This document shows, piece by piece, positions 1-64,000 of a DNA stretch of 64,000 nt; within the stretch, counting starts at the first letter, position 1, and each line of letters starts with the position of its first letter. Both the position numbers and the translations under genes were made by a program. The stretch is taken from NCBI RefSeq assembly GCF_004361735.1, contig NZ_SNVV01000001.1:310001-374000 (forward strand). Reading direction: 5' to 3'. The notes below the pieces were generated by a model. It was not told the origin of the DNA, searched no databases, and worked only from the letters and a program-made list of their open reading frames with translations. The DNA comes from Azoarcus indigens (GTDB taxonomy: Bacteria; Pseudomonadota; Gammaproteobacteria; Burkholderiales; Rhodocyclaceae).

Positions 1-188
1 GCCTGGGCCTCGCCAGCCGCGCGCAGCTGGAGCGCAGCGAATACAGCGCCGAACTGCGCCTGCTGAGGCTGGAGGATTTCGATCCATCCACGGAAATGTG
101 GCTGGTGCAGCGCCCGCACCCTGGCGCTTTCGCCGAACCGCTGGGCCGCTTCAGCCGCGCGTTGGCGGACAGCCTGGTGCCCGAATGA
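1..188 (+). CDS. LysR-type regulator, C-terminal fragment (cut by window edge)
   Basis: Only the last 61 codons are present, ending in TGA at 186-188; the reading frame begins at base 3. The peptide carries a run like WLVQRPHP followed by a short terminal helix, which resembles the end of the effector-binding domain of LysR-type transcription factors. The position, just upstream of a sulfonate-type transport and monooxygenase cluster, fits a local regulator of the CysB/SsuR kind. Family assignment from so short a tail is tentative and nothing can be said about its DNA-binding domain. Confidence 0.5.
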   Translation, partial: LGLASRAQLERSEYSAELRLLRLEDFDPSTEMWLVQRPHPGAFAEPLGRFSRALADSLVPE

Positions 189-305
189 GGGCCGCTGTGG
201 GCAGCCACAAAATTCCGTTACCGCATATATCAATATAATTTTTATTCTCTTACTGAATCATCAGGCGGCGATTAGCATTCCCCCACTACGCCACGGGGAA
301 TATCG
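189..305 (+). promoter_or_regulatory. AT-rich promoter region of the sulfonate-type cluster
   Basis: This stretch is much more AT-rich than its surroundings. It holds a perfect -10 hexamer TATAAT at 234-239 with no recognisable -35 at the usual distance, as expected for an activator-dependent promoter. A LysR-type regulator gene ends just upstream, so activator control is plausible. Transcription would start near 246, giving a leader of about 60 bases before the ATG at 306. Confidence 0.5.
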
Positions 306-1346
306 ATGTCCTGCATCCGCCTCCGCCTGCTTCATGCCGAAAACACCGGTTTCGACCGCCAGCGCCGCCACCTGCTCGGCCTGGGCGCGGCCAGCCTCCT
401 GGGCGGCCTCGCCCCCGGCGCACTGATCTCGCCAGTTGCCGCCGCCCCCATCCCCGCCGGCACCCGTCTGCGCATCGCCCAGTACAAGGGCGGCGACCGC
501 CTGCTGCTGGCCGCCGCCGGCCTGGCCGACACGCCCTACGCTATAGACTGGGCGGAATTCGCCTCCGGCAACCTGATGGTGGAGGCCATGAACGGCGGCT
601 CGCTGGACCTGGCCTACGGCAGCGAGATTCCGCCGCTGTTCGGCCACCTGGCCGGCGCCAACATCCGCGTGGTCGCCGTCATCAAGGGCGATGTGAACGA
701 GCAGACGGTGCTGGTGCCCAAGGACTCGGCCATCCGCGCCATCGCCGATCTCAAGGGCAAGCGCGTCGGCTATGTGCGCGCCACCACCACCCACTACTAC
801 CTCACCAAGATGCTGGCGGAAGTGGGGCTGGGCTTCGCCGACATCCAGGCCATCAACCTCAGCGTGCCCGACGGCGCCTCCGCCTTCCGCACCGGCCAGC
901 TGGATGCCTGGGCCATCTACGGCTACTCGGTGCCGCTGGCGCAGACCTCGGTGGGCGCGCGGGTGCTGAAGCGCGCCAACGGCTATCTCTCCGGCAACTA
1001 CCTCTACTTCTCGCCGCCGCAGGCCATCGCCGATCCGGCGCGCAATGCCGCGCTGGCCGACGTCTTTCTCCGCCTACAGAAGGCCTTCGCCTGGCGCCAG
1101 GCCAACCCGGAGCGCTATGCGGAAGCGATTGCGCCGGAGATCGGCGTGCCGGTGGACGCGGTGCTCACGCTGCTCAGGAACGAGAGCCAGCCGCGCCGGC
1201 TGGTGGCGGTGGACGAGGCGGCCATCCGCAGCCAGCAGGACGTGGCCGACACCTTCCTCAAGTCCGGCGTCATCAACCGCCAGGTGGATCTGCACCCGCT
1301 GTGGGACCGCAGCTTCGAGCCGGTGCTGAACGGACGGGCCGGCTGA
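306..1346 (+). CDS. Sulfonate/taurine-type ABC substrate-binding protein
   Basis: 346 aa, periplasmic binding protein of the SsuA/TauA-like (NMT1/THI5-like) fold. The N-terminus contains a twin-arginine-like segment (RRHLLGLG, about residues 21-28) and a hydrophobic stretch ending in SPVAAA, consistent with export. The central LKGKRVGYVRATTTHYYL block matches the ligand-hinge region of aliphatic sulfonate binding proteins. The stop overlaps the start of the next gene (TGATG), so the two are translationally coupled. No permease or ATPase gene lies beside it in this window; they may lie upstream or elsewhere. The ligand is inferred from the neighbouring flavin monooxygenases, not seen. Confidence 0.8.
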   Translation: MSCIRLRLLHAENTGFDRQRRHLLGLGAASLLGGLAPGALISPVAAAPIPAGTRLRIAQYKGGDRLLLAAAGLADTPYAIDWAEFASGNLMVEAMNGGSLDLAYGSEIPPLFGHLAGANIRVVAVIKGDVNEQTVLVPKDSAIRAIADLKGKRVGYVRATTTHYYLTKMLAEVGLGFADIQAINLSVPDGASAFRTGQLDAWAIYGYSVPLAQTSVGARVLKRANGYLSGNYLYFSPPQAIADPARNAALADVFLRLQKAFAWRQANPERYAEAIAPEIGVPVDAVLTLLRNESQPRRLVAVDEAAIRSQQDVADTFLKSGVINRQVDLHPLWDRSFEPVLNGRAG

Positions 1347-2596
1347 TGGGCGCACCGGAAAGCCTGCACGCCACCCGCCGCCAGCGCGCCACGCCCAGCG
1401 AGCGCGCCGCCGCGCTGGTACCGGAATTCGCCCGCCGTGCCGTCATCAACGACCGCGACAACCGCCTGCCGCTGGAGAACATCGCCGACCTGCACGCCGC
1501 CGGCCTGCTCGGCCTCACCGTGCCGGCCAGCGCCGGTGGCTTCGGCGGCGGGCTGGCCGATGCGGTGGCGGTGGTGAGCGCCGTCAGCCGTGGCGATGCT
1601 TCCACCGCGCTGCTGCTGTCGCTGCACTACCAGTGGCAGGCGGCCATCGCCCGCTCGCCGCGCTGGCCGGCCCACCTGCGCCACGCCATCGGCCACGAGG
1701 CCGCCACCGAGCCGGCGCTGATCAACGCCCTGAGGGTGGAGCCGGAGCTGGGCACGCCGGTGCGCGGCGGCCTGCCCGCCACCCGCGCCCGGCGGGTGGA
1801 AGGCGGCTGGCGCATCAGCGGCCGCAAGGTCTACTCCAGCGGCGCCGCGCTGCTGCGCCATGCGGTGGTGTGGGCGGCCGCCGAGGTGGACGGCGCCCTG
1901 CTCACCGGCTACTTCCTGCTGCCGATGAGCGCCGCCGGCATCACCCTGGTGCCCACCTGGGACCACCTGGGCATGCGCGCCACCGTCAGCGACGACGTGA
2001 TCCTGGACGAGGTCTTCGTGCCCGCCGACCACGCGGTGGACCTGCGGCCGCCAGAAGCCTGGGCCGCGCCGGACGCCCTCATCGCCAGCTGGAACCCGGT
2101 GCTGATCGCCGCCGCCTACGCCGGCATCCCCGAAGCCGCGCGCGACTGGCTGGTCGGCTGGCTGAACGGCCGCACGCCCAGCAACCTCGGCGCCCCGCTC
2201 TCCAGCCTCTACCGCTTCCAGACCGTGGTGGGCGAGATCGAAGGCCTGATCGCGGTGAATCGCCGCCTGCTCGCCCACTTCGCGCTGGAATTCGACGCCG
2301 CGGACCAAGACGGCCTGGATGAGCCGGCCGAAGCGGACGGCGGCAGGCCGGATCCAGGCCTGGGCCGGAGCGGCAAGCTGCTGCCGCCCACCGACGCCGG
2401 CCTCGTCAAGCACGCCGTCACCGGCAACGCCATCCGCGCGCTGGAACTGGCGGTGGAAGCCGCCGGCAACCCGGCGCTGATGCGCGCCAATCCGCTGGAG
2501 CGGTTGCACCGCGACGTACTGTGCAGCCGCATCCACTCGCCGCAGAACGACATGATCCTGACCCAGGCCGGCCGCCTCGCCCTGGGGCTTTGCTGA
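1346..2596 (+). CDS. Acyl-CoA-dehydrogenase-like flavoprotein (DszC/SfnB-type)
   Basis: 416 aa. The ATG at 1346 overlaps the upstream stop and is preferred to the open frame that extends further 5'. The fold is acyl-CoA dehydrogenase-like: an N-terminal helical part (AGLLGLTVPASAGGFGGG), a middle beta part (GGWRISGRKVYSSGA) and a C-terminal helical part with a late ARG-free DILT-type motif (QNDMILTQAG). Members beside SsuD-like genes are usually flavin-dependent monooxygenases or desulfurisation enzymes (DszC, SfnB/SfnC) rather than beta-oxidation enzymes. A low-complexity charged insertion (about residues 326-360) looks unusual. Substrate unknown. Confidence 0.75.
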   Translation: MGAPESLHATRRQRATPSERAAALVPEFARRAVINDRDNRLPLENIADLHAAGLLGLTVPASAGGFGGGLADAVAVVSAVSRGDASTALLLSLHYQWQAAIARSPRWPAHLRHAIGHEAATEPALINALRVEPELGTPVRGGLPATRARRVEGGWRISGRKVYSSGAALLRHAVVWAAAEVDGALLTGYFLLPMSAAGITLVPTWDHLGMRATVSDDVILDEVFVPADHAVDLRPPEAWAAPDALIASWNPVLIAAAYAGIPEAARDWLVGWLNGRTPSNLGAPLSSLYRFQTVVGEIEGLIAVNRRLLAHFALEFDAADQDGLDEPAEADGGRPDPGLGRSGKLLPPTDAGLVKHAVTGNAIRALELAVEAAGNPALMRANPLERLHRDVLCSRIHSPQNDMILTQAGRLALGLC

Positions 2597-2669
2597 TTTC
2601 CTCCTGACTCGCCCAGTGCCTCGCCCCGTTTCCCCTCCGCCCTCCATCCTCCACCTCCGGGAGCCCACG

Positions 2670-3761
2670 ATGAGCGTCGATTTCTTCGGCATGATCTACA
2701 CCCAGAAGCAGTCCGAGATCCACCCCGCGGAAGGCGGCCCGATAGATCGCGACTACGTGCGCGACTTCGCCCTCGCCCACGAGAACGCCGGCTTCGACCG
2801 CATCCTCTACCCGCTGCACTCCACCACGCCGGACGGCTTCCTCACCCTGGCCTACGCCGCCTCCTTCACCAAGCGCATCCACTTCCTGCTGGCCCACCGC
2901 CCCGGCTTCATCGCCCCGACGCTGGCTGCGCGCAAGCTCGCCACGCTGGACCACTTCACCGGCGGCCGGGTGGCGGTGCACATCATCTCCGGCGGCGACG
3001 ACGTCGATCAGCGCCGCGACGGCGACTTCCTCGACCATGACGAGCGCTACGCCCGCACCGACGAATACCTGGAGATCGTGCGCCGCATCTGGACCAGCGA
3101 CGCGCCCTTCGACCACCAGGGCCGCTACTACCAGTTCGAAGGCGGCTACTCCGAAGTGAAGCCGGTGCAGAAACCCTACCTGCCCATCTTCTTCGGCGGT
3201 TCGTCGGCAGCCGCCATCCAGGTCGCCGGCAAGCATGCGGACGCCTTCGCCCTGTGGGGCGAGAACCTGGCACAGACGCGCGACACCATCGCCCGGGTGC
3301 GCGCCGAGGCGGCGAAGCACGGCCGCGACATCCGCTTCAGCGTCTCCTTCCGCCCCATCCTCGCCGACACCGAGGCCGCCGCCTGGGAGCGCGCCGGACA
3401 CATCCTCAACGAAACCCGCCGCCTGCGCGCCGCTCAGGGCCTGGGCCAGGGCGCGCCGCTGCAGAGCGAAGGCGCCCGCCGCCTGCTCGCCGCCGCCACC
3501 GACGGCGACCGCGCCGACAAGCGCCTGTGGACCGCCATCGCCAGGGAAACCGGCGGCCGCTCCAACTCCACCGCCCTGGTCGGCACGCCGGAGCAGGTCG
3601 CAGAAGCCCTGCTGGACTACTACGAGCTCGGCGTCACCACCTTCCTCATCCGCGGCTTCGACCCGCTGGAAGACGCCATCGACTACGGCCGCAAGCTCAT
3701 CCCGCTGACCCGCGAACTCGTTGCCGAGCGCGACGCCCGCGGCCTGCGCAAGGCCGGCTGA
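2670..3761 (+). CDS. SsuD-like FMNH2-dependent (alkanesulfonate) monooxygenase
   Basis: 363 aa, bacterial luciferase-like TIM-barrel family. I chose the ATG at 2670, preceded by CGGGAG at 2659-2664; an in-frame upstream ATG at 2616 has no ribosome site and adds a proline-rich tail. Family signatures are the HRPGFIAPT strand, HIISGGDD, and GDFLDHDERYARTDEYLE, which parallel SsuD. Such enzymes use reduced FMN from a partner reductase to split C-S bonds and release sulfite. No flavin reductase gene is adjacent. With the preceding gene it could form a two-component organosulfur oxidation route; this is inference from context. Confidence 0.85.
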   Translation: MSVDFFGMIYTQKQSEIHPAEGGPIDRDYVRDFALAHENAGFDRILYPLHSTTPDGFLTLAYAASFTKRIHFLLAHRPGFIAPTLAARKLATLDHFTGGRVAVHIISGGDDVDQRRDGDFLDHDERYARTDEYLEIVRRIWTSDAPFDHQGRYYQFEGGYSEVKPVQKPYLPIFFGGSSAAAIQVAGKHADAFALWGENLAQTRDTIARVRAEAAKHGRDIRFSVSFRPILADTEAAAWERAGHILNETRRLRAAQGLGQGAPLQSEGARRLLAAATDGDRADKRLWTAIARETGGRSNSTALVGTPEQVAEALLDYYELGVTTFLIRGFDPLEDAIDYGRKLIPLTRELVAERDARGLRKAG

Positions 3762-4098
3762 GCGGGTGTGGGGCGAGCGGCGGCGGTCACCGCAAGCCGC
3801 CGCGCCGCTCGCGTTCAGCGCGCCCCACCCAGCGGTCTTATTGATCTGGCAACCGAATGCCCGGCAGCCATCCAGGCCGCGCCCTTAGCCAGCCATGTAG
3901 GCCCCAGGGCAAGCGGCCTCTCTCGCTTGCCTGCCGGGTTCATGAACGCTGCCGCCTCGGCGCAAGGCCGTCCCACACCAGCGGCAGCCTGCACGCAGGC
4001 CGACACATTTCCCGAGCTGGAGCACAGCTCACGCTCCGTGTCTCGCCCCCTGGGTCTTGCCCCCCGTTACCCCGTACCTACCCGCCCACGAGGTTCCC
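3762..4098. other. Intergenic stretch between monooxygenase and aldolase genes
   Basis: 337 bases without a supported gene. Apart from the hairpin at its left end I see no RNA gene, repeat or convincing promoter. Open frames crossing it have no ribosome site and are continuations of shadow frames. Confidence 0.6.
3764..3830 (+). terminator. Large GC-rich hairpin after the monooxygenase gene
   Basis: TGGGGCG (3769-3775) pairs with CGCCCCA (3821-3827), and GCGAGCGGC with GCCGCTCGC inside it, giving a long imperfect stem starting 3 bases after the stop codon. There is no U-run after it, so it could equally be a transcript-stabilising or Rho-assisted end. Confidence 0.35.
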
Positions 4099-4872
4099 AT
4101 GAACGCTCCCGACCGCCGCTTCCTGCTCGAAGAGCCCGCTCCGCGCGCCTCCATCGAGGAAGAGCGCCTGTACCGCAAGCAACGCCTGGCCGCCACCTTC
4201 CGCCTGTTCGCCCGCCACGGCTACGACCACGGCCTCGCCGGCCACGTCACCGCGCGCGATCCCGAGCATCCGGACCGCTTCTGGGTCAATCCCTTCGGCA
4301 AGCACTTCAGCCGCATCCGCGTCTCCGATCTGCTGCTGGTGGATCACGAGGGCAACATCCTGGTTGGCGACCGGCCGGTGAACCGGGCCGCCTTCGCCAT
4401 CCATTCCGCGCTGCACGCCGCCCGGCCGGACGTCATCGCCGCCGCCCATACCCACTCCACCTACGGCAAGGCCTGGTCCAGCCTCGGCCGCCTGCTCGAC
4501 CCGCTGACCCAGGACGCCTGCGCCTTCTACGGTGACCACGTACTGTTCGACGACTACACCGGCGTGGTGTGGGACAAGTCCGAAGGCGAACGCATCGCCG
4601 CCGCGCTGGGCGGCAAGAAGGCCGCCATCCTGCGCAACCACGGCCTGCTTACCACCGGCCCCTCGGTGGAAGCCGCCGCCTGGTGGTTCATCTCCATGGA
4701 CAACGCCGCCCACGCCCAGCTGCTGGCCGAAGCCGCCGGCCTGCCCAGGCCGCTCACGCACGAAGTCGCCAGCCACACCGCCGGCCAGGTCGGCGGCCAC
4801 CGCAGCGCGGCGCTGGGCTTTCACAGCCTGTGGGAGATCCTCATCGAAGAAGAAGCGGATTTTCTCGAGTAG
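4099..4872 (+). CDS. Class II aldolase/adducin-family protein
   Basis: 257 aa; the ATG at 4099 is used because the earlier in-frame ATG at 4057 adds only an unconserved tail. The metal site of class II aldolases is visible: HTH at residues 117-119 and His181 in RNHGLLTTG. The family cleaves or epimerises phosphosugars or acts as a decarboxylase; non-sugar members occur in catabolic clusters. It is 337 bases downstream of the monooxygenase gene on the same strand and may be a separate unit. The window holds a second, distinct class II aldolase at 10704-11465. Substrate not assignable. Confidence 0.85.
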   Translation: MNAPDRRFLLEEPAPRASIEEERLYRKQRLAATFRLFARHGYDHGLAGHVTARDPEHPDRFWVNPFGKHFSRIRVSDLLLVDHEGNILVGDRPVNRAAFAIHSALHAARPDVIAAAHTHSTYGKAWSSLGRLLDPLTQDACAFYGDHVLFDDYTGVVWDKSEGERIAAALGGKKAAILRNHGLLTTGPSVEAAAWWFISMDNAAHAQLLAEAAGLPRPLTHEVASHTAGQVGGHRSAALGFHSLWEILIEEEADFLE

Positions 4873-4893
4873 CCCATCCGCCACCTGGAAAAA

Positions 4894-6501
4894 TCAGGCG
4901 GACGGCGGCAATTCCAGCACCCGGTTGGCCCATCCCCGCCCCAGCGCCTGAAGCCGCTCGCGGAAGGGCTGCGGGCCCGCCGCGGTACGTTCCGCGTCGA
5001 GGTAGAGCACGGTATCGCGGCCTGGCTCGAAACACGGCCACGTCGGCAGGCCTGCGCCATTGGGATCGCCGCCGCGAGCAAAATTGAGCCAGTAGCGCGA
5101 CATCATTTCCGTCATCAATACCCGCCGCTCACTCATCGGCCAGGCCGCAGTCTCCGGGTTGCGCAAGGCGTAGCCGATCTCGGCGCCGTGGAAGGCGCCG
5201 AACTCGCCGCTGTCTCGGCCTTGGTGAGGGATGCCAGCCGGAAGCGTGTCGCGGAAGACGAAATGATAGAAATACACCGCTTGCCGGCGATTCAAGGCCA
5301 TCGCCGTCGTCAGCGCCGATGAGTTCCAGTTGAATACGATGTCAGCCAACAGGCGCCGGCCCCGCGCCACCGCTTCAGCATCCGTCGTGGCGAGGAAATG
5401 GTGGAGGTCATCGGCTGGCAGCGCGCCGCAGTAGCGCTGCACCGCCTGCTCCAGCCCCGCTACCGTCCCGCCGCCCAGCGGCGGAAACAGGGCGCCCTCA
5501 TCGGCATTGAAACCGGCCAGCAGCGCTACGTCGGCCACACGACCTGCGGCAATGGCGTCAAAGGGATGTTCGGGGATGACCACGCCATCCAGTGCTGGAT
5601 GGAAGATCCAGCGCCCTGCGTCCGCCTGCACCAACTGGAACGGATCCATGCGGCGCAATTCGGCAATGCTCCGCGCGCCAAGCCGCCGGGCAAACTCGAC
5701 ACCGGCCTCCTCCATGCCGCGATAGCGACTGATCATGCTCATGGTATTGAGCGGCCCCAGCGGTGCTCCGCTCTGTGCCACTGCGCGCTGAAATAGCCCG
5801 CGCGAGCGCGGCATCACGAGATGGAAGGCCACGCTGAACGCGCCGGAAGACTGCCCCATCAAGGTGATCCGTTCGGGATCGCCGCCGAAAGCGGCAATGT
5901 TCTCGCGCACCCAGCGCAGCGCGGCAATCTGATCCAGCAGCGCATAGTTGCCGGAAACACCATCGGGCGACTCCGCCGCCAACTCCGGATGGGTCAGGAA
6001 ACCGAGGATGCCCACGCGGTGGTTGAAAGACACGAACACCACATCCTGCGCTGCCAGGTGGGCACCGTCATAGCGCGCGTCGTCGGACGTTCCGGCGACA
6101 TAGGCGCCACCGTAGATCCACACCACCACGGGGCGGGAGCGCCCGGCTCTGTCGGCCGGAGCCCATACGTTCACGCTCAGGCAGTCCTCGCTCATGACAA
6201 CCGGCCGCTGCGGGAAGAGCGCCTGTGCCTGCCGCGGCATCGCCCATGGACTGGCGGAAAACCGCTCGGCCCGCCGGGTCCCCGACCACGGCGGCACCGG
6301 CTGCGGCGGCCGCCAGCGCAATGCTCCCACCGGAGCCGCCGCATACGGAATGCCCAGCCAGGCATCCACCCCCGGCACAGCCGTCGCCACGCCTTCCAGC
6401 TCGCCACCGGTGACGGAAACGACCCGTCCCTCCCCGGCCCTTCCCAGCCGCGGCAAGCACAGCATGCCGGCACCAGCGGCAAGAAAACCACGTCGATCCA
6501 T
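4894..6501 (-). CDS. Exported type-B carboxylesterase
   Basis: 535 aa from the ATG at 6501 (an ATG 30 bases further out gives no better signal). The N-terminus MDRRGFLAAGAG is a twin-arginine signal, so the enzyme is probably folded before export. The alpha/beta-hydrolase features of type-B esterases are present: SEDCLSVNVW (104-113), the oxyanion GG at 131-132, the nucleophile elbow GQSSG with Ser218, and a late His in FHGAEIG. It faces away from the chemoreceptor gene and converges with the aldolase gene. It hydrolyses carboxylic esters; the natural substrate is not evident. Confidence 0.88.
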   Translation of the reverse strand: MDRRGFLAAGAGMLCLPRLGRAGEGRVVSVTGGELEGVATAVPGVDAWLGIPYAAAPVGALRWRPPQPVPPWSGTRRAERFSASPWAMPRQAQALFPQRPVVMSEDCLSVNVWAPADRAGRSRPVVVWIYGGAYVAGTSDDARYDGAHLAAQDVVFVSFNHRVGILGFLTHPELAAESPDGVSGNYALLDQIAALRWVRENIAAFGGDPERITLMGQSSGAFSVAFHLVMPRSRGLFQRAVAQSGAPLGPLNTMSMISRYRGMEEAGVEFARRLGARSIAELRRMDPFQLVQADAGRWIFHPALDGVVIPEHPFDAIAAGRVADVALLAGFNADEGALFPPLGGGTVAGLEQAVQRYCGALPADDLHHFLATTDAEAVARGRRLLADIVFNWNSSALTTAMALNRRQAVYFYHFVFRDTLPAGIPHQGRDSGEFGAFHGAEIGYALRNPETAAWPMSERRVLMTEMMSRYWLNFARGGDPNGAGLPTWPCFEPGRDTVLYLDAERTAAGPQPFRERLQALGRGWANRVLELPPSA

Positions 6502-6892
6502 TCGCACCGTCTGATCACCTCCAGGTCGCACCTCGTGCCAGGGCCAGCCCCGTCCGGCGTAAGGCCCCCAACTGTGCCCTCACCCCCCAAAGGAATTGCA
6601 TAATCGGACAGGAGCAGCGAGTCCTGGCGGCAAGGCAAGAGGGTCAATCTATCCCCGGTGCAACAGCAGACGCGGTGCTTTTTCCGTATCGCGCGACAGC
6701 AGCCCCGGGTACGCCCGGAGCGCCGGGAACCCAGCTATGGCGCTCGGCAGCCAATTGCATCACGATAGCCGTGCGCCACGGCAAGCCAACGATGCGGGAC
6801 ATCACTGCACACGGCAGCCCCAGATTGGGGAAGCAGCGACCATTCCTGCCCTTCAGCTTCCCGCGGCGCGCCCGATAGCTGACGGATCAAGC
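6502..6892. other. Divergent intergenic region, esterase / chemoreceptor
   Basis: 391 bases between divergent starts. It should contain both promoters, but I cannot pick a convincing -35/-10 pair on either strand. An open frame continues upstream from the chemoreceptor through this region, but its sequence is not protein-like and lacks a ribosome site. Confidence 0.5.
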
Positions 6893-8839
6893 ATGCTGAG
6901 GTGGCTGGCCATGACGCGCACCCTGAGTTCCCGCTTTCTCGTCCCGCTCTTCGCGCTGCTGGCGCTGGCGACCGCGGTGGAAGCCACACTGGGCTACCTG
7001 CGCGCCAGCCGCGACGTCGCCCGCGAAGTCGACGCCCTGGTGGAACAGAAGCTCACCGGCGTGCTGGATGTGTTGCAGGTCACCAACCAGCTGATGGGCG
7101 AGCGGGTCAAATCCGCGATGCACCTGCTGGTCGAGCGCGGCGAGGGCCTGGGCGCGGCGGCGCAGGGGCCGGCGGTGGAAGTCGCCGGCCGCAGCACGCC
7201 GGACCTGCTGCTCGGTTCCCATCCGCAGGCCAACGACTTCTCCCTGGTGGACGACGTGGTGGCGGTCATGGACGGCACCGCCACCTTGTTCTCCCGCGAC
7301 GGCGACGACTTCGTCCGGGTCTCCACCAACGTCAAGAAAGCCGACGGCAGCCGCGCCATCGGCACGGTGCTCGACCCCAAGGGCAAGGCCATCGCCCGCA
7401 TCCGCGACGGCCAGCCCTACTTCGGCCAGGTGGACATCCTCGGCAATCCCTTCATCACCGGCTACCAGCCCATCCTCGCCGCCGGCGGCGGCGTCATCGG
7501 CATCTGGTACGTCGGCTACAAGGCCGATCTCGCCACCCTCGCCGCCACCATCGAGAAAAGCCGGGTACTGGCCCAGGGCTTCGCCGCCCTGGTGGACGAC
7601 AAGGGCCGGGTGCGCTTCCATTCCAGCACCGCCAACGCGGAGCAGGTCGGCGAAGTCCTCGCCGGCAAGGCCGAGGGCTGGAGCCTGCGGCGGGAGGGCT
7701 TCGCCCCCTGGGGCTACGAGGTCGTCGTCGCGGTGGCGGACGCGGACCGCCACGCGCTGCTGCGCGAGGTCGTCACCGGCCGGCTGGTGGCGGCGCTGCT
7801 GCTGGCCGTGGTGCTGGGCGCGGTGGTGTGGTGGCTGCTGCGCAGGCTGGTGCTGCGACCGCTGGGCGGCGAGCCGGGAATCGCCATCGACGTGGCCCGT
7901 GCGGTGGCGCGCGGCGACCTCAGCCAGCCCATCCCGGCAGCACCCGAGGGCAGCCTGCTGCACGCCATTGCCGACATGCAGCGCGGCCTGCGCGCCATCG
8001 TCGGCCGCATCGACCAGCTCGCCACTGCGCTGGACCGCCGCGCCGACGGTCTGGTCGCCACTTCCAGCGAGGTCGCCGAGCGCCTCGCCCAGCAATCTTC
8101 TGCAGCTGGCCGCATTGCCGCCACCCTGGGCGAGATCGGTGCCAGCGCCAGCGAGGTGGCCGACAACGCCCGTACCGCCGACGGCAAGGCGCGGGAAGCC
8201 GGCCGCCAGACCGGCGACAGCGCGGGCGTGGTCGAACGCACGGTGGACGGCATGCAGCGCAGCGCGGAATCCGTCACCCGCTCCGCCGCCTCGCTCAACG
8301 AGCTCGCCGCCAGTTCGGAGGCCATCTCCCGCATCACCGGCGTGATCCGCGAAATCGCCGACCAGACCAATATGCTGGCCCTCAACGCCGCCATCGAAGC
8401 CGCCCGCGCCGGCGAGCAGGGCCGCGGCTTCGCCGTGGTGGCCGACGAAGTGCGCAAGCTCGCCGAGCGCACCTCCGCTTCCACTGCCGAGATCAGCGGG
8501 ATGATAGAGAGCATCCAGGAACGCACCCGGCGCGCCATCGCCGAGATGGAAGAAGGCAGCCGGCAGGTGGGCGAAAGCGCGGCGCTGGCGCAAGAAGCGG
8601 GCGCCTCCATGAGCCGGGTGCGCAATGCGGCGGAAGACGTGGTGCACACCATCGGCAGCATCTCCGGCGCGCTCGCCGAGCAGCAGCGCGCCACCGGCGA
8701 GATCGCCCGCAGCGTGGACGAGATGGCCGGCATGAACGGCCATAACAGCAGCGCCATGCAGGGCTTGGCCAGCGCCGCGGGCGAACTGCGCCATCTCTCC
8801 TCGCAACTGCACGAGGCCATCGCCACCTTCCGCACCTGA
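6893..8839 (+). CDS. Methyl-accepting chemotaxis protein with Cache-type sensor
   Basis: 648 aa from the ATG at 6893 (ATG at 6911 is an alternative). Layout: first membrane helix at about residues 12-32, a periplasmic Cache_3/Cache_2-type domain ([27 protein letters not shown]), a second membrane helix near 300-325, a HAMP linker and a cytoplasmic signalling domain with the conserved hairpin ([19 protein letters not shown]). It clusters at the poles and signals to CheA. Cache domains of this kind often bind organic acids. Its place between two organosulfur-type clusters suggests it senses a related compound; that link is inference. Confidence 0.93.
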
Positions 8840-8978
8840 GCATGCGCAAGAGCGGCTCTCGCCGGCTGCGCGGGCGGGATGCGCCCGGCCGCGCCGTCAT
8901 TCACCCAGCATTCCTCCGCGCAGACGCCACGGCCCCACCCGGAAACCTAACGGTTCAGGCTGCCGCGGCGTCCGGCCC

Positions 8979-9551
8979 TCAGCTCCAGAGATTGGGCACC
9001 ACGTCGCTGGCGTAGCCAGAGATGAAGGTCCTGGCCTCGCCGCTGGCGGCATCGAAGACGTGGCGGGAGACGCGGCCGATGTTGCCGCCGTAGACATGGA
9101 TGCTGATGGACACCTGGTCGTCCAGCGCATTCTCGACGATGTGCACGTCGCCGATGCTGGGCGACACCGCGGTGACGCCGCCGGCGCCGAGCACGCCGGC
9201 CTCCACCTCGCGGTAGCTGCCGTCGGCCTGGTGGTCGAAGCGGCGTTCGCGCTCCCGGCCGCGCAGCACGCCGACCACGCCCCACACCGTGTGGTCGTGC
9301 AGCGGCGTCTTCTGGCCGGGGCCCCAGACGAAAGAGACCACCGAGAACCGCTCCTGCGGGTCGGCGTACAGCAGGTACTGCTGGTAGTACTGCGGATGCG
9401 GCTGGGCGAAGGCTTCGGGCAGCCAGTCGTCCTTGGCGACGAGCTGGCCGACCAGCTCGCGCCCCTGCTCCAGGATGCGGGGCTCTGTGGCGCCGCTTTC
9501 GACCAGCCGGGTCAGGGATACGACGAATTCGCGCAAGGGGTTCAGCGACAT
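8979..9551 (-). CDS. 3-mercaptopropionate/cysteine dioxygenase-type thiol dioxygenase
   Basis: 190 aa, small cupin. The non-haem iron site is visible as His85 and His87 (LHDHTVWGVVGVL) and His137 (GDVHIVEN). The C-terminal stretch SISIHVYGGNIG with Tyr154 and the FISGY ending match my recollection of bacterial 3-mercaptopropionate dioxygenases (the Pseudomonas PA2602 type) better than mammalian cysteine dioxygenase. The enzyme adds O2 to a thiol to give a sulfinate. It is the last gene of the minus-strand array, 200 bases after its upstream neighbour, so it may have its own promoter. The thiol substrate is inferred from family resemblance. Confidence 0.85.
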   Translation of the reverse strand: MSLNPLREFVVSLTRLVESGATEPRILEQGRELVGQLVAKDDWLPEAFAQPHPQYYQQYLLYADPQERFSVVSFVWGPGQKTPLHDHTVWGVVGVLRGRERERRFDHQADGSYREVEAGVLGAGGVTAVSPSIGDVHIVENALDDQVSISIHVYGGNIGRVSRHVFDAASGEARTFISGYASDVVPNLWS

Positions 9552-9751
9552 GATGGTTCTCCGGTGAGTTCGGAAGGAATGAAGTAGGGAGGACGCCCTG
9601 AGAGGTAACGAGGATGTCCGGGTCGCGCGGACCCGACCCCGTTCGCGCGCTCCGGCCGTGGCCGGGCTGTCGCTGGCATGGGTGCCGGCATGGGCGGCGG
9701 CGCCGGAACGATCCCTGTTGTCATGGATATCCGCCGCTTTGCCATCTGGCT

Positions 9752-10714
9752 TCAGCGCCCGCCGGCGAAGCGCAGCCCGGCGAGCAGGGTGCGCAGCACC
9801 GGCACCGCGATGCCGTGGGCATCGGCGATGGCGATGGGCGCCGCCAGCAGCGCGTCCGTCTCCAGCCGGCGGCCGGCGAGGCGGTCCTGCAGCATGGAGG
9901 TGCGCACCGCGCCCACCAGCTCGGCGCGCGCCACCCGCTGCTGCGGCGTGGTCGGCGAGGGGCAGCCCTCGGCGGCGGCGATGCGGGCGATCTCCGCCAT
10001 GCCGGCGAGCAGCACTTCGCGCGTCTCCCGGGTGCCGGCGAGTTCGCCGACGGTGGCGCCGGTGATGGCGGAGAGCGGGTTCAGCGTGGCGTTGCCCATC
10101 AGCTTTCCCCACACCTCGGCGCGGATGTCGGCGCGCTGTTCGGCGGGGATGCCGGCGGCCTGCCAGCCGGCGACCAGCGCCGCCAGCGCCGGGTCCGCCG
10201 CGGCATCGCCGACCTGGGCGGCCTGGGCGACCTGCCCAGCAGCCGCCGGACGGCCGCACAGGTAGCGGTCGCTGCCGGTGCGGCGCACCCGGATACGGCC
10301 GGGCGCAGTGCGCTCCACCGCGTGGTGCACCACCACCGCCACCGTGCGCGCCAGCGGCGGCGCGCCGCCGTCGGCCTCCTTGTGTGTCCACCACCAGGGC
10401 ACGCCGTTCTGCAGGAACACGAACTGGCTGCGTCCGTCGCCGAGCGCGGCCAGCGCCGGCAGCAGCGGCGGCAGGTCGTGGGATTTCACCGTCACCACCA
10501 CCTGGGCGTAGGGGCCGCGCAGTTCGTCCACCGCCAGGAAGCGCGCCGGCACCTGCCAGGCTTCGTCGCCCTCGGCTGCCACCGCCTGCGGCAGGCCCTC
10601 GCGGCCCCGGCCGGCGATGTGCACCTCGTTGCCGGCCCGCGCCAGCCGGCCGCCGACGAACAGCCCCAGGCTGCCGCCGCCGACGATGGCGATGCGCCGC
10701 GCCTCAGTCGGCAT
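9752..10714 (-). CDS. Ketopantoate reductase-like (PanE/ApbA family) oxidoreductase
   Basis: 320 aa. An N-terminal Rossmann motif (GGGSLG, residues 12-17) and the catalytic lysine Lys204 in EVWGKLMGNATLNPLS are those of 2-dehydropantoate 2-reductases. The ATG at 10714 lies 11 bases inside the end of the upstream aldolase gene, so the two are translationally coupled. In catabolic clusters PanE-like enzymes reduce various 2-oxo or 3-oxo acids with NADPH, and coupling to an aldolase suggests it acts on that enzyme's substrate or product rather than in pantothenate synthesis. The exact reaction is unknown. Confidence 0.8.
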   Translation of the reverse strand: MPTEARRIAIVGGGSLGLFVGGRLARAGNEVHIAGRGREGLPQAVAAEGDEAWQVPARFLAVDELRGPYAQVVVTVKSHDLPPLLPALAALGDGRSQFVFLQNGVPWWWTHKEADGGAPPLARTVAVVVHHAVERTAPGRIRVRRTGSDRYLCGRPAAAGQVAQAAQVGDAAADPALAALVAGWQAAGIPAEQRADIRAEVWGKLMGNATLNPLSAITGATVGELAGTRETREVLLAGMAEIARIAAAEGCPSPTTPQQRVARAELVGAVRTSMLQDRLAGRRLETDALLAAPIAIADAHGIAVPVLRTLLAGLRFAGGR

Positions 10715-11465
10715 AGCCGGGCAGCTCCCTGTCCAGCCGGCGGCGCAGCGCCGCCCACTCGCGCTTGCCCGAGGGGAAGAAGCTGGCCTTGGAACCGTAG
10801 ATGGCCTGCGCCTGTTCATGGCTGCGGGCGATGACCTCGTCCGGTAGCTGGCGCAGCGGCACGCCGGCCGACTGGGCGGCGAGCTGGAAGCGGCAGGCGC
10901 GCTCCAGCCGCCAGATGCGGGCGAAGGCTTCGCCCATGTCTCGGCCCAGCGTCATCGTGCCGTGGTTGCGCAGGATGACGGTGTGCCTGTCGCCGATGTT
11001 GGCCAGCAGGTCGGCGCGCTCGCGCTCGTCCAGCACCACGCCCTGGAAGTCGTGGTAGGCGATCTGGCCATGCACCATCAGCGCCATCTGGGTGAGCGGC
11101 AGCAGGCCTTCTTCCTGCGTCGCCACCGCCACGCCGTCGCGACTGTGCAGGTGGATCACGGCGGCGGCGTCCGGCACCGAGGCATGGATGGCGCCGTGGA
11201 TGACGATGCCGGCGGGATTGACGTCGCCCTCGCCGGCGGTGACGCGGCCGTCCAGGTCCACCTCCAGGATGCTGGAGGCGGTCACCTCCTCGTACAGCAG
11301 GCCCAGCGGGTTGATGAGGTAGCGGTCATGGCGGCCGGGCACCCGGTAGGTGACATGGGTGGCGAGCAGGTCGGTCCAGCCGAACAGATGGATGAGACGG
11401 CAGGCGGCGGCGAGATCCACGCGGGCGGCGTGAATGGCTGCGGCCGGGTCCAGCGGTGCGTTCAT
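10704..11465 (-). CDS. Class II aldolase/adducin-family protein
   Basis: 253 aa from the ATG at 11465; longer open frames upstream are proline/alanine-rich and unconvincing. Metal-binding residues are HLH at 105-107 and His168 in RNHGT. A start of MNAP is shared with the aldolase at 4099, but the two proteins are otherwise divergent in length and in the active-site region. It overlaps the PanE-like gene by 11 bases. It may perform a retro-aldol cleavage or decarboxylation in the pathway encoded by the array. Substrate not deducible. Confidence 0.83.
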   Translation of the reverse strand: MNAPLDPAAAIHAARVDLAAACRLIHLFGWTDLLATHVTYRVPGRHDRYLINPLGLLYEEVTASSILEVDLDGRVTAGEGDVNPAGIVIHGAIHASVPDAAAVIHLHSRDGVAVATQEEGLLPLTQMALMVHGQIAYHDFQGVVLDERERADLLANIGDRHTVILRNHGTMTLGRDMGEAFARIWRLERACRFQLAAQSAGVPLRQLPDEVIARSHEQAQAIYGSKASFFPSGKREWAALRRRLDRELPGYAD

Positions 11466-11806
11466 GGTGTGCTCCCTGCGGGCGTGGCGGCCCGCGGCTG
11501 AGTGGATGAGAGACAGGGAATAGGCGGATGCGGGCGGGCTGCCGAGGGTTGCGGCATGAAGGGCGGGCGATGGCGGGCCGGACGGCGGAGCCGCCCTCCC
11601 CCGCTCACCGGCCATCCGGCTTGCGCAGCGGACGAGGGCCGCAAGGCCGGGGCAGCGCCGGACGGCGCGCTCACCGCGGCGCGGGGCCGGCACGCGCCGC
11701 CCCTGCCGTTGCAGCCGGACGCTGGCAGCGCCAGCAGCACCGCCACGCCCACTCCGTCCCCCTCGTCACCCCGCGCTACCGTCCGCATCGCCCGCGCCTT
11801 CGCGGC
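11466..11806. other. Intra-array gap between Bug receptor and aldolase
   Basis: 341 bases with no supported gene. It contains short GC-rich inverted repeats (for example GGCGG..CCGCC near 11583-11595) but no T-run and no AT-rich promoter. The gap suggests the downstream aldolase/PanE-like pair could be a separate transcript from the Bug-monooxygenase part. Confidence 0.45.
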
Positions 11807-12811
11807 TTACTCGATCTTGGCGCCGGAGTCGGCCACCACCTTGCCCCAGCGCGCGCTGTCTTCCTGGATCAGCCTGGCGAAGGCTTCCGGCGTGGTGCTT
11901 TCCACCTCCAGGCCGGAGGTGGCCAGGCGCGTCTTGGTCTCCGGCTCGGCGGCGATGCGTACCAGCTCCTTGTTCAGCTTCTCCACGATGGCCTTGGGCG
12001 TGGCCGCCGGCACTACGATGCCGAACCAGGACGACACCTCGTAGCCCTTCAGCCCGGCTTCGGCGGCGGTGGGCACCTCCGGCAGCACCGGAGAGCGCTT
12101 GGCACTGGTGATGGCCAGGCCCTTCACCTTGCCGGCCTTCACCTGCGGCGCCAGCACCGTCAGCGTGTCGAAGGCGGTGTTCACATCGTTGCCCAGCAAG
12201 GCGGTGACCGCCGGCGCGCTGCCCTTGTAGGGCACGTGCAGCAGCTGGGTGCCGGTGAGGCTGGCGAACAGCTCGCCGGAGAGGTGGCACAGCGTGCCGT
12301 TGCCGCAGGAGGAATAGGTGATCTTGCCCGGCTCGGCCTTGGCCAGCGCCACCAGCTCCTGCAGGGTGTTGGCCGGCGTCGCCGCGCTGGCGGCCACCAC
12401 GTAGGGCACCGAGGCCACCACCGACACCGGCGCGAAATCCTTTACCGGGTCATAGCGCAGATCCTTGGCCAGGTGCGGCAGCAGCGTGAGCTGGCCGGCC
12501 GGCGCCAGCGACAGGGTGTAGCCATCCGCCGCCGACTTGGCGACGAACTCCGCCGCGATGGCGGTGCCGGCGCCCGGCTTGTTCTCCACCACCACCGGCT
12601 GGCCGAAGCTGCCGGCGAGCTTCTCGGCATAGAAGCGGGCGACGGTATCCGCCGCCCCGCCCGGCGGGAAGGGCACGACCAGCTTCAGCGGCTTGGTCGG
12701 GTAAACGGCTTCAGCCCGCGCCGCGAACGGCGTCAAGGCGACGCTGCCCAGCACGAGGCCGCACAGCGCGGCGTGGTGCAGGCGGAAGGAAGAGAAGAGG
12801 CCTTTCGACAT
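11807..12811 (-). CDS. Bug-family (TctC) periplasmic solute receptor 1
   Basis: 334 aa. A cleavable signal peptide (hydrophobic core ending ...PFAARA near residue 33) precedes the characteristic Bug start YPTKPLKLVVPFPPGGAADTVAR. Bug proteins bind carboxylates in the periplasm and deliver them to TctA/TctB-type permeases. It follows the monooxygenase gene by about 40 bases in the same direction. Together with receptor 2 at 14102 it brackets that gene. The window has only one TctAB pair, so both receptors may feed one permease or one may act only as a sensor. Confidence 0.9.
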   Translation of the reverse strand: MSKGLFSSFRLHHAALCGLVLGSVALTPFAARAEAVYPTKPLKLVVPFPPGGAADTVARFYAEKLAGSFGQPVVVENKPGAGTAIAAEFVAKSAADGYTLSLAPAGQLTLLPHLAKDLRYDPVKDFAPVSVVASVPYVVAASAATPANTLQELVALAKAEPGKITYSSCGNGTLCHLSGELFASLTGTQLLHVPYKGSAPAVTALLGNDVNTAFDTLTVLAPQVKAGKVKGLAITSAKRSPVLPEVPTAAEAGLKGYEVSSWFGIVVPAATPKAIVEKLNKELVRIAAEPETKTRLATSGLEVESTTPEAFARLIQEDSARWGKVVADSGAKIE

Positions 12812-12851
12812 GGATGACTCCGGAAAAACACGAGGTAGGAAAACAAGATCG

Positions 12852-14009
12852 TCAAAACGCGGCGAATGCCTCGGCCGGCAGGGGTTCCGCCAGCCGCGCG
12901 CGCACCCGCGGCAGCAGTTCGCGGCCGTAGGCCACCGCGTCGGCCAGCGGCTCGAAGCCGCGCACCAGGAAATGGCTGACGCCCAGGCGGTGGTAGGCCA
13001 GCAGCGCGTCGGCCACCTGCTCCGGCGTGCCCACCAGGGCGGTGGAGTTGCCGCCTATGCCGGTGCTGGCGGCCGCGCCGGAGGCGGCGCCGGTGAGCGC
13101 GGTGATACCGGTCCACAGGCAGCTGTCCAGCACCTCGCCGCGCTCGGCGTAGGCCAGCAGGCGGCGCGAGCCTTCGTTCTGCGGGCCGGCGCTCTTGGCG
13201 GCGGCCGGCTTGGCAGCCAACTTTGCCGCCGCCAGCCGCCCGCGCACGCCATCCAGGATGCGTTCGGCGCGCGCCCAGGCTTCGTCCTCGGTGGCGCCGA
13301 GGATGGGCCGCAGCGACAGCGAGAAGCGCAGCGCCTCGGCGCGGCCGTGGCGGGCGGCGGTGGCGCGCACCGCGGCGATCTGCTCGGCGATGCCGGCCAG
13401 CGGCTCGCCCCACATCATGAACACGTCGGCATGCTTGCCGGCCACCTCCAGCGCGGCGGCGGAAGAGCCGCCGAAGAAGATGGGGATGTGCGGCTGCTGC
13501 AGCGGCCGCGCCTGGGTCACATGGCCCTTGACGCGGTAGTGGCGGCCGTCGAAGTCGAAGGGCTCACTGCGCGTCCACGCCAGCTTCAGCACCTCCAGGT
13601 ATTCGTCGGTGCGGGCGTAACGCTCGTCATGGCCGAGGAAATCGCCGTCGCGCTGCTGCTCGGCGTCGTTGCCGCCGCTGACGATGTTGATGGCCGCGCG
13701 GCCATCGCTGAAGTGGTCCAGCGAGGCGAACTGGCGCGCCGCCACCGTGGGCGCCACCACGCCCGGCCGGTGCGCCACCAGCAGGCCGAGGCGGCGGGTT
13801 TCGTGGGCGGCGTGGGCGGCGATCTGCAGGCCGTCCGGCGCGGCGCTGTGGTAGGCGATCAGCGCGCGGTCGAAGCCGGCGTGCTCCTGCGCCCGCGCGC
13901 AGGCGCCCAGGTAGGCCTTGTCCACCAGCGGGCCGCTGGCGGGCTGGATCTCGCTCGCTTCCTGGTGGGAGAGGAAGCCGATGAATTCGACGGCATGCGG
14001 CCTGGACAT
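12852..14009 (-). CDS. SsuD-like flavin-dependent monooxygenase
   Basis: 385 aa, luciferase-like family. It shares with the gene at 2670 the blocks AHRPGVVAPT, NIVSGGND and GDFLGHDERYARTDEYLEV, typical of SsuD-like enzymes. An Ala/Lys-rich low-complexity insertion (about residues 235-250) distinguishes it. It lies between two Bug receptor genes with short gaps (40 and 92 bases), so it is probably co-transcribed. Such enzymes use FMNH2 and O2 to break C-S bonds or oxidise a related centre. No dedicated flavin reductase is visible. Substrate unknown. Confidence 0.85.
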   Translation of the reverse strand: MSRPHAVEFIGFLSHQEASEIQPASGPLVDKAYLGACARAQEHAGFDRALIAYHSAAPDGLQIAAHAAHETRRLGLLVAHRPGVVAPTVAARQFASLDHFSDGRAAINIVSGGNDAEQQRDGDFLGHDERYARTDEYLEVLKLAWTRSEPFDFDGRHYRVKGHVTQARPLQQPHIPIFFGGSSAAALEVAGKHADVFMMWGEPLAGIAEQIAAVRATAARHGRAEALRFSLSLRPILGATEDEAWARAERILDGVRGRLAAAKLAAKPAAAKSAGPQNEGSRRLLAYAERGEVLDSCLWTGITALTGAASGAAASTGIGGNSTALVGTPEQVADALLAYHRLGVSHFLVRGFEPLADAVAYGRELLPRVRARLAEPLPAEAFAAF

Positions 14010-14101
14010 GGCGGGTTCCTGGGCTGGCGGGGGAAGGAAAGCGGAAGCGCTGCGGGGCGCCGGCCGCCGGCGTGGAGACGGCAGCCGGCGGGCGATCGCG
14101 C

Positions 14102-15091
14102 TCAGTCGAACTGGGTGCCGGACTCGCGCACGACCTTGCCGTACTTGTCGTAGTCGGTACGCACCTGGGCGGCGAAGGCGGCCGGGGTGCTGGGCCAGGC
14201 GTCCAGGCCCTGCGCCGCCAGCTTCTCCTTCACCGTCGGCGAGGCGGCGGCCTTGGCGATCTCGGCGTTCAGGCGCTCGACGATGGCCGGCGGCGTGGCG
14301 GCGGCCACGTTGAGGCCGAACCAGGAGGTGACTTCGAAACCCGGGTAGCCGGCCTCGGCCACGGTGGGCACGTCCGGCAGCAGCGGCGAGCGCTCGCGGG
14401 AGGCGATGGCCAGGCCCTTCAGCTTGCCGCCCTTGATCTGCGGCGCCAGGATGGTGAGCGTATCCACCGCCAGGTTCACATTGCCGCCGATGACCGCGGT
14501 GACCGCCGGCGCGCTGCCCTTGAAGGGCACGTGCAGGATGTCGGTGCCGCTGGTGAGGCGGAAGTACTCGCCAGCCAGATGGATGATGGTGCCGCTGCCG
14601 GAGGAGGAGTAGCTGAACTTACCCGGCGCCGCTTTGGCCTGCGCCACCAGCCCCTTGAGGTCGGTCACCGGCACGTCGTTGTTGGCGGCGATGACCACGC
14701 CGGTATAGGCCAGCAGCGACACCGGGGCGAAGCTCTTGAAGGGGTCGAACTTGAGGTTCTTGGCGATGTGCGGCAGCACGGTGAGCTGGCCGGTGGGCAC
14801 CAGGTTCAGGGTGTAGCCGTCGGCCGGGCCATTGGCGACGAATTCGGCGGCGATGGCAGTGCCGGCGCCCGGCTTGTTCTCCACCACCACCGGCTGCTTC
14901 AGCGATTCGCTGAGGGCGTCGGCATAGATGCGGCCCACGGTGTCGGCGGCGCCGCCCGGCGGGTAAGGCACGATGAGCTTGAGCGGCTTGCTCGGCCAGT
15001 TGTCGGCGGCGGCGGCGAAGGGCAGCGCGAGGGCGACGGCGGCCAGCAGCGGCGTGGCCAGGCGGCGCAGCGAGGGGAAGGCGGTGTTCAT
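14102..15091 (-). CDS. Bug-family (TctC) periplasmic solute receptor 2
   Basis: 329 aa; the ATG at 15091 gives a standard signal peptide (hydrophobic LLAAVALALPFAAAA) followed by NWPSKPLKLIVPYPPGGAADTVGR. An ATG nine codons upstream is less likely. The protein is clearly paralogous to receptor 1: SGSGTIIHLAGEYFR here and a matching SCGNGTLCHLSGELFA there line the ligand pocket. The pocket differences suggest distinct or graded ligand preference. It lies between the enoyl-CoA hydratase-like and monooxygenase genes on the same strand. Confidence 0.9.
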   Translation of the reverse strand: MNTAFPSLRRLATPLLAAVALALPFAAAADNWPSKPLKLIVPYPPGGAADTVGRIYADALSESLKQPVVVENKPGAGTAIAAEFVANGPADGYTLNLVPTGQLTVLPHIAKNLKFDPFKSFAPVSLLAYTGVVIAANNDVPVTDLKGLVAQAKAAPGKFSYSSSGSGTIIHLAGEYFRLTSGTDILHVPFKGSAPAVTAVIGGNVNLAVDTLTILAPQIKGGKLKGLAIASRERSPLLPDVPTVAEAGYPGFEVTSWFGLNVAAATPPAIVERLNAEIAKAAASPTVKEKLAAQGLDAWPSTPAAFAAQVRTDYDKYGKVVRESGTQFD

Positions 15092-15161
15092 GCGGGACGT
15101 CTCCGGGTGGGGATGCATGGGTTTGTTTCCGGCGCGGATCAGTGGCTCGGTGGATCAGCGG

Positions 15162-15899
15162 CTAGCGGCCGGCGAAGCGCGGCGTGCGCTTCTCGGCGAA
15201 GGCGGCGATGCCCTCGCGGAAGTCTTCGGAGGCGTTGATTTCCTCGATGCCGGCGCGGGCGTGGGCCGCCAGTTCGGTCGGCCCCTTGGGCAGCACCTGG
15301 CCGACGAAGCGCTTCAGCAGCGTGGTGACGAGCGGCGCGTTGGCGGCGATCTGGGCGGCGAGTTCGCGCGCCACCTCCAGCTGCTGGCCCACCGGCACCA
15401 CCCGGTTCACCAGCCCGGCCTCGTAGGCGCGCCGGGCGTCGATGGAGCCGCCCAGCAGCAAGAGCTCCATCGCCAACTTGTGCGGGATGCGCGCCGCCAG
15501 CGAGCTGATGAGCCCGCCGGAGAAGCCGACCTTGGCTTCCGGGTAGGAGAACACCGTGTTGTCGGCGGCAACGGCGAGGTCGGCGAACTGCACCAGCACC
15601 AGCCCGCCGCCCACCACCAGCCCGGCGGTGACGGCGATGATGGGTTTCTCCACCTGCACGCCGACGCCGGGAATGGCCTTCCACAGGTCGTGCGGGATGT
15701 CGCGCAGGTCGGCGCCGGCGGTGAAGGCGCGGTCGCCGGCGGCGGCTAGGATGGCGACGCGGTCGTCGCTGGCGTCGAAGCGCCGCCAGGCGGCGTTCAG
15801 CTCGCGCACCACGTCGTGGGTGATCACGTTGTACTTGTCGGCGCGGTCGATGAGGATTTCGGCGACGCCCTTGTTCGAGGTGTAGCGGACGGTGCTCAT
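15162..15899 (-). CDS. Enoyl-CoA hydratase/isomerase-family protein lacking one catalytic Glu
   Basis: 245 aa, crotonase fold. The CoA-thioester oxyanion region AFTAGADL (59-65) and GLVVGGG (93-99) are present. In classical hydratases a Glu follows the GGG block (the Glu144 position of the rat enzyme); here the residue is Val101. The second Glu (Glu164 equivalent) is kept as Glu121 in YPEAKVGF. With one acid missing, a plain hydration is unlikely; isomerase, decarboxylase, hydrolase or C-S/C-C lyase activity is possible. It follows the CoA-ligase and GrdB-like genes, so it probably acts on the CoA ester formed there. Confidence 0.85.
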   Translation of the reverse strand: MSTVRYTSNKGVAEILIDRADKYNVITHDVVRELNAAWRRFDASDDRVAILAAAGDRAFTAGADLRDIPHDLWKAIPGVGVQVEKPIIAVTAGLVVGGGLVLVQFADLAVAADNTVFSYPEAKVGFSGGLISSLAARIPHKLAMELLLLGGSIDARRAYEAGLVNRVVPVGQQLEVARELAAQIAANAPLVTTLLKRFVGQVLPKGPTELAAHARAGIEEINASEDFREGIAAFAEKRTPRFAGR

Positions 15900-15991
15900 G
15901 CTCTGTTCTCTTGTGTGCGGCCCCGCCGCCTGGGCGGCGGAGCGTTCATCGGGGGCGGATTGAGGCCGCCTGGCGGCCGGTCGGCATCGGC

Positions 15992-16951
15992 TCAGCGCAC
16001 GCTCTCCACGTCGCGGCCCAGGGTGGCCACCCGCAGTTCGCGGGCGGTGACGCGGGCGGCCTCGGCTTCGGCGCGGCGGCGCTCCAGTTCTTCGGCGCTG
16101 AGGCGGGCGGGGTTGGAGTAGTCCAGCTTCCAGCTCGCGTCCGCTGCCCAGCGCAGCGGCGACTGCACGGTGGTGCGCGCCGCCGGGGCGCGCTCCAGCA
16201 CCTTCAGCGCGAGCTCCAGCGTGGCCTCCTGCGAGGCGGCATCGCCCGGCCGGCCGGCGGCGTTGCCCAGCGGAAAGTCGGAAAACAGCAGCCGCGGCAC
16301 GCCGACGTACTCGACGATGTCCCGCGCCGCGCCCAGCACCACGGTGCTGATGCCGGCGGCTTCGAGCTCGCGCGCCACCAGGCTCAGCGTCTGGTGGCAG
16401 ATCGGGCAGTTGGGCACCAGCAGCGCGGCATCCACGCCATCGGCGCGGCAGGCGGCGACGATCTCCGGCGCGTCCACCTCCAGCGTGTGGCGCTGGCTGC
16501 GGTTGGTCGGCGCGCCGAAGAAGCGCGGCGCGAGTTCGCCGATGCGACCGACCGCCGCCGCACGGCGCAGCGCCGGCAGCGGGAACCAGCAGCCGCTGTC
16601 GCCCAGGTCGGCGTGCTTGCGGTCTATGCCGACGTGGGCGATGCGCAGGTCGTGGTCGATGGCGGTGTCGCCGTCATAGACGCGGTAGAACTTGGCGGCG
16701 GCGTTGTAGGGCGCGCCCGGCCCCTGCTCGCCCTTGTCCGGCTGGTAGGGCGCGGCAGTGGTGAGCAGGGCGACGCGGCTCTGCGCCAGCGGCTTCTTCA
16801 GCGGCGCGAAGGGCACGTCCAGGTAGTGCGCCCAGACGTAAGGCGTGTCGTAGCCCAGCGCCAGGTACCAGGCGCGGGTGCGCTGGATGTAGGCCACCGG
16901 CCGGTCGAACTCGGGGGCGAAGCCGAGGCTGTTGTCGTCGGCCGCGCTCAT
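15992..16951 (-). CDS. GrdB/PrdB-family reductase subunit with Cys instead of selenocysteine
   Basis: 319 aa from the ATG at 16951 (AGAGG ribosome site); an in-frame ATG at 17029 also has a possible site (GAAGG) and would add 26 unconserved residues. The body matches the selenoprotein B family of glycine/sarcosine/betaine/D-proline reductases: AIDHDLRIAHVGID (about 97-110), FPLPALRRAAAVGRIGELA, and the redox centre GVDAALLVPNCPICHQT where the family normally has Sec. Here Cys182 and Cys185 form CxxC followed by His186. The family cleaves C-N bonds reductively. In this aerobic-looking organosulfur array its role is unknown; reductive cleavage of a C-S or S-S bond is a hypothesis. Confidence 0.75.
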   Translation of the reverse strand: MSAADDNSLGFAPEFDRPVAYIQRTRAWYLALGYDTPYVWAHYLDVPFAPLKKPLAQSRVALLTTAAPYQPDKGEQGPGAPYNAAAKFYRVYDGDTAIDHDLRIAHVGIDRKHADLGDSGCWFPLPALRRAAAVGRIGELAPRFFGAPTNRSQRHTLEVDAPEIVAACRADGVDAALLVPNCPICHQTLSLVARELEAAGISTVVLGAARDIVEYVGVPRLLFSDFPLGNAAGRPGDAASQEATLELALKVLERAPAARTTVQSPLRWAADASWKLDYSNPARLSAEELERRRAEAEAARVTARELRVATLGRDVESVR

Positions 16952-17030
16952 GCCGACCTCTGCCCCCTCTCCGCCGGCCCCTCGGAGGGAAGCAAGCGGC
17001 CCTGCGCCGTCGGGCGTGCTCGGTCTCATC

Positions 17031-18419
17031 TCAGCCCTTCCCCGCGATCTCGATCAGCTTGGCCTTGGCGCCGGTGCGCGGCAGGCTGCCGAAGGGCAGC
17101 ACCTCGACCTGCGGCCGGAAGGTGAGCAGCTCGCGGATGCGCTGTTCGATGGCGGCGCCGATGGCGGCCCATTCGGATGCCGGCGTGCCCTCGCCCGCCT
17201 CCACCGCCAGCCGCAGCGGCGGTTCGACGCGCGGCGGCGGCGCGTCCAGGCGGATGCGCAGCTCGCCGGAGACCTTGGGGCGGAACTGGGCGACGACGCT
17301 CTGGATGGCGGCCGGATACACCTTCACGCCCTTGATCGCCAGCATGTCGTCCACCCGGCCGACGATTTCCATGCGGGTGCCGAAGTGGCCGCAGCCGGGG
17401 CATTCGCCGACATGGATCCTGAGGATGTCGCCGGTGGCGTTGCGGAAGGACGGCGCCGCCTCGTATTCCAGCGCGGTGTGGATGGCCTCGCCCACCGCGC
17501 CGTCCTTCAGTTCCAGCGGCGCCTTGCTGTCGGGGTCCACCAGGTCGTAGCGGAAGCAGTAGTCCTCGGCGAGGTAGTGCATGCCGTGGGAGTGCTCGCT
17601 GTCGCAGGTGATGGTGCCGTTGTGCCAGGCGCCGGCGGTGGCGTCGAACACCTTGGCGCCGTAATGCTCCTTGACGCGCTGGCGGAACAGCGGCTGGCTG
17701 GCGCCCGGCTCGCCGGAGCAGTAGATGACCTCGATGCCCAGCGCGCCGACCGGCTTGCCGATCTCCTTGGGCGCGCGCTCGATCAGCTGGTTCACCATCG
17801 ACGGCGTGGCGAACAGCACCCGCGGCCGGGTCAGCTCGATGTAGCGCAGGATCTTGGGCACGCCGCCCTCGGCGCCCACCGCCACCGGCCGCGCGCCATA
17901 GGCTTCCAGCGCCTGCACATAGGTGATGCCGGCCAGCCACAGCGACAGGCCAAAGGCGTGGAAGGTGGTGTCGCCCGGGCGGATGCCAGCGACGCGGAAC
18001 ATGCGGCCGAGCACTTCGTAGGTGATGTCCAGGTCCTTGCGGCTGAACACATAGAACGTGGGCGTGCCGGTGGTGCCCGAGGTGGCAGCGAGGTGGATCG
18101 CGTTTTCCGGCGCGGTGGTCAGGTGCAGGCCCAGCGGATGGCCGTAGCGTTCCAGCGAAGCGTCCTGCGACTCGCGGTGGCGGGTCTTGTCCATGAAGGC
18201 CGGCAGGCGGCGGAAGTCGTCAAACGTGCGGATGTCGTCCGGCGACTGGATGCCGGCCTCGATGAAGCGCTGGCGGAAGTAGTCCTCGTTGCGCCACACG
18301 TAGCGGATCTGGCGCTGCAGCTTGTCCCAGCGGCGGGCGTTGAGAATGGCGAGGTATTCGCCGGGGTCGCGGGTGGGAACGTCGAAATCATGGAGTGCGT
18401 GGATGGCGTGCGTGCTCAT
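17031..18419 (-). CDS. Phenylacetate-CoA ligase-like (PaaK family) acyl-CoA synthetase
   Basis: 462 aa, ANL superfamily. The AMP-binding loop TSGTTGTP is at 113-120, and a C-terminal block GRVDDMLAIKGVKVYP is the hinge and A8 motif of PaaK-like ligases. A zinc-ribbon-like CPGCGHFGT segment precedes it, as in several PaaK relatives. It would activate a carboxylate to its CoA thioester using ATP. One base separates its stop from the longest possible start of the GrdB-like gene, so they are probably coupled. It sits directly after the TctAB permease genes, so its substrate is likely the imported acid; whether aromatic or aliphatic is unknown. Confidence 0.88.
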   Translation of the reverse strand: MSTHAIHALHDFDVPTRDPGEYLAILNARRWDKLQRQIRYVWRNEDYFRQRFIEAGIQSPDDIRTFDDFRRLPAFMDKTRHRESQDASLERYGHPLGLHLTTAPENAIHLAATSGTTGTPTFYVFSRKDLDITYEVLGRMFRVAGIRPGDTTFHAFGLSLWLAGITYVQALEAYGARPVAVGAEGGVPKILRYIELTRPRVLFATPSMVNQLIERAPKEIGKPVGALGIEVIYCSGEPGASQPLFRQRVKEHYGAKVFDATAGAWHNGTITCDSEHSHGMHYLAEDYCFRYDLVDPDSKAPLELKDGAVGEAIHTALEYEAAPSFRNATGDILRIHVGECPGCGHFGTRMEIVGRVDDMLAIKGVKVYPAAIQSVVAQFRPKVSGELRIRLDAPPPRVEPPLRLAVEAGEGTPASEWAAIGAAIEQRIRELLTFRPQVEVLPFGSLPRTGAKAKLIEIAGKG

Positions 18420-18547
18420 GGTCGTCCTGCGTTTTTTATCGATGTGGCTGGCATTGCCGCGCCAGCGGCGGGCGCGGCAATGCGGGAGAAGGAGACGGCG
18501 GGAAGGCGGGATCGGAGGTGGCGCGCGGGGCCGGCGGCCCCGCCGTG

Positions 18548-20050
18548 TCAGTCCTCGGCGAAGGCCACCTCCCGGGTCGCGCGCAGCCGCGGCAGCGTCA
18601 TCACCACGATCAGCGCGAGCGCGATCAGCAGCAGCGTCAGGCTCAGCGGCCGGGTGAAGAACACGCTGGCATCGCCGCGGGACAGCAGCATGGCGCGGCG
18701 CAGGTTCTCCTCCATCATCGGCCCGAGCACGAAGCCCAGCAGCAGCGGCGCCGGCTCGCAGCGCAGCTTGATGAAGAGGTAGCCGAGCAGGCCGAAGGCC
18801 ACGGTGAGCAGCAGGTCGAACAGGCTGTTGTTCACGCTGAAGGCGCCGATGCAGCAGAACAGCAGGATGGCCGGATAGAGGATGCGGTACGGCACCGACA
18901 GCAGCTTCACCCACATGCCCACCAGCGGCAGGTTGAGCAACAGCAGCAGCAGGTTGCCCACCCACATGCTGGCGATGACGCCCCAGAACAGCTCCGGCCG
19001 CTCGGTCATCACCTGCGGGCCGGGCACGATGCCGTGGATCATCATCGCGCCTATCATCAGCGCCATCACCGCGTTGGACGGCAGGCCCATCACCAGCAGC
19101 GGGATGAAGGAGGTCTGCGCGCCGGCGTTGTTGGCCGACTCCGGCGCCGCCACGCCCTCGATGGCGCCCTTGCCGAAGCGCGAGGAGTCCTTCGCCAGCC
19201 GCTTCTCGATCATGTAGGCGGCGAAGGAGCTCAGCATCGCCCCGCCGCCGGGCAGCACGCCCAGCACCGCGCCCAGGCCGGAGCCGCGCAGCACCGGCTT
19301 CCACGCCTGGCGGTAGTCGTCGCGGGTGGGCAGCACGCTGCCGACCTTGGCCACCGTCACGTCGCGCTTCTGGTCGTGCTCCAGGTTGGCGATGATCTCG
19401 CCGATGCCGAAGATGCCCATGGAGATGACGACGAAGTCGATGCCGTCGGCCAGCTGCGGCAGGCCGAAGGTGAAGCGCTCCTCGCCGGAATTCACGTCGG
19501 TGCCCACCATGCCCAGCAGCAGGCCGAGCAGCGTCATGGCGATGGCCTTGACGATGTCGCCCTGGGCCAGCACCACCGCCGCCACCAGGCCCAGCACCAT
19601 CAGCGAGAAGTATTCCGCCGGGCCGAACTTGAGCGCGAACGCTGCCAGCGGCGTGGCCGCGGCGGCCACCACCAGCGTCGCCACCGTGCCGGCGAAGAAG
19701 GAGCCGATGGCGGCGATGCCCAGCGCGGCGCCGGCGCGGCCCTTCTTCGCCATTGCATGGCCGTCTATGCAGGTCACCACCGAGGACGATTCGCCCGGCA
19801 GGTTCACCAGGATGGCGGTGGTGGAGCCGCCGTACTGCGCGCCGTAGTAGATGCCGGCGAGCATGATCAGCGCTGCCGCTGGCGTCAGGCCGTAGGTCAC
19901 CGGCAGCAGCATGGCGATGGTCGCCACCGGGCCGAGGCCGGGCAGCACGCCCACCAGCGTGCCCAGGGTGACGCCGACGAAACAGTAGAAAACGTTGTTC
20001 CAGCTCAGCGCCGCATCGAAACCCAGCGCCAGGTGAGACAGCAGTTCCAT
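18548..20050 (-). CDS. tctA: Tripartite tricarboxylate transporter large permease TctA
   Basis: 500 aa, about 12 membrane helices. The TctA signature regions are clear: GVLPGLGPVATIAMLLPVTY near residues 39-58 and YGAQYGGSTTAILVNLPGE near 69-88, with a second GVLPGGGAMLSSF motif in the C-terminal half. It is the ion-coupled transport subunit that works with TctB and a Bug receptor. It starts 13 bases downstream of the tctB stop. Two Bug receptor genes lie further along the array. Confidence 0.93.
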   Translation of the reverse strand: MELLSHLALGFDAALSWNNVFYCFVGVTLGTLVGVLPGLGPVATIAMLLPVTYGLTPAAALIMLAGIYYGAQYGGSTTAILVNLPGESSSVVTCIDGHAMAKKGRAGAALGIAAIGSFFAGTVATLVVAAAATPLAAFALKFGPAEYFSLMVLGLVAAVVLAQGDIVKAIAMTLLGLLLGMVGTDVNSGEERFTFGLPQLADGIDFVVISMGIFGIGEIIANLEHDQKRDVTVAKVGSVLPTRDDYRQAWKPVLRGSGLGAVLGVLPGGGAMLSSFAAYMIEKRLAKDSSRFGKGAIEGVAAPESANNAGAQTSFIPLLVMGLPSNAVMALMIGAMMIHGIVPGPQVMTERPELFWGVIASMWVGNLLLLLLNLPLVGMWVKLLSVPYRILYPAILLFCCIGAFSVNNSLFDLLLTVAFGLLGYLFIKLRCEPAPLLLGFVLGPMMEENLRRAMLLSRGDASVFFTRPLSLTLLLIALALIVVMTLPRLRATREVAFAED

Positions 20051-20063
20051 GTCGTTCCGCCGC

Positions 20064-20564
20064 TCAAGCCGGCAGCACGGGCAGCGGCAGGCCCAGGCCG
20101 TAGGCGAATACCGCCGAGCCGAAGAAGGCCAGCGCAGCGCTCAGGCCCAGCAGTTCGCGGATGCGCACTTCCTGGTGGGCATAGCCGCTCAGCAGCGTCA
20201 GCGCCACCGTCGCCAGCACCAGGCCTTGGTGCGGCGCCAGCAGGGCGAAGGCGAGCACGCCAGCGCCGACGAACAGCGCCGGCCGCAGCCCCGCCAGCCG
20301 GCGCAGGCCGGCCGCGCCGCGGCCCAGCGCCTCGGCCACCTCGTGCGCTTCATTCGCCGCCACCTGCAGGCGCAGGCTGCGCAGCCCGACCACCAGCCCC
20401 AGCAGCACCAGGATGCCGCCCAGCACCAGCGGGAAATAACCCGCGCCCATGCGCATGGTGGTGCCTATGGGATAGGAGGAAGCGATATGGGCTCCAGCCA
20501 GGCCAAAAAGAACGAAAAGGCCACCGGCCAGCGCGTCCTGCCGATTGAGTATTCTGATTTTCAT
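20064..20564 (-). CDS. tctB: Tripartite tricarboxylate transporter small subunit TctB
   Basis: 166 aa, four membrane helices. The start MKIRILNRQDALAGGLFVLFG and the FPLVLGGILVLLGLVVG helix fit the TctB family. I chose ATG 20564; the longer frame runs through an AT-rich region with non-protein-like sequence. It is the first gene of the minus-strand array, immediately downstream of the 546-bp AT-rich control region. Confidence 0.88.
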   Translation of the reverse strand: MKIRILNRQDALAGGLFVLFGLAGAHIASSYPIGTTMRMGAGYFPLVLGGILVLLGLVVGLRSLRLQVAANEAHEVAEALGRGAAGLRRLAGLRPALFVGAGVLAFALLAPHQGLVLATVALTLLSGYAHQEVRIRELLGLSAALAFFGSAVFAYGLGLPLPVLPA

Positions 20565-20684
20565 GTGGGAAAATACGGCTTTTTTATTTTGAAGCGGAAT
20601 TGAGCGACGAATAGAAAAAAGCAGAGCTTTTGGAAAATCGGAGCTTTTCGAATCCGTCCACCGGCAATTGCGAAATACGGCGAA

Positions 20685-20700
20685 TTGCACAAGCGTGCAA
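20685..20700. promoter_or_regulatory. Palindrome TTGCAC-N4-GTGCAA, candidate operator
   Basis: Perfect 6-bp arms with a 4-bp centre, 121 bases upstream of the tctB start. The spacing and symmetry suit a dimeric regulator such as a LysR, GntR or LacI-type protein, but no regulator gene is adjacent in this window. Confidence 0.4.
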
Positions 20701-20944
20701 ACCACCGCCTGCCGCGCATCGCCACAACCGGCGCGATGAGATGCGGCAAGTCGGGTGACGCAAAGTTATCACCGCGCGGATAGCGCCCAAATACGGATTT
20801 TGGCGTTGTAATCCACAAATTCAGAATTCATCCGCGCCGCCCCTTTCTTTTCAATCACCCATATTTCTGACCTTATCGTTATTGGTGAATAAGGGCCGGC
20901 TCTTGCTTTTCCGGAATTAAATCCGGCGCGGGCAGTGCCATGCC

Positions 20945-21023
20945 ATTCATCGATTGGAGAAGGTTTATTTGGCGGCGGGTATTCATCGATCCATATATCG
21001 ATCCCTATTTTTCTTATATCGAT
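20945..21023. repeat. Cluster of four ATCGAT sites in two repeat classes
   Basis: ATCGAT occurs at 20949, 20985, 20997 and 21018. The first two are extended as ATTCATCGAT and the last two as ATATCGAT. The spacings are 36, 12 and 21 bases. The cluster ends 87 bases before the molybdoenzyme start and could be a multi-site operator. Confidence 0.4.
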
Positions 21024-21110
21024 AAGGCAGGCGGCACCATTACTCTGGCCGGCTCCCACTTAGCCGTCGCCGCCATGCCCGCGCACCACGCGCGGCAGAA
21101 GAAGAAAGAA

Positions 21111-23459
21111 ATGCCCGCCCAAACCCGCTACACCGCCAGCCACTGGGGCCTGTACGCCGCCAGCGCCGACGGCCGCACGCTGCAGCCGCACGCCGGCGAC
21201 CCCTACCCCTCGCTGCTCGGCCAGGACATGCTCGCCGCCTACCGCTCGCCGCTGCGCATCCAGCGCCCGGCCGCCCGCGCCGGCTGGCTGGCGCGCATGC
21301 GCGGCGAGGGTGGCAGCGCCGGGGACGACCGCGAGCGCCGCGGCAGCGAGGCCTTCGTCGAACTGGAGTGGGAAGAAGCGCTGGACCTCGCCGCGCACGA
21401 GCTGCAGCGGGTGCGCAAGCACCACGGCAACGCCGCCATCTTCGGCGGCTCCTACGGCTGGGCCAGCGCCGGCCGCTTCCACCATGCGCAGAGCCAGGTG
21501 CATCGCTTCCTCAACAGCATCGGCGGCTATGTGCGCCATGTGGACAGCTACAGCCTGGGCGCCGGCCGCGCCCTGCTGCCGCACCTGGTGATGCCGATGG
21601 ACGAGTTGATGGCGCAGCATCACGACTGGAACGTGCTCGCCGCCCACACCCGGCTCTTCGTCGCCTTCGGCGGCGTGCCGGCCAAGAACGCCCAGGTCGG
21701 CGCCAGCGGCGCCTTCGAGCACCGCTGCCGGCCGGGCCTGGCGGCGCTGGCGGCCAAGGGCTGCCGTTTCGTGAACTTCAGCCCGGTGGCGGACAACCTG
21801 GACGCGCCGGCGGAGGCGGTGGAATGGATCCCCATCCGCCCCAACAGCGACACCGCGGTGATGCTGGCGCTGGCTCACGGCCTGATCGCCGCCGGCCGCC
21901 ACGACGCCGCCTTCCTCGCCAGCCACTGCGTCGGCTTCGAGCGCTGGCGCGACTACCTCTTCGGCGCCGACGACGGCATCGTCAAAGACGCCGACTGGGC
22001 AGCCGACCTCTCCGGCGTGCCGGCCGAACGCCTGCGCCGGCTGGCGCAGGAGATGGCGGCGCAGCGCACGCTGATCAACTGCGCCTGGGCGTTGCAGCGC
22101 GCCGAGCACGGCGAGCAGCCTTTCTGGGCGAGCATCGCGCTGGCCGCGGTGCTGGGCCAGATCGGCCTCCCCGGCGGCGGCTTCGCCCTCGCCTACGGCC
22201 CGCTGAACCTGATGGGCAGCCCGCACGCCCGCGTGCCCGGCCCCACCCTGGCGCAGGGCCGCAATGGCGTGGGCGCCTACATCCCGGTCGCCCGCCTCAC
22301 CGACATGCTGGAACAGCCGGGGGAAGCCTTCGACTACAACGGCCAGCGCCTCGTCTACCCCGACATCCGCCTCGTCTACTGGGCCGGCGGCAACCCCTTC
22401 CACCATCACCAGGACCTCAACCGCCTGGTGCGCGCCTGGAAACGGCCGCAAACCATCATCGTCCACGAGCAGTTCTGGAACGCCCATGCCCGCATGGCCG
22501 ACCTGGTGCTGCCGGCCACCGCCGCGCTGGAGCGCGACGACATCGGCTTCTCCACCCGGGAGCGCCATGTGGTGGCGATGAGCCGGCTGGCCGAGCCGCC
22601 CGGCGAGGCACGCGACGACTATGCCATCTTCGCCGCCCTCGCCCGCCGCCTGGGCACCGATGCCGTCTTCACCGAAGGCCGCGACGCCGCCGAATGGCTG
22701 CGCCACCTCTACACCGAGGCCGCCGCCAAGGCCGAATTGCGCGGCAGCCGCTGGCCGGACTACGACGCCTTCCGCGCCGCCGGCCTGCTGGACCTCGCCG
22801 CGCTGGAGCCGCAGGCGCCGGTGGTGATGCTGGCCGCCTTCCGCGCCGATCCGGCAGCGCACCCGCTGCCCACGCCCAGCGGCCGCATCGAGATCCACTC
22901 CGCCACCATCGCCGGCTTCGGCTATGCCGACTGCCCCGGCCACCCGGTGTGGCGCGAGCCGCGGGAATGGCTGGGCGCGCCCGCCGCCGCCGAATTCCCG
23001 CTGCATTTGATCTCCGACCAGCCCGTAGCCCGCCTGCACAGCCAGCTGGACCACGGCCCCGCCAGCCAGGCGCGCAAGCTGCACGGCCGCGAGCCGGCCC
23101 ACCTCAACCCGGCGGATGCCGCCGCCCGCGGCATCGGCGATGGTGATTTGCTGCGCATCCACAACCGCCGCGGCGCCTGCCTCGCCAGCGCCCGCCTGGA
23201 CCCGGCGGTGATGCCCGGCGTGCTGCGCCTGTCCACCGGCGCCTGGTACGACCCGCTGCGCCTGGGCGAGGGCGACGCCGCCAACCTGGAGAAGCACGGC
23301 AACCCCAACGTGCTGACGCGCGACATCGGCAGTTCCCGCCTCGGCCAGGGCTGCGCCGCCCACAGCTGCCTGGTGGAAGTGGAGCGCTACCTCGGCGAAG
23401 CACCGCCGCTGAGCGCCCACACGCTGCCGCGCCTGATTCCTGCGGCGGGCACAGGCTGA
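21111..23459 (+). CDS. Biotin/DMSO-sulfoxide-reductase-family molybdoenzyme (BisC-like)
   Basis: 782 aa; ATG 21111 follows a purine-rich GAAGAAAGAA, whereas ATG 21075 has no site. There is no N-terminal Fe-S cysteine motif and no signal peptide, as in cytoplasmic BisC. FGGSYGWASAGRFHHAQ (111-127) carries the expected Mo ligand Ser119 of the DMSO reductase family. Molybdopterin-guanine-dinucleotide contacts such as GGNPFHHHQDLN and the C-terminal SDQPVARLHSQLDHG are conserved. It would reduce a sulfoxide or N-oxide. It is divergent from the TTT array and shares its control region, suggesting a role with the same organosulfur compounds. Confidence 0.9.
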   Translation: MPAQTRYTASHWGLYAASADGRTLQPHAGDPYPSLLGQDMLAAYRSPLRIQRPAARAGWLARMRGEGGSAGDDRERRGSEAFVELEWEEALDLAAHELQRVRKHHGNAAIFGGSYGWASAGRFHHAQSQVHRFLNSIGGYVRHVDSYSLGAGRALLPHLVMPMDELMAQHHDWNVLAAHTRLFVAFGGVPAKNAQVGASGAFEHRCRPGLAALAAKGCRFVNFSPVADNLDAPAEAVEWIPIRPNSDTAVMLALAHGLIAAGRHDAAFLASHCVGFERWRDYLFGADDGIVKDADWAADLSGVPAERLRRLAQEMAAQRTLINCAWALQRAEHGEQPFWASIALAAVLGQIGLPGGGFALAYGPLNLMGSPHARVPGPTLAQGRNGVGAYIPVARLTDMLEQPGEAFDYNGQRLVYPDIRLVYWAGGNPFHHHQDLNRLVRAWKRPQTIIVHEQFWNAHARMADLVLPATAALERDDIGFSTRERHVVAMSRLAEPPGEARDDYAIFAALARRLGTDAVFTEGRDAAEWLRHLYTEAAAKAELRGSRWPDYDAFRAAGLLDLAALEPQAPVVMLAAFRADPAAHPLPTPSGRIEIHSATIAGFGYADCPGHPVWREPREWLGAPAAAEFPLHLISDQPVARLHSQLDHGPASQARKLHGREPAHLNPADAAARGIGDGDLLRIHNRRGACLASARLDPAVMPGVLRLSTGAWYDPLRLGEGDAANLEKHGNPNVLTRDIGSSRLGQGCAAHSCLVEVERYLGEAPPLSAHTLPRLIPAAGTG

Positions 23460-23599
23460 AGCGCGGCGGTAATCCAGTGCCCGGACGGCGAGATGAAGCG
23501 AAGGCAACAGCCGGACAGCCCATGCCGAGGCCCGCAGCCCCCTCTTCCCAGGTCCACAGCACACCAGCACAAACAGCAACGCCACCGGAGACCCTGCCG

Positions 23600-24184
23600 A
23601 TGAACACCAACCCGCCCCCGCCGCGCGGCGGCATCGTGGATGCCAACTACCGCTTCGTCGCCGCCTACCAGGAGGTGAATGCCCGCATCGCCCAGCGCCA
23701 GCAGGCGCTGGCGCTCTATGTGTCGCTGACCCTGGGCCTGCTGGCGGTGCTGGTGGCGATGCGGCCGCCGCGCGACGGCGCCGGCCTGCCGGTGGAATGG
23801 CTGCTGCCGGGCTTCCCGGTCACCTCCGCCTGCCTGGTGTTCCTGCACTACAAGGCGGAGCGCGCGCTGACCAACCTGCGCCGCTTCCTCGCCCGGCTGG
23901 AACGCCTGGGCGACGCCCACCTCGCCCTGCCCAGCTACAACACCGACCCGCGCTGGACCACCGGCGCCAACCGTGCCCGCCGCTATCACGACTATGCCTC
24001 CGCCACCCTGGTCGCCGCCGGCAACCTGCTCGCCCTCGCCGCCGCCCGGGGCGTGCATCCGGAGCGCATCGCCCTCAACCAGCCCATCTTCTGGATCGTC
24101 GCCGTCATCGGCCTGGGCTGCACCCTGGCCCTGCTGTGGATGCCGCGGCTGAGCTATCGGCCGGAGGGCGGGGCCGAGGCTTGA
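23600..24184 (+). CDS. Hypothetical four-helix membrane protein
   Basis: 194 aa; ATG 23600 follows CGGAG at 23586-23590. Predicted membrane helices lie at about 41-57, 69-86, 132-150 and 164-182, with a basic cytoplasmic-type segment (HYKAERALTNLRRFLARLERLGD) between helices 2 and 3. I do not recognise the family. The pattern of two helical hairpins around an amphipathic linker is found in several unrelated small-membrane families. It is 140 bases after the molybdoenzyme on the same strand and may be co-transcribed; nothing shows a functional link. Confidence 0.7.
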   Translation: MNTNPPPPRGGIVDANYRFVAAYQEVNARIAQRQQALALYVSLTLGLLAVLVAMRPPRDGAGLPVEWLLPGFPVTSACLVFLHYKAERALTNLRRFLARLERLGDAHLALPSYNTDPRWTTGANRARRYHDYASATLVAAGNLLALAAARGVHPERIALNQPIFWIVAVIGLGCTLALLWMPRLSYRPEGGAEA

Positions 24185-24194
24185 GAACGCCTCT

Positions 24195-24473
24195 TCATTT
24201 AAAGAAGCGTTCCAGCAGTACAAGCTGCTGCTCGCTCAAGTGCTCATCCACGGTCTCGTCACAGATCCAGCGGATCAGATCGGCCTCCTTCGCCTTCAGA
24301 CGGGTCGCCGCCTGCTTCACCTTGGCCCTTACGCCGAACCCAAGGGAATCCCGCGGGCGCCCGAGCCACAAGGCGGTGGTCTCCGTTCCGCTTGCCGGCA
24401 CGACCCGCAGGCGTTTGCAGGCATCGCCAAAGAAGAAGACGATCTCCAGGCCGGTCTCGACAGCTGCCCACAT
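24195..24473 (-). CDS. Hypothetical 92-aa protein
   Basis: 92 aa with normal protein composition: a hydrophobic N-terminal half (GLEIVFFFGDACKRL) and a charged helical C-terminal half ending LSEQQLVLLERFFK. No recognised domain. It lies 30 bases downstream of the zinc-ribbon gene on the same strand, so the two probably form one transcript. Its 3' end converges with the membrane-protein gene with only 10 bases between. Composition is less GC-rich than the neighbouring catabolic genes. Confidence 0.5.
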   Translation of the reverse strand: MWAAVETGLEIVFFFGDACKRLRVVPASGTETTALWLGRPRDSLGFGVRAKVKQAATRLKAKEADLIRWICDETVDEHLSEQQLVLLERFFK

Positions 24474-24503
24474 AGAAACCCCGGCCGCGCGCGCCTACCG
24501 TGT

Positions 24504-24851
24504 TCAACGCGGATCAATGCCCCCGACCATCATCGATCGCGCCGACTTGATGCCGCAGCCGTGAAAACCGATGAAGTCGTAGCCCTTGCTGGCGTACGAC
24601 AAAGTCATCATCTTCAGATACCCGGTACTGCCTGCCAGCGAGCGCTCCAGCATGCGGACGTCCCACCGGTCGGTCCGCGGAACGCCGGGATGGGGTAGCT
24701 GGGTCAGCGAGAAGTCCAGTCCCATCTCCATCACACCGTCGGCGCCACACGTCTGGCACGTGGGCACCCGCAGGGGCTCGCCGGGATCGAGATCGAAGAC
24801 ATGGCTCGCATTGCAGCTCGGACAATTCACTCGCCTACTCGGCATGGCCAC
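24504..24851 (-). CDS. Hypothetical zinc-ribbon protein
   Basis: 115 aa from ATG 24851 (ATG 24845 is equally possible). Two knuckles, Cys10-x2-Cys13 and Cys32-x2-Cys35, form a treble-type zinc ribbon (VNCPSC and PTCQTCG). The rest includes a conserved-looking TGYLKMMTLSYASKGYDFIGFHGCGIKSA segment with no family I can name. It is divergent from the isomerase-like gene and precedes the 92-aa gene. Nucleic-acid or protein binding is possible but not shown. Confidence 0.6.
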   Translation of the reverse strand: MAMPSRRVNCPSCNASHVFDLDPGEPLRVPTCQTCGADGVMEMGLDFSLTQLPHPGVPRTDRWDVRMLERSLAGSTGYLKMMTLSYASKGYDFIGFHGCGIKSARSMMVGGIDPR

Positions 24852-25078
24852 CCCCTATTCCATTCGGCTGAAAGAGAGCCATATAGCCGAAATGCATTCG
24901 AAACAGAATCAAGCCCAAGCCGTGCTCATGGATGCCTTTCGAGTATTCCAACCTCATCGAGCAACATGCCTCCGGCCCATCCGGAAGCGCCGCACCTCCC
25001 CGCCGAAACCACCTCACGATGGCAAAGCCGGACGGCGGCGGACATACTGACCCCCGCCTTGTTTCCAGCGAGTCCGCC

Positions 25079-25864
25079 ATGCCCCGTTTCGCCGCCAACC
25101 TCAGCCTGTTGTTCACCGAAGTGGATTTTCTCCAGCGCTATGCCGCCGCGGCCAAAGCCGGCTTCGACGCGGTGGAGTGCCAGTTTCCCTATGCCTGGCC
25201 AGTCGAGCAGCATGTGGAGGAATTGCAGCGCCACCGCCTGTCCCTGGTGCTCCACAACCTGCCGGCGGGAGACTGGAGCAGCGGCGAGCGCGGCATCGCC
25301 TGCCTGCCGGGGCGGGAGGAAGAGTTCCAGGAGGGCGTGGGCCAGGCCATCGAATACGCTCGCGCGCTGGGCTGCCGGCAACTGAACTGCCTCGCCGGGC
25401 TGGCGCCGGCGGATGCCGACCCGGACGAGTTGTTCGAGACCTTCACCGACAACCTGCGCTTCGCCGCCGCCGCGCTGGAGGCGGAGGGCATGAACCTGTT
25501 GATCGAACCGATCAACCAGTACGACATCCCCGGCTTCTATCTGCACACCACCCCCCAGGCGCTGGAGGTGATGGACGAAGTGGGCGCCGACAACCTCTAT
25601 CTGCAATACGACGTCTATCACGCCCAGCGCAGCGAGGGCGAGCTGGCGGCAACCTTCGCCCGCCTGCAGCCCTGCATCGCCCATGTGCAGATCGCCGACA
25701 ACCCGGGCCGCCACGAACCCGGCAGCGGCGAGATCAACTACCCCTTCCTGTTCCGCGAACTGGACCGGCTGGGCTACGACGGCTGGATAGGCTGCGAGTA
25801 CATTCCGGCGGCAGGCACCGTTGCCGGGCTGGGCTGGCTGACGCAGGCGCGGGCAGCGGGATGA
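25079..25864 (+). CDS. Hydroxypyruvate isomerase-family TIM-barrel protein
   Basis: 261 aa, the usual length for Hyi. I chose ATG 25079 (MPRFAANLSLLF, the classical family start). Metal-site segments of the xylose-isomerase-like barrel are visible: LLIEPINQYDIPGFYL, LQYDVYHAQ, HVQIADNPGRHEPGSGEINY and GCEYIP. The family interconverts hydroxypyruvate and tartronate semialdehyde, and close relatives (OtnI) act on 2-oxo-tetronate with class II aldolases. No gcl or glxR gene is adjacent, so the exact substrate is open. Confidence 0.85.
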   Translation: MPRFAANLSLLFTEVDFLQRYAAAAKAGFDAVECQFPYAWPVEQHVEELQRHRLSLVLHNLPAGDWSSGERGIACLPGREEEFQEGVGQAIEYARALGCRQLNCLAGLAPADADPDELFETFTDNLRFAAAALEAEGMNLLIEPINQYDIPGFYLHTTPQALEVMDEVGADNLYLQYDVYHAQRSEGELAATFARLQPCIAHVQIADNPGRHEPGSGEINYPFLFRELDRLGYDGWIGCEYIPAAGTVAGLGWLTQARAAG

Positions 25865-26279
25865 ACGGGTGCGTGCTGAGCGTGAGCTGATGCGGAACGG
25901 AGCGGCTTCTGGCCGCTGAGCCGGGCGTCCGCTTGTGGCCCCCGGCGTCTTCCCTGAGCGGATATTCCGTCCAGCCACACGGTCAAGTCGCGGAACCACG
26001 GGGGTTTGCTCCCCTCTCCCCTCGCGGGAGAAGGAACGGAATTGGGGGCCATGGCGCTCGAATAACCGCAGGCGCCCTTGTGGGCGCTCCCTCTCCCCGG
26101 CCCCTCCAGGGGGAGGGAGCAAACCCCGGCGTCGAGCGCGGCTCGCGACAACAAGAGACGCCACACGGCCCCGCCCCTGAAACTGGAACCGACACCTGGG
26201 CTTTCTTCACCGCTGAGCTCGAAACCCCACTGCAGCCCGGCATCCCGCGGAACAGGCCGACGCTGCGCCCATCTCCCTG
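25865..26279. other. Intergenic stretch with inverted repeat
   Basis: 415 bases between the convergent isomerase-like and chemoreceptor genes, with no supported gene. Its main feature is the inverted repeat at 26001-26127. Both coding neighbours end here, so it may act as a two-way transcript end. Confidence 0.55.
26001..26127. repeat. Inverted-repeat element with perfect 13-bp ends
   Basis: GGGGTTTGCTCCC at 26001-26013 is repeated inverted as GGGAGCAAACCCC at 26115-26127. The similarity continues inwards with C/T-rich arms (CTCTCCCCT against AGGGGGAGGG). Size and symmetry resemble small palindromic intergenic repeats (REP/MITE-like). No open reading frame or target-site duplication is evident. 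Confidence 0.5.
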
Positions 26280-28304
26280 CTAAACCCGGAACCGCTCCAC
26301 CTTGGTCTTCAGGCTCCCCGCCAGCCCCTGCAACTCGCTGGCAGTGCCAGCGGTGTTGCGTACCGACTGGCTGTTTTCCTCCGCCATCTGGGCAATGCGC
26401 TCGACGTTGCGGGCGATCTCGGCGCTGGCGCTGCTCTGCTCCTTCAGCGCCAGGGAAATGTCTCCGACCGCCTGCAGCACCTCGCGGGCGCGCTCGCCGA
26501 TCTGGTTCATGGATGTGCCGGCACGTTCGGTGAGCGCCATGCCGTCCTGCACCTGGGCAACGCCGGCCTCCATCCGCGCCACCGCCTGCTCGGTGCCCTG
26601 CTGGATGGAGCCGGCCACCACGGTGATCTCCTGGGTCGCATGGGCGGTGCGCTCCGCCAGCTTGCGCACTTCATCCGCCACCACCGCGAAGCCGCGACCG
26701 CTCTCGCCGGCGCGGGCGGCCTCGATGGCAGCATTGAGTGCCAGCAGATTGGTCTGGTCGGCGATCTCCTTGATGGCATTCACCATGTCGCCAATGCTGC
26801 GGGCGCGCTCGCCCAGTTCGCGGATGGCCTCGGCGGAAGCGTTGGCCGCGTCGGCGATGCCGTGCATCTCGGCGGTGGAACGCGCCATCACCTCGCCGCC
26901 CTCCTCCGACAGCTTGCCGGAGAGTTCGGCCAGTTCATGCGCGGTGGCGGCGTGGCGGCTGATCTCGTCTATGCCCACCGTCATCTCCTGCACCGCGGCG
27001 GCCATGCCGGAGGCCGCCTCGCTCTGGGCGTCGGAGCCGCTGGCCACCTGCTGCGCCGACTCGGACAGGCGGGTGGAGGCCTCGCCCACCTGGCGGGCGC
27101 TGCCCTGGATCTCGCCGATCAGCGCCGCCACGTCGCGGGCCATGGCGTCGAACTGGTCGGCGACCTCATGCAGCTCGTCGCGGGCGGAGAACTCCACCCG
27201 CGAGCGGTAGTCGCCGGCGGCGAAGCGCCGGGCGCCGGCGCTCAGTTCCCGTACTGAGCGCAGGATGGAGAAGTAGATGCCGGCGAGCAGGTAGGCTGCC
27301 ACCAGCAGCGCCACCGCCGACACCGCGATGCCGATGAGCAGTTGCCCCCGCAGGTGCCCCAGGCGCTCGTCCAGCAGCTCGCCCACCGCCGGCAGCATAT
27401 GCTGGCGATAGCCCTTGACCACACTGTCGATGGCGGCGGTGCCCAGGGCGAAGAACTCCGCCGGCTTCATGCCGAAGCCGCCATTCACCAGCTCGCGCCG
27501 GGTGGCCTCGGCGAGGGCGCCAACGCCGCTATTCACCTCGGCCATCACGCCGGACAGGCTGGCGGCCAGGGCCGGCGAGATGCTGCCGGCGCCCGCCAGG
27601 CGGACGCGCAGCTGCGTCTGGCTCTGTTCCAGCTGGGCTAGCTGGGCGACCAGCGCATGCTCATCCTCCCGGCTGGCCTGGCCGCGGGCCATCACACCCG
27701 TGCCGCGCCCGCGCAGCCGCCCGAGGCGCTCGGTGACTTCCGGCACGGAATGCAGCATGGCGTCGATGAGATTGACGCCTTGCGGCTCGGAATGCAGCGT
27801 CAGCCCGGTGACGTCGCCCAGTTCGCCCAGCCACATCAGCACGCCTTCCACCGCCTGGGTATGGAGGCGGAAGTTCTCGGCTGCCAGCAGGTTCAGGCCG
27901 TCGGTGGCGAGGCGATCCAGCTGGCCGCGCAATGTTTGCCAGCCGGGCAGCAGCGGCTGCCAGCGCCCGTCGGCGGCAAGGCTGCGTTCGACATCGCCCA
28001 GGGCACTGCGCAAGGCCGCCGCCTTCTCCGCCTGCTGCGGCTTCAGTTCGGCGCTGCCGCCCAGCACCCCGGCGGACAGGCCGCGGTGCTGCTGGGCCAG
28101 CAGCAAGGCGGACATGGTCTGATCGAGCAGATCCAGCCCGGCCCTTTCCCGTTCGGCAACGAGGATGCTGCCGTTGAACTGGTGGTAAACCTGGTACAGC
28201 AAGGTAGCGGCGGCAAGCCCGAATGCCAGCGCGACCAGCAGGAACTTGACCGGATAGCGCAGCTTGTCGAGCAGCAGCACGGCGGGCATGAAGAAGGTGG
28301 ACAT
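26280..28304 (-). CDS. Methyl-accepting chemotaxis protein with large helical sensor
   Basis: 674 aa from ATG 28304, which follows GGGAG. Layout: membrane helix at about 17-38; a long alpha-helical periplasmic part (residues about 40-325) rich in Leu/Gln/Glu and resembling nitrate/nitrite-sensing (NIT) domains; a second membrane helix near 335-358; HAMP; and a signalling domain with the conserved [19 protein letters not shown] hairpin. The signal is unknown. It does not resemble the Cache-type receptor at 6893 outside the signalling domain. Confidence 0.92.
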
Positions 28305-28384
28305 GGCGTCTCCCGGAGTACCGGCCTGTCGCGCCGGCACTCGCCATCGATGAATGCTCAACCCAAGGGGATACCCGGAGCAGC

Positions 28385-28413
28385 CCGGCCAGTCCGTTAA
28401 CGGCACTGGCCGG
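28385..28413. repeat. 29-bp near-perfect palindrome
   Basis: CCGGCCAGT (28385-28393) and ACTGGCCGG (28405-28413) flank a centre containing the 10-bp palindrome CCGTTAACGG; one extra base breaks perfect symmetry. It lies 81 bases upstream of the chemoreceptor start and 117 bases beyond the lolD stop, so it could be an operator of the former or a transcript-end structure of the latter. Confidence 0.5.
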
Positions 28414-28425
28414 TTCCAGTTTAGA

Positions 28426-28443
28426 CGCCGGCCTGAGCCGGCG
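28426..28443 (-). terminator. Short GC hairpin downstream of lolD
   Basis: CGCCGGC-CTGA-GCCGGCG, a 7-bp perfect stem with a four-base loop. No T-run follows on the minus strand, so termination strength is doubtful. Confidence 0.35.
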
Positions 28444-28529
28444 CTGCCCATACGGCATTAAACCGCGAGCGCGGCGGAACGCTGAATGTCCGGGATCAAT
28501 TACAGCGGGGACGGCGGATGATCAACCGT

Positions 28530-29211
<682 letters not shown>

Positions 29212-29219
<8 letters not shown>

Positions 29220-30468
29220 AGCGCAGGGCCTCCGCCGGGTTCACCCGCGATGCACGCCAGCTCGGATAGAGCGTGGCCACCAGCGTCAGCACGAAGGACA
29301 CCGAGACGATGCTGATGACGTCCGCCGGCAACACCTTGGAGGGCAGTTCGTTGATGTAGTAGATCTCCTTGTTCCACAGCGTGGCGCCAGTGATGGCCTC
29401 CAGCGCCGGGATCACCACGTCCAGGTTGTGGGCGATGAGCAGGCCGCCGACCACGCCGGCGCCCAGGCCGACGAAGCCGATGATGGCGCCCTGCAGCACG
29501 AAGATGGCCATGATGGAGCCAGGGCTGGCGCCCAGGGTGCGCAGGATGGCGATGTCGGCGTACTTCTCCTGCACCGCCATCACCAGCGTGGACACGATGT
29601 TGAAGGCGGCGACGGCGACGATGAGGAAGAGGATGAGCGTCATCATGGTCTTCTCCAGCGCCACCGCGCGGAAGAAGTTGGCGTGGCTGCGCGTCCAATC
29701 CACCACCATGGCGTTGGGCGCATCCAGCGTGGCGGCCAGCTCGCGCGCCACCCGCGGCGCGGCGAAGAGGTCGTCCAGCTTCAACCGTACGCCGCTCACG
29801 CCGTCGCCCATGCGGTACAGCGCCTGGGCGTCGGCCAGGTGCATCAGGGCGAGGCCGGAATCGTACTCGTACATGCCGGCCTCGAAGATGCCGACCACCT
29901 CGAACTGCTTCACCCGCGGCAGCACGGCCGCCGGCGTCACCAGGCCCTGGGGCGCGATCAGCGTCACCTTGTCGCCCAGGCGCACCCGCAGCGCCAGGGC
30001 GAGGTCGCGGCCGAGCACGATGCCGAAGCGGCCGGGCTGTAGCGCATCCAGGCTGCCGGCCTTCATGTGGCGGCCGAAGTCAGCGACCTTGTCCTCCTCC
30101 GCCGGCAGGATGCCGCGCACCATGCTGCCGCGCACCACGTCTTCGAAGGACAGCAGGCCCTGCTCCTGCACATAGGGCGCGGCGGCCTGTACCGCCGGGT
30201 GCTGGCTGGCCTGATCGGCCACCCGCTGCCAGGCGGCGAGTTCGCCATCTAGGCTCTGCACCTGGATGTGGGAAGCGACGCCGAGGATGCGGGTGCGCAG
30301 CTCTTCCTGGAAGCCGTTCATCACCGACAGCACGACGATGAGGGCGGCGACGCCGAGCGCGATGCCCAGCATGGAGACCAGGGAGATGAAGGAAATGAAG
30401 CGGTTGCGGCCCTGCGCCCGCTTGCGCGAGCGGGTGTATCGCAGGCCGACGAGGAGTTCGTAGCGCAT
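29212..30468 (-). CDS. lolC: LolC/LolE-family lipoprotein-releasing permease
   Basis: 418 aa from ATG 30468 ([15 protein letters not shown], the canonical family start). Four membrane helices: one near residue 25-48 and three in the C-terminal third ([20 protein letters not shown] and two more), with a large periplasmic domain between. Only one permease gene accompanies lolD here, so the complex may be a homodimer (LolF-like), unless a lolE lies elsewhere. The symbol follows common usage; LolC, LolE and LolF cannot be separated without alignment. Confidence 0.9.
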
Positions 30469-30618
30469 GGGCGTGGCGGGTTTGGTTGTACGGGCCCGCC
30501 GCGGGGGCAGAGCGGGCAAGCCCGGCATTGTGCCCGGTTCAGGCTTTTCGTGGCGGCTGGCGTGGCGGCGATGCCGCCTTCATTGCGGTGGTGGGGAGGG
30601 GCCGGCGGCGCCGGGCTC

Positions 30619-31155
30619 TCAGCCGGCCAGCGTTTCGCGCCAGCTCGCCCAGCTCATGCGCGGCATGTCCAGCTGGCGGTTGTAGGGCTGGTCGAACAGC
30701 ACCTGGCGCCAGTCCGGCCGGCGGCTGCCACGGATGTCCGGGTTGTCGTCCACCAGGATGTCGCCATGCACCACCGTCTTGTCCTTGGTGAGGATGATGC
30801 GGTCGACAAAGTCCGCGCCCAGGTGACGCTCCACCCACTCGAACTTCTCGGTGACGCAGTTGCGGTACTGGTTGAGCGGCGCGGTGCAGATGCGCACGTC
30901 GTGGCCGGCCTCCAGCAGCCCGCGCACACCTTCGAGCGCGCCGGCGATGGGCGGCAGCTCGCGGTAGAAGCCGGGGGCGGTGTAGATGGCTTCCACCGCG
31001 CCGTACAACGCCTCCGGATAGTCGTCGCGCACATGCAGGCTGGTGCGGCACTCCAGGGCGACGGCGGGAAAATCATGGCCGGCCTGCTGCCAGGCGGCAT
31101 GGAAGGCGCGCTCGAAGTCGGCGAGCACGCCGTCCTGGTCTATCAGTATCAGCAT
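30619..31155 (-). CDS. 5'(3')-deoxyribonucleotidase-like HAD hydrolase (NT5C family)
   Basis: 178 aa. The catalytic DxD motif of the haloacid dehalogenase superfamily is Asp6 and Asp8 in LIDQDGVLADF. Motif II is in ICTAP and the motif III/IV region is TKDKTVVHGDILVDDNPD, with the double Asp that binds Mg2+. The pattern matches NT5C-type nucleotidases, which dephosphorylate nucleoside monophosphates. It sits between ygiQ and lolC on the same strand with 51- and 150-base gaps. Confidence 0.83.
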   Translation of the reverse strand: MLILIDQDGVLADFERAFHAAWQQAGHDFPAVALECRTSLHVRDDYPEALYGAVEAIYTAPGFYRELPPIAGALEGVRGLLEAGHDVRICTAPLNQYRNCVTEKFEWVERHLGADFVDRIILTKDKTVVHGDILVDDNPDIRGSRRPDWRQVLFDQPYNRQLDMPRMSWASWRETLAG

Positions 31156-31206
31156 CTGAGGCGGGAGTCAGTTGGAAAGGAAATGGGGGGCGGATGCGGG
31201 CGGCCT

Positions 31207-33459
31207 TCAGCGGCCGCCGGCACGGTTGCGGCTGTCGCGCCGGCCGGCGTGAGCGGGTTTGCCCTGCCCGGGCCGCGGCGGCCGTCCGCCGCCAGGCTTG
31301 CCGCGCGCCGGAGCCGCATTGGGGCGCGCAGCGCCGCCTGCACGCGGGGGCGCTGCACGCTCGCCCTGGCGCGGACCGCTGCCGCGGCTGCGGTCCGCAC
31401 CCGCCGGGTTCGCCGCCGCCGGCTGGCCACGCGGCACCAGGCAGTTGGGGCCATTGCCGATGAGGTCGGCGCGGCCCATGCGCAGCAGGCCCTCGCGCAG
31501 GATGGGCCAGTTCTCCGGGTCGTGCCAGCGCAGGAAGGCCTTGTGCAGCTTGCGGAGCTTGCCGGTGCGCACCGTCTCCACCGCCTCGGAATCCGCGCTC
31601 ACCTTCTTCAGCGGGTTCTTGCGGCTGTGGTACATCGTGGTGGCCAGCGCCATCGGCGTCGGCAGGAAGGTCTGCACCTGGTCGAGGCGGAAATCGCGCT
31701 CCTTCAGCCACAGCGCCAGGTTGAGCATGTCTTCGTCGGTGGTGCCGGGGTGGGCGGCGATGAAGTAAGGCACCAGGTGCTGTTTCTTGCCGGCTTCCTT
31801 CGAATACTTTTCGAACAGCTTGCGGAAGGCTTCGTAGCTGCCCATGCCCGGCTTCATCATCTTCGACAGCGGGCCGTCCTCGCTATGCTCCGGGGCGATC
31901 TTGAGCAGACCGCTGACGTGGTGGGTCACCAGTTCCTTGACGTACTCCGGCGAGCGCACCGCCAAGTCGTAGCGCAGGCCGGAGCCTATGGTGATGCGCT
32001 TGATGCCGGGCAGCGCGCGGGCCTTGCGGTAGATCTGGATGAGCGGGCCGTGGTCGGTGCCCAGGTTCTCGCAGATGCCGGGATAGACGCAGGACAGGCG
32101 GCGACAGGAGCGCTCTATCTTCGGGTCCTTGCACGCCATGCGGTACATATTGGCGGTGGGGCCGCCGAGATCGGAGATGTGGCCCTTGAAGTCCGGCTGC
32201 TTGTCGCGGATCTCCTCGATCTCGCGCAGGATGGAGGCTTCCGAGCGGCTCTGGATGATGCGGCCCTCGTGCTCGGTGATGGAACAGAAGGTACAGCCGC
32301 CGAAGCAGCCGCGCATGATGTTCACCGAGAACTTGATCATGTCCCAGGCCGGGATGCGCGCACCGCCGTAGGAGGGGTGCGGCGCCCGTGCATAGGGCAG
32401 GCCATAGACGAAATCCATCTCCGGCGTGCTCAGCGGAATCGGCGGCGGGTTCAGCCACACCTCGCGCGCCCCCGGCCCGTCACCGTGGCGCTGCACCAGC
32501 GCGCGGGCGTTGCCGGGGTTGGACTCCAGGTGGAAGACGCGGGAAGCGTGGGCGTACAGCACCGGGTCGTCCTTCACCGCCTCGTAGGCCGGCAGGCGCA
32601 CCACCGTGCGGCCGCGCTCGGCGCGGCGGGCGGCGACGCGCTCGGCCGCCGGCACGATGCGCACCGGCTGGGCGCCGTCGGCCGCGGGCGCGGCGGCCGG
32701 CACCGGCTCCATGGCGTAGGGGTCGGCATGCGGCTCGACGCGGCCGGGGCGGTCCAGGCTGAGGGAATCCACTTCGCTCCAGCCTTCCGGCAGCCAGCCC
32801 GGCCGCGCCATGAAGGCGGTGCCGCGCAGGTCGCGGATGGACTCGATGGGCTCGCCGCCGGCCAGCCGCAGCGTGAGGTCGATCAGCGCGCGCTCGGCAT
32901 TGCCGAACAGCAGGATATCGGCCTTGGAGTCCGGCAGCACCGAGCGCCGCACCTTGTCCGACCAGTAGTCGTAATGGGCGATGCGGCGCAGCGAGGCTTC
33001 GATGCTGCCGATGACGATGTTGGCGTCCGGAAAGGCCTCGCGGGCACGCTGGGCGTAGACGGTGAGAGCGCGGTCCGGCCGCTTGTTGGCTTCGGCGTTC
33101 GGGGTGTAGGCGTCGTCGGAGCGGATCTTGCGGTCGGAGGTGTAGCGGTTGACCATGGAATCCATGTTGCCGGCGGTGATGCCGAAGTACAGCCGCGGCT
33201 TGCCCAGGGCGCGGAAGGGTTCGGCCGAGGTCCAGTCCGGCTGGCTGATGATGCCCACCCGCAGGCCGAGCGACTCCAGCAGGCGGCCGACCAGTGCCAT
33301 GCCGAAGCTGGGGTGGTCGATGTAGGCGTCGCCGGTCACCAGCACCACGTCGCATTCCTTCCAGCCGAGCGCCTGCATTTCGGCGCGGGACATGGGCAGG
33401 AAGGGAGCGGGCTTGCGCGGCGGTGCGACGCGGGAAAACAGTTCTGCGGGCTGACTCAT
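31207..33459 (-). CDS. YgiQ-family radical SAM protein
   Basis: 750 aa from ATG 33459. An N-terminal DUF3362/B12-binding-like domain ([16 protein letters not shown]) is followed by the radical SAM domain with the [4Fe-4S] cysteines in GCFGGCTFC and a conserved [12 protein letters not shown] block. The C-terminus is a long Arg/Gly/Pro-rich basic tail (roughly the last 75 residues). The family is widespread but its reaction is unknown. A possible -10 (TACAAT) sits so close to the start that the transcript may be nearly leaderless. Confidence 0.93.
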
Positions 33460-33469
33460 GATGGCCGCC

Positions 33470-33475
33470 ATTGTA
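33470..33475 (-). promoter_or_regulatory. Candidate -10 element of ygiQ
   Basis: TACAAT on the minus strand, 10 bases from the chosen ygiQ start; no good -35 at 16-18 bases. If used, the 5' leader would be only a few bases and there is no Shine-Dalgarno sequence before ATG 33459. Confidence 0.3.
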
Positions 33476-33564
33476 TCGGCCGCCGCCTTGCTCAGGCGGC
33501 AGACTGCGGCTTTTTGCGTAACATGGCACGACCGCGGGCAGCCTCGCCCCTCAGGAAAATAACC

Positions 33565-34155
33565 ATGCGAATCATGCGCCTATACTCCCGTTCCGTTTCC
33601 TTCCCCAACGGTCCCCAGCCGCGCTGGAACGGCTCCCGCAGCGCTTTCGCCTTGGCGCAGCCGAACCGTTCCGGCAGCAATCCGGCAGCCCTCTGGACCG
33701 CCCTGCTCTGCTTGCTGCTGCCGCGCAATCTCGTCCCGGCGCTGCTGGCCGTCCTCGCCCTGGCCGGCAACGGCGCCGCGCTGGCGCAGGTCAGCGAGGC
33801 GCCGATCAAGGTCGTCTATCACATCAGCGATGGCAGCGCCCAGGCGGCACGGGGGCTGGTAAACATCCAGAACCATCTGAACGCCGCGCCGGAAACCCGC
33901 ATCACCGTGGTCACCCACGGGCCGGGCATCGATTTCCTGCTCGAAGGCGCCACCGACCCGCAGGGCCACGCCTTCACCGGCGCCATCGGCGCGCTGGCCG
34001 CCCGCGGCGTGGACTTCGTGGTGTGCAACAACACCCTGGTCGGCCGCGGCATTCCGGCGGACAAGGTGGTGCTGGAAGCGAAGGTGGTGCCCAGCGGCGT
34101 CGCCGAGGTGGCACGGCTGCAGGCGCGCGAAGGCTATGTCTACATCCGCCCCTGA
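33565..34155 (+). CDS. Exported DsrE/DsrF-like protein
   Basis: 196 aa; ATG 33565 follows AGGA at 33553-33556. An unusually long N-terminal part (about 72 residues) contains a hydrophobic segment ([19 protein letters not shown]) that looks like a signal peptide or anchor. The mature domain ([25 protein letters not shown] ... [10 protein letters not shown]) has the DsrE fold, with the conserved Cys in VCNNT. DsrE-like proteins carry persulfide sulfur; exported versions are of unknown role. It is divergent from ygiQ. A shorter start at 33574 cannot be excluded. Confidence 0.8.
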
Positions 34156-34249
34156 AACCGCGCCCGCCGCCACCGCGCCGCGGCCGGGAGGCAAGGCCCC
34201 GCGTGCTAGACTCGCGCCCGCCCAAACCAGCCCCGGGCGACATCCCTAG

Positions 34250-35347
34250 ATGCAGATCCACCTCGTTCTCCCCGGCCTGCTGTGGCCGGGCGCTCCCGCG
34301 ATTTCCCCCACCGCCGGCCTCGCGCTGCCGGCGCTGTCGCGCCTGCTCGGCCGCGGCGAGCAGCAGATCGCCGATTTCGCGCCGCTGGACCGCCAGCTCG
34401 CCGCTCTGTTCGGCCTAGGCGAGGGCGAGCTGCCGCTGGCCGCGCTGCGCCGCCTGGGCGAAGCCGACGCGCCGGTGGACGTCACGACCGGCGAGCCGCC
34501 CGCCCAGTGGCTGTGCGCCGACCCGGTGCACCTGCACTTCGCCCGCGACCGCATGCTGCTCAGCGACTTCCCCGCCGAGGGCGACCCGCCGGATGCAGCG
34601 GAAACCGCCGCGCTGCTCGCCAGCCTCAACGACACCTTCGCCGACCTCGGCCGCTTCGAGGCGCCGACGCCGACGCCGGCGCGCTGGTACCTGCGCCTGG
34701 CCGCGCCCACCGAGGCCACGCTGTATCCGCTCAATGACGTCATCGGCCGGCCGATTGCGCCCTTCCTGCCCGAGGGCCGCGACGGCTTGATCTGGCAGCG
34801 GACCATGAACGAGCTGCAGATCGTGCTGCACAACCACCCGGTGAACCAGGCCCGCGAAGCCGCCGGCAGGCGCACGGTGAACAGCCTGTGGCTGTGGGGC
34901 GCAGGCGCCCTGCCCGGCACATTGAAGGCGCCGCAGCCCAGGGTGCAGGCCAGCGATCCGCTGCTGCGCGGCCTCGCCCGCGCCGCCGGCCTGACGCCCG
35001 CCGAACCCGATCCCGGCGCCGCCCTCGCCGCGCCCGCCACCGACACGCTGGTGGTGCTGGACAGCCTGCGCCGCCCGGCGCTGCAGCTGGACCTCGACGC
35101 CTGGCGCGCCGCGCTGGCCGACGTGGAGACGCGCTGGTTCGCCCCGCTCGCCGCCGCGCTGGACCAGGGCCGCCTCGCCGCCCTCACCCTCAGCGCCCCC
35201 GGCGACCGCCACACGCTGTCGCTACGGCTGGGCCGGCAGGCGCGCTGGAAGTTCTGGCGCCGGCCGCAGCCGCTGGACGCCCTCCTGAAAACCCTGGCTC
35301 CGCCGCCCGCGGCCCTGCCCACCGAGCCGCCGCCCGAGAACCCATGA
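34250..35347 (+). CDS. RpfE-like / phosphoglycerate-mutase-like protein
   Basis: 365 aa, starting MQIHLVLPGLLWP. I recognise the family from its fixed place before recJ in beta- and gammaproteobacteria, where it is annotated as RpfE-type regulatory protein or phosphoglycerate mutase-like. The conserved part is LRLAAPTEATLYPLNDVIGRPI ... MNELQIVLHNHPVNQAREAAGRRTVNSLWLWG. Its stop overlaps the recJ start (ATGA), so translation is coupled. Biochemical function has not been established as far as I know. Confidence 0.75.
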   Translation: MQIHLVLPGLLWPGAPAISPTAGLALPALSRLLGRGEQQIADFAPLDRQLAALFGLGEGELPLAALRRLGEADAPVDVTTGEPPAQWLCADPVHLHFARDRMLLSDFPAEGDPPDAAETAALLASLNDTFADLGRFEAPTPTPARWYLRLAAPTEATLYPLNDVIGRPIAPFLPEGRDGLIWQRTMNELQIVLHNHPVNQAREAAGRRTVNSLWLWGAGALPGTLKAPQPRVQASDPLLRGLARAAGLTPAEPDPGAALAAPATDTLVVLDSLRRPALQLDLDAWRAALADVETRWFAPLAAALDQGRLAALTLSAPGDRHTLSLRLGRQARWKFWRRPQPLDALLKTLAPPPAALPTEPPPENP

Positions 35348-37035
35348 TCCAGATCCAGCCCCGCGCCATTTCCCAGCGCACCGTCGCCGCCCTGATGGAT
35401 GCCGGCGTCCATCCCCTGCTCGCCCGCCTCTACGCCGCCCGCGGCATTCGCGCCCGCAACGAGCTGGACTACGGCCTGCGCGCCCTGCTGCCGCCGGACG
35501 CCCTCACCGGCACCCGCGAAGCGGCGGTGCTGCTGGCCGACGCCATCGAGGCCGGCGCGCGCATGGTCATCGTCGCCGACTACGACTGCGACGGCGCCAC
35601 CGCCTGTGCGGTCGGCATCCGCGCGCTGCGCGCCTTCGGCGCCGATGTGCACTACCTGGTGCCGGACCGCGTCACCCTGGGCTACGGCCTCACCCCGGCC
35701 ATGGTGGAGATCGCCGCCCGGCTGGAGCCGGATCTGCTCATCACGGTGGACAACGGCATCGCCAGCGTGGAAGGCATCGCCGCCGCCCGCGCCCACGGCA
35801 TGGCCACGCTGATCACCGACCACCACCTGCCGGGCGACGAGCTGCCGGAGGCGGACGTCATCGTCAATCCCAACCAGCCCGGCTGCGATTTCCCCAGCAA
35901 GTGCCTGGCCGGCGTCGGCGCGATGTTCTACACCATGCTCGCGCTGCGCGCCGAGCTGCGGGAGCGCGGCGCTTTCGAGAACGGCCGCGAGCCCAACCTG
36001 GGCGACCTGCTGGACCTGGTGGCGCTGGGCACGGTGGCCGACGTGGTGAAGCTGGACCACAACAACCGCATCCTCGTCTCCCAGGGCCTGCAGCGCATGC
36101 GCGCCGGCCGCATGCAGCCCGGCATCCGCGCCCTGTTCGCCGCCGCCGGCCGCGACCCGGCGCGCGCCAGCGGCTTCGACCTCGGCTTCGCCCTCGGCCC
36201 CCGCCTGAACGCCGCCGGCCGCCTGTCGGACATGAGCCTGGGCATCGAATGCCTGATCACCGACGACCCCGGCCGCGCCCTCAACATCGCCCAGGAGCTG
36301 GACAAGCTGAACCGCGAGCGGCGCAGCATCGAGGCCGAGATGCAGGAAGAGGCCGCCGCCCGGCTGGAAGGCTTCGACGCCGAGGGCAACGCCTCCATCG
36401 CCCTGTTCGAGCCGGACTGGCACCAGGGCGTCATCGGCATCGTCGCCGGCCGCATCAAGGAAAGGCTGCACCGGCCGACGGTGGCCTTCGCGCGCGGCAA
36501 CGAGGGCGAGCTGAAGGGCTCCGGCCGCTCCATTCCCGGCCTGCACCTGCGCGACGCGCTGGACTTGGTGACCAAGCGCCATCCCGACCTCATCGTGCGC
36601 TTCGGCGGCCACGCCATGGCCGCCGGCCTGACCATACGCGAGGCCGATTACCCACGCTTCCGCGAGGCCTTCGAAGAGGTCGTCTCCGGCCTGCTGGAGC
36701 CGGCCGACCTGCAGCGCCGCATCGAAACCGACGGCGCGCTGGAAACCGGCTACCTCAGCCTGGACTCCGCCCGCCTGCTGGACCAGGAAATCTGGGGCCA
36801 GGGCTTCCCTGCGCCGGTGTTCAACGACGTGTTCCGCGTCGAACGCCAGCGCCTGCTGAAGGAGCGCCACCTGAAGCTGGAGCTGGGCAAGCAGGGCAGC
36901 CGCTACGAGGCCATCCGCTTCAACCACGCCGACGGCGCGCCGGACACCATCCACGCCGCCTTCCGCCTGGCGGTGAACGAATACAACGGCGTCTCCAGCG
37001 TGCAACTGATGCTGGAACACTTCGAAGCGGCCTGA
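35344..37035 (+). CDS. recJ: Single-stranded-DNA-specific exonuclease RecJ
   Basis: 563 aa, normal length. DHH phosphoesterase motifs are visible: VADYDCDGATA (motif I), ITVDNGIAS, and ITDHHLPGDELP (motif III). The C-terminal DHHA1 part contains FGGHAMAAGLTI, followed by an OB-type domain. It degrades ssDNA 5' to 3' in RecF recombination, base excision and mismatch repair. The ATG overlaps the rpfE-like stop by four bases. Confidence 0.95.
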   Translation: MIQIQPRAISQRTVAALMDAGVHPLLARLYAARGIRARNELDYGLRALLPPDALTGTREAAVLLADAIEAGARMVIVADYDCDGATACAVGIRALRAFGADVHYLVPDRVTLGYGLTPAMVEIAARLEPDLLITVDNGIASVEGIAAARAHGMATLITDHHLPGDELPEADVIVNPNQPGCDFPSKCLAGVGAMFYTMLALRAELRERGAFENGREPNLGDLLDLVALGTVADVVKLDHNNRILVSQGLQRMRAGRMQPGIRALFAAAGRDPARASGFDLGFALGPRLNAAGRLSDMSLGIECLITDDPGRALNIAQELDKLNRERRSIEAEMQEEAAARLEGFDAEGNASIALFEPDWHQGVIGIVAGRIKERLHRPTVAFARGNEGELKGSGRSIPGLHLRDALDLVTKRHPDLIVRFGGHAMAAGLTIREADYPRFREAFEEVVSGLLEPADLQRRIETDGALETGYLSLDSARLLDQEIWGQGFPAPVFNDVFRVERQRLLKERHLKLELGKQGSRYEAIRFNHADGAPDTIHAAFRLAVNEYNGVSSVQLMLEHFEAA

Positions 37036-37063
37036 GCCGGGCCGCCGGCCAACAGCCTGCGGT

Positions 37064-37471
37064 TCAGGCCTCCGGCCCCACCCCAACTCCGCGCCGCTGC
37101 ATGTCCTCCACCACCACCCACAAGGCATTGGTGGAGATCAACACCTCCAGCAGCGACAGCACCAGCGACACCGCCAGCGCGACGATGCTGACGCCGAACA
37201 GTACCTTGCCGGCCGTCTCGCCATGCATGAACAGCGCCAGCATGGCCAGCGCGCACAGCAGGAAGCTGAGCACGCCGAAGGACTGCATGTACTGGATCAG
37301 GTGGATGCGCCGCTTGAGGCCGGGAATCTGCCGCATCACCACCGCGCTGTCCTGCGCCGGCGCGGCATGCAGCTGGCGGATGACCTGCGCCAGCGTAAGG
37401 AAGCGGTTGGTGTAGGCGAGCAGCAGCAGCGAGATGGCGGGAAAGAGCAGCGCCGGGGTGGTGATGTCCAT
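37064..37471 (-). CDS. DUF2721-family membrane protein
   Basis: 135 aa from ATG 37471. Three hydrophobic segments (LLFPAISLLLLAYTNRFL at the start, FGVLSFLLCALAMLALFM and VLFGVSIVALAVSLVLSLLEVL) with an amphipathic, charged stretch between the first two match DUF2721. Function unknown. It converges with recJ with 28 bases between stops. Confidence 0.78.
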   Translation of the reverse strand: MDITTPALLFPAISLLLLAYTNRFLTLAQVIRQLHAAPAQDSAVVMRQIPGLKRRIHLIQYMQSFGVLSFLLCALAMLALFMHGETAGKVLFGVSIVALAVSLVLSLLEVLISTNALWVVVEDMQRRGVGVGPEA

Positions 37472-37816
37472 ATGTCCTGGGCAGAAAAAAGCAGTATGAA
37501 TGCTGGCCGGCCTTTCTTCCCGGCCGCTCAGCCGCTGATTGCTTGCGCCGTACCGAGAGGGCCGCCTGCGGGCCTTGCCGGTCGACGGCGGATTATCGTG
37601 TCGCCCGCCGCTGCGGGGCAATGCGCGGTTTTGCGGGGTTCCCCGGCGGCCGGCGGGCGCGGCCGGATACCGCTGCCCGGCGCATCCGCAAACAGCGTCA
37701 GGGCCGGGGAGCGCCCCCGGACGGCCGCCCACGGCGGAAAACATGGCAGCGGCGAGGGCGAGCGCGCCGCGCGCCGGTATAATGCCCGGTTTTCCGAAAT
37801 CCCCCGGAGCCGCTCC
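37472..37816. other. Divergent region DUF2721 gene / prfB
   Basis: 345 bases. It carries the prfB promoter near its right end. I see no gene in the remainder; the frames crossing it are continuations of shadow frames. Confidence 0.6.
37778..37783 (+). promoter_or_regulatory. prfB promoter -10 (TATAAT)
   Basis: Perfect -10 hexamer in otherwise GC-rich DNA, 33 bases before the prfB ATG. The -35 at the expected place is poor. The transcript would start near 37790, leaving a leader of about 27 bases that contains CCCCCGGAG as ribosome site. Confidence 0.65.
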
Positions 37817-38921
37817 ATGGAAGCCGAACGCAAGAACGCCATCGCCCAGAAACTCGCCGACCTCGCGGAGCGGGGCCGGGAACTGCGGAGGTATCTTTGA
37901 CTACGACGAGAAATCGTCGAAGCTCGAAGAAGTCAATCGCGCCCTGGAAGATCCGGCCGTCTGGAACGACGCCGCCCGCGCCCAGGAACTCGGCAAGGAA
38001 AAGCGCCAGCTCGAGGACGTGGTCCTCACGCTGCGGAACATCGAACAGCAATCCACCGATCTGAAGGATCTGTACGAGCTGGCCGACGCGGAAGACGACG
38101 AGGACACCTTCGTCGCCGTGGAGGCGGATCTCGGCGAGCTGGGCGCGCAGGTGGAAAAGCTGGAATTCCGCCGCATGTTCGCCAACCCGATGGACCCGAA
38201 CGCCTGCTTCATCGAAATCCAGGCCGGCGCTGGCGGCACCGAGGCGCAGGACTGGGCCGGCATGCTGGAGCGGATGTACCTGCGCTACGGCGAAAAGAAG
38301 GGCTTCACCGTCGAGCTGATGGAAGAGACCGAAGGCGAAGTGGCCGGCATCAAGAACTGCACCATCAAGTTCAGCGGCGACTACGCCTACGGCTACCTGC
38401 GCACCGAAACCGGCATCCACCGCCTGGTGCGCAAGAGCCCCTTCGACTCCAACGCCCGCCGCCACACCAGCTTCACCTCGGTGTTCGTGTATCCGGAAGT
38501 GGATGACTCCATCGAGGTGGAAATCAACCCGGCGGACCTGCGCATCGACACCTACCGCGCTTCCGGCGCCGGCGGCCAGCACATCAACAAGACCGACTCC
38601 GCGGTGCGCATCACCCACGCGCCGACCGGCATCGTCGTGCAGTGCCAGAACGACCGCTCCCAGCACCGCAACAAGGACGAAGCCATGTCCATGCTGAAGG
38701 CGCGGCTGTACGAGCTGGAGCTGCGCAAGCGCCAGGCCGAGCAGCAGAAGCTGGAGGATGCCAAGAGCGACATCGGCTGGGGCCACCAGATCCGCAGCTA
38801 TGTGCTGGACCAGTCGCGCATCAAGGATCTGCGCACCGGCTACGAAGTGGGCAATACCCAGGCGGTGCTGGACGGCGACCTGGACGATTTCATCGCCGCC
38901 AGCCTGAAGCAGGGCGTGTGA
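37817..38921 (+). CDS. prfB: Peptide chain release factor 2, with programmed +1 frameshift
   Basis: Joined product of 367 aa: 37817-37897, then a +1 shift past the U of an in-frame UGA, then 37899-38921. The first part encodes [11 protein letters not shown]...ELRRYL and the second continues [15 protein letters not shown]2 hallmarks are SPF in [16 protein letters not shown] (stop-codon recognition of UGA/UAA) and GGQ in GAGGQHINK (peptidyl-tRNA hydrolysis). Low RF2 favours the frameshift, giving autoregulation. In many bacteria lysS follows directly; here a three-gene SMC operon and others lie between. Confidence 0.97.
37887..37901 (+). promoter_or_regulatory. prfB frameshift signal
   Basis: GGAGG (37887-37891), TAT, the slippery CTT (37895-37897), the in-frame TGA (37898-37900) and a following C. 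This is the conserved layout of the RF2 recoding site: an internal Shine-Dalgarno sequence three bases before the slip codon. Confidence 0.95.
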
Positions 38922-39061
38922 GCCCGGGCGCGGGGGCCGGCATGCAGCGCTCGCCGCGCTCGCGCCTCCGCCCGCCGTTCCGCGGCTGCGTCGCCGCTCA
39001 TCCGGCACGCGGCACAAACCGAAGCACGAATACCCGCAACGCCGAACAACGGCCCCTGCCT

Positions 39062-39093
39062 CCGCCCCCGGCCCAGCCGCGGGCGGGTTTCTT
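39062..39093 (+). terminator. Possible intrinsic terminator after prfB
   Basis: CCGCCC (39062-39067) pairs with GGGCGG (39081-39086), followed by GTTTCTT. The 13-base loop is large and the stem short, so efficiency is doubtful. It lies only 22 bases before the TTG start of the kleisin-like gene. Confidence 0.4.
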
Positions 39094-39114
39094 CAATCCA
39101 GCCAGGCCCGGCCC

Positions 39115-40443
39115 TTGAACGACAACCCCACCCTGCTCTCCGACTTCCTCGCCCCCGGCGTGGACGCCGACGAAGTGCCCGAACTGGCCGCGCTGTCCGC
39201 CGCGCGGCCGATGCTGGACGCCTTCATCACCCTGTTCCGCGGCACCGAGGCGGAGGTGCTGATGCGCCTGCTGGTGCTGCGCGAAATCGGCCAGGAGGCC
39301 GAGGTGCCGCGCTGGTCGCCGGAAGCGCTGCGCGCCCGCTTCGCCTACCTCGACCCGGTGAAGCTGGAAACGGTGCTCAAGCGCCTGCGCGACAACGCCC
39401 TGCTTTCCATCGGCGAGGACGGCAACTACTTCCTCTCCGACATCGGCCGCAACGCGGTGGCGGCGCTGGTGATGCTGCTGCGCTTCGGCGAGGAAGAGGA
39501 CGCGGAACTGGGCTTCCTCACCGCCCAGCTCGCCGGCCTGCAGGCGGTGGGCAGCGTGACGCCGGAAGCGCTCGGCCACCTGCTGTCCAAGCTCAACGAC
39601 CTGTCCTGGCATTTCGAGGAAGCCATCGCCTCCGGCTCGGAATTCCGCATCGTCGACGCCCGCCGCCGGCTCTCTGCCAACGGCCGCTGGCTGGAGCGCG
39701 GTACCGACATCCTCAACCAGCTGCTGGCCGACCCGGAGGTGTCCTTCGACATCGCTCGCATCGCCCAGCGCATCGGCCTTGCCCAGTCGCGCCTGGCGCG
39801 GGTGGATGCCGCCTTCCAGCGCGCGCTGAACAAGATCGAATCGCAGCGGGTCACGCTGGGTGGCTCCGGCATCTCGTCGTCGGACGTCGCCGCCTGGCTG
39901 CGCAAGCAGGATGTCGCCAGCCTCGCCGGCCTGCTGGCCGACGCGGTTTCCGCCATTCCCGACCCGGCGCTGCTGGCCGGCGGCCATGAATTGCTGGACC
40001 GCGCCGAAGCAGTGCTGGACGGCCAGGCCAACGCCATCGACGCCGCCACCCCCCTGCCGCCGGCCGACCTCGCGCCGGTGGCCAGCGCGCCGCCCACCGA
40101 GGATCTCGCCCTGCTGGAACACTTCACCGGCCGGCTGGAAGGCCTGCCGGCGCCGCAGCCGCTGCATGCGGTGATCGCGGGCGGCGGCTTCGGCCCGGCC
40201 AGCTACCGCCTGTCGCTGCTCGCCCTGCTGGCCGACGGCGAGGACGCCAGCCCGGAAGAAGGCCCCGTCGGCGATTTCATGCGCCTGCCGCTGGACGTGG
40301 TTTTCAACGACACGCTGACGCCGGTGGGCGAGGACGAGATCGCCGCGATGACCCTGGGCGAAGTGCGCCCGCGCGGCGCGGCAAGCCCTGTGCCCGCCAC
40401 CGACGCCGTCGATGCCGACGGCGCCCCGCTGATTTCCCCCTGA
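39115..40443 (+). CDS. Kleisin-like subunit of an SMC complex (MksF/MukF/JetA-like)
   Basis: 442 aa with a probable TTG start at 39115. The N-terminus contains a winged-helix-like segment (EALRARFAYLDPVKLETVLKRLRDNALLS, about 64-92), then a long helical middle and an acidic C-terminal region with an Ala/Pro-rich linker. First of three tightly packed genes (7-base gap to the next). Size, position and architecture match the kleisin of MksBEF or JetABCD systems, where it bridges the SMC heads. Assignment rests mainly on operon context; sequence similarity is only suggestive. Confidence 0.65.
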   Translation: MNDNPTLLSDFLAPGVDADEVPELAALSAARPMLDAFITLFRGTEAEVLMRLLVLREIGQEAEVPRWSPEALRARFAYLDPVKLETVLKRLRDNALLSIGEDGNYFLSDIGRNAVAALVMLLRFGEEEDAELGFLTAQLAGLQAVGSVTPEALGHLLSKLNDLSWHFEEAIASGSEFRIVDARRRLSANGRWLERGTDILNQLLADPEVSFDIARIAQRIGLAQSRLARVDAAFQRALNKIESQRVTLGGSGISSSDVAAWLRKQDVASLAGLLADAVSAIPDPALLAGGHELLDRAEAVLDGQANAIDAATPLPPADLAPVASAPPTEDLALLEHFTGRLEGLPAPQPLHAVIAGGGFGPASYRLSLLALLADGEDASPEEGPVGDFMRLPLDVVFNDTLTPVGEDEIAAMTLGEVRPRGAASPVPATDAVDADGAPLISP

Positions 40444-40450
40444 GCCGCAC

Positions 40451-41170
40451 ATGGAACACGAACTCAAGACCCTGATCGCCCGCCTGCTGGCCCTGCGCTG
40501 GCTGCCGCGCGGCGACCGCCTGGTGCGCCGCGCGCTGGTGGATGAAACCTTCCGCTTCGAGCTGGACCGCCGCCTCGGCGACATCGGCATGCAGCTGCTG
40601 GACAACCCCTACGCCGCCCACGTCGGCGTCGCCCTGCAGCCGGAACTGGCCGAGCCGGTGTTCGGCGCCGGCCGCGAGTACGCCGCCAGCAACCTCGGCC
40701 TGGAACGCAACGAAATCGCGCTGCTGGTGGTGGTGTGGGCGCTCATCGTGCTGCCCAAGCGCGAACGCCAGGTCACCCGCCGCGACCTCGCCGGTGACGG
40801 CCAGACCGACCTGTTTGGCGGCGACAAGCCGGTGGCGCACGGCGACAGCGTCTCCGCCGGCCTTACCGAGGCCTCGCTGATCGCCGACTTCGGCCCCCGC
40901 CTCGGTGGCAAGACCAAGATGAACATCGCCTTCGGCAAGCTCGCCCGCCTCGGCTTCCTCGAACGCCGCAACGGCGTCGTCAGCGAAGGCCCGCTGCTGG
41001 ACGTGGCGCTGGACTACCGCACCATGGCCGACCGCATCATCCACGGCACCCTGGGCGAGATCCTGGCCGCCGCCGGCCACGAAGTACCCGAAGCCAACGC
41101 CTTCGAAATGGCCGACGTGCTGCCGGACGAAGACGCCGGCGACGAGGACGACAACGGAGAACAACGCTGA
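40451..41170 (+). CDS. KITE-like subunit (MksE/MukE/JetB-like)
   Basis: 239 aa. Predicted tandem winged-helix folds: MEHELKTLIARLLALRWLPRGDRLV at the start, a middle IALLVVVWALIVLPKRERQ helix typical of this group, and ASLIADFGPRLGGKTKMNIAFGKLARLGFLERRNG as a second winged helix. The C-terminus is strongly acidic (DEDAGDEDDNGE). Its TGA overlaps the ATG of the SMC gene by one base. It should bind the kleisin and regulate head engagement. Confidence 0.7.
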   Translation: MEHELKTLIARLLALRWLPRGDRLVRRALVDETFRFELDRRLGDIGMQLLDNPYAAHVGVALQPELAEPVFGAGREYAASNLGLERNEIALLVVVWALIVLPKRERQVTRRDLAGDGQTDLFGGDKPVAHGDSVSAGLTEASLIADFGPRLGGKTKMNIAFGKLARLGFLERRNGVVSEGPLLDVALDYRTMADRIIHGTLGEILAAAGHEVPEANAFEMADVLPDEDAGDEDDNGEQR

Positions 41171-43959
41171 TGTTCCACATCAAGACCCTGGAACTGGTGC
41201 ACTGGGATTTCTGGCGCCGCTTCTCGCTGCCGCTGGACGCCCAGATCATCACCATCGTCGGCCCCAACGGCTCCGGCAAGACCACCCTGCTCGACGCCCT
41301 GCGCACCCTGTTCGCGCTGCGCTGCTCCGGCAAGCGCGACTTCCGCCGCTACGTGCGCCGCGCCGACCGCAGCTACGCCTGGATACGCGCCATCGTCGCC
41401 AACCTGCCGGGCAGCACCGGCAAGCGCCCCTTCTTCCCCTGCCTGTCGGACGAAGTCACGCTGGCCTGCCGCATCCGCAAGGCCGGCGGCGACTGGATAC
41501 GCGACTACACCATCGTGGACGGCAACCAGCCCATCGAAGCGCTGGAAGAGACCAGCGACTGGATAGGCCTGCGCGACTACCAGCACCGCCTCGCCTGGGG
41601 CGGGCTGACGCCGGCCATCACCAAGGTACTGGCGCTGGAACAGGGCGACACCGACAAGCTCTGCGAATACTCGCCCAAGGCCCTGCTGGAACTGGTGTTC
41701 GACGTCTTCGGCGACAAGGAAGTGCTGGACAACTACCAGGCCGCCCGCGAGGAACAGAAGAGCGCCGAACGCGAGCTGGACGAGCTCGGGCTGGACCTGG
41801 AACGCCTCAAGACCCAGGCCGAGGAGAAGAAGGCCGAGGCCAACCGCTTCCTCGAATGGAAGCAGCTGGCAGACGAAGTGCAGGCGCTGGAGGCGGAGAT
41901 CGTGCCGCGGCTGGAAACCGCCGAACTGGCGCGCGAGGTAGTGGCCGAACGCGAAGACCTGCAGCGCGTGAGCCGCGAGCGCGCCGAGAAACTGGCCGAG
42001 CAGCGCGACGCCCGCGCCCGCCTGGAAGCGGTGCAGGCCGAACAGCAGGCCGGCGCTGCCGAGCGCAAGCGCCTGAAAGAGCAGGACGGCGACGCCGAGC
42101 AGCGCCACCTCGCCGCCCACGACCGCGTGCGCGACCTGGAGAAGCTACTGGCCGAGCGCGACGCCCTGCGCGCCCAGCTCGCCGCCGAGCATGGCGCCGA
42201 CGCACTGTCGCTGGAGAAGGAGCACGAAGCGGCGGACGCCGCCGTCGTCGCCCTCAAGCGCAAGGAGCGCGAGCTGGTCGCCGCCTTCGAGGACAAGACC
42301 GACACCCTGCGCGGCGAGCGCAACCGCAACGGCCCCCCCACCGACGGCGAAGTCGCCCGCTTCCGCGCCCGCCTCGCCGCCGAGGGCGTCGCCCACCAGG
42401 GGTTGGCGGAGGTGGTGGAAGTCACCGACCCCGCCTGGCAGGCGGCGCTGGAAGCCATCCTGCGCCCCTATCGCCACATGGTGCTGCTGGAGCGGGAATC
42501 CGACCGCCACCTCGCCTGGTCGCTGGGCGAGCGCGAACGCTTCCGCCACTTCATCGTGCCGGAACGCGAAGCCGCCCCGCCGCCGCGGCCGATGAGCCTG
42601 GCGGAGGTGGTGAACTTCAGCGCGCCGGTGCCGCGCTGGCTCAGCGATCTGCTGAACCGCATCCGCCGGGTGAAGGACGCCGACGACGCCCGCGACCTGC
42701 CGCGCGAGCAGGAATGGATCACCCAGGACGGCTACCACCGCGAGCGCCGCGGCGCCCGCCACCTCGGCCGGCCAAGCGAATTCCACTTCGGCGAACTCGC
42801 CCGCCAGTCGCGCCTCGCCGGCCTGCAGGACGAAATCGCCCAGCTCGACAAGCAGCTGCAAGCCCTGCGCCCCAAGCTGGACGAAGCCGAGAAGCGCCTC
42901 AGCGGCGTGCGCCAGCGCCTGCTCGGCCTGCAATCCGCCCAGCTGCTGGCCGCCAACACCGAGCGCTACAACGACGCCGAAACCGAACTGCCGCAGGCGC
43001 GCAAGGCGCTCACCGCCGCCATCGCCGAACGCGCCGAAAGCCGCGGCGCGCTGGACGAGCTGGTGGAGCGGCTGCGCGGCGTCGAGATCGAAGCCGACCG
43101 CCGCGGCCGCGAGCTCAAGGCCATCGAACTGCGGCTGGCCGACATCGCCCGCGAACACGGCCCGCGCCGCCACGCCCAGGCCCAGCGCCTGGTGAAACTG
43201 CGCCGCCGCCGCCGCGGCATGCCGGCGCACTGGCTGGAGCAGAACGAACTCGCCCTGCTGGCGGAGAAGTACGGCGACGCCCGCGGCGCCCGCCTGCAGG
43301 CCGAGCGCCTGCGCCGCCACCTGGACGAAGGCGAGTGGATCACCGACCCGGCGGTGCTGGTGGTGCGCGACCGCCTGGGCGCCGACGTCGCCCTGCGCGA
43401 ACGCGACTACCTGGACCGCCAGGGCTACTGCGTCACCGCCCGCAACCACACCGACAACGCCCGCGCCGCCTACATCGCCAAGCTGCGCGCCACCGTGCGC
43501 GAATACAGCAAGAACCTGAAGGCGCTGGGCGACCTCGCCAACGTCAGCGTCGATTGCGCGATGCCCCACCTGGAGAACGACGACCTCTCCCTCGCCCAGG
43601 CCGGCCTGGAAGTGCGCTTCGACTTCGACCGCAAGGGCGCGGTCGGCCTCAACGACGGCGAAGCTTCCGGCGGCCAGCAGGTGATGAAGTCGCTGATCCT
43701 GCTGATCGCGCTGCTGATGGACGAAGCCCGCCCCGGCGGCTTCGTCTTCATCGACGAGCCCTTCGCCCACCTCGACGTCGCCAACATCGACCGGGTCGGC
43801 ACCTTCCTGCGCGCCACCCGCGCGCAATACCTCATCACCACGCCGGTGACGCACAACGCCAACGTGTTCGCGCCAGCGCAGCTGACGCTGGTGACGCGGA
43901 AGAAGCCGCCCGCCGAGAACTGGGCGCCGCCGATCGGGGTGCTGCAGCGCGCGGTTTAG
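41170..43959 (+). CDS. SMC-like ATPase (MksB/MukB/JetC-like)
   Basis: 929 aa. Walker A GPNGSGKTT is at 31-39, coiled coil at about 185-345, a globular hinge-like region at about 385-550, second coiled coil about 550-690, and a C-terminal head with signature NDGEASGGQQ (828-837), Walker B VFIDEP with Asp862/Glu863 and D-loop HLD. It is shorter than SMC or MukB (about 1200-1490) and near the size of MksB. Such complexes load on DNA and extrude loops; plasmid-defence versions need a JetD/MksG nuclease, which is absent here. The last gene of the operon. Confidence 0.8.
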   Translation: MFHIKTLELVHWDFWRRFSLPLDAQIITIVGPNGSGKTTLLDALRTLFALRCSGKRDFRRYVRRADRSYAWIRAIVANLPGSTGKRPFFPCLSDEVTLACRIRKAGGDWIRDYTIVDGNQPIEALEETSDWIGLRDYQHRLAWGGLTPAITKVLALEQGDTDKLCEYSPKALLELVFDVFGDKEVLDNYQAAREEQKSAERELDELGLDLERLKTQAEEKKAEANRFLEWKQLADEVQALEAEIVPRLETAELAREVVAEREDLQRVSRERAEKLAEQRDARARLEAVQAEQQAGAAERKRLKEQDGDAEQRHLAAHDRVRDLEKLLAERDALRAQLAAEHGADALSLEKEHEAADAAVVALKRKERELVAAFEDKTDTLRGERNRNGPPTDGEVARFRARLAAEGVAHQGLAEVVEVTDPAWQAALEAILRPYRHMVLLERESDRHLAWSLGERERFRHFIVPEREAAPPPRPMSLAEVVNFSAPVPRWLSDLLNRIRRVKDADDARDLPREQEWITQDGYHRERRGARHLGRPSEFHFGELARQSRLAGLQDEIAQLDKQLQALRPKLDEAEKRLSGVRQRLLGLQSAQLLAANTERYNDAETELPQARKALTAAIAERAESRGALDELVERLRGVEIEADRRGRELKAIELRLADIAREHGPRRHAQAQRLVKLRRRRRGMPAHWLEQNELALLAEKYGDARGARLQAERLRRHLDEGEWITDPAVLVVRDRLGADVALRERDYLDRQGYCVTARNHTDNARAAYIAKLRATVREYSKNLKALGDLANVSVDCAMPHLENDDLSLAQAGLEVRFDFDRKGAVGLNDGEASGGQQVMKSLILLIALLMDEARPGGFVFIDEPFAHLDVANIDRVGTFLRATRAQYLITTPVTHNANVFAPAQLTLVTRKKPPAENWAPPIGVLQRAV

Positions 43960-43992
43960 GGCCGGCGCGGTTCGGATGAACCGGCCCGGCCC
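43959..43992 (+). terminator. GC-rich hairpin at the end of the SMC operon
   Basis: GGGCCGG (43959-43965) pairs with CCGGCCC (43986-43992) and GGTTC-GGAT-GAACC forms the top. It starts at the last base of the stop codon. No U-run follows. Confidence 0.4.
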
Positions 43993-44387
43993 AGGAAACG
44001 CCGCCCTACGCCCTGTTCCCTCGCGGGGGGTGGGCGGAAAAAAGAAGCGCTGCTTCGCCCACCGGAACGCCCTGTGGCTGGCGGGCCGCAGCGCGGGGAA
44101 GCCCACAAGACGCCGCCACGTTCATGTCCGCGGCGGCCTTCTCCCGCTCCACGCTTGGGCCCCCTCGGCGGCAGGCCGGAGGGGGCTGCAGGCCTGGACA
44201 AGCCGGCTGCGGCTTCCCACACAGGCTTCACTTCCGGTTGAAATTGCTCGTCCCACCGACGCCGCTCAGCCGTCCGACGAACCATCCCTCGCCAGAAAAG
44301 ACTTACAGCACATGGGCACCGGCCTGCCTGCACCGCTCCTTGCGCGCGGGCGGGCCCCGGATTCACCTACGGCTGCGGAGGGAGGCC
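43960..44387. other. Intergenic stretch after the SMC operon
   Basis: 428 bases. Apart from the hairpin at the left edge and the ribosome site of the 47-aa gene at the right edge I see nothing supported. Possible frames here have no initiation signal. Confidence 0.5.
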
Positions 44388-44531
44388 ATGTCAGGAACAC
44401 CGTCATCGAACGTCGGGCTGGGCGTGGTCGCTGGCGCCGCCATCGGCCTGGCGCTGGACGACATCGGCCTGGGCATAGGCATCGGGCTGGCGCTCGGCAT
44501 CGCCCTGTCGCTGGCGAACAAGGGCAAATAG
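44388..44531 (+). CDS. 47-aa glycine/alanine-rich hydrophobic small protein
   Basis: 47 aa beginning MSGTPSSNVGLG, with a very strong ribosome site (GGAGGGAGG at 44377-44385). Two short hydrophobic stretches rich in Gly, Ala, Ile and Leu are separated by a charged turn (DDIGLG), a pattern like glycine-zipper small membrane proteins. It ends with a basic LANKGK. Not tied to the SMC operon or to the DUF2784 gene by overlap. Function unknown. Confidence 0.6.
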   Translation: MSGTPSSNVGLGVVAGAAIGLALDDIGLGIGIGLALGIALSLANKGK

Positions 44532-44627
44532 TCCAATATCATCGCGGCCTGCCTCTCACTCCCGATCCACTTCCGACCGGGCACTTCAACTCAAGCCCCC
44601 GCCAAGGCGAGCGCCCGAAGGCCAGCG

Positions 44628-45056
44628 ATGAACGATGCCCTCCCCTATGGACTGCTCGCCGACCTGGTGCTGAGCGCCCATTTCACCCTGGTGCTCTTCG
44701 TCGTCGGCGGCCTGCCGCTGATCGTCGCCGGCAACCTGGCAGGCTGGCGCTGGGTGAATCGCTTCGGGTTCCGCCTCGCCCATCTCGCCACCATCGCAAT
44801 CGTTGCCGCTGAAGCCTGGCTGGGCGTCACCTGTCCGCTGACCACGCTGGAAGGCTGGCTGCGGGAGCAGGCCGGCCAGAGCGGCCCAGGGCCGGGTTTC
44901 ATCGAATACTGGCTGCAGCGGCTGCTATTCTTCGAAGCGCCGCCCTGGGTCTTCATCTGCGCCTACACCCTGTTTGGCCTGCTGGTCGCCGCCACCTGGT
45001 GGCGTTTCCCTCCCCAACGCACGCCCCACCCCCCACGCAGCGAGCAAAGCCGATGA
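44628..45056 (+). CDS. DUF2784-family membrane protein
   Basis: 142 aa. Membrane helices at about 12-36, 45-65 and 105-125 with a conserved WLGVTCPLTTLEGWLR segment are typical of DUF2784. Its TGA overlaps the ATG of the LysE-type gene by four bases, so they are co-translated. Function unknown. Confidence 0.82.
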   Translation: MNDALPYGLLADLVLSAHFTLVLFVVGGLPLIVAGNLAGWRWVNRFGFRLAHLATIAIVAAEAWLGVTCPLTTLEGWLREQAGQSGPGPGFIEYWLQRLLFFEAPPWVFICAYTLFGLLVAATWWRFPPQRTPHPPRSEQSR

Positions 45057-45664
45057 TCTCCGCCGATTTCCTCCTCACCGCCCTGGTCGTCGTGCTGATT
45101 CCCGGTACCGGCGTGCTGTTCACCATTTCCACCGGCCTCTTCGCCGGCCGGCTGGCAGCCTGCTATGCGGCGCTCGGTTGCACCGCCGGCATCCTGCCCC
45201 ATCTGCTGGCCACCGCGGCCGGGCTCGCCGCCCTGCTCCACGCCAGCGCGCTGGCCTTCCAGGCGCTGAAATTCGCCGGCGTCGCCTACCTGCTCTTCCT
45301 CGCCTACGCCACCTGGCGCGACACCACCGCCTTCGAGCCGACACGCAATGCGGCGGCCACGCCCGGCGCAATCATGCTGCGCGCCTTCCTGCTCAACATC
45401 CTGAATCCCAAGCTGACGCTGTTTTTCCTCGCCTTCCTGCCCCAGTTCGTCGCCGCCGACTCGGCGACGCCACTGGCCGACCTCGCCCTGCTCAGCGCCG
45501 TGTTCATGGCCATGACCTTCGTCGTCTTCGTCATCTACGGCCTGCTCGCCCACGGCTTCCGCCGCCTGGTGATCAATTCCCGCCGGGTGCAGCACGCCCT
45601 GAGGCGCGGCTTTGCCGGTGCCTTCGCGGTGCTGGGGGCGAGGCTGGCCTTCTCGGAGCGCTGA
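45053..45664 (+). CDS. LysE-family amino acid/metabolite exporter
   Basis: 203 aa, six membrane helices. The family start ISADFLLTALVVVLIPGTGVLFTISTGL and the LLNILNPKLTLFFLAFLPQFV block (helix 4, with the NPK motif) are those of LysE/RhtB exporters. ATG 45053 overlaps the previous stop. It exports amino acids or related compounds by proton exchange; substrate not predictable. Confidence 0.88.
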   Translation: MISADFLLTALVVVLIPGTGVLFTISTGLFAGRLAACYAALGCTAGILPHLLATAAGLAALLHASALAFQALKFAGVAYLLFLAYATWRDTTAFEPTRNAAATPGAIMLRAFLLNILNPKLTLFFLAFLPQFVAADSATPLADLALLSAVFMAMTFVVFVIYGLLAHGFRRLVINSRRVQHALRRGFAGAFAVLGARLAFSER

Positions 45665-45701
45665 GGCATCGCCGGCGCCGGCGCAGAGAAAGAGCAAACG
45701 C

Positions 45702-46055
45702 TCAATCCGCGCCAGTCCCCAATACCCCGGCTTCCCGCAAGCACGCCTTGTAAGCTTTCATCACCGGTCGGGAGATCGCCGTTTCCGCCAGCACCCGGTG
45801 TTCGTAGATCTCCGCCACCAGCGCGTCGCGCTCGCCGGCGCGGGCCCGCGCAATCAGCCTGTGCATGTCCTCGCCCAGCAGGCGGCCGGGGCGCCCACGC
45901 AAAGCGTCATACAACAGCGGGATCACGTCCTTGTCCCGCGGCCCCATCTTGCACTTGCCGTCGAGTATCTTGAGCATCACCGTGGTGGTGCAATCCACAT
46001 CCAGCGGATCGGTAAGGTGGGCACGCGCCCAGTCGGCGATCTGTTCGGGGCTCAT
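45702..46055 (-). CDS. Hypothetical 117-aa helical protein
   Basis: 117 aa from ATG 46055; the longer frame to the right is antisense to lysS. The sequence looks like a real soluble, mainly helical protein (MSPEQIADWARAHL, GPRDKDVIPLLYDALRGR, ALVAEIYEHRVLAETA). I do not recognise a domain. It is divergent from lysS and converges with the LysE-type gene. Four cysteines (for example CTTT, CKMG) are scattered without a metal pattern. Confidence 0.6.
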   Translation of the reverse strand: MSPEQIADWARAHLTDPLDVDCTTTVMLKILDGKCKMGPRDKDVIPLLYDALRGRPGRLLGEDMHRLIARARAGERDALVAEIYEHRVLAETAISRPVMKAYKACLREAGVLGTGAD

Positions 46056-46162
46056 CCGGCACTCCAGGGTTTGGATGACGGAAAGCGATGCAAGGACCGA
46101 GCCGGAGCATGCCCGGAGCCGGTTTTCCCGCGTGGTTGCGCCCGCTTCCATGCAAGCTCGAT

Positions 46163-46191
46163 TTGCCGCGGCGTGGCGCGCCTGCGACAAT
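46163..46191 (+). promoter_or_regulatory. Candidate lysS promoter
   Basis: TTGCCG (46163-46168), 17 bases, GACAAT (46186-46191). Start near 46198, about 23 bases before the lysS ATG. The position supports lysS having its own promoter rather than depending on prfB. Confidence 0.5.
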
Positions 46192-46220
46192 TGCGCTCTT
46201 GACCACAGTGCCGACGAATC

Positions 46221-47726
46221 ATGTCCGACCAGAACGCCCCGCTTACCCCCCAGGACGAAAACCACATCATCGCCGAGCGCCGCGAGAAGCTGGCGCAATG
46301 GCGCCAGACCGGCCGCGCCTTCCCGAACGACTTCGCCCGCGAGAACACCGCCGGCAAACTCGACGAGCTCTACGGCGAGAAAGAAGCCGAAGTGCTGGAA
46401 GCCACCCCGGTCGAGGTGAAGGTTGCGGGGCGCGTCATGCTCAAGCGGGTGATGGGCAAGGCCAGCTTCATCACCATCCAGGACCTGTCCGGCCGCATCC
46501 AGCTTTATGTGAAGCGCGACGCGGTGGGCGAGGACGTTTATGCCGACTTCAAGCACTGGGACATCGGCGACATCGTCGGCTGCGTCGGCACCCTGTTCAA
46601 GACCAAGACCGGCGAACTCACCGTGCAGGCCTCCGAGATCCGCCTGCTGACCAAGAGCCTGCGCCCGCTGCCAGACAAGTTCCACGGCCTCACCGACGTC
46701 GAACAGAAATACCGCCAGCGCTACCTGGACCTGATCGTCAGCGAGCAGACGCGCTTCACCTTCGTCGCCCGCAGCCGCATGGTGCAGTCCATCCGCAACT
46801 ACATGACCGGCCACGGCTTCCTCGAAGTCGAAACGCCGATGATGCACCCCATCCCCGGCGGCGCCGCGGCCAAGCCCTTCGTCACCCACCACAATGCGCT
46901 GGACATGGAACTCTTCCTGCGCATCGCGCCGGAGCTCTACCTGAAGCGCCTGGTGGTCGGCGGTTTCGAGAAGGTGTTCGAGGTCAACCGCAACTTCCGC
47001 AACGAAGGCCTGAGCCCGCGCCACAATCCCGAGTTCACCATGATGGAGTTCTACGAGGCCTACGCGGACTACCGCAGCCTGATGAACTTCACCGAAGGCC
47101 TGATCCGCAACGCCGCACGCGAGGCGCTGGGCACCGAGAGCTTCGTCTACCAGGGCCGCGAGCTGGACCTGTCCAAGCCCTTCGCCCGCCTCACCATCAC
47201 TGAGGCCATTCACAAATACCACCCGGGATACAGCCTGGAACAGCTGAACGATGCTGACTGGATCCGCGCCAAGCTGGAAGCCCTGAAGGCGCCGGCGCGC
47301 GCCGGCATGGGCCTGGGCAGCCTGCAACTCGCCCTGTTCGAAGAGACCACCGAAGCCGAGCTGTGGGAGCCGACCTTCATCATCGACTACCCGGCCGAAG
47401 TGTCCCCGCTGGCGCGCCGCAACGATGCCAACCCGGACATTACCGAGCGCTTCGAGCTCTTCATCGTCGGCCGCGAGATCGCCAACGGCTTCTCCGAGCT
47501 GAACGATCCGGAGGACCAGGCCACCCGCTTCATGGAGCAGGTGAAGGCCAAGGAAGCCGGCGACGAGGAGGCGATGTACTTCGATGCCGATTACATCCGT
47601 GCGCTGGAATTCGGCCTGCCGCCCACCGGCGGCTGCGGCATCGGCATAGACCGCCTGGTGATGCTGCTGACCGACAGCCCCTCCATCCGCGACGTCATCC
47701 TGTTTCCGCAGATGCGACCCGAATAA
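46221..47726 (+). CDS. lysS: Lysyl-tRNA synthetase, class II
   Basis: 501 aa. An N-terminal OB-fold anticodon-binding domain ([21 protein letters not shown]) is followed by the class II catalytic core: motif 2 [29 protein letters not shown] and motif 3 [12 protein letters not shown]. It charges tRNA-Lys. It ends in a clear intrinsic terminator, so mnmC is probably transcribed separately or by read-through. Confidence 0.97.
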
Positions 47727-47751
47727 GGCTGCCGCCCGCCGTCGCACCCGA

Positions 47752-47790
47752 AACCCGCTGCTGCTTGCGCACAGCGGGTTTTGTCCTTTT
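47752..47790 (+). terminator. Intrinsic terminator of lysS
   Basis: AACCCGCTG (47752-47760) pairs with CAGCGGGTT (47772-47780); the loop has 11 bases and TTGTCCTTTT follows. Confidence 0.8.
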
Positions 47791-47854
47791 ACAACCCGCC
47801 GCAGCCCAAGCTGCCGGAACCCCGAGAACACCGATCAGCCTCAAGCGATCCACC

Positions 47855-49789
47855 ATGCCGATACAGCCAGCCCGCCTCGAATACGCCCCGGACGGCACGC
47901 CCTACTCCAGCGCCTACGGCGACGTCTATCACTCCAGCGACGGTGGCCTTGGGCAGGCTCATCACGTCTTCCTTGCCGGCAACCAACTGCCGCAACGCTG
48001 GCAGGGGCGGCGGCACTTCACCGTACTGGAGACCGGCTTCGGCCTGGGGCTCAACTTCCTCGCCACCTGGCAGGCCTGGCGGGCGGACCCTGCGCGTTGC
48101 GAGCGGCTGCATTTCGTCTCCTGCGAGTTGCATCCCTTCGAACGGCATGACCTCGTCCAGCTACACCAACGCTGGCCGGAATTCGCTGCCCTCGCCGAGG
48201 AACTGCAGCGTGCATGGCCAACCCTGGTGCCGGGACTGCATCGCCTGCATCTGGACCAGGGCCGCGTTACCCTCACGCTAGGCCTGGGCGACGCCACCCA
48301 GTTGCTCGGCCAGTTCGACCTCCAGGCCGACGCCTTCTATCTGGATGGCTTCTCCCCGGCGAAGAACCCCGAGTTGTGGTCGCCGCGCCTGTTCCATCAA
48401 CTCGCCCGCCTGGCCTCGCCGCAGGCGACGCTGGCGACCTGGTCGGTAGCCGGCGAAGTCCGCGAAGGCCTGCGGCACGCGGGCTTCGAAGTTGCAAAAG
48501 CGCCCGGCTTCGGCGGCAAGCGTCAAATGCTGCTGGGCAGCTACGGCGGACGCGATTACCGCAACCCGCAAGCCGGGGGGAATGCCACGGCTCACGCCCG
48601 GCATGCGCTGATCCTGGGTGCCGGTGTGGCCGGCACCTCCCTCGCCGAACGCCTCGCCGCCCGCGGCTGGACGGTAGACATCGTGGACGCCGCCAGCGGC
48701 CCCGGCCAAGCCGCCTCCGGCAACCACGCCGGCGTGCTCCGTCCCTTGCCCAGTCTTGACGACAACCGCATGAGCCGCCTGACGCGGGCCGGTACCCTCT
48801 ATGGACTGCGGCACATCGCCGCACTCGGCCAGCGCGGCCTGTCACCCCGCTGGGACGCCAGCGGCGTGCTTCACCTGGGGCGTGACGAGAAGCAAGAGCA
48901 GAAAATGGCAGCGGTCGTGGAACGCCATGCGCCACCGCCCTCCTTCCTGCGCTTCGTCAATGCGCAGGAGGCTTCCGGCATCGCCGGCTGGCCAGTGTCC
49001 AATGGTGGCTGGTGGTTCCCCTCCAGCGGCTGGGTGCAGCCGCCCTCGCTGTGCCGCGCCAATCTGGCGGCGCATCCGGAGAAGATACGTGCTCACTTCG
49101 GCGTAAAGGCAACCCGGCTGGAGCGCGGCCCGGAGGCCGAAGGCTGGCGCTTGTTGTCGGCGGATGGCGGGCTCATCGCCAGCGCGCCGGTCGCCATCCT
49201 CGCCAGCGGCGTCGGTATCACCGCTTTCCCGGAGGCGGCAGCGCTGCCTGTGGTCTCCGCCCGCGGCCAGGTGAGCCTGCTGCCAGCCTCGGCGGGGTCC
49301 CCGCCCAAGGTGGTGGTTTGCCGTGGCGGCTATGTCAGCCCGGAGGTAGACGGCCTGCGCTGCGCCGGCGCTACCTTCAGCGTGGATGACGAGGAAACCG
49401 GCCTGCGGGACGCAGACCATCTCGAAAACCTGGAAAAGCTGGAGGCGATGCTGCCCAGCTACACCAGCGCCTTCAAGGACAGTCCGCCGGCCGGACGGGT
49501 CGGCTTCCGCCCCGCCTCACCGGACCGGCTACCCATGGTCGGGGCCCTGCCCCTGCCCGGCGGCGTCTACGCGCCCGGCACAGCACTGGCGCAAATCCCG
49601 CGCTATGCGGGGCTCTACGCGGTATCGGGCTTCGGCGCCCGCGGTCTGGTGTGGGCTTCATTGATGGCGGAAGCCCTGGCAGCGCGGCTGGAGAACGAGC
49701 CCATGCCGCTGGAGAAGGACCTGTGGGAAGCGGTGGATCCCGCCCGCTACCTGCTGCGTCCCCGGCGGCATGCCTTGCGGGAGGAATGA
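47855..49789 (+). CDS. mnmC: Bifunctional tRNA 5-methylaminomethyl-2-thiouridine biosynthesis protein MnmC
   Basis: 644 aa. The N-terminal methyltransferase domain has the SAM motif VLETGFGLGLNFLATW and DAFYLDGFSPAKNPELW. The C-terminal FAD oxidoreductase domain begins at ILGAGVAGTSLAERLAARG and ends with SGFGARGLVWASLMAEALAAR. It completes mnm5s2U at the wobble base of several tRNAs. ATG 47855 gives the conserved start; the upstream frame is shadow of lysS. It converges with gltX across a hairpin at its own stop. Confidence 0.93.
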   Translation: MPIQPARLEYAPDGTPYSSAYGDVYHSSDGGLGQAHHVFLAGNQLPQRWQGRRHFTVLETGFGLGLNFLATWQAWRADPARCERLHFVSCELHPFERHDLVQLHQRWPEFAALAEELQRAWPTLVPGLHRLHLDQGRVTLTLGLGDATQLLGQFDLQADAFYLDGFSPAKNPELWSPRLFHQLARLASPQATLATWSVAGEVREGLRHAGFEVAKAPGFGGKRQMLLGSYGGRDYRNPQAGGNATAHARHALILGAGVAGTSLAERLAARGWTVDIVDAASGPGQAASGNHAGVLRPLPSLDDNRMSRLTRAGTLYGLRHIAALGQRGLSPRWDASGVLHLGRDEKQEQKMAAVVERHAPPPSFLRFVNAQEASGIAGWPVSNGGWWFPSSGWVQPPSLCRANLAAHPEKIRAHFGVKATRLERGPEAEGWRLLSADGGLIASAPVAILASGVGITAFPEAAALPVVSARGQVSLLPASAGSPPKVVVCRGGYVSPEVDGLRCAGATFSVDDEETGLRDADHLENLEKLEAMLPSYTSAFKDSPPAGRVGFRPASPDRLPMVGALPLPGGVYAPGTALAQIPRYAGLYAVSGFGARGLVWASLMAEALAARLENEPMPLEKDLWEAVDPARYLLRPRRHALREE

Positions 49790-49798
49790 ACCTCCCGC
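49777..49798. terminator. Hairpin between convergent mnmC and gltX
   Basis: GCGGGAGG (49777-49784), loop AATGAA, CCTCCCGC (49791-49798). The loop includes the mnmC stop codon. No U-run on either side, so it is a weak two-way end at best. Confidence 0.45.
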
Positions 49799-49813
49799 GA
49801 GCCCGCGCGGAGT

Positions 49814-51220
49814 TCAGCCCAGGTAGCGCGCAAGGCGCTTCAGCACGCGTTCGCGGTCCAGCACTTCCAGCACGGCATCAATGGAGGGCGTCTGCGGCAC
49901 GCCCAGCACCGCCACGCGCAGTGGAATCGCCACCTGCGGCATCTTCAGCCCATGCTCCGCCATCGTGTCCTTGATTGCCTGGTTGAGCGCGGTCTTCTCC
50001 CACTCGGCCGCAGCAAAGCGGTCATGCAGGCCTTTCAGCGCAGCAATGGCAACCGGCGTCAGGTGCTGGGCCAGCACCTCCGGCGCGGGATGCAACTCGA
50101 CGCAGAACAGCTCCGCCGCATCAGCAAGCTCGTTCAGATTGGTGGCGCGATCCTTGTACAAGGCAACTACCCGCTCCAGCGCCGGCCCAGCCTCGGGATC
50201 GACCCCGCGCCGGGCCAGGCGGCTGGCAACCTGCGCCGCCAGATAGCCGTCATCCGCCTTCTTGATGTACTGGGCGTTCAGCCACTTGAGCTTCTCGGTG
50301 TTGAACTGCGCGGCCGACGGGGTGATGTGGTCGAGATCGAACCATTCGACGAACTGCTCGCGGCTGAAAATCTCGTCATCGCCGTGGCTCCAGCCCAGTC
50401 GGGCGAGATAGTTGATGACGGCATCCGGCAGATAGCCCTCCTCGTCGTACTGCATGACGCTGACCGCGCCATGACGCTTGGAGAGCTTGGTACCATCGTC
50501 GCCCAGGATCATGGACAGATGCGCATACTGCGGCACCGCAGCACCCAGCGCCTGCAGCACGTTGATCTGGCGCGGGGTGTTGTTGACATGATCATCGCCA
50601 CGGATCACCTGGGTGATCCCCATGTCCCAGTCATCCACCACCACGCAGAAGTTGTAGGTCGGCGTGCCATCACCGCGGGCGATGATGAAGTCGTCCAGCT
50701 CGGCGTTGGCGATCTCGATCCGGCCCTTGACCAGGTCCTCCCAGGCGACGCTGCCCCCGACCGGATTGCGGAAGCGCACGACCGGCGTCACGCCTGCCGG
50801 CGGCTCCGGCAAGGTCTTGCCCGCCTCCGGCCGCCAGCGGCCGTCGTAGCGCGGCTTCTCTCCCCTTGCGCGCTGCTCCTCGCGGATCTGCTCCAGTTCC
50901 TCGGCCGAGGTGTAGCAGTAATACGCAGTCCCCGCAGCCAGCATCTGCTGGATCACTTCCTTGTAGCGATCCATGCGCTGCATCTGGTAGAACGGGCCCT
51001 CATCGTGCTCCAACCCGAGCCACTTCATCCCATCCAGAATGGCCTGAACCGCCTCCGGCGTTGAGCGCGCCACGTCGGTGTCCTCGATGCGCAGCACGAA
51101 CTGCCCACCATGGCGACGGGCATAGGCCCAGGAGAACAATGCAGTTCTTGCTCCGCCGATGTGCAGGAAACCGGTCGGGCTAGGAGCGAAGCGGGTACGG
51201 ACAGGGGAGCTGGAAGACAT
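49814..51220 (-). CDS. gltX: Glutamyl-tRNA synthetase
   Basis: 468 aa, class I. The HIGH signature is in [16 protein letters not shown] and the KMSKS equivalent is KLSKRHG. The zinc-less C-terminal helical domain is normal in length. It charges tRNA-Glu and, in organisms without GlnRS, tRNA-Gln. It reads away from the tRNA-Val cluster, from which it is separated by a terminator. From here leftward genes in this block are visibly less GC-rich than the catabolic clusters. Confidence 0.97.
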
Positions 51221-51249
51221 TTAAAAGGCGTGGCAAACGTAAAGGCGCA

Positions 51250-51255
51250 ATTCTA
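51250..51255 (-). promoter_or_regulatory. Candidate -10 of gltX
   Basis: TAGAAT on the minus strand, 30 bases from the gltX start, with only a poor -35 (GGTTGA, 16-base spacer). Located between the tRNA-Val terminator and gltX, where a promoter is expected. Confidence 0.35.
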
Positions 51256-51280
51256 GACGATGGGCCCGCGTTCAACCGCT

Positions 51281-51323
51281 GAAAAGCGAAAGCCCCGGAA
51301 CGAAGGATTCGTTCCGGGGCTTT
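51281..51323 (-). terminator. Intrinsic terminator of the tRNA-Val(CAC) pair
   Basis: On the minus strand a 16-bp stem (AAAGCCCCGGAACGAA and its complement) with a three-base loop is followed by CGCTTTTC. It lies 9 bases past the CCA end of the second tRNA. Confidence 0.85.
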
Positions 51324-51331
51324 CATGTTCT

Positions 51332-51406
51332 TGGTGGGCGGTACTGGGATCGAACCAGTGACCCCTGCCGTGTGAAGGCAGTGCTCTACCGCTGAGCTAA
51401 CCGCCC
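51332..51406 (-). tRNA. tRNA-Val (anticodon CAC), copy 2
   Basis: 75 bases including encoded CCA. Acceptor GGGCGGT pairs fully with ACCGCCC; the D arm reads AGCTCAGCGGTAGAGC; the anticodon stem CTGCC/GGCAG encloses TTCACAC (anticodon CAC, codon GUG); the T arm is canonical (GGTTCGATCCC). Identical in sequence to the copy at 51460-51534. Confidence 0.96.
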
Positions 51407-51459
51407 GATCAGCCCGCTTGAAACACGCAGCTTTTCAGGTCTTTCGTCGAGGCCCAACC

Positions 51460-51534
51460 TGGTGGGCGGTACTGGGATCGAACCAGTGACCCCTGCCGTG
51501 TGAAGGCAGTGCTCTACCGCTGAGCTAACCGCCC
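51460..51534 (-). tRNA. tRNA-Val (anticodon CAC), copy 1
   Basis: Identical 75-base gene to the one at 51332-51406, 53 bases upstream of it in the transcript. A strong promoter lies just upstream, so the two are made as one precursor. Confidence 0.96.
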
Positions 51535-51551
51535 CTCGCGAAAGAGGCCGG

Positions 51552-51581
51552 ATTGTAGGAGTTGCACGCGTACTGCGTCAA
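51552..51581 (-). promoter_or_regulatory. Promoter of the tRNA-Val(CAC) pair
   Basis: Minus-strand TTGACG (51576-51581), 18-base spacer, TACAAT (51552-51557). The start would fall about 10 bases before the first tRNA. Confidence 0.75.
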
Positions 51582-51604
51582 GCAGCATCTACAAGCCATC
51601 AATG

Positions 51605-51633
51605 AAAAAGCCGATCAGAAGGATCGGCTTTTT
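51605..51633 (-). terminator. Intrinsic terminator after tRNA-Val(TAC)
   Basis: AAAAAGCCGATC and GATCGGCTTTTT form a 12-bp stem with a five-base loop; it lies 7 bases beyond the CCA end of tRNA-Val(TAC). It separates that gene from the promoter of the CAC pair. Confidence 0.8.
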
Positions 51634-51640
51634 GAATTCT

Positions 51641-51716
51641 TGGTGGGTGCTGACGGGATCGAACCGCCGACATCCAGCTTGTAAGGCTAGCGCTCTACCA
51701 ACTGAGCTAAGCACCC
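51641..51716 (-). tRNA. tRNA-Val (anticodon TAC)
   Basis: 76 bases with encoded CCA. Acceptor GGGTGCT pairs with AGCACCC; anticodon loop CTTACAA gives TAC (reads GUA and probably GUG/GUU). The anticodon stem has one G-T pair (CTAGC/GCTGG). It starts 49 bases after the hupB stop, with no strong promoter between, so it may be co-transcribed with hupB. Confidence 0.95.
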
Positions 51717-51765
51717 GCGCCGGAGACGATCACCCTTCCACTGGCAACCGCTTCAAGCAAGCCTC

Positions 51766-52038
51766 TTAGTTTACTGCATCTTTAAGGCCTTTGCCAGCGC
51801 GGAACTTTGGAACCTTGGCTGCCTTGATCTTGATGCTCTTTCCGGTCCGAGGATTACGCCCGGTCCGCGCAGCCCTATCCCCTACGTAAAAAGTGCCAAA
51901 TCCGACCAGGGTCACACTATCCTTCTTCTTCAATGCCTGCTTGACTGCCGCTACGGTTGCGTCCAACGCCTTACCCGCAGAAGCCTTTGAGATTTCGGCC
52001 TGCTTGGCGATGACTTCGATCAGTTCGGATTTGTTCAC
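51766..52038 (-). CDS. hupB: DNA-binding protein HU-beta
   Basis: 90 aa. [25 protein letters not shown] and the DNA-inserting arm [14 protein letters not shown] are those of HU. It is a nucleoid protein bending DNA non-specifically. The lon-hupB order is widespread. Its promoter is clear at 52142-52171. Confidence 0.97.
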
Positions 52039-52141
52039 GTAAACCCCCTTCTCGATGGAATTGCGACGGGACTATCTCTGCCAAACCCAGGAACGGCGCG
52101 GGATTCCGGACCATTCCAAATGCGTTGCAAGCTGCAAGGGC

Positions 52142-52171
52142 TTTATAGCGTGCGAAAATCGAGCATGTCAA
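52142..52171 (-). promoter_or_regulatory. hupB promoter
   Basis: Minus-strand TTGACA (52166-52171), 18-base spacer, TATAAA (52142-52147). The -35 directly abuts the T-tract of the lon terminator. Start near 52135, leader about 95 bases. Confidence 0.8.
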
Positions 52172-52206
52172 GAAAACGCCGCACCCTTGTAATACAAGGG
52201 TGCGGC
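52170..52206 (-). terminator. Intrinsic terminator of lon
   Basis: A 13-bp perfect stem (GCCGCACCCTTGT and complement) with a three-base loop, followed on the minus strand by GTTTTCTT. Confidence 0.85.
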
Positions 52207-52240
52207 ATCGTCACAGCAACAATCGAGGGGAGAATTAAGT

Positions 52241-54661
52241 TCAGTGCGCGCGAATATTTTGCGCGGAAGCTGCATCCTCTGAAGAAGTCACCGCGCCTTC
52301 CACCTCGGCTTCCTTCTCCGGCAAGGGCTCAGGCTTGCGCTCCAACGCCAACTCAAGCACACGGTCGATCCACTTGACCGGAACGATCTCCAATGCATTC
52401 TTGATATTGTCCGGAATATCGGCCAGATCCTTGACGTTCTCTTCAGGAATCAAGGCCGTACGTATACCGCCACGCACCGCTGCCAGCAACTTCTCCTTCA
52501 ACCCGCCAATGGGAAGAACTTCGCCGCGCAAGGTGATTTCCCCCGTCATCGCAACATCGCAGCGCACAGGAATACCTGTAAGCACGGACACGAGTGCAGT
52601 CGAAATCGCAATGCCGGCAGAGGGACCGTCCTTGGGAATCGCGCCTTCCGGCAGGTGAATATGGATGTCGCTCTTCTGGTAGAAGTCCTCGTCGATGCCG
52701 AGCGAGCGCGAGCGCTTGCGCACGACGGAGAGGGCGGCCTGGATGGACTCCTGCATCACCTCCCCGAGCTTGCCAGTGGTCATCACCTTGCCCTTGCCCG
52801 GCAGCGCAACTGCCTCCACGGTAAGGAGCTCACCGCCAACCTCGGTCCAGGCCAGACCCGTCACTTGGCCGACCTGATTTTCCTTCTCAGCAATACCGAA
52901 ACTGTACTTGCGGACCCCAAGATACTTATCCAGGTTCTTCGCATTGATGACGATCTTGCTGGAGCGCTTCTTCAGCACCAACGACTTCACCACCTTGCGG
53001 CACATCTTCGAGATTTCACGCTCCAGGCTGCGCACCCCTGCTTCGCGGGTGTAATAGCGGCAGACGTCCCGTAGCGCTTCCTCGGTCACGGACAGTTCGT
53101 CCCGCTTCAACCCGTTGTTTTTCATCTGCTTCGGCAACAGGTAGCGCTGGGAGATATTGACCTTCTCGTCCTCGGTGTAGCCCGAGAGACGGATGACCTC
53201 CATACGGTCCAGCAAGGCAGGCGGAATATTCAGCGTGTTCGCCGTCGCCACGAACATCACATCGGAGAGGTCGAAATCGACCTCGACATAATGATCCTGG
53301 AAGGTGTGATTCTGCTCCGGGTCAAGCACCTCGAGCAGCGCGGAAGAAGGATCGCCACGGAAATCCATTCCCAGCTTGTCCACTTCATCCAGCAGGAACA
53401 GCGGGTTCTTCACGGCAACCTTGCTCATGTTCTGCAGGATTTTGCCCGGCATGGAACCGATGTAAGTGCGGCGGTGACCGCGGATCTCGGCCTCGTCGCG
53501 TACTCCCCCCAGCGCCATGCGGACGAACTTCCGGTTGGTCGCCTTGGCGATCGACTGTCCGAGCGAAGTCTTGCCCACGCCCGGAGGGCCAACGAGGCAG
53601 AGAATGGGGGCCTTGACCTTGTCCACCCGCTGCTGCACGGCCAAGTATTCGAGGATGCGCTCCTTGACCCGCTCCAGCCCGTAGTGATCCTTGTCCAGCA
53701 CCTTTTCGGCTTCCGCCAGATCCTTGCTGACGCGGGACTTCTTCTTCCACGGCAGGCCAATCAAGGTCTCGATGTAATTACGAACCACCGTCGCCTCGGC
53801 AGACATCGGCGACATCAAGCGCAGTTTCTTGAACTCCGCCTGGGCCTTGGCCATCGCGTCCTTGGGCATGCCCGAGGACTTGATCTTCTTGTCCATCTCC
53901 TCGAGGTCGGCACCTTCTTCACCTTCCCCAAGTTCCTTCTGGATCGCCTTGACCTGCTCGTTGAGGTAATACTCGCGCTGGCTCTTCTCCATCTGCCGCT
54001 TCACACGGCCACGAATGCGCTTTTCGACCTGGAGGATGTCCAGTTCGGTTTCCAGCTGCGAGAGCAGCTTCTCCAGCCGCTCACCGGTGTCGAACATTTC
54101 CAGCACTTCCTGCTTCTGCTCCAGCTTGAGCGGCAGGTGAGCTGCAATGGTGTCGGCCAGGCGCCCCGGCTCCTCGATACCCGCGAGGGAGGTCAGGATC
54201 TCGGGCGGGATCTTCTTGTTCAGCTTAACGTATTGATCGAACTGGGCAATGATGGCGCGGCGCATCGCCTCGACTTCATTGTTGTCGATCTCAGGCACGG
54301 GAACAGGCGTCACCTTGGCAACGAAGAGGTTGCGCAGGTCCTCGACCGAGTCGATGCGCGCACGCTGAACGCCCTCGACAAGCACCTTGATGGTGCCGTC
54401 CGGCAGCTTCAGCATTTGCAGAATATTGGCAACGCAGCCGATGGAATAAAGGTCCTCGACCGAGGGCTCATCCTTGGCCGCCGACTTCTGGGCGACGAGC
54501 AGGATGCTCTTGCCCGCTTCCATCGCGTTTTCCAGCGCTTTGATGGACTTGGGGCGGCCCACGAAAAGCGGAATGACCATGTGAGGAAACACCACCACAT
54601 CGCGCAGCGGCAGCAGCGGCAGTTCCATCTGGTCGTTGGGGAGTTCAGGATGGCCCGACAT
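52241..54661 (-). CDS. lon: ATP-dependent protease Lon
   Basis: 806 aa from ATG 54661 (AAGGA eight bases upstream); an ATG two codons earlier has too short a spacing. Layout: N-terminal substrate domain ([23 protein letters not shown]), AAA+ module with Walker [12 protein letters not shown] and LLDEVDK, and the serine-lysine protease domain with [10 protein letters not shown]. It degrades misfolded and short-lived regulatory proteins. It is 77 bases downstream of clpX with a hairpin between. Confidence 0.97.
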
Positions 54662-54681
54662 TTTCATTTTCCTTGCGAGAA

Positions 54682-54709
54682 AGGTCACACCCATATGCGG
54701 GCGTGACCT
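54682..54709 (-). terminator. Hairpin in the clpX-lon gap
   Basis: AGGTCAC/GTGACCT with an inner CCC/GGG extension and loop of six bases; followed on the minus strand by TTTCTCG. Could attenuate or separate the clpX and lon transcripts. Confidence 0.4.
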
Positions 54710-54738
54710 GGAAATTCAAGCGGCGGGTTGAAGACAGC

Positions 54739-56007
54739 TCAGTTGGAGCCGGAAACCTTCTGCTGTTCAGCGTAGATGAGCAGCGGCTTGGCGGCGTCCT
54801 CGATCGTGCCCTCGTCCACCACGACTTTCTCCACCGACTCCAGCGTGGGCAGGTCATACATCACATCAAGCAACGCAGCTTCAAGGATGGAGCGCAGGCC
54901 ACGCGCACCCGTCTTGCGGCGAATCGCCTTGCGCGCAACAGCATGCAACGCGCCGGGCCGGATCTCGAGTTCCACGCCCTCCATCGAGAACAGCTTCTGG
55001 TACTGCTTCACCAGCGCGTTCTTGGGCTCGATGAGGATCTTGATCAGCGCATCTTCATCGAGTTCCTGCAAGGTGGCCACCACCGGCAGACGGCCGACGA
55101 ACTCGGGGATGAGACCGAACTTGATAAGGTCTTCCGGCTCGACGTTGCGGAAGGTCTCGGAGAGGTTCTTGGCCTCCCGGCTCTTCACTTCGGCGCCGAA
55201 ACCGATGCCCGCCTTCTCGGTCCGATTGCGAATGACCTTGTCAAGACCGTCGAAGGCACCACCGCAGATGAACAGCACATTGGTGGTATCAACCTGGATG
55301 AAATCCTGGTTGGGATGCTTGCGCCCACCCTGAGGCGGAATGGAGGCCACTGTGCCTTCGATCAACTTCAGAAGGGCCTGCTGAACACCCTCGCCCGAGA
55401 CGTCGCGGGTGATGGAGGGGTTGTCCGACTTGCGGGAAATCTTGTCGATCTCATCGATGTAGACGATGCCCTGCTGCGCCTTATCGACATCGTAATCGCA
55501 CTTCTGCAGCAGCTTCTGGATGATGTTCTCGACGTCCTCGCCCACATAACCTGCTTCGGTAAGCGTAGTGGCATCAGCCATCACGAAGGGAACGTTGAGC
55601 AGGCGAGCCAAGGTCTGCGCGAGCAGCGTCTTGCCGGAACCGGTAGGGCCGATCAGCAGGATGTTGCTCTTGGACAGTTCGACTTCATCCTGCCGGCCCG
55701 TCAGGTGGCGCAGACGCTTGTAGTGGTTGTACACCGCCACGGCCAGGCTGCGCTTGGCTTGCGGCTGTCCGATCACGTACTGGTCGAGGATCTCGCAGAT
55801 CTCATGCGGCGTGGGTAGCTTGCCCTTGACGCCTTCCGTCTCGACGTCGCCAGCAATCTCATCACGGATGATGTCGTTGCAGAGCTCGATGCATTCGTCG
55901 CAGATGAAGACGGACGGACCCGCGATGAGCTTGCGCACTTCATGCTGGCTCTTGCCGCAAAACGAGCAGTAAAGCAGCTTTTCGCCACCCGTCTTCTTTT
56001 CCGTCAT
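54739..56007 (-). CDS. clpX: ClpXP protease ATPase subunit ClpX
   Basis: 422 aa. An N-terminal zinc-binding domain (Cys14, Cys17, Cys36, Cys39) precedes the AAA+ core with Walker A GPTGSGKT, Walker B VYIDEID and the IGF-type loop (GIGFGAEVK) that docks on ClpP. It unfolds substrates and feeds ClpP. It starts 13 bases after the clpP stop in the same operon. Confidence 0.97.
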
Positions 56008-56020
56008 GGTCTGATTCTCC

Positions 56021-56656
56021 TCAGGTATCTGCCCGGCTGGTCAGCACTTTGTCGACGAGGCCATACTCGACGGCAGCTGCGGCAGACATGAAATTATCAC
56101 GGTCGGTATCTCTCTCGATCCGCTCGATGGGCTGGCCGGTGTGGGATGCCAGCATCTCGTTAAGACGGGCACGCAGGTGCAGGATTTCGCGAGCGTGGAT
56201 CTCGATATCCGAGGCCTGACCCTGAAAGCCACCCAGAGGCTGATGGATCATCACCCGCGAGTTCGGCAGGCAGAAACGCTTGCCCTTCTCACCGGCCGCC
56301 AGAAGAAAAGCCCCCATGCTGGCCGCCTGGCCGATGCACAGCGTGCTGACGTTGGGCTTGATGAACTGCATGGTGTCGTAGATCGCCATGCCAGCCGTCA
56401 CCGACCCGCCCGGAGAATTGATGTAGAAGTGGATGTCCTTATCGGGATTCTCCGACTCCAGAAACAGCAATTGGGCAACAATAAGGTTGGCGGTGACGTC
56501 GTTCACCGGGCCGACGAGGAACACCACTCGCTCCTTGAGAAGGCGGGAGTAGATGTCGTACGACCGTTCGCCGCGACCGCTCTGTTCTACCACCATCGGA
56601 ATCAGGCCAAGGCCGACCGGATCCCAGGTGCTGTGCTGTGGTGTTCCGTTGTTCAT
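56021..56656 (-). CDS. clpP: ClpP protease proteolytic subunit
   Basis: 211 aa. Catalytic triad Ser113 (GQAASMGAF), His138 (MIHQPLGG) and Asp187 keeps the standard spacing. An N-terminal extension before [18 protein letters not shown] may be a removed propeptide. Eighteen bases separate it from tig. Confidence 0.97.
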
Positions 56657-56674
56657 CGTCAGTTCTTCCGCGGC

Positions 56675-57979
56675 TTACGCCGCATTGCCCATCAGTTCAT
56701 CGAAAGCGACCGGTTTGTCGGTGGCCTTGGCCTGGTCAACCACCCAGCCCACGACATTGTCCTCGATCACCACTGCTTCAGCCTGCGCCAGCCTTTCGGG
56801 CTGAGCGTAATACCAGCGTACCAGCTCCGAGGGGTCCTCGTAGCTCTGCGCCATCTCTTCCACCAGGGCCCGGATCTGCTCCGGCTTGGCGTGCAATTCC
56901 TGTCCCTTCACCAGTTCAGCCATGATCAGGCCGAGTTTCACCCGACGTACAGCCTGCTCAGCAAACCAGGCCGGCTCAACCGGGATGTCCTGGGACTTCA
57001 TGCCGCGCATTTCGAGGTCACGCCGGGCATTGTCGGCCAGTTGCCGCGACTCCGCCTCTACCAGCGCCTTCGGTACCTCGATCGGAGTGACCGCCAGCAG
57101 CGCGTCCATCACCTGCTCCTTCACCTTGGCCTGGATGCGGCGCTTCACCTCGCGCTCCAGGTTGCCCTTCACTTCCTCGCGCAGCTTGGCGACGTCACCG
57201 TCCGCCACGCCCAGCGCCTTGGCGAAATCCGCGTCGACTTCGGGCAGCACCGGCGCTTCCACCGCCTTCACCGTCACTTCGAACTGCACCGTCTGTCCCG
57301 CCAGATGCTTGGCGTGGTAATCCTCCGGGAAGGTCATGTCGAAAGTCTTGCTCTCGCCCGCCTTCAAACCCGTTACCGCCGCCTCGAAATCCTTCAGCAT
57401 TGAGCCGGCACCAATCACGAAGGGGAAGTCATTCGCCTGACCACCGTCAAAGAGCTCGCCATCCTTGCGACCAGCGAAGTCGATCACGACGCGGTCCCCT
57501 TCCGCCGCAGCCCGCTCAGCAACCTGGAACGTGGTGCGCTGCTTGCGCAGCACGTCGATGGTCTTGTCCACCTCGGCGTCACCGACGTTCAGCACCGGCC
57601 GCTCGATCTGCTGCTCCGACAGATCGCCCGGCACGACTTCCGGGTAGACCTCGAACACCGCACTGAATTCCAGCGCCTCGCTGCCAGCCACTTCCTTCGG
57701 TTCGATACGCGGGTAACCAGCGACACGCAAATTCTGTTCCCGGACTGTCTCGCCGAACACCTTCTCCACTGCAGCGCCAATCGCTTCGGAACGGGCCTGA
57801 GCACCATATGTCTGGGCGACGATCTTCATCGGCACCTTACCAGGCCGGAAACCCGGCATCTTCACGGTGCGAGCCATCCGCTTCAGGCGGGATTCCACTT
57901 CCTTGTCGATTTCCGCCATGGGAACGGACATGTCGATGCGGCGCTCCAGTGCGCTCGGGGTTTCCTGGTTGGTCTGCAT
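56675..57979 (-). CDS. tig: Trigger factor
   Basis: 434 aa. The ribosome-binding signature is present as GFRPGKVPMKIV near residues 43-54, then the FKBP-like prolyl isomerase domain (AEGDRVVIDFAGRKDGELFDGG) and the C-terminal chaperone arms. It binds nascent chains at the exit tunnel. First gene of the tig-clpP-clpX unit; a possible extended -10 lies upstream at 58090. Confidence 0.97.
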   Translation of the reverse strand: MQTNQETPSALERRIDMSVPMAEIDKEVESRLKRMARTVKMPGFRPGKVPMKIVAQTYGAQARSEAIGAAVEKVFGETVREQNLRVAGYPRIEPKEVAGSEALEFSAVFEVYPEVVPGDLSEQQIERPVLNVGDAEVDKTIDVLRKQRTTFQVAERAAAEGDRVVIDFAGRKDGELFDGGQANDFPFVIGAGSMLKDFEAAVTGLKAGESKTFDMTFPEDYHAKHLAGQTVQFEVTVKAVEAPVLPEVDADFAKALGVADGDVAKLREEVKGNLEREVKRRIQAKVKEQVMDALLAVTPIEVPKALVEAESRQLADNARRDLEMRGMKSQDIPVEPAWFAEQAVRRVKLGLIMAELVKGQELHAKPEQIRALVEEMAQSYEDPSELVRWYYAQPERLAQAEAVVIEDNVVGWVVDQAKATDKPVAFDELMGNAA

Positions 57980-58318
57980 TAAATCGATCCTGAGTGGTCA
58001 AAAATACCGCCCGGACGCACGTCAAACCCGGTTACTTCCATTAAATCCGGGGCTTGCGAACGGCTCGAGCTTGTTTCAAGAAAACGGCGATTCTAGCACA
58101 GGGGGCGGGTCTTCCTTCCAGCGGCCATCCGGCCGGAAAATGCACGCGGGCCGGTGAAAAAATGCGCACTTGGGCGTGGAACTCGCTCTATCGCGTGGCC
58201 CTCAGAAGGGTGAGAATGCAAGGCACGGCGTCCCTTGCAGGCCAGCAGGCCAGCAGCGCCGACGCTTCGACGAACCTGCGCCGGGCACCTGGAGCCCGCT
58301 AGTTTAGGAGACGTCCCC
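57980..58318. other. Divergent control region tig / prkA
   Basis: 339 bases without a gene. It holds an extended -10-like TGCTAGAAT on the minus strand (hexamer at 58090-58095) for tig. An inverted repeat TGCAAGG-N9-CCTTGCA at 58217-58239 lies upstream of prkA. CTTGAAA on the minus strand (near 58075) resembles a heat-shock -35, but its partner is too distant for confidence. Confidence 0.55.
58090..58095 (-). promoter_or_regulatory. Candidate tig promoter -10 (extended)
   Basis: Minus-strand TAGAAT preceded by TGC, an extended -10; no clear -35. Leader to the tig start would be about 100 bases. Confidence 0.4.
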
Positions 58319-60241
58319 ATGAGCATCTTCAATGCCTACCAAGCCCGCTTCGAAGCCGCCCGTGAAGAGGAGATGTCGATCCAGGAATACCTGGAGCTGT
58401 GCAAGGCCGACCGCTCCGCGTACGCCACGGCAGCCGAACGGATGCTCATGGCGATCGGCGAACCGGAACTTGTCGATACCCGCCTGGACCCCCGCCTCTC
58501 CCGCATTTTTTCCAACAAGGTCCTCAAGCTCTACCCTGCCTTCCGCGATTTCTACGGCATGGAAGAAGTCATAGAGCACATCGTGTCGTACTTCCGACAC
58601 GCTGCTCAGGGGCTGGAGGAAAAGAAACAGATCCTGTATTTGCTGGGCCCGGTGGGCGGCGGCAAGTCCTCGCTGGCCGAGAAGCTGAAGACCCTGATCG
58701 AGAAGGTGCCCTTCTACGCGATCAAGGGCTCGCCGGTACATGAATCGCCACTGGGCCTGTTCGACGTGACCGAGGACGGCCACATCCTGGAGGACGACTA
58801 CGGCATCCACCGCCGTTACCTCAACACCATCATGAGCCCGTGGGCGGTCAAGCGTCTGCATGAATTCGGGGGCGACATCACCAGGTTCAGGGTGGTGAAG
58901 CTCACTCCCTCGGTGCTGCGGCAGGTGGCGGTGGCCAAGACCGAGCCAGGCGACGAGAACAACCAGGACATCTCCTCGCTGGTCGGCAAGATCGATATCC
59001 GCAAGCTGGAGGAATACTCCCAGGACGACCCGGACGCCTACAGCTATTCCGGCGGCCTCTGCCTGGCCAACCGCGGCCTGCTCGAGTTCGTCGAAATGTT
59101 CAAGGCGCCGATCAAGGTGCTGCACCCCTTGCTGACCGCCACCCAGGAGGGCAACTACAAGGGCACCGAAGGCTTCGGGGCGATTCCCTTCGACGGCATC
59201 ATCATGGCCCACTCGAACGAGTCGGAATGGGTGTCGTTCAAGAACAACAAGAACAACGAGGCTTTCCTCGACCGTATCTACACGGTGAAGGTGCCTTACT
59301 GCCTGCGGCTGTCGGACGAGATACGCATCTATGAGAAGCTGCTCACCCACAGCTCCCTGTCCGAGGCACCCTGCGCGCCGGACACACTGAAGATGATGTC
59401 CCAGTTCGCGGTATTGTCCCGACTCAAGGAGCCGGAGAACTCCAGTATCTATTCCAAGATGCGGGTGTATGACGGCGAGAACCTGAAGGACACCGATCCC
59501 AAGGCCAAGAGCTTCCAGGAATACCGGGACTATGCCGGCGTCGACGAAGGCATGACCGGCCTCTCCACCCGCTTCGCCTTCAAGGTGCTGTCCAAGGTCT
59601 TCAACTTCGACCACCGCGAGGTCGCGGCCAACCCGGTGCACCTGATGTACGTGCTGGAGCAGCAGATCGAGCAGGAGCAGTTCCCGCCCGAGGTCGAGGC
59701 ACGCTATCTCGGCTTCATCAAGGAGTATCTGGCGCCGCGCTACGCCGAGTTCATCGGCAAGGAGATCCAGACGGCCTACCTGGAGAGCTACTCCGAGTAC
59801 GGTCAGAACATCTTCGACCGCTATGTGATCTACGCTGACTTCTGGATCCAGGATCAGGAGTTCCGCGACCCGAACACTGGCGAGATTCTCGACCGCTCTG
59901 CGCTCAACGACGAGTTGGAGAAGATCGAGAAGCCGGCGGGCATCAGCAATCCGAAGGACTTCCGCAACGAGGTGGTGAACTTCGTATTGCGGGCCCGGGC
60001 GAAGAACGAAGGGCGCAACCCCAGTTGGACTTCCTACGAGAAGCTGCGGGCGGTGATTGAAAAGAAGATGTTCTCCAACACCGAGGACCTGTTGCCGGTC
60101 ATCAGCTTCAACGCCAAGGCCAGCGCCGACGAGCAGAAGAAGCATCAGGACTTCGTTAACCGCATGATCGAGAAGGGCTATACCGAGAAGCAGGTGCGGC
60201 TGCTGTGCGAGTGGTACCTGCGGGTGCGCAAGTCTTCTTGA
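58319..60241 (+). CDS. prkA: PrkA-family serine protein kinase/AAA protein
   Basis: 640 aa; ATG 58319 follows TAGGAG at 58305-58310. The N-terminal AAA domain has Walker A GPVGGGKSS. The PrkA C-terminal kinase-like part is of normal length. The protein is cytoplasmic and, with YeaH and SpoVR, belongs to a stress/stationary-phase set common in non-sporulating proteobacteria. It heads a three-gene operon. Confidence 0.93.
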   Translation: MSIFNAYQARFEAAREEEMSIQEYLELCKADRSAYATAAERMLMAIGEPELVDTRLDPRLSRIFSNKVLKLYPAFRDFYGMEEVIEHIVSYFRHAAQGLEEKKQILYLLGPVGGGKSSLAEKLKTLIEKVPFYAIKGSPVHESPLGLFDVTEDGHILEDDYGIHRRYLNTIMSPWAVKRLHEFGGDITRFRVVKLTPSVLRQVAVAKTEPGDENNQDISSLVGKIDIRKLEEYSQDDPDAYSYSGGLCLANRGLLEFVEMFKAPIKVLHPLLTATQEGNYKGTEGFGAIPFDGIIMAHSNESEWVSFKNNKNNEAFLDRIYTVKVPYCLRLSDEIRIYEKLLTHSSLSEAPCAPDTLKMMSQFAVLSRLKEPENSSIYSKMRVYDGENLKDTDPKAKSFQEYRDYAGVDEGMTGLSTRFAFKVLSKVFNFDHREVAANPVHLMYVLEQQIEQEQFPPEVEARYLGFIKEYLAPRYAEFIGKEIQTAYLESYSEYGQNIFDRYVIYADFWIQDQEFRDPNTGEILDRSALNDELEKIEKPAGISNPKDFRNEVVNFVLRARAKNEGRNPSWTSYEKLRAVIEKKMFSNTEDLLPVISFNAKASADEQKKHQDFVNRMIEKGYTEKQVRLLCEWYLRVRKSS

Positions 60242-60424
60242 CGCAGTTCGGCATTGCGCGCTCCCCCGGAGAGCGGAGTGCCGCCGCCTCACGGCGTTGC
60301 CGTGGCGCCTGCGACGGCGCTGCCGTGTCTGGACCTGGCCGCGTGCAAGGAACCGCGCCGCCGTCCGGTCTACGCAGGCAACATCTTCCCCACGCATCGT
60401 GGGCCGCCACTGGAGGAAGACAAG

Positions 60425-61686
60425 GTGCGCATCATCGATCGGCGCTTCGACAGCAAGAACAAGAGCGCGGTTAATCGCCAGCGCTTCATGCGGCGCTTCA
60501 AGCAGCAGATCCGTCGCGCGGTTTCGGATGCAATCCAGGGACGCTCCATCCGCGACCTCGATAACGGCGAGAAGATTTCCATTCCCACACGCGACCTCTC
60601 GGAACCCCATTTCCAGCACGGGCGAGGCGGCGAGTGGGAGCAGGTCTTCCCTGGCAACGACCAGTTCTCCGGCGGCGACCTGATCAACCGCCCCATGGGT
60701 GGCGGCGCCGGAGGCTCCGGCAGCGGCAAGGCCAGTAATGAGGGCGAAGGAGAGGACGATTTCGTCTTTCAGCTCTCGCGCGAGGAATTCCTCGACGTCT
60801 TCTTCGACGATCTTGCCCTGCCCAATCTCGTCCGCACCCAACTCGCACGTATTACCGATTACAAGACGCAGCGCGCGGGTTTCACCTCGGACGGCGTGCC
60901 GGCCAATATCAACGTCGTTCGCTCCATGCGCGGAGCCCTCGGCCGGCGGCTGGCGGTCGGCTCGCCCTACAACTCGCGGCTGCGCGAGCTGCACAAGGAA
61001 CTCGAAGCCCTGCTGAAGGAGCAGGACGAGGACAGCGACGAGGTGCGCGCCCTGCGGGAAGAGATGGGCAAACTGCGCGCCAAGATCGAACGCATCCCCT
61101 TCATCGACAGCTTCGACCTGCGCTACAACAACCGGATAAAGGTACCGCGCCCCACCACCCAGGCGGTCATGTTCTGCGTGATGGACGTTTCCGGCTCCAT
61201 GGACGAGGAGAAAAAGGCCACCGCCAAGCGCTTCTTCATGCTGCTCTACCTCTTCCTCAACCGCAGCTACGAGCACATCGAGGTCGTCTTCATCCGCCAT
61301 CACACGGTGGCTAAAGAGGTGGACGAGGACGAGTTCTTCCACTCGCGGGAATCCGGCGGCACGGTGGTGTCCAGCGCGCTCAACCTGATGCGCGATGTCA
61401 TTCACCAGCGCTACGCCGGCGGCGAGTGGAACATCTATGGTGCCCAAGCCTCGGACGGCGACAACTGGGACAACGATTCGCCCATCTGCCGCGAGGTGCT
61501 GGGCGAAGGCATCCTGCCCTGGTGCCAGTACTTCGCCTACATCGAGATCACGCCCGGAGAGCCGCAGAACCTCTGGCGCGAGTACGAGAAGCTGCAGGGC
61601 GCCCACGCCAACTTTGCCCTCCAGCGGATCGAGGAACCGGCCGACATCTATCCGGTGTTCAGAGAACTCTTCAAGAAGAATCTGGC

Positions 61687-61690
<4 letters not shown>
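60425..61690 (+). CDS. yeaH: YeaH/YhbH-family VWA-domain protein
   Basis: 421 aa from a GTG at 60425, which follows GGAGGAA; this begins VRIIDRRFDSKNKS and matches the known family start. A frame opening at 60254 with TTG adds an unrelated proline-rich tail. The C-terminal VWA-like domain carries the metal site DVSGSMDEEKK. A Gly-rich linker (MGGGAGGSGSGKAS) lies in the middle. Its TGA overlaps the spoVR ATG. Confidence 0.92.
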
Positions 61691-63216
<1,526 letters not shown>

Positions 63217-63376
63217 GAGAAGGATGCGGAGCGGCGCCCCATCCGCCCGGCCGGAGTGACAATCTGCGCCAGCGTGGCCGCAGCAGCGAAAACCAGCGTG
63301 ACATGGCGGCCCACGGCGCGGGTCCAGCGCTTAGAATCCGGGCTCTGCCCTGTCCGATAGGCCGCAAGACGCCGCC

Positions 63377-64000
63377 ATGTTCTCGCCTGTTCTCCCCATC
63401 TATTCCGTCGCCGGCATCCGCGAGATCGAGAAGACCCTCGTACCCACCGCCCGCCCCTCCCTGATGGAACGCGCCGGGCGCGCTGCGGCGGAGGACGCGG
63501 TGCGGCTCATCATGGACCGGCCCGGCCCCATCCTCATCGCCTGTGGCCCCGGCAACAACGGCGGCGACGGCTTCGTCATGGCGCGGCAGCTGCGCCAGGC
63601 CGGCCGCGACGTCACCGTTGCCTTCGCCGGTACGCCGGAAGGTCTGCCGACTGAGGCCGCCAAGGCGCATCACGACTACCTCGCTGCCGGCGGCAGCACT
63701 GTCTGCGACCTCCCGGCCGCGCCAGCGCAGGGCTGGGCGCTGGTGGTGGATGCCCTGTTCGGCATCGGTCTCACCCGCCCCATCGAAGGCCGCCTCGCCG
63801 CCTGGATCCATACCCTCAACGCCCAGCAGGCGCCGCGCATGGCGCTGGACGTGCCCAGCGGCCTGGATGCCGACACCGGCCGCCTGCTGGGCGCCACCTT
63901 CCACGCCACCCACACTACCACCTTCATTGCCCTCAAACCCGGCCTGCTGACACTGGACGGCCCCGACCACTGCGGCGAGATCTCGGTGCAGCGGCTGGAA
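63377..64000 (+). CDS. nnr: NAD(P)HX epimerase/dehydratase Nnr, 5' part (cut by window edge)
   Basis: 208 codons from ATG 63377 run open to the window end. The N-terminal YjeF/NnrE epimerase domain is recognisable: ERAGRAAAEDAV, GPGNNGGDGFVMARQLRQAG (substrate loop), VVDALFGIGLTRPIEG and LDVPSGLDADTG. It repairs hydrated NAD(P)H. Whether the C-terminal NnrD dehydratase domain is fused cannot be seen here. It is 160 bases from spoVR on the same strand. Confidence 0.9.
   Translation, partial: MFSPVLPIYSVAGIREIEKTLVPTARPSLMERAGRAAAEDAVRLIMDRPGPILIACGPGNNGGDGFVMARQLRQAGRDVTVAFAGTPEGLPTEAAKAHHDYLAAGGSTVCDLPAAPAQGWALVVDALFGIGLTRPIEGRLAAWIHTLNAQQAPRMALDVPSGLDADTGRLLGATFHATHTTTFIALKPGLLTLDGPDHCGEISVQRLE

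Follow-up and report, generated by a model that had tools for sequence, protein, structure and literature searches.

A conserved gene array in Azoarcus indigens links a GrdB/PrdB-like protein with CoA activation and thiol oxidation and may serve the breakdown of a sulfur-bearing carboxylate

Eleven genes on the minus strand of the window (the whole 64,000-nucleotide stretch of Azoarcus indigens DNA that was analysed), running from 20564 to 8979, may form a catabolic operon that breaks down a short, sulfur-bearing carboxylate in a CoA-dependent way, a reading to which we give a probability of about one half. Directly observed are the gene set, its largely conserved order, the residues of a thiol dioxygenase, the CxxC/UxxC motif of a GrdB/PrdB-like protein and the frequent direct link of that protein's gene to a CoA-activating gene.

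Layout and conservation of the array

All eleven genes were located where the original prediction had placed them (Table 1), and gene set, strand and order were confirmed: TctB, TctA, PaaK-like ligase, GrdB/PrdB-like protein, crotonase, Bug receptor, SsuD-like flavin monooxygenase of the LLM class, second Bug receptor, class II aldolase, ApbA and thiol dioxygenase. Intergenic spacing ranged from -11 to 128 bp, except for two larger gaps of 341 bp (Bug2-aldolase) and 200 bp (ApbA-dioxygenase). A consensus scan of the array found no sigma-70-like promoter (0 versus 0.6 in shuffles) and four terminator-like sites (4.8 in shuffles), counts near the shuffled level that carry no information on transcripts.

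Table 1. Features of the array and of the adjoining region (positions in the window)
Feature	Position	Strand	Evidence
TctB, small membrane subunit, tripartite tricarboxylate transporter	20064..20564	-	PF07331 2e-14; ATG start at 20564
TctA, large membrane subunit	18548..20050	-	PF01970 4.7e-164
PaaK-like AMP-forming CoA ligase, 462 aa	17031..18419	-	TIGR02155 148 bits; 6hdw 9e-44
GrdB/PrdB-like protein, 319 aa	15992..16951	-	PF07355 5e-05; TIGR04483 94 bits
Crotonase-fold protein	15162..15899	-	PF00378 1e-42
Bug receptor 1 (TctC family)	14102..15091	-	PF03401 1.7e-68
SsuD-like flavin monooxygenase (LLM class)	12852..14009	-	PF00296 1.9e-71; TIGR03565 233 bits
Bug receptor 2 (TctC family)	11807..12811	-	PF03401 1.1e-78
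Class II aldolase/adducin-domain protein	10704..11465	-	PF00596 4.3e-45; NF005451 289 bits > cut-off 207 (longer reading frame)
ApbA/PanE-like 2-oxoacid reductase	9752..10714	-	TIGR00745 154 bits, cut-off 141
3-Mercaptopropionate-dioxygenase-type thiol dioxygenase	8979..9551	-	4qma 9.5e-68; 6xb9 7e-62
BisC-type molybdopterin S/N-oxide reductase, divergent from array	20940..23459	+	TIGR00509 895 bits
Protein of 194 aa without named family	23600..24184	+	Relatives (73% identical) after BisC-type gene in L147, L148

The search for conserved neighbourhoods of the GrdB-like gene, which had been proposed as a check, showed pieces of the array, arranged in a very similar order, in 15 other genomes, the hosts including Rhodocyclaceae-type betaproteobacteria and the gammaproteobacterium Azomonas. 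Among these 15 loci, four of which are cut by contig ends and in which gene presence was called with identity thresholds set after earlier matches had been seen, the PaaK-like ligase and the crotonase were each retained in 13, the two Bug receptors in 11, TctAB in 10 and the LLM monooxygenase in 5. Because the array is conserved in other genomes, its chance assembly is very unlikely; the conserved gene content and order uphold the proposal of one pathway.

The two larger gaps, together with the absence of the aldolase, ApbA and the dioxygenase from several array loci, would also suit two or three separate abutting operons with breaks at these gaps. We consider this unlikely, as seven loci (L066, L069, L141, L146, L147, L148 and L153) have the aldolase and ApbA after the core, and the dioxygenase comes directly next in five of them (L066, L069, L146, L147 and L153); in L141 it is encoded on the opposite strand, and in the L148 genome it lies about 10 kb further on. 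In Azomonas the dioxygenase gene is located in another part of the genome.

The GrdB/PrdB-like protein and its link to CoA activation

The GrdB-like assignment held at the level of the family, and the protein proved nearer to PrdB than to GrdB; it scored 94.3 bits with the PrdB model TIGR04483, below the curated cut-off of 300. Its CPIC sequence, within the motif VPN-C-P-I-C-HQ, provides the UxxC/CxxC pair of PrdB/GrdB as Cys182 and Cys185, and C182, P183, C185, H186 and Q187 were invariant across 30 aligned rows. In most distant relatives examined, the first Cys of CPxC is replaced by an in-frame TGA, which is likely to encode selenocysteine there. The 'reductive' label previously given to this step is a putative one, by homology only. 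Literature searches found no published function for the protein, and a PDB sequence search gave no meaningful match (best E 0.82). An AlphaFold model (pTM 0.80, mean pLDDT 76.7, from 30 rows) was obtained. A strand-Cys-helix stretch suggested an Asp/Glu racemase-like fold; this candidate found no support, as Foldseek returned no match in the PDB for the model at E<=0.001.

Outside the array, the GrdB-like gene often stands directly before a family III CoA-transferase gene. In 90 GrdB-like loci, a set that leaves out L074, L077 and L127 (no GrdB-like gene called) and L142 (split), all 48 CoA-transferase matches (E<=1e-20) lay downstream of the GrdB-like gene, at most 300 bp away and in the same orientation, and none lay elsewhere in the loci. 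Neither the array nor a CoA-transferase adjoined the gene in 25 of 88 rows. The GrdB-like tree was built with 27 of the 48 CoA-transferase-type rows dropped, as were the duplicates L149 and L152.

A role of the protein as a simple thiol-disulfide reductase, acting on an organic disulfide (e.g., dithiodipropionate) in the manner of LpdA of Advenella, seems improbable: the CPxC/UPxC motif is typical of thiol-disulfide chemistry and the Sec form is listed among UxxC redox proteins (PMC1088965), but such a role would leave the frequent CoA-activation link without need, and nothing indicates a disulfide-bearing substrate.

The array itself carries the TctA, TctB and TctC families of a tripartite tricarboxylate transporter. 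Its ligase fell short of the phenylacetate-CoA ligase model (TIGR02155, cut-off 646), and its best solved relative is the 2-hydroxyisobutyryl-CoA synthetase 6hdw. Motif comparison showed that, of the catalytic Glu pair canonical for enoyl-CoA hydratase (rat Glu144/Glu164), the crotonase keeps one, with GGGLV instead of GGGCE and YPE retained, so that it lacks the full enoyl-CoA hydratase pair.

Sulfur genes in and beside the array

The genome contains no PF05995 match besides the dioxygenase, which is identical at 102 of 186 positions to chain 6xb9, which we take to be the A. vinelandii 3-mercaptopropionate dioxygenase. What we assume to be key residues of that enzyme (His90, His92, His142 and Arg168, in its numbering) are all kept, together with Ser155-His157-Tyr159. 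This last triad is the one named for 3-mercaptopropionate dioxygenase (PMC10966181). The thiol dioxygenase call is thus refined: judged by its residues, the predicted enzyme is of the 3-mercaptopropionate type.

The LLM monooxygenase belongs to the family proposed for it and is, by sequence, not a true SsuD. It scored 232.7 bits with TIGR03565 (cut-off 518); alignment read by eye placed Ser/Arg at Arg226/His228, which we take to be SsuD numbering, and Ala at Cys54. Its alignments to the best three SsuD-type chains of known structure gave 190-204 bits.

The divergent gene upstream remained below the curated BisC cut-off (TIGR00509, 895.5 versus 1017 bits), and its orthologues adjoin the array in 3 of the 15 loci (divergent in G323 and G378, same strand in L069). 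A quad-rhodanese gene lies beside the array in 7 of the 15, and further sulfur genes are TauD-like (L141, L156) and DszC-like (L141). The positions at which such genes recur vary between genomes.

The dioxygenase was absent from 5 of the 16 array genomes, from 5 of the 13 family genomes with the array, and from 17 of the 18 Bradyrhizobium genomes with a GrdB-like gene (present in 1). In Burkholderiales it occurred in 57 of 300 genomes (53 with strong matches) and tended to accompany GrdB-family genes, being present in 20 of 30 GrdB-family genomes versus 37 of 270 others, or 19 of 30 versus 34 of 270 with strong matches only; these are raw counts that ignore kinship.

The sulfur part of the original prediction is therefore supported in part, because the dioxygenase keeps its key residues and sulfur genes recur, and weakened by the patchy occurrence of the dioxygenase and of the LLM monooxygenase. 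Non-sulfur acids fit too: the ligase is nearest to 2-hydroxyisobutyryl-CoA synthetase, and four loci have a BenE benzoate-type symporter close to the GrdB-like gene (identified by Pfam in L067 and L037, and in L033 and L074 through clustering with L067). The core (TctAB, Bug receptors, ligase, GrdB-like protein and crotonase) could degrade a sulfur-free carboxylate, branched hydroxy acids and aromatic acids being examples; the dioxygenase, LLM monooxygenase, rhodanese and S-oxide reductase would then be neighbours drawn to an organosulfur island. The genomes without dioxygenase favour this possible but rather doubtful reading; however, sulfur genes recur even as their positions vary, and three of four long array loci from dioxygenase-less genomes carry the quad-rhodanese (L150, L151 and L156; not L154).

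Proposed pathway

For a sulfur-bearing substrate, we infer the compound, the order of steps and the GrdB-like chemistry as follows. The Bug receptors and TctAB would import the short carboxylate, whose sulfoxide form may be reduced by the divergent BisC-type enzyme, and the PaaK-like ligase would convert it to its CoA thioester. This CoA-bound compound would be the substrate of the crotonase with its single Glu and of the CPxC protein; Cys182 of the latter would most likely attack carbon or sulfur next to a C-S bond and Cys185 would resolve it, setting free a small thiol, e.g., 3-mercaptopropionate. The dioxygenase would oxidize this thiol to the sulfinate, the carbon fragment would pass to the aldolase and the ApbA-like reductase, and in some relatives the quad-rhodanese may process released sulfur.

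Comparison with known systems

The route of Advenella mimigardefordensis DPN7 for 3-mercaptopropionate/dithiodipropionate has the 3MDO-type dioxygenase, CoA activation and TctC-type receptors in common with the array. It proceeds through Mdo, SucCD and Acd, and its cluster holds a family III CoA-transferase and TctC receptors (PMC5373536), whereas the figure legend for that cluster names no GrdB-like protein, crotonase, LLM monooxygenase, aldolase or ApbA. The likeness to this route that had been suggested stands for the dioxygenase; the desulfinase Acd (NF042439) had no match in this genome at E<=1e-100 among the 6 of 18 candidates scored. With 6 candidates scored per genome, 2 of the 300 genomes from Burkholderiales had an Acd match above the cut-off, and 1 of the 57 with the dioxygenase had a match at E<=1e-100; Acd is rare among dioxygenase-carrying genomes of this order.

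This rarity would suit a GrdB-like protein that replaces Acd and takes sulfite off 3-sulfinopropionyl-CoA made by the dioxygenase and a CoA-activating enzyme. In L067, L068, L072, L074 and L093 a GrdB-like gene is followed in line by genes for a family III CoA-transferase and for the dioxygenase (with IclR between the latter two in L072 and L093), resembling the Advenella CoA-transferase, Acd and Mdo set minus Acd (PMC5373536). We regard such a replacement as unlikely: Bradyrhizobium genomes with the GrdB-like gene mostly lack the dioxygenase, and no GrdB-like gene was seen in 20 other Burkholderiales dioxygenase loci, so other ways must exist. Neighbours in these 20 loci included CoA-transferase and crotonase (7 of 20 each).

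The 3,3'-thiodipropionate (TDP) route of Variovorax paradoxus TBEA6 has enoyl-CoA hydratase-like proteins, which TDP use requires, Mdo and CoA chemistry in common with the array (PMC6370202), and TctC transport is a further likeness (PMC8102459). In contrast to the array, the main text on this route contains no words beginning reductase, luciferase or aldolase (PMC6370202).

D-Proline reductase PrdB and glycine reductase GrdB share sequence family and UxxC/CxxC motif with the window protein, which may be an oxygen-tolerant relative of these reductases. It differs in scoring below the PrdB cut-off, in having Cys instead of Sec and in its CoA-gene context; the pyruvoyl-precursor partner (PF09338) had no match in this genome, and the 14 control genomes were equally silent. 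Marine selenoproteins named 'proline reductase PrdB' number 235 Sec forms in GOS (PMC2398784) and 42 in the Sargasso Sea (PMC1088965), and ocean surveys have placed them with the prominent families; literature searches, including passages of three surveys, found no role for them in aerobes. The Cys form belongs to a conserved operon of known enzyme types that cover transport, CoA activation and the oxidation of a thiol; this provides a testable setting for PrdB/GrdB-like proteins, and relatives occur in cultured strains, e.g., Azomonas agilis DSM 375. The surface-ocean proteins share Pfam family and UxxC motif with the window protein and are its putative kin. It is conceivable, and we put it forward tentatively, that oxygen-tolerant PrdB/GrdB-like CxxC/UxxC proteins are an undescribed enzyme class whose members cleave C-S (or C-X) bonds of carboxylates activated with CoA, and that the marine selenoproteins do likewise.

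Organization of the array and identity of its proteins

The original prediction of an eleven-gene array was confirmed by Pfam and NCBIfam scans, which placed all of the families within a single minus-strand stretch (see table). Its intergenic spacers are short, the exceptions being 341 bp between Bug2 and the aldolase gene and 200 bp between the ApbA and dioxygenase genes, and a BisC-type S/N-oxide reductase is encoded upstream on the plus strand. Together with the conservation described below, the results suggest that the array is a conserved operon, probably CoA-dependent and probably sulfur-related, for a carboxylate. A description of this gene set was not found in open-licence literature, as judged by titles and abstract openings.

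Features of the window and of loci from relatives (L numbers)
Feature	Location	Strand	Content
Array	8979-20564	-	TctB, TctA, PaaK-like ligase, GrdB/PrdB-like protein, crotonase, two TctC (Bug) receptors, SsuD-like LLM monooxygenase, class II aldolase, ApbA-like reductase, CDO-family dioxygenase
GrdB-like gene	15992..16951	-	CPxC motif
Thiol dioxygenase gene	8979..9551	-	PF05995
Second small organosulfur cluster	306-4872	+	SsuA-type receptor (TIGR01728, over cut-off), LLM, class II aldolase, acyl-CoA-dehydrogenase-fold protein
Chemoreceptor	6911-8839	+	Cache-domain protein; flanked on either side by a sulfur cluster
tRNA-Val genes	51332-51716	-	Three consecutive; anticodons CAC (two), TAC (one)
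PF03601 membrane protein	L034:11599-12600; L033:7496-8497		Near GrdB-like genes; dioxygenase also near in L034
ADP-forming acyl-CoA synthetase	L212:3126-5234; L213:3069-5195; L148:17154-19313		Adjoins array-like crotonase
Aconitase X pair and Bug receptor	L150:14748-16420		Divergent from array; two genomes (L150, L151)

Among solved chains, the array dioxygenase was closest to 4qma, 6xb9 and 3uss. Of these, 3uss carries the deposited name 3-mercaptopropionate dioxygenase and the other two that of cysteine dioxygenase type I, although 6xb9 is the 3-mercaptopropionate enzyme of A. vinelandii. The array protein, the sole PF05995 match in its genome, is identical to 6xb9 at 102 of 186 aligned positions and retains His90, His92, His142, Ser155, His157, Tyr159 and Arg168 of that chain. 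The nearest chains and kept residues refine the thiol dioxygenase assignment to the 3-mercaptopropionate type. The GrdB-like protein has the proposed family kinship, but its top NCBIfam score is to PrdB rather than GrdB (94 bits, below the cut-off of 300). The SsuD-like monooxygenase belongs to the LLM family by scan but lacks the Arg/His pair of SsuD. The crotonase has GGGLV where GGGCE is expected and retains YPE; in its alignment with the typical crotonase of L148, the latter has both Glu. The solved chain nearest to the PaaK-like ligase is 2-hydroxyisobutyryl-CoA synthetase.

Conservation of the array

Comparison of GrdB-like neighbourhoods across genomes, as originally proposed, showed that array pieces recur in 15 loci from 15 other genomes, four of these loci (L146, L155, L157 and L158) being cut by contig ends. 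The genes present were those for the PaaK-like ligase (13), crotonase (13), aldolase (9), ApbA (8), dioxygenase (6), LLM (5), TctA (10), TctB (10), Bug1 (11) and Bug2 (11), with quad-rhodanese (7) and BisC (3) as added sulfur genes. Gene order and strand mostly agree, except that in L066, L069 and L153 the GrdB-like gene is preceded by Bug1; additional genes are interposed in L066 and L156, and the aldolase is absent from L108. A close GrdB-like gene occurs in 14 of 249 genomes of the window's family, its own included. Named hosts, from the best 80 loci of 576 GrdB-like relatives, are Pseudothauera rhizosphaerae, Oryzomicrobium sp., Azomonas agilis and one Pseudomonadaceae MAG. The 16 array rows need three label changes in a 63-row GrdB-like tree, in which the window row clusters with four other array rows (100/96); thus either the array is ancient and has been lost in places, or it was assembled or transferred repeatedly.

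Of 34 loci examined, 24 have TGA, a probable selenocysteine codon, in place of the codon for the first Cys in CPxC, a form belonging to the more distant GrdB-like relatives (30-51% identity); nine have Cys, among them the likewise distant L013, and the motif is missing in L017. SelB was above cut-off in 20 of 22 genomes in which the TGA form was seen versus 4 of 19 others; the two exceptions, G052 and G144, are both 84% complete. G055 also has SelB, its TGA form resting on a separate count. The window's genome has SelB, yet its GrdB-like gene carries a Cys codon. A second, more distant Burkholderiales group (L018-L032) has in-frame TGA and the motif U-P-x-C-T-C.

Association with CoA activation

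The 88 labelled GrdB-like rows comprised 15 array rows, 48 with a family III CoA-transferase immediately downstream and 25 with neither, part of the latter being cut by contig ends. No CoA-transferase match was found beyond those 48 in the 90 GrdB-like loci searched. The 48 are mostly Bradyrhizobium, the remainder being L067, L068, L072, L073, L093, L159, L111 (titled Frankia) and L124 (a Bradyrhizobiaceae MAG); Pfam backs the transferase identity in L067, L072 and L037. In both the array and the transferase-linked group, the GrdB-like protein is thus accompanied by an enzyme for CoA activation, either a ligase or a transferase. A thiol dioxygenase gene follows the transferase in L067, L068, L072, L074 and L093, and lies about 2 kb further on in L034. 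PF03601 proteins are often named sulfate exporters, and such a protein would fit sulfite release.

Evidence for and against the proposed sulfur-bearing substrate

The predicted sulfur-bearing carboxylate substrate is favoured by the dioxygenase type, by recurring quad-rhodanese and BisC-type reductase genes, and by co-occurrence. Among 300 Burkholderiales genomes, 30 have a GrdB-family gene; 20 of these carry the dioxygenase, compared with 37 of the other 270 (Fisher p 1e-9). The figures are 19 of 30 versus 34 of 270 when strong matches alone are counted (p 3e-9) and 7 of 9 for genomes with close GrdB-like forms (p 2e-4), all uncorrected for kinship. Also in favour are TauD-like genes in L141 and L156, a DszC-like gene in L141, and an SsuA-type receptor, above cut-off in the window and below it in L066. 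Against it, the dioxygenase is present in only 8 of 13 array-bearing genomes from the window's family, or 11 of 16 once Azomonas, UBA5811 and the window are included. Of 35 further GrdB-like genomes, sorted by record title, 18 are Bradyrhizobium, and one of these has the dioxygenase; so do 15 of the remaining 17, a set that includes L066, L069, L108 and L141.

In the second organosulfur cluster, the acyl-CoA-dehydrogenase-fold protein is DszC-like by position and fold, without an NCBIfam match, and the SsuD-like LLM and class II aldolase cluster with array genes. The chemoreceptor may sense the same substrate as the sulfur clusters.

Comparison with the known 3-mercaptopropionate route

In Advenella, as outlined in PMC5373536, the 3-mercaptopropionate route comprises Mdo, a CoA-activating step and the desulfinase Acd. 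Of 300 Burkholderiales genomes, two gave an Acd match above the model's cut-off and three a match at E<=1e-100 (up to six candidates scored per genome); of these three, only G103 belongs to the 57 with dioxygenase. In 20 dioxygenase loci picked from the best of Burkholderiales (in L202 the gene caller missed the dioxygenase), a family III CoA-transferase was present in 7, a second crotonase type in 7 and an oxidoreductase cluster, named PIG3-type from L199, in 6; transferase, dioxygenase and crotonase were all present in 6.

This module, with a 3MDO-type dioxygenase and a divergent crotonase missing both usual Glu, is seen without a GrdB-like gene within the stretch in L199, L200, L204, L208, L212 and L213, joined by the PIG3-type oxidoreductase in L199, L200 and L208. 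The ADP-forming synthetase lies near a thiol dioxygenase in L212 and L213.

A GrdB-like gene was seen in none of the 20 chosen Burkholderiales dioxygenase loci. Desulfination without Acd is thus a general question, with the GrdB-like protein as one candidate among several.
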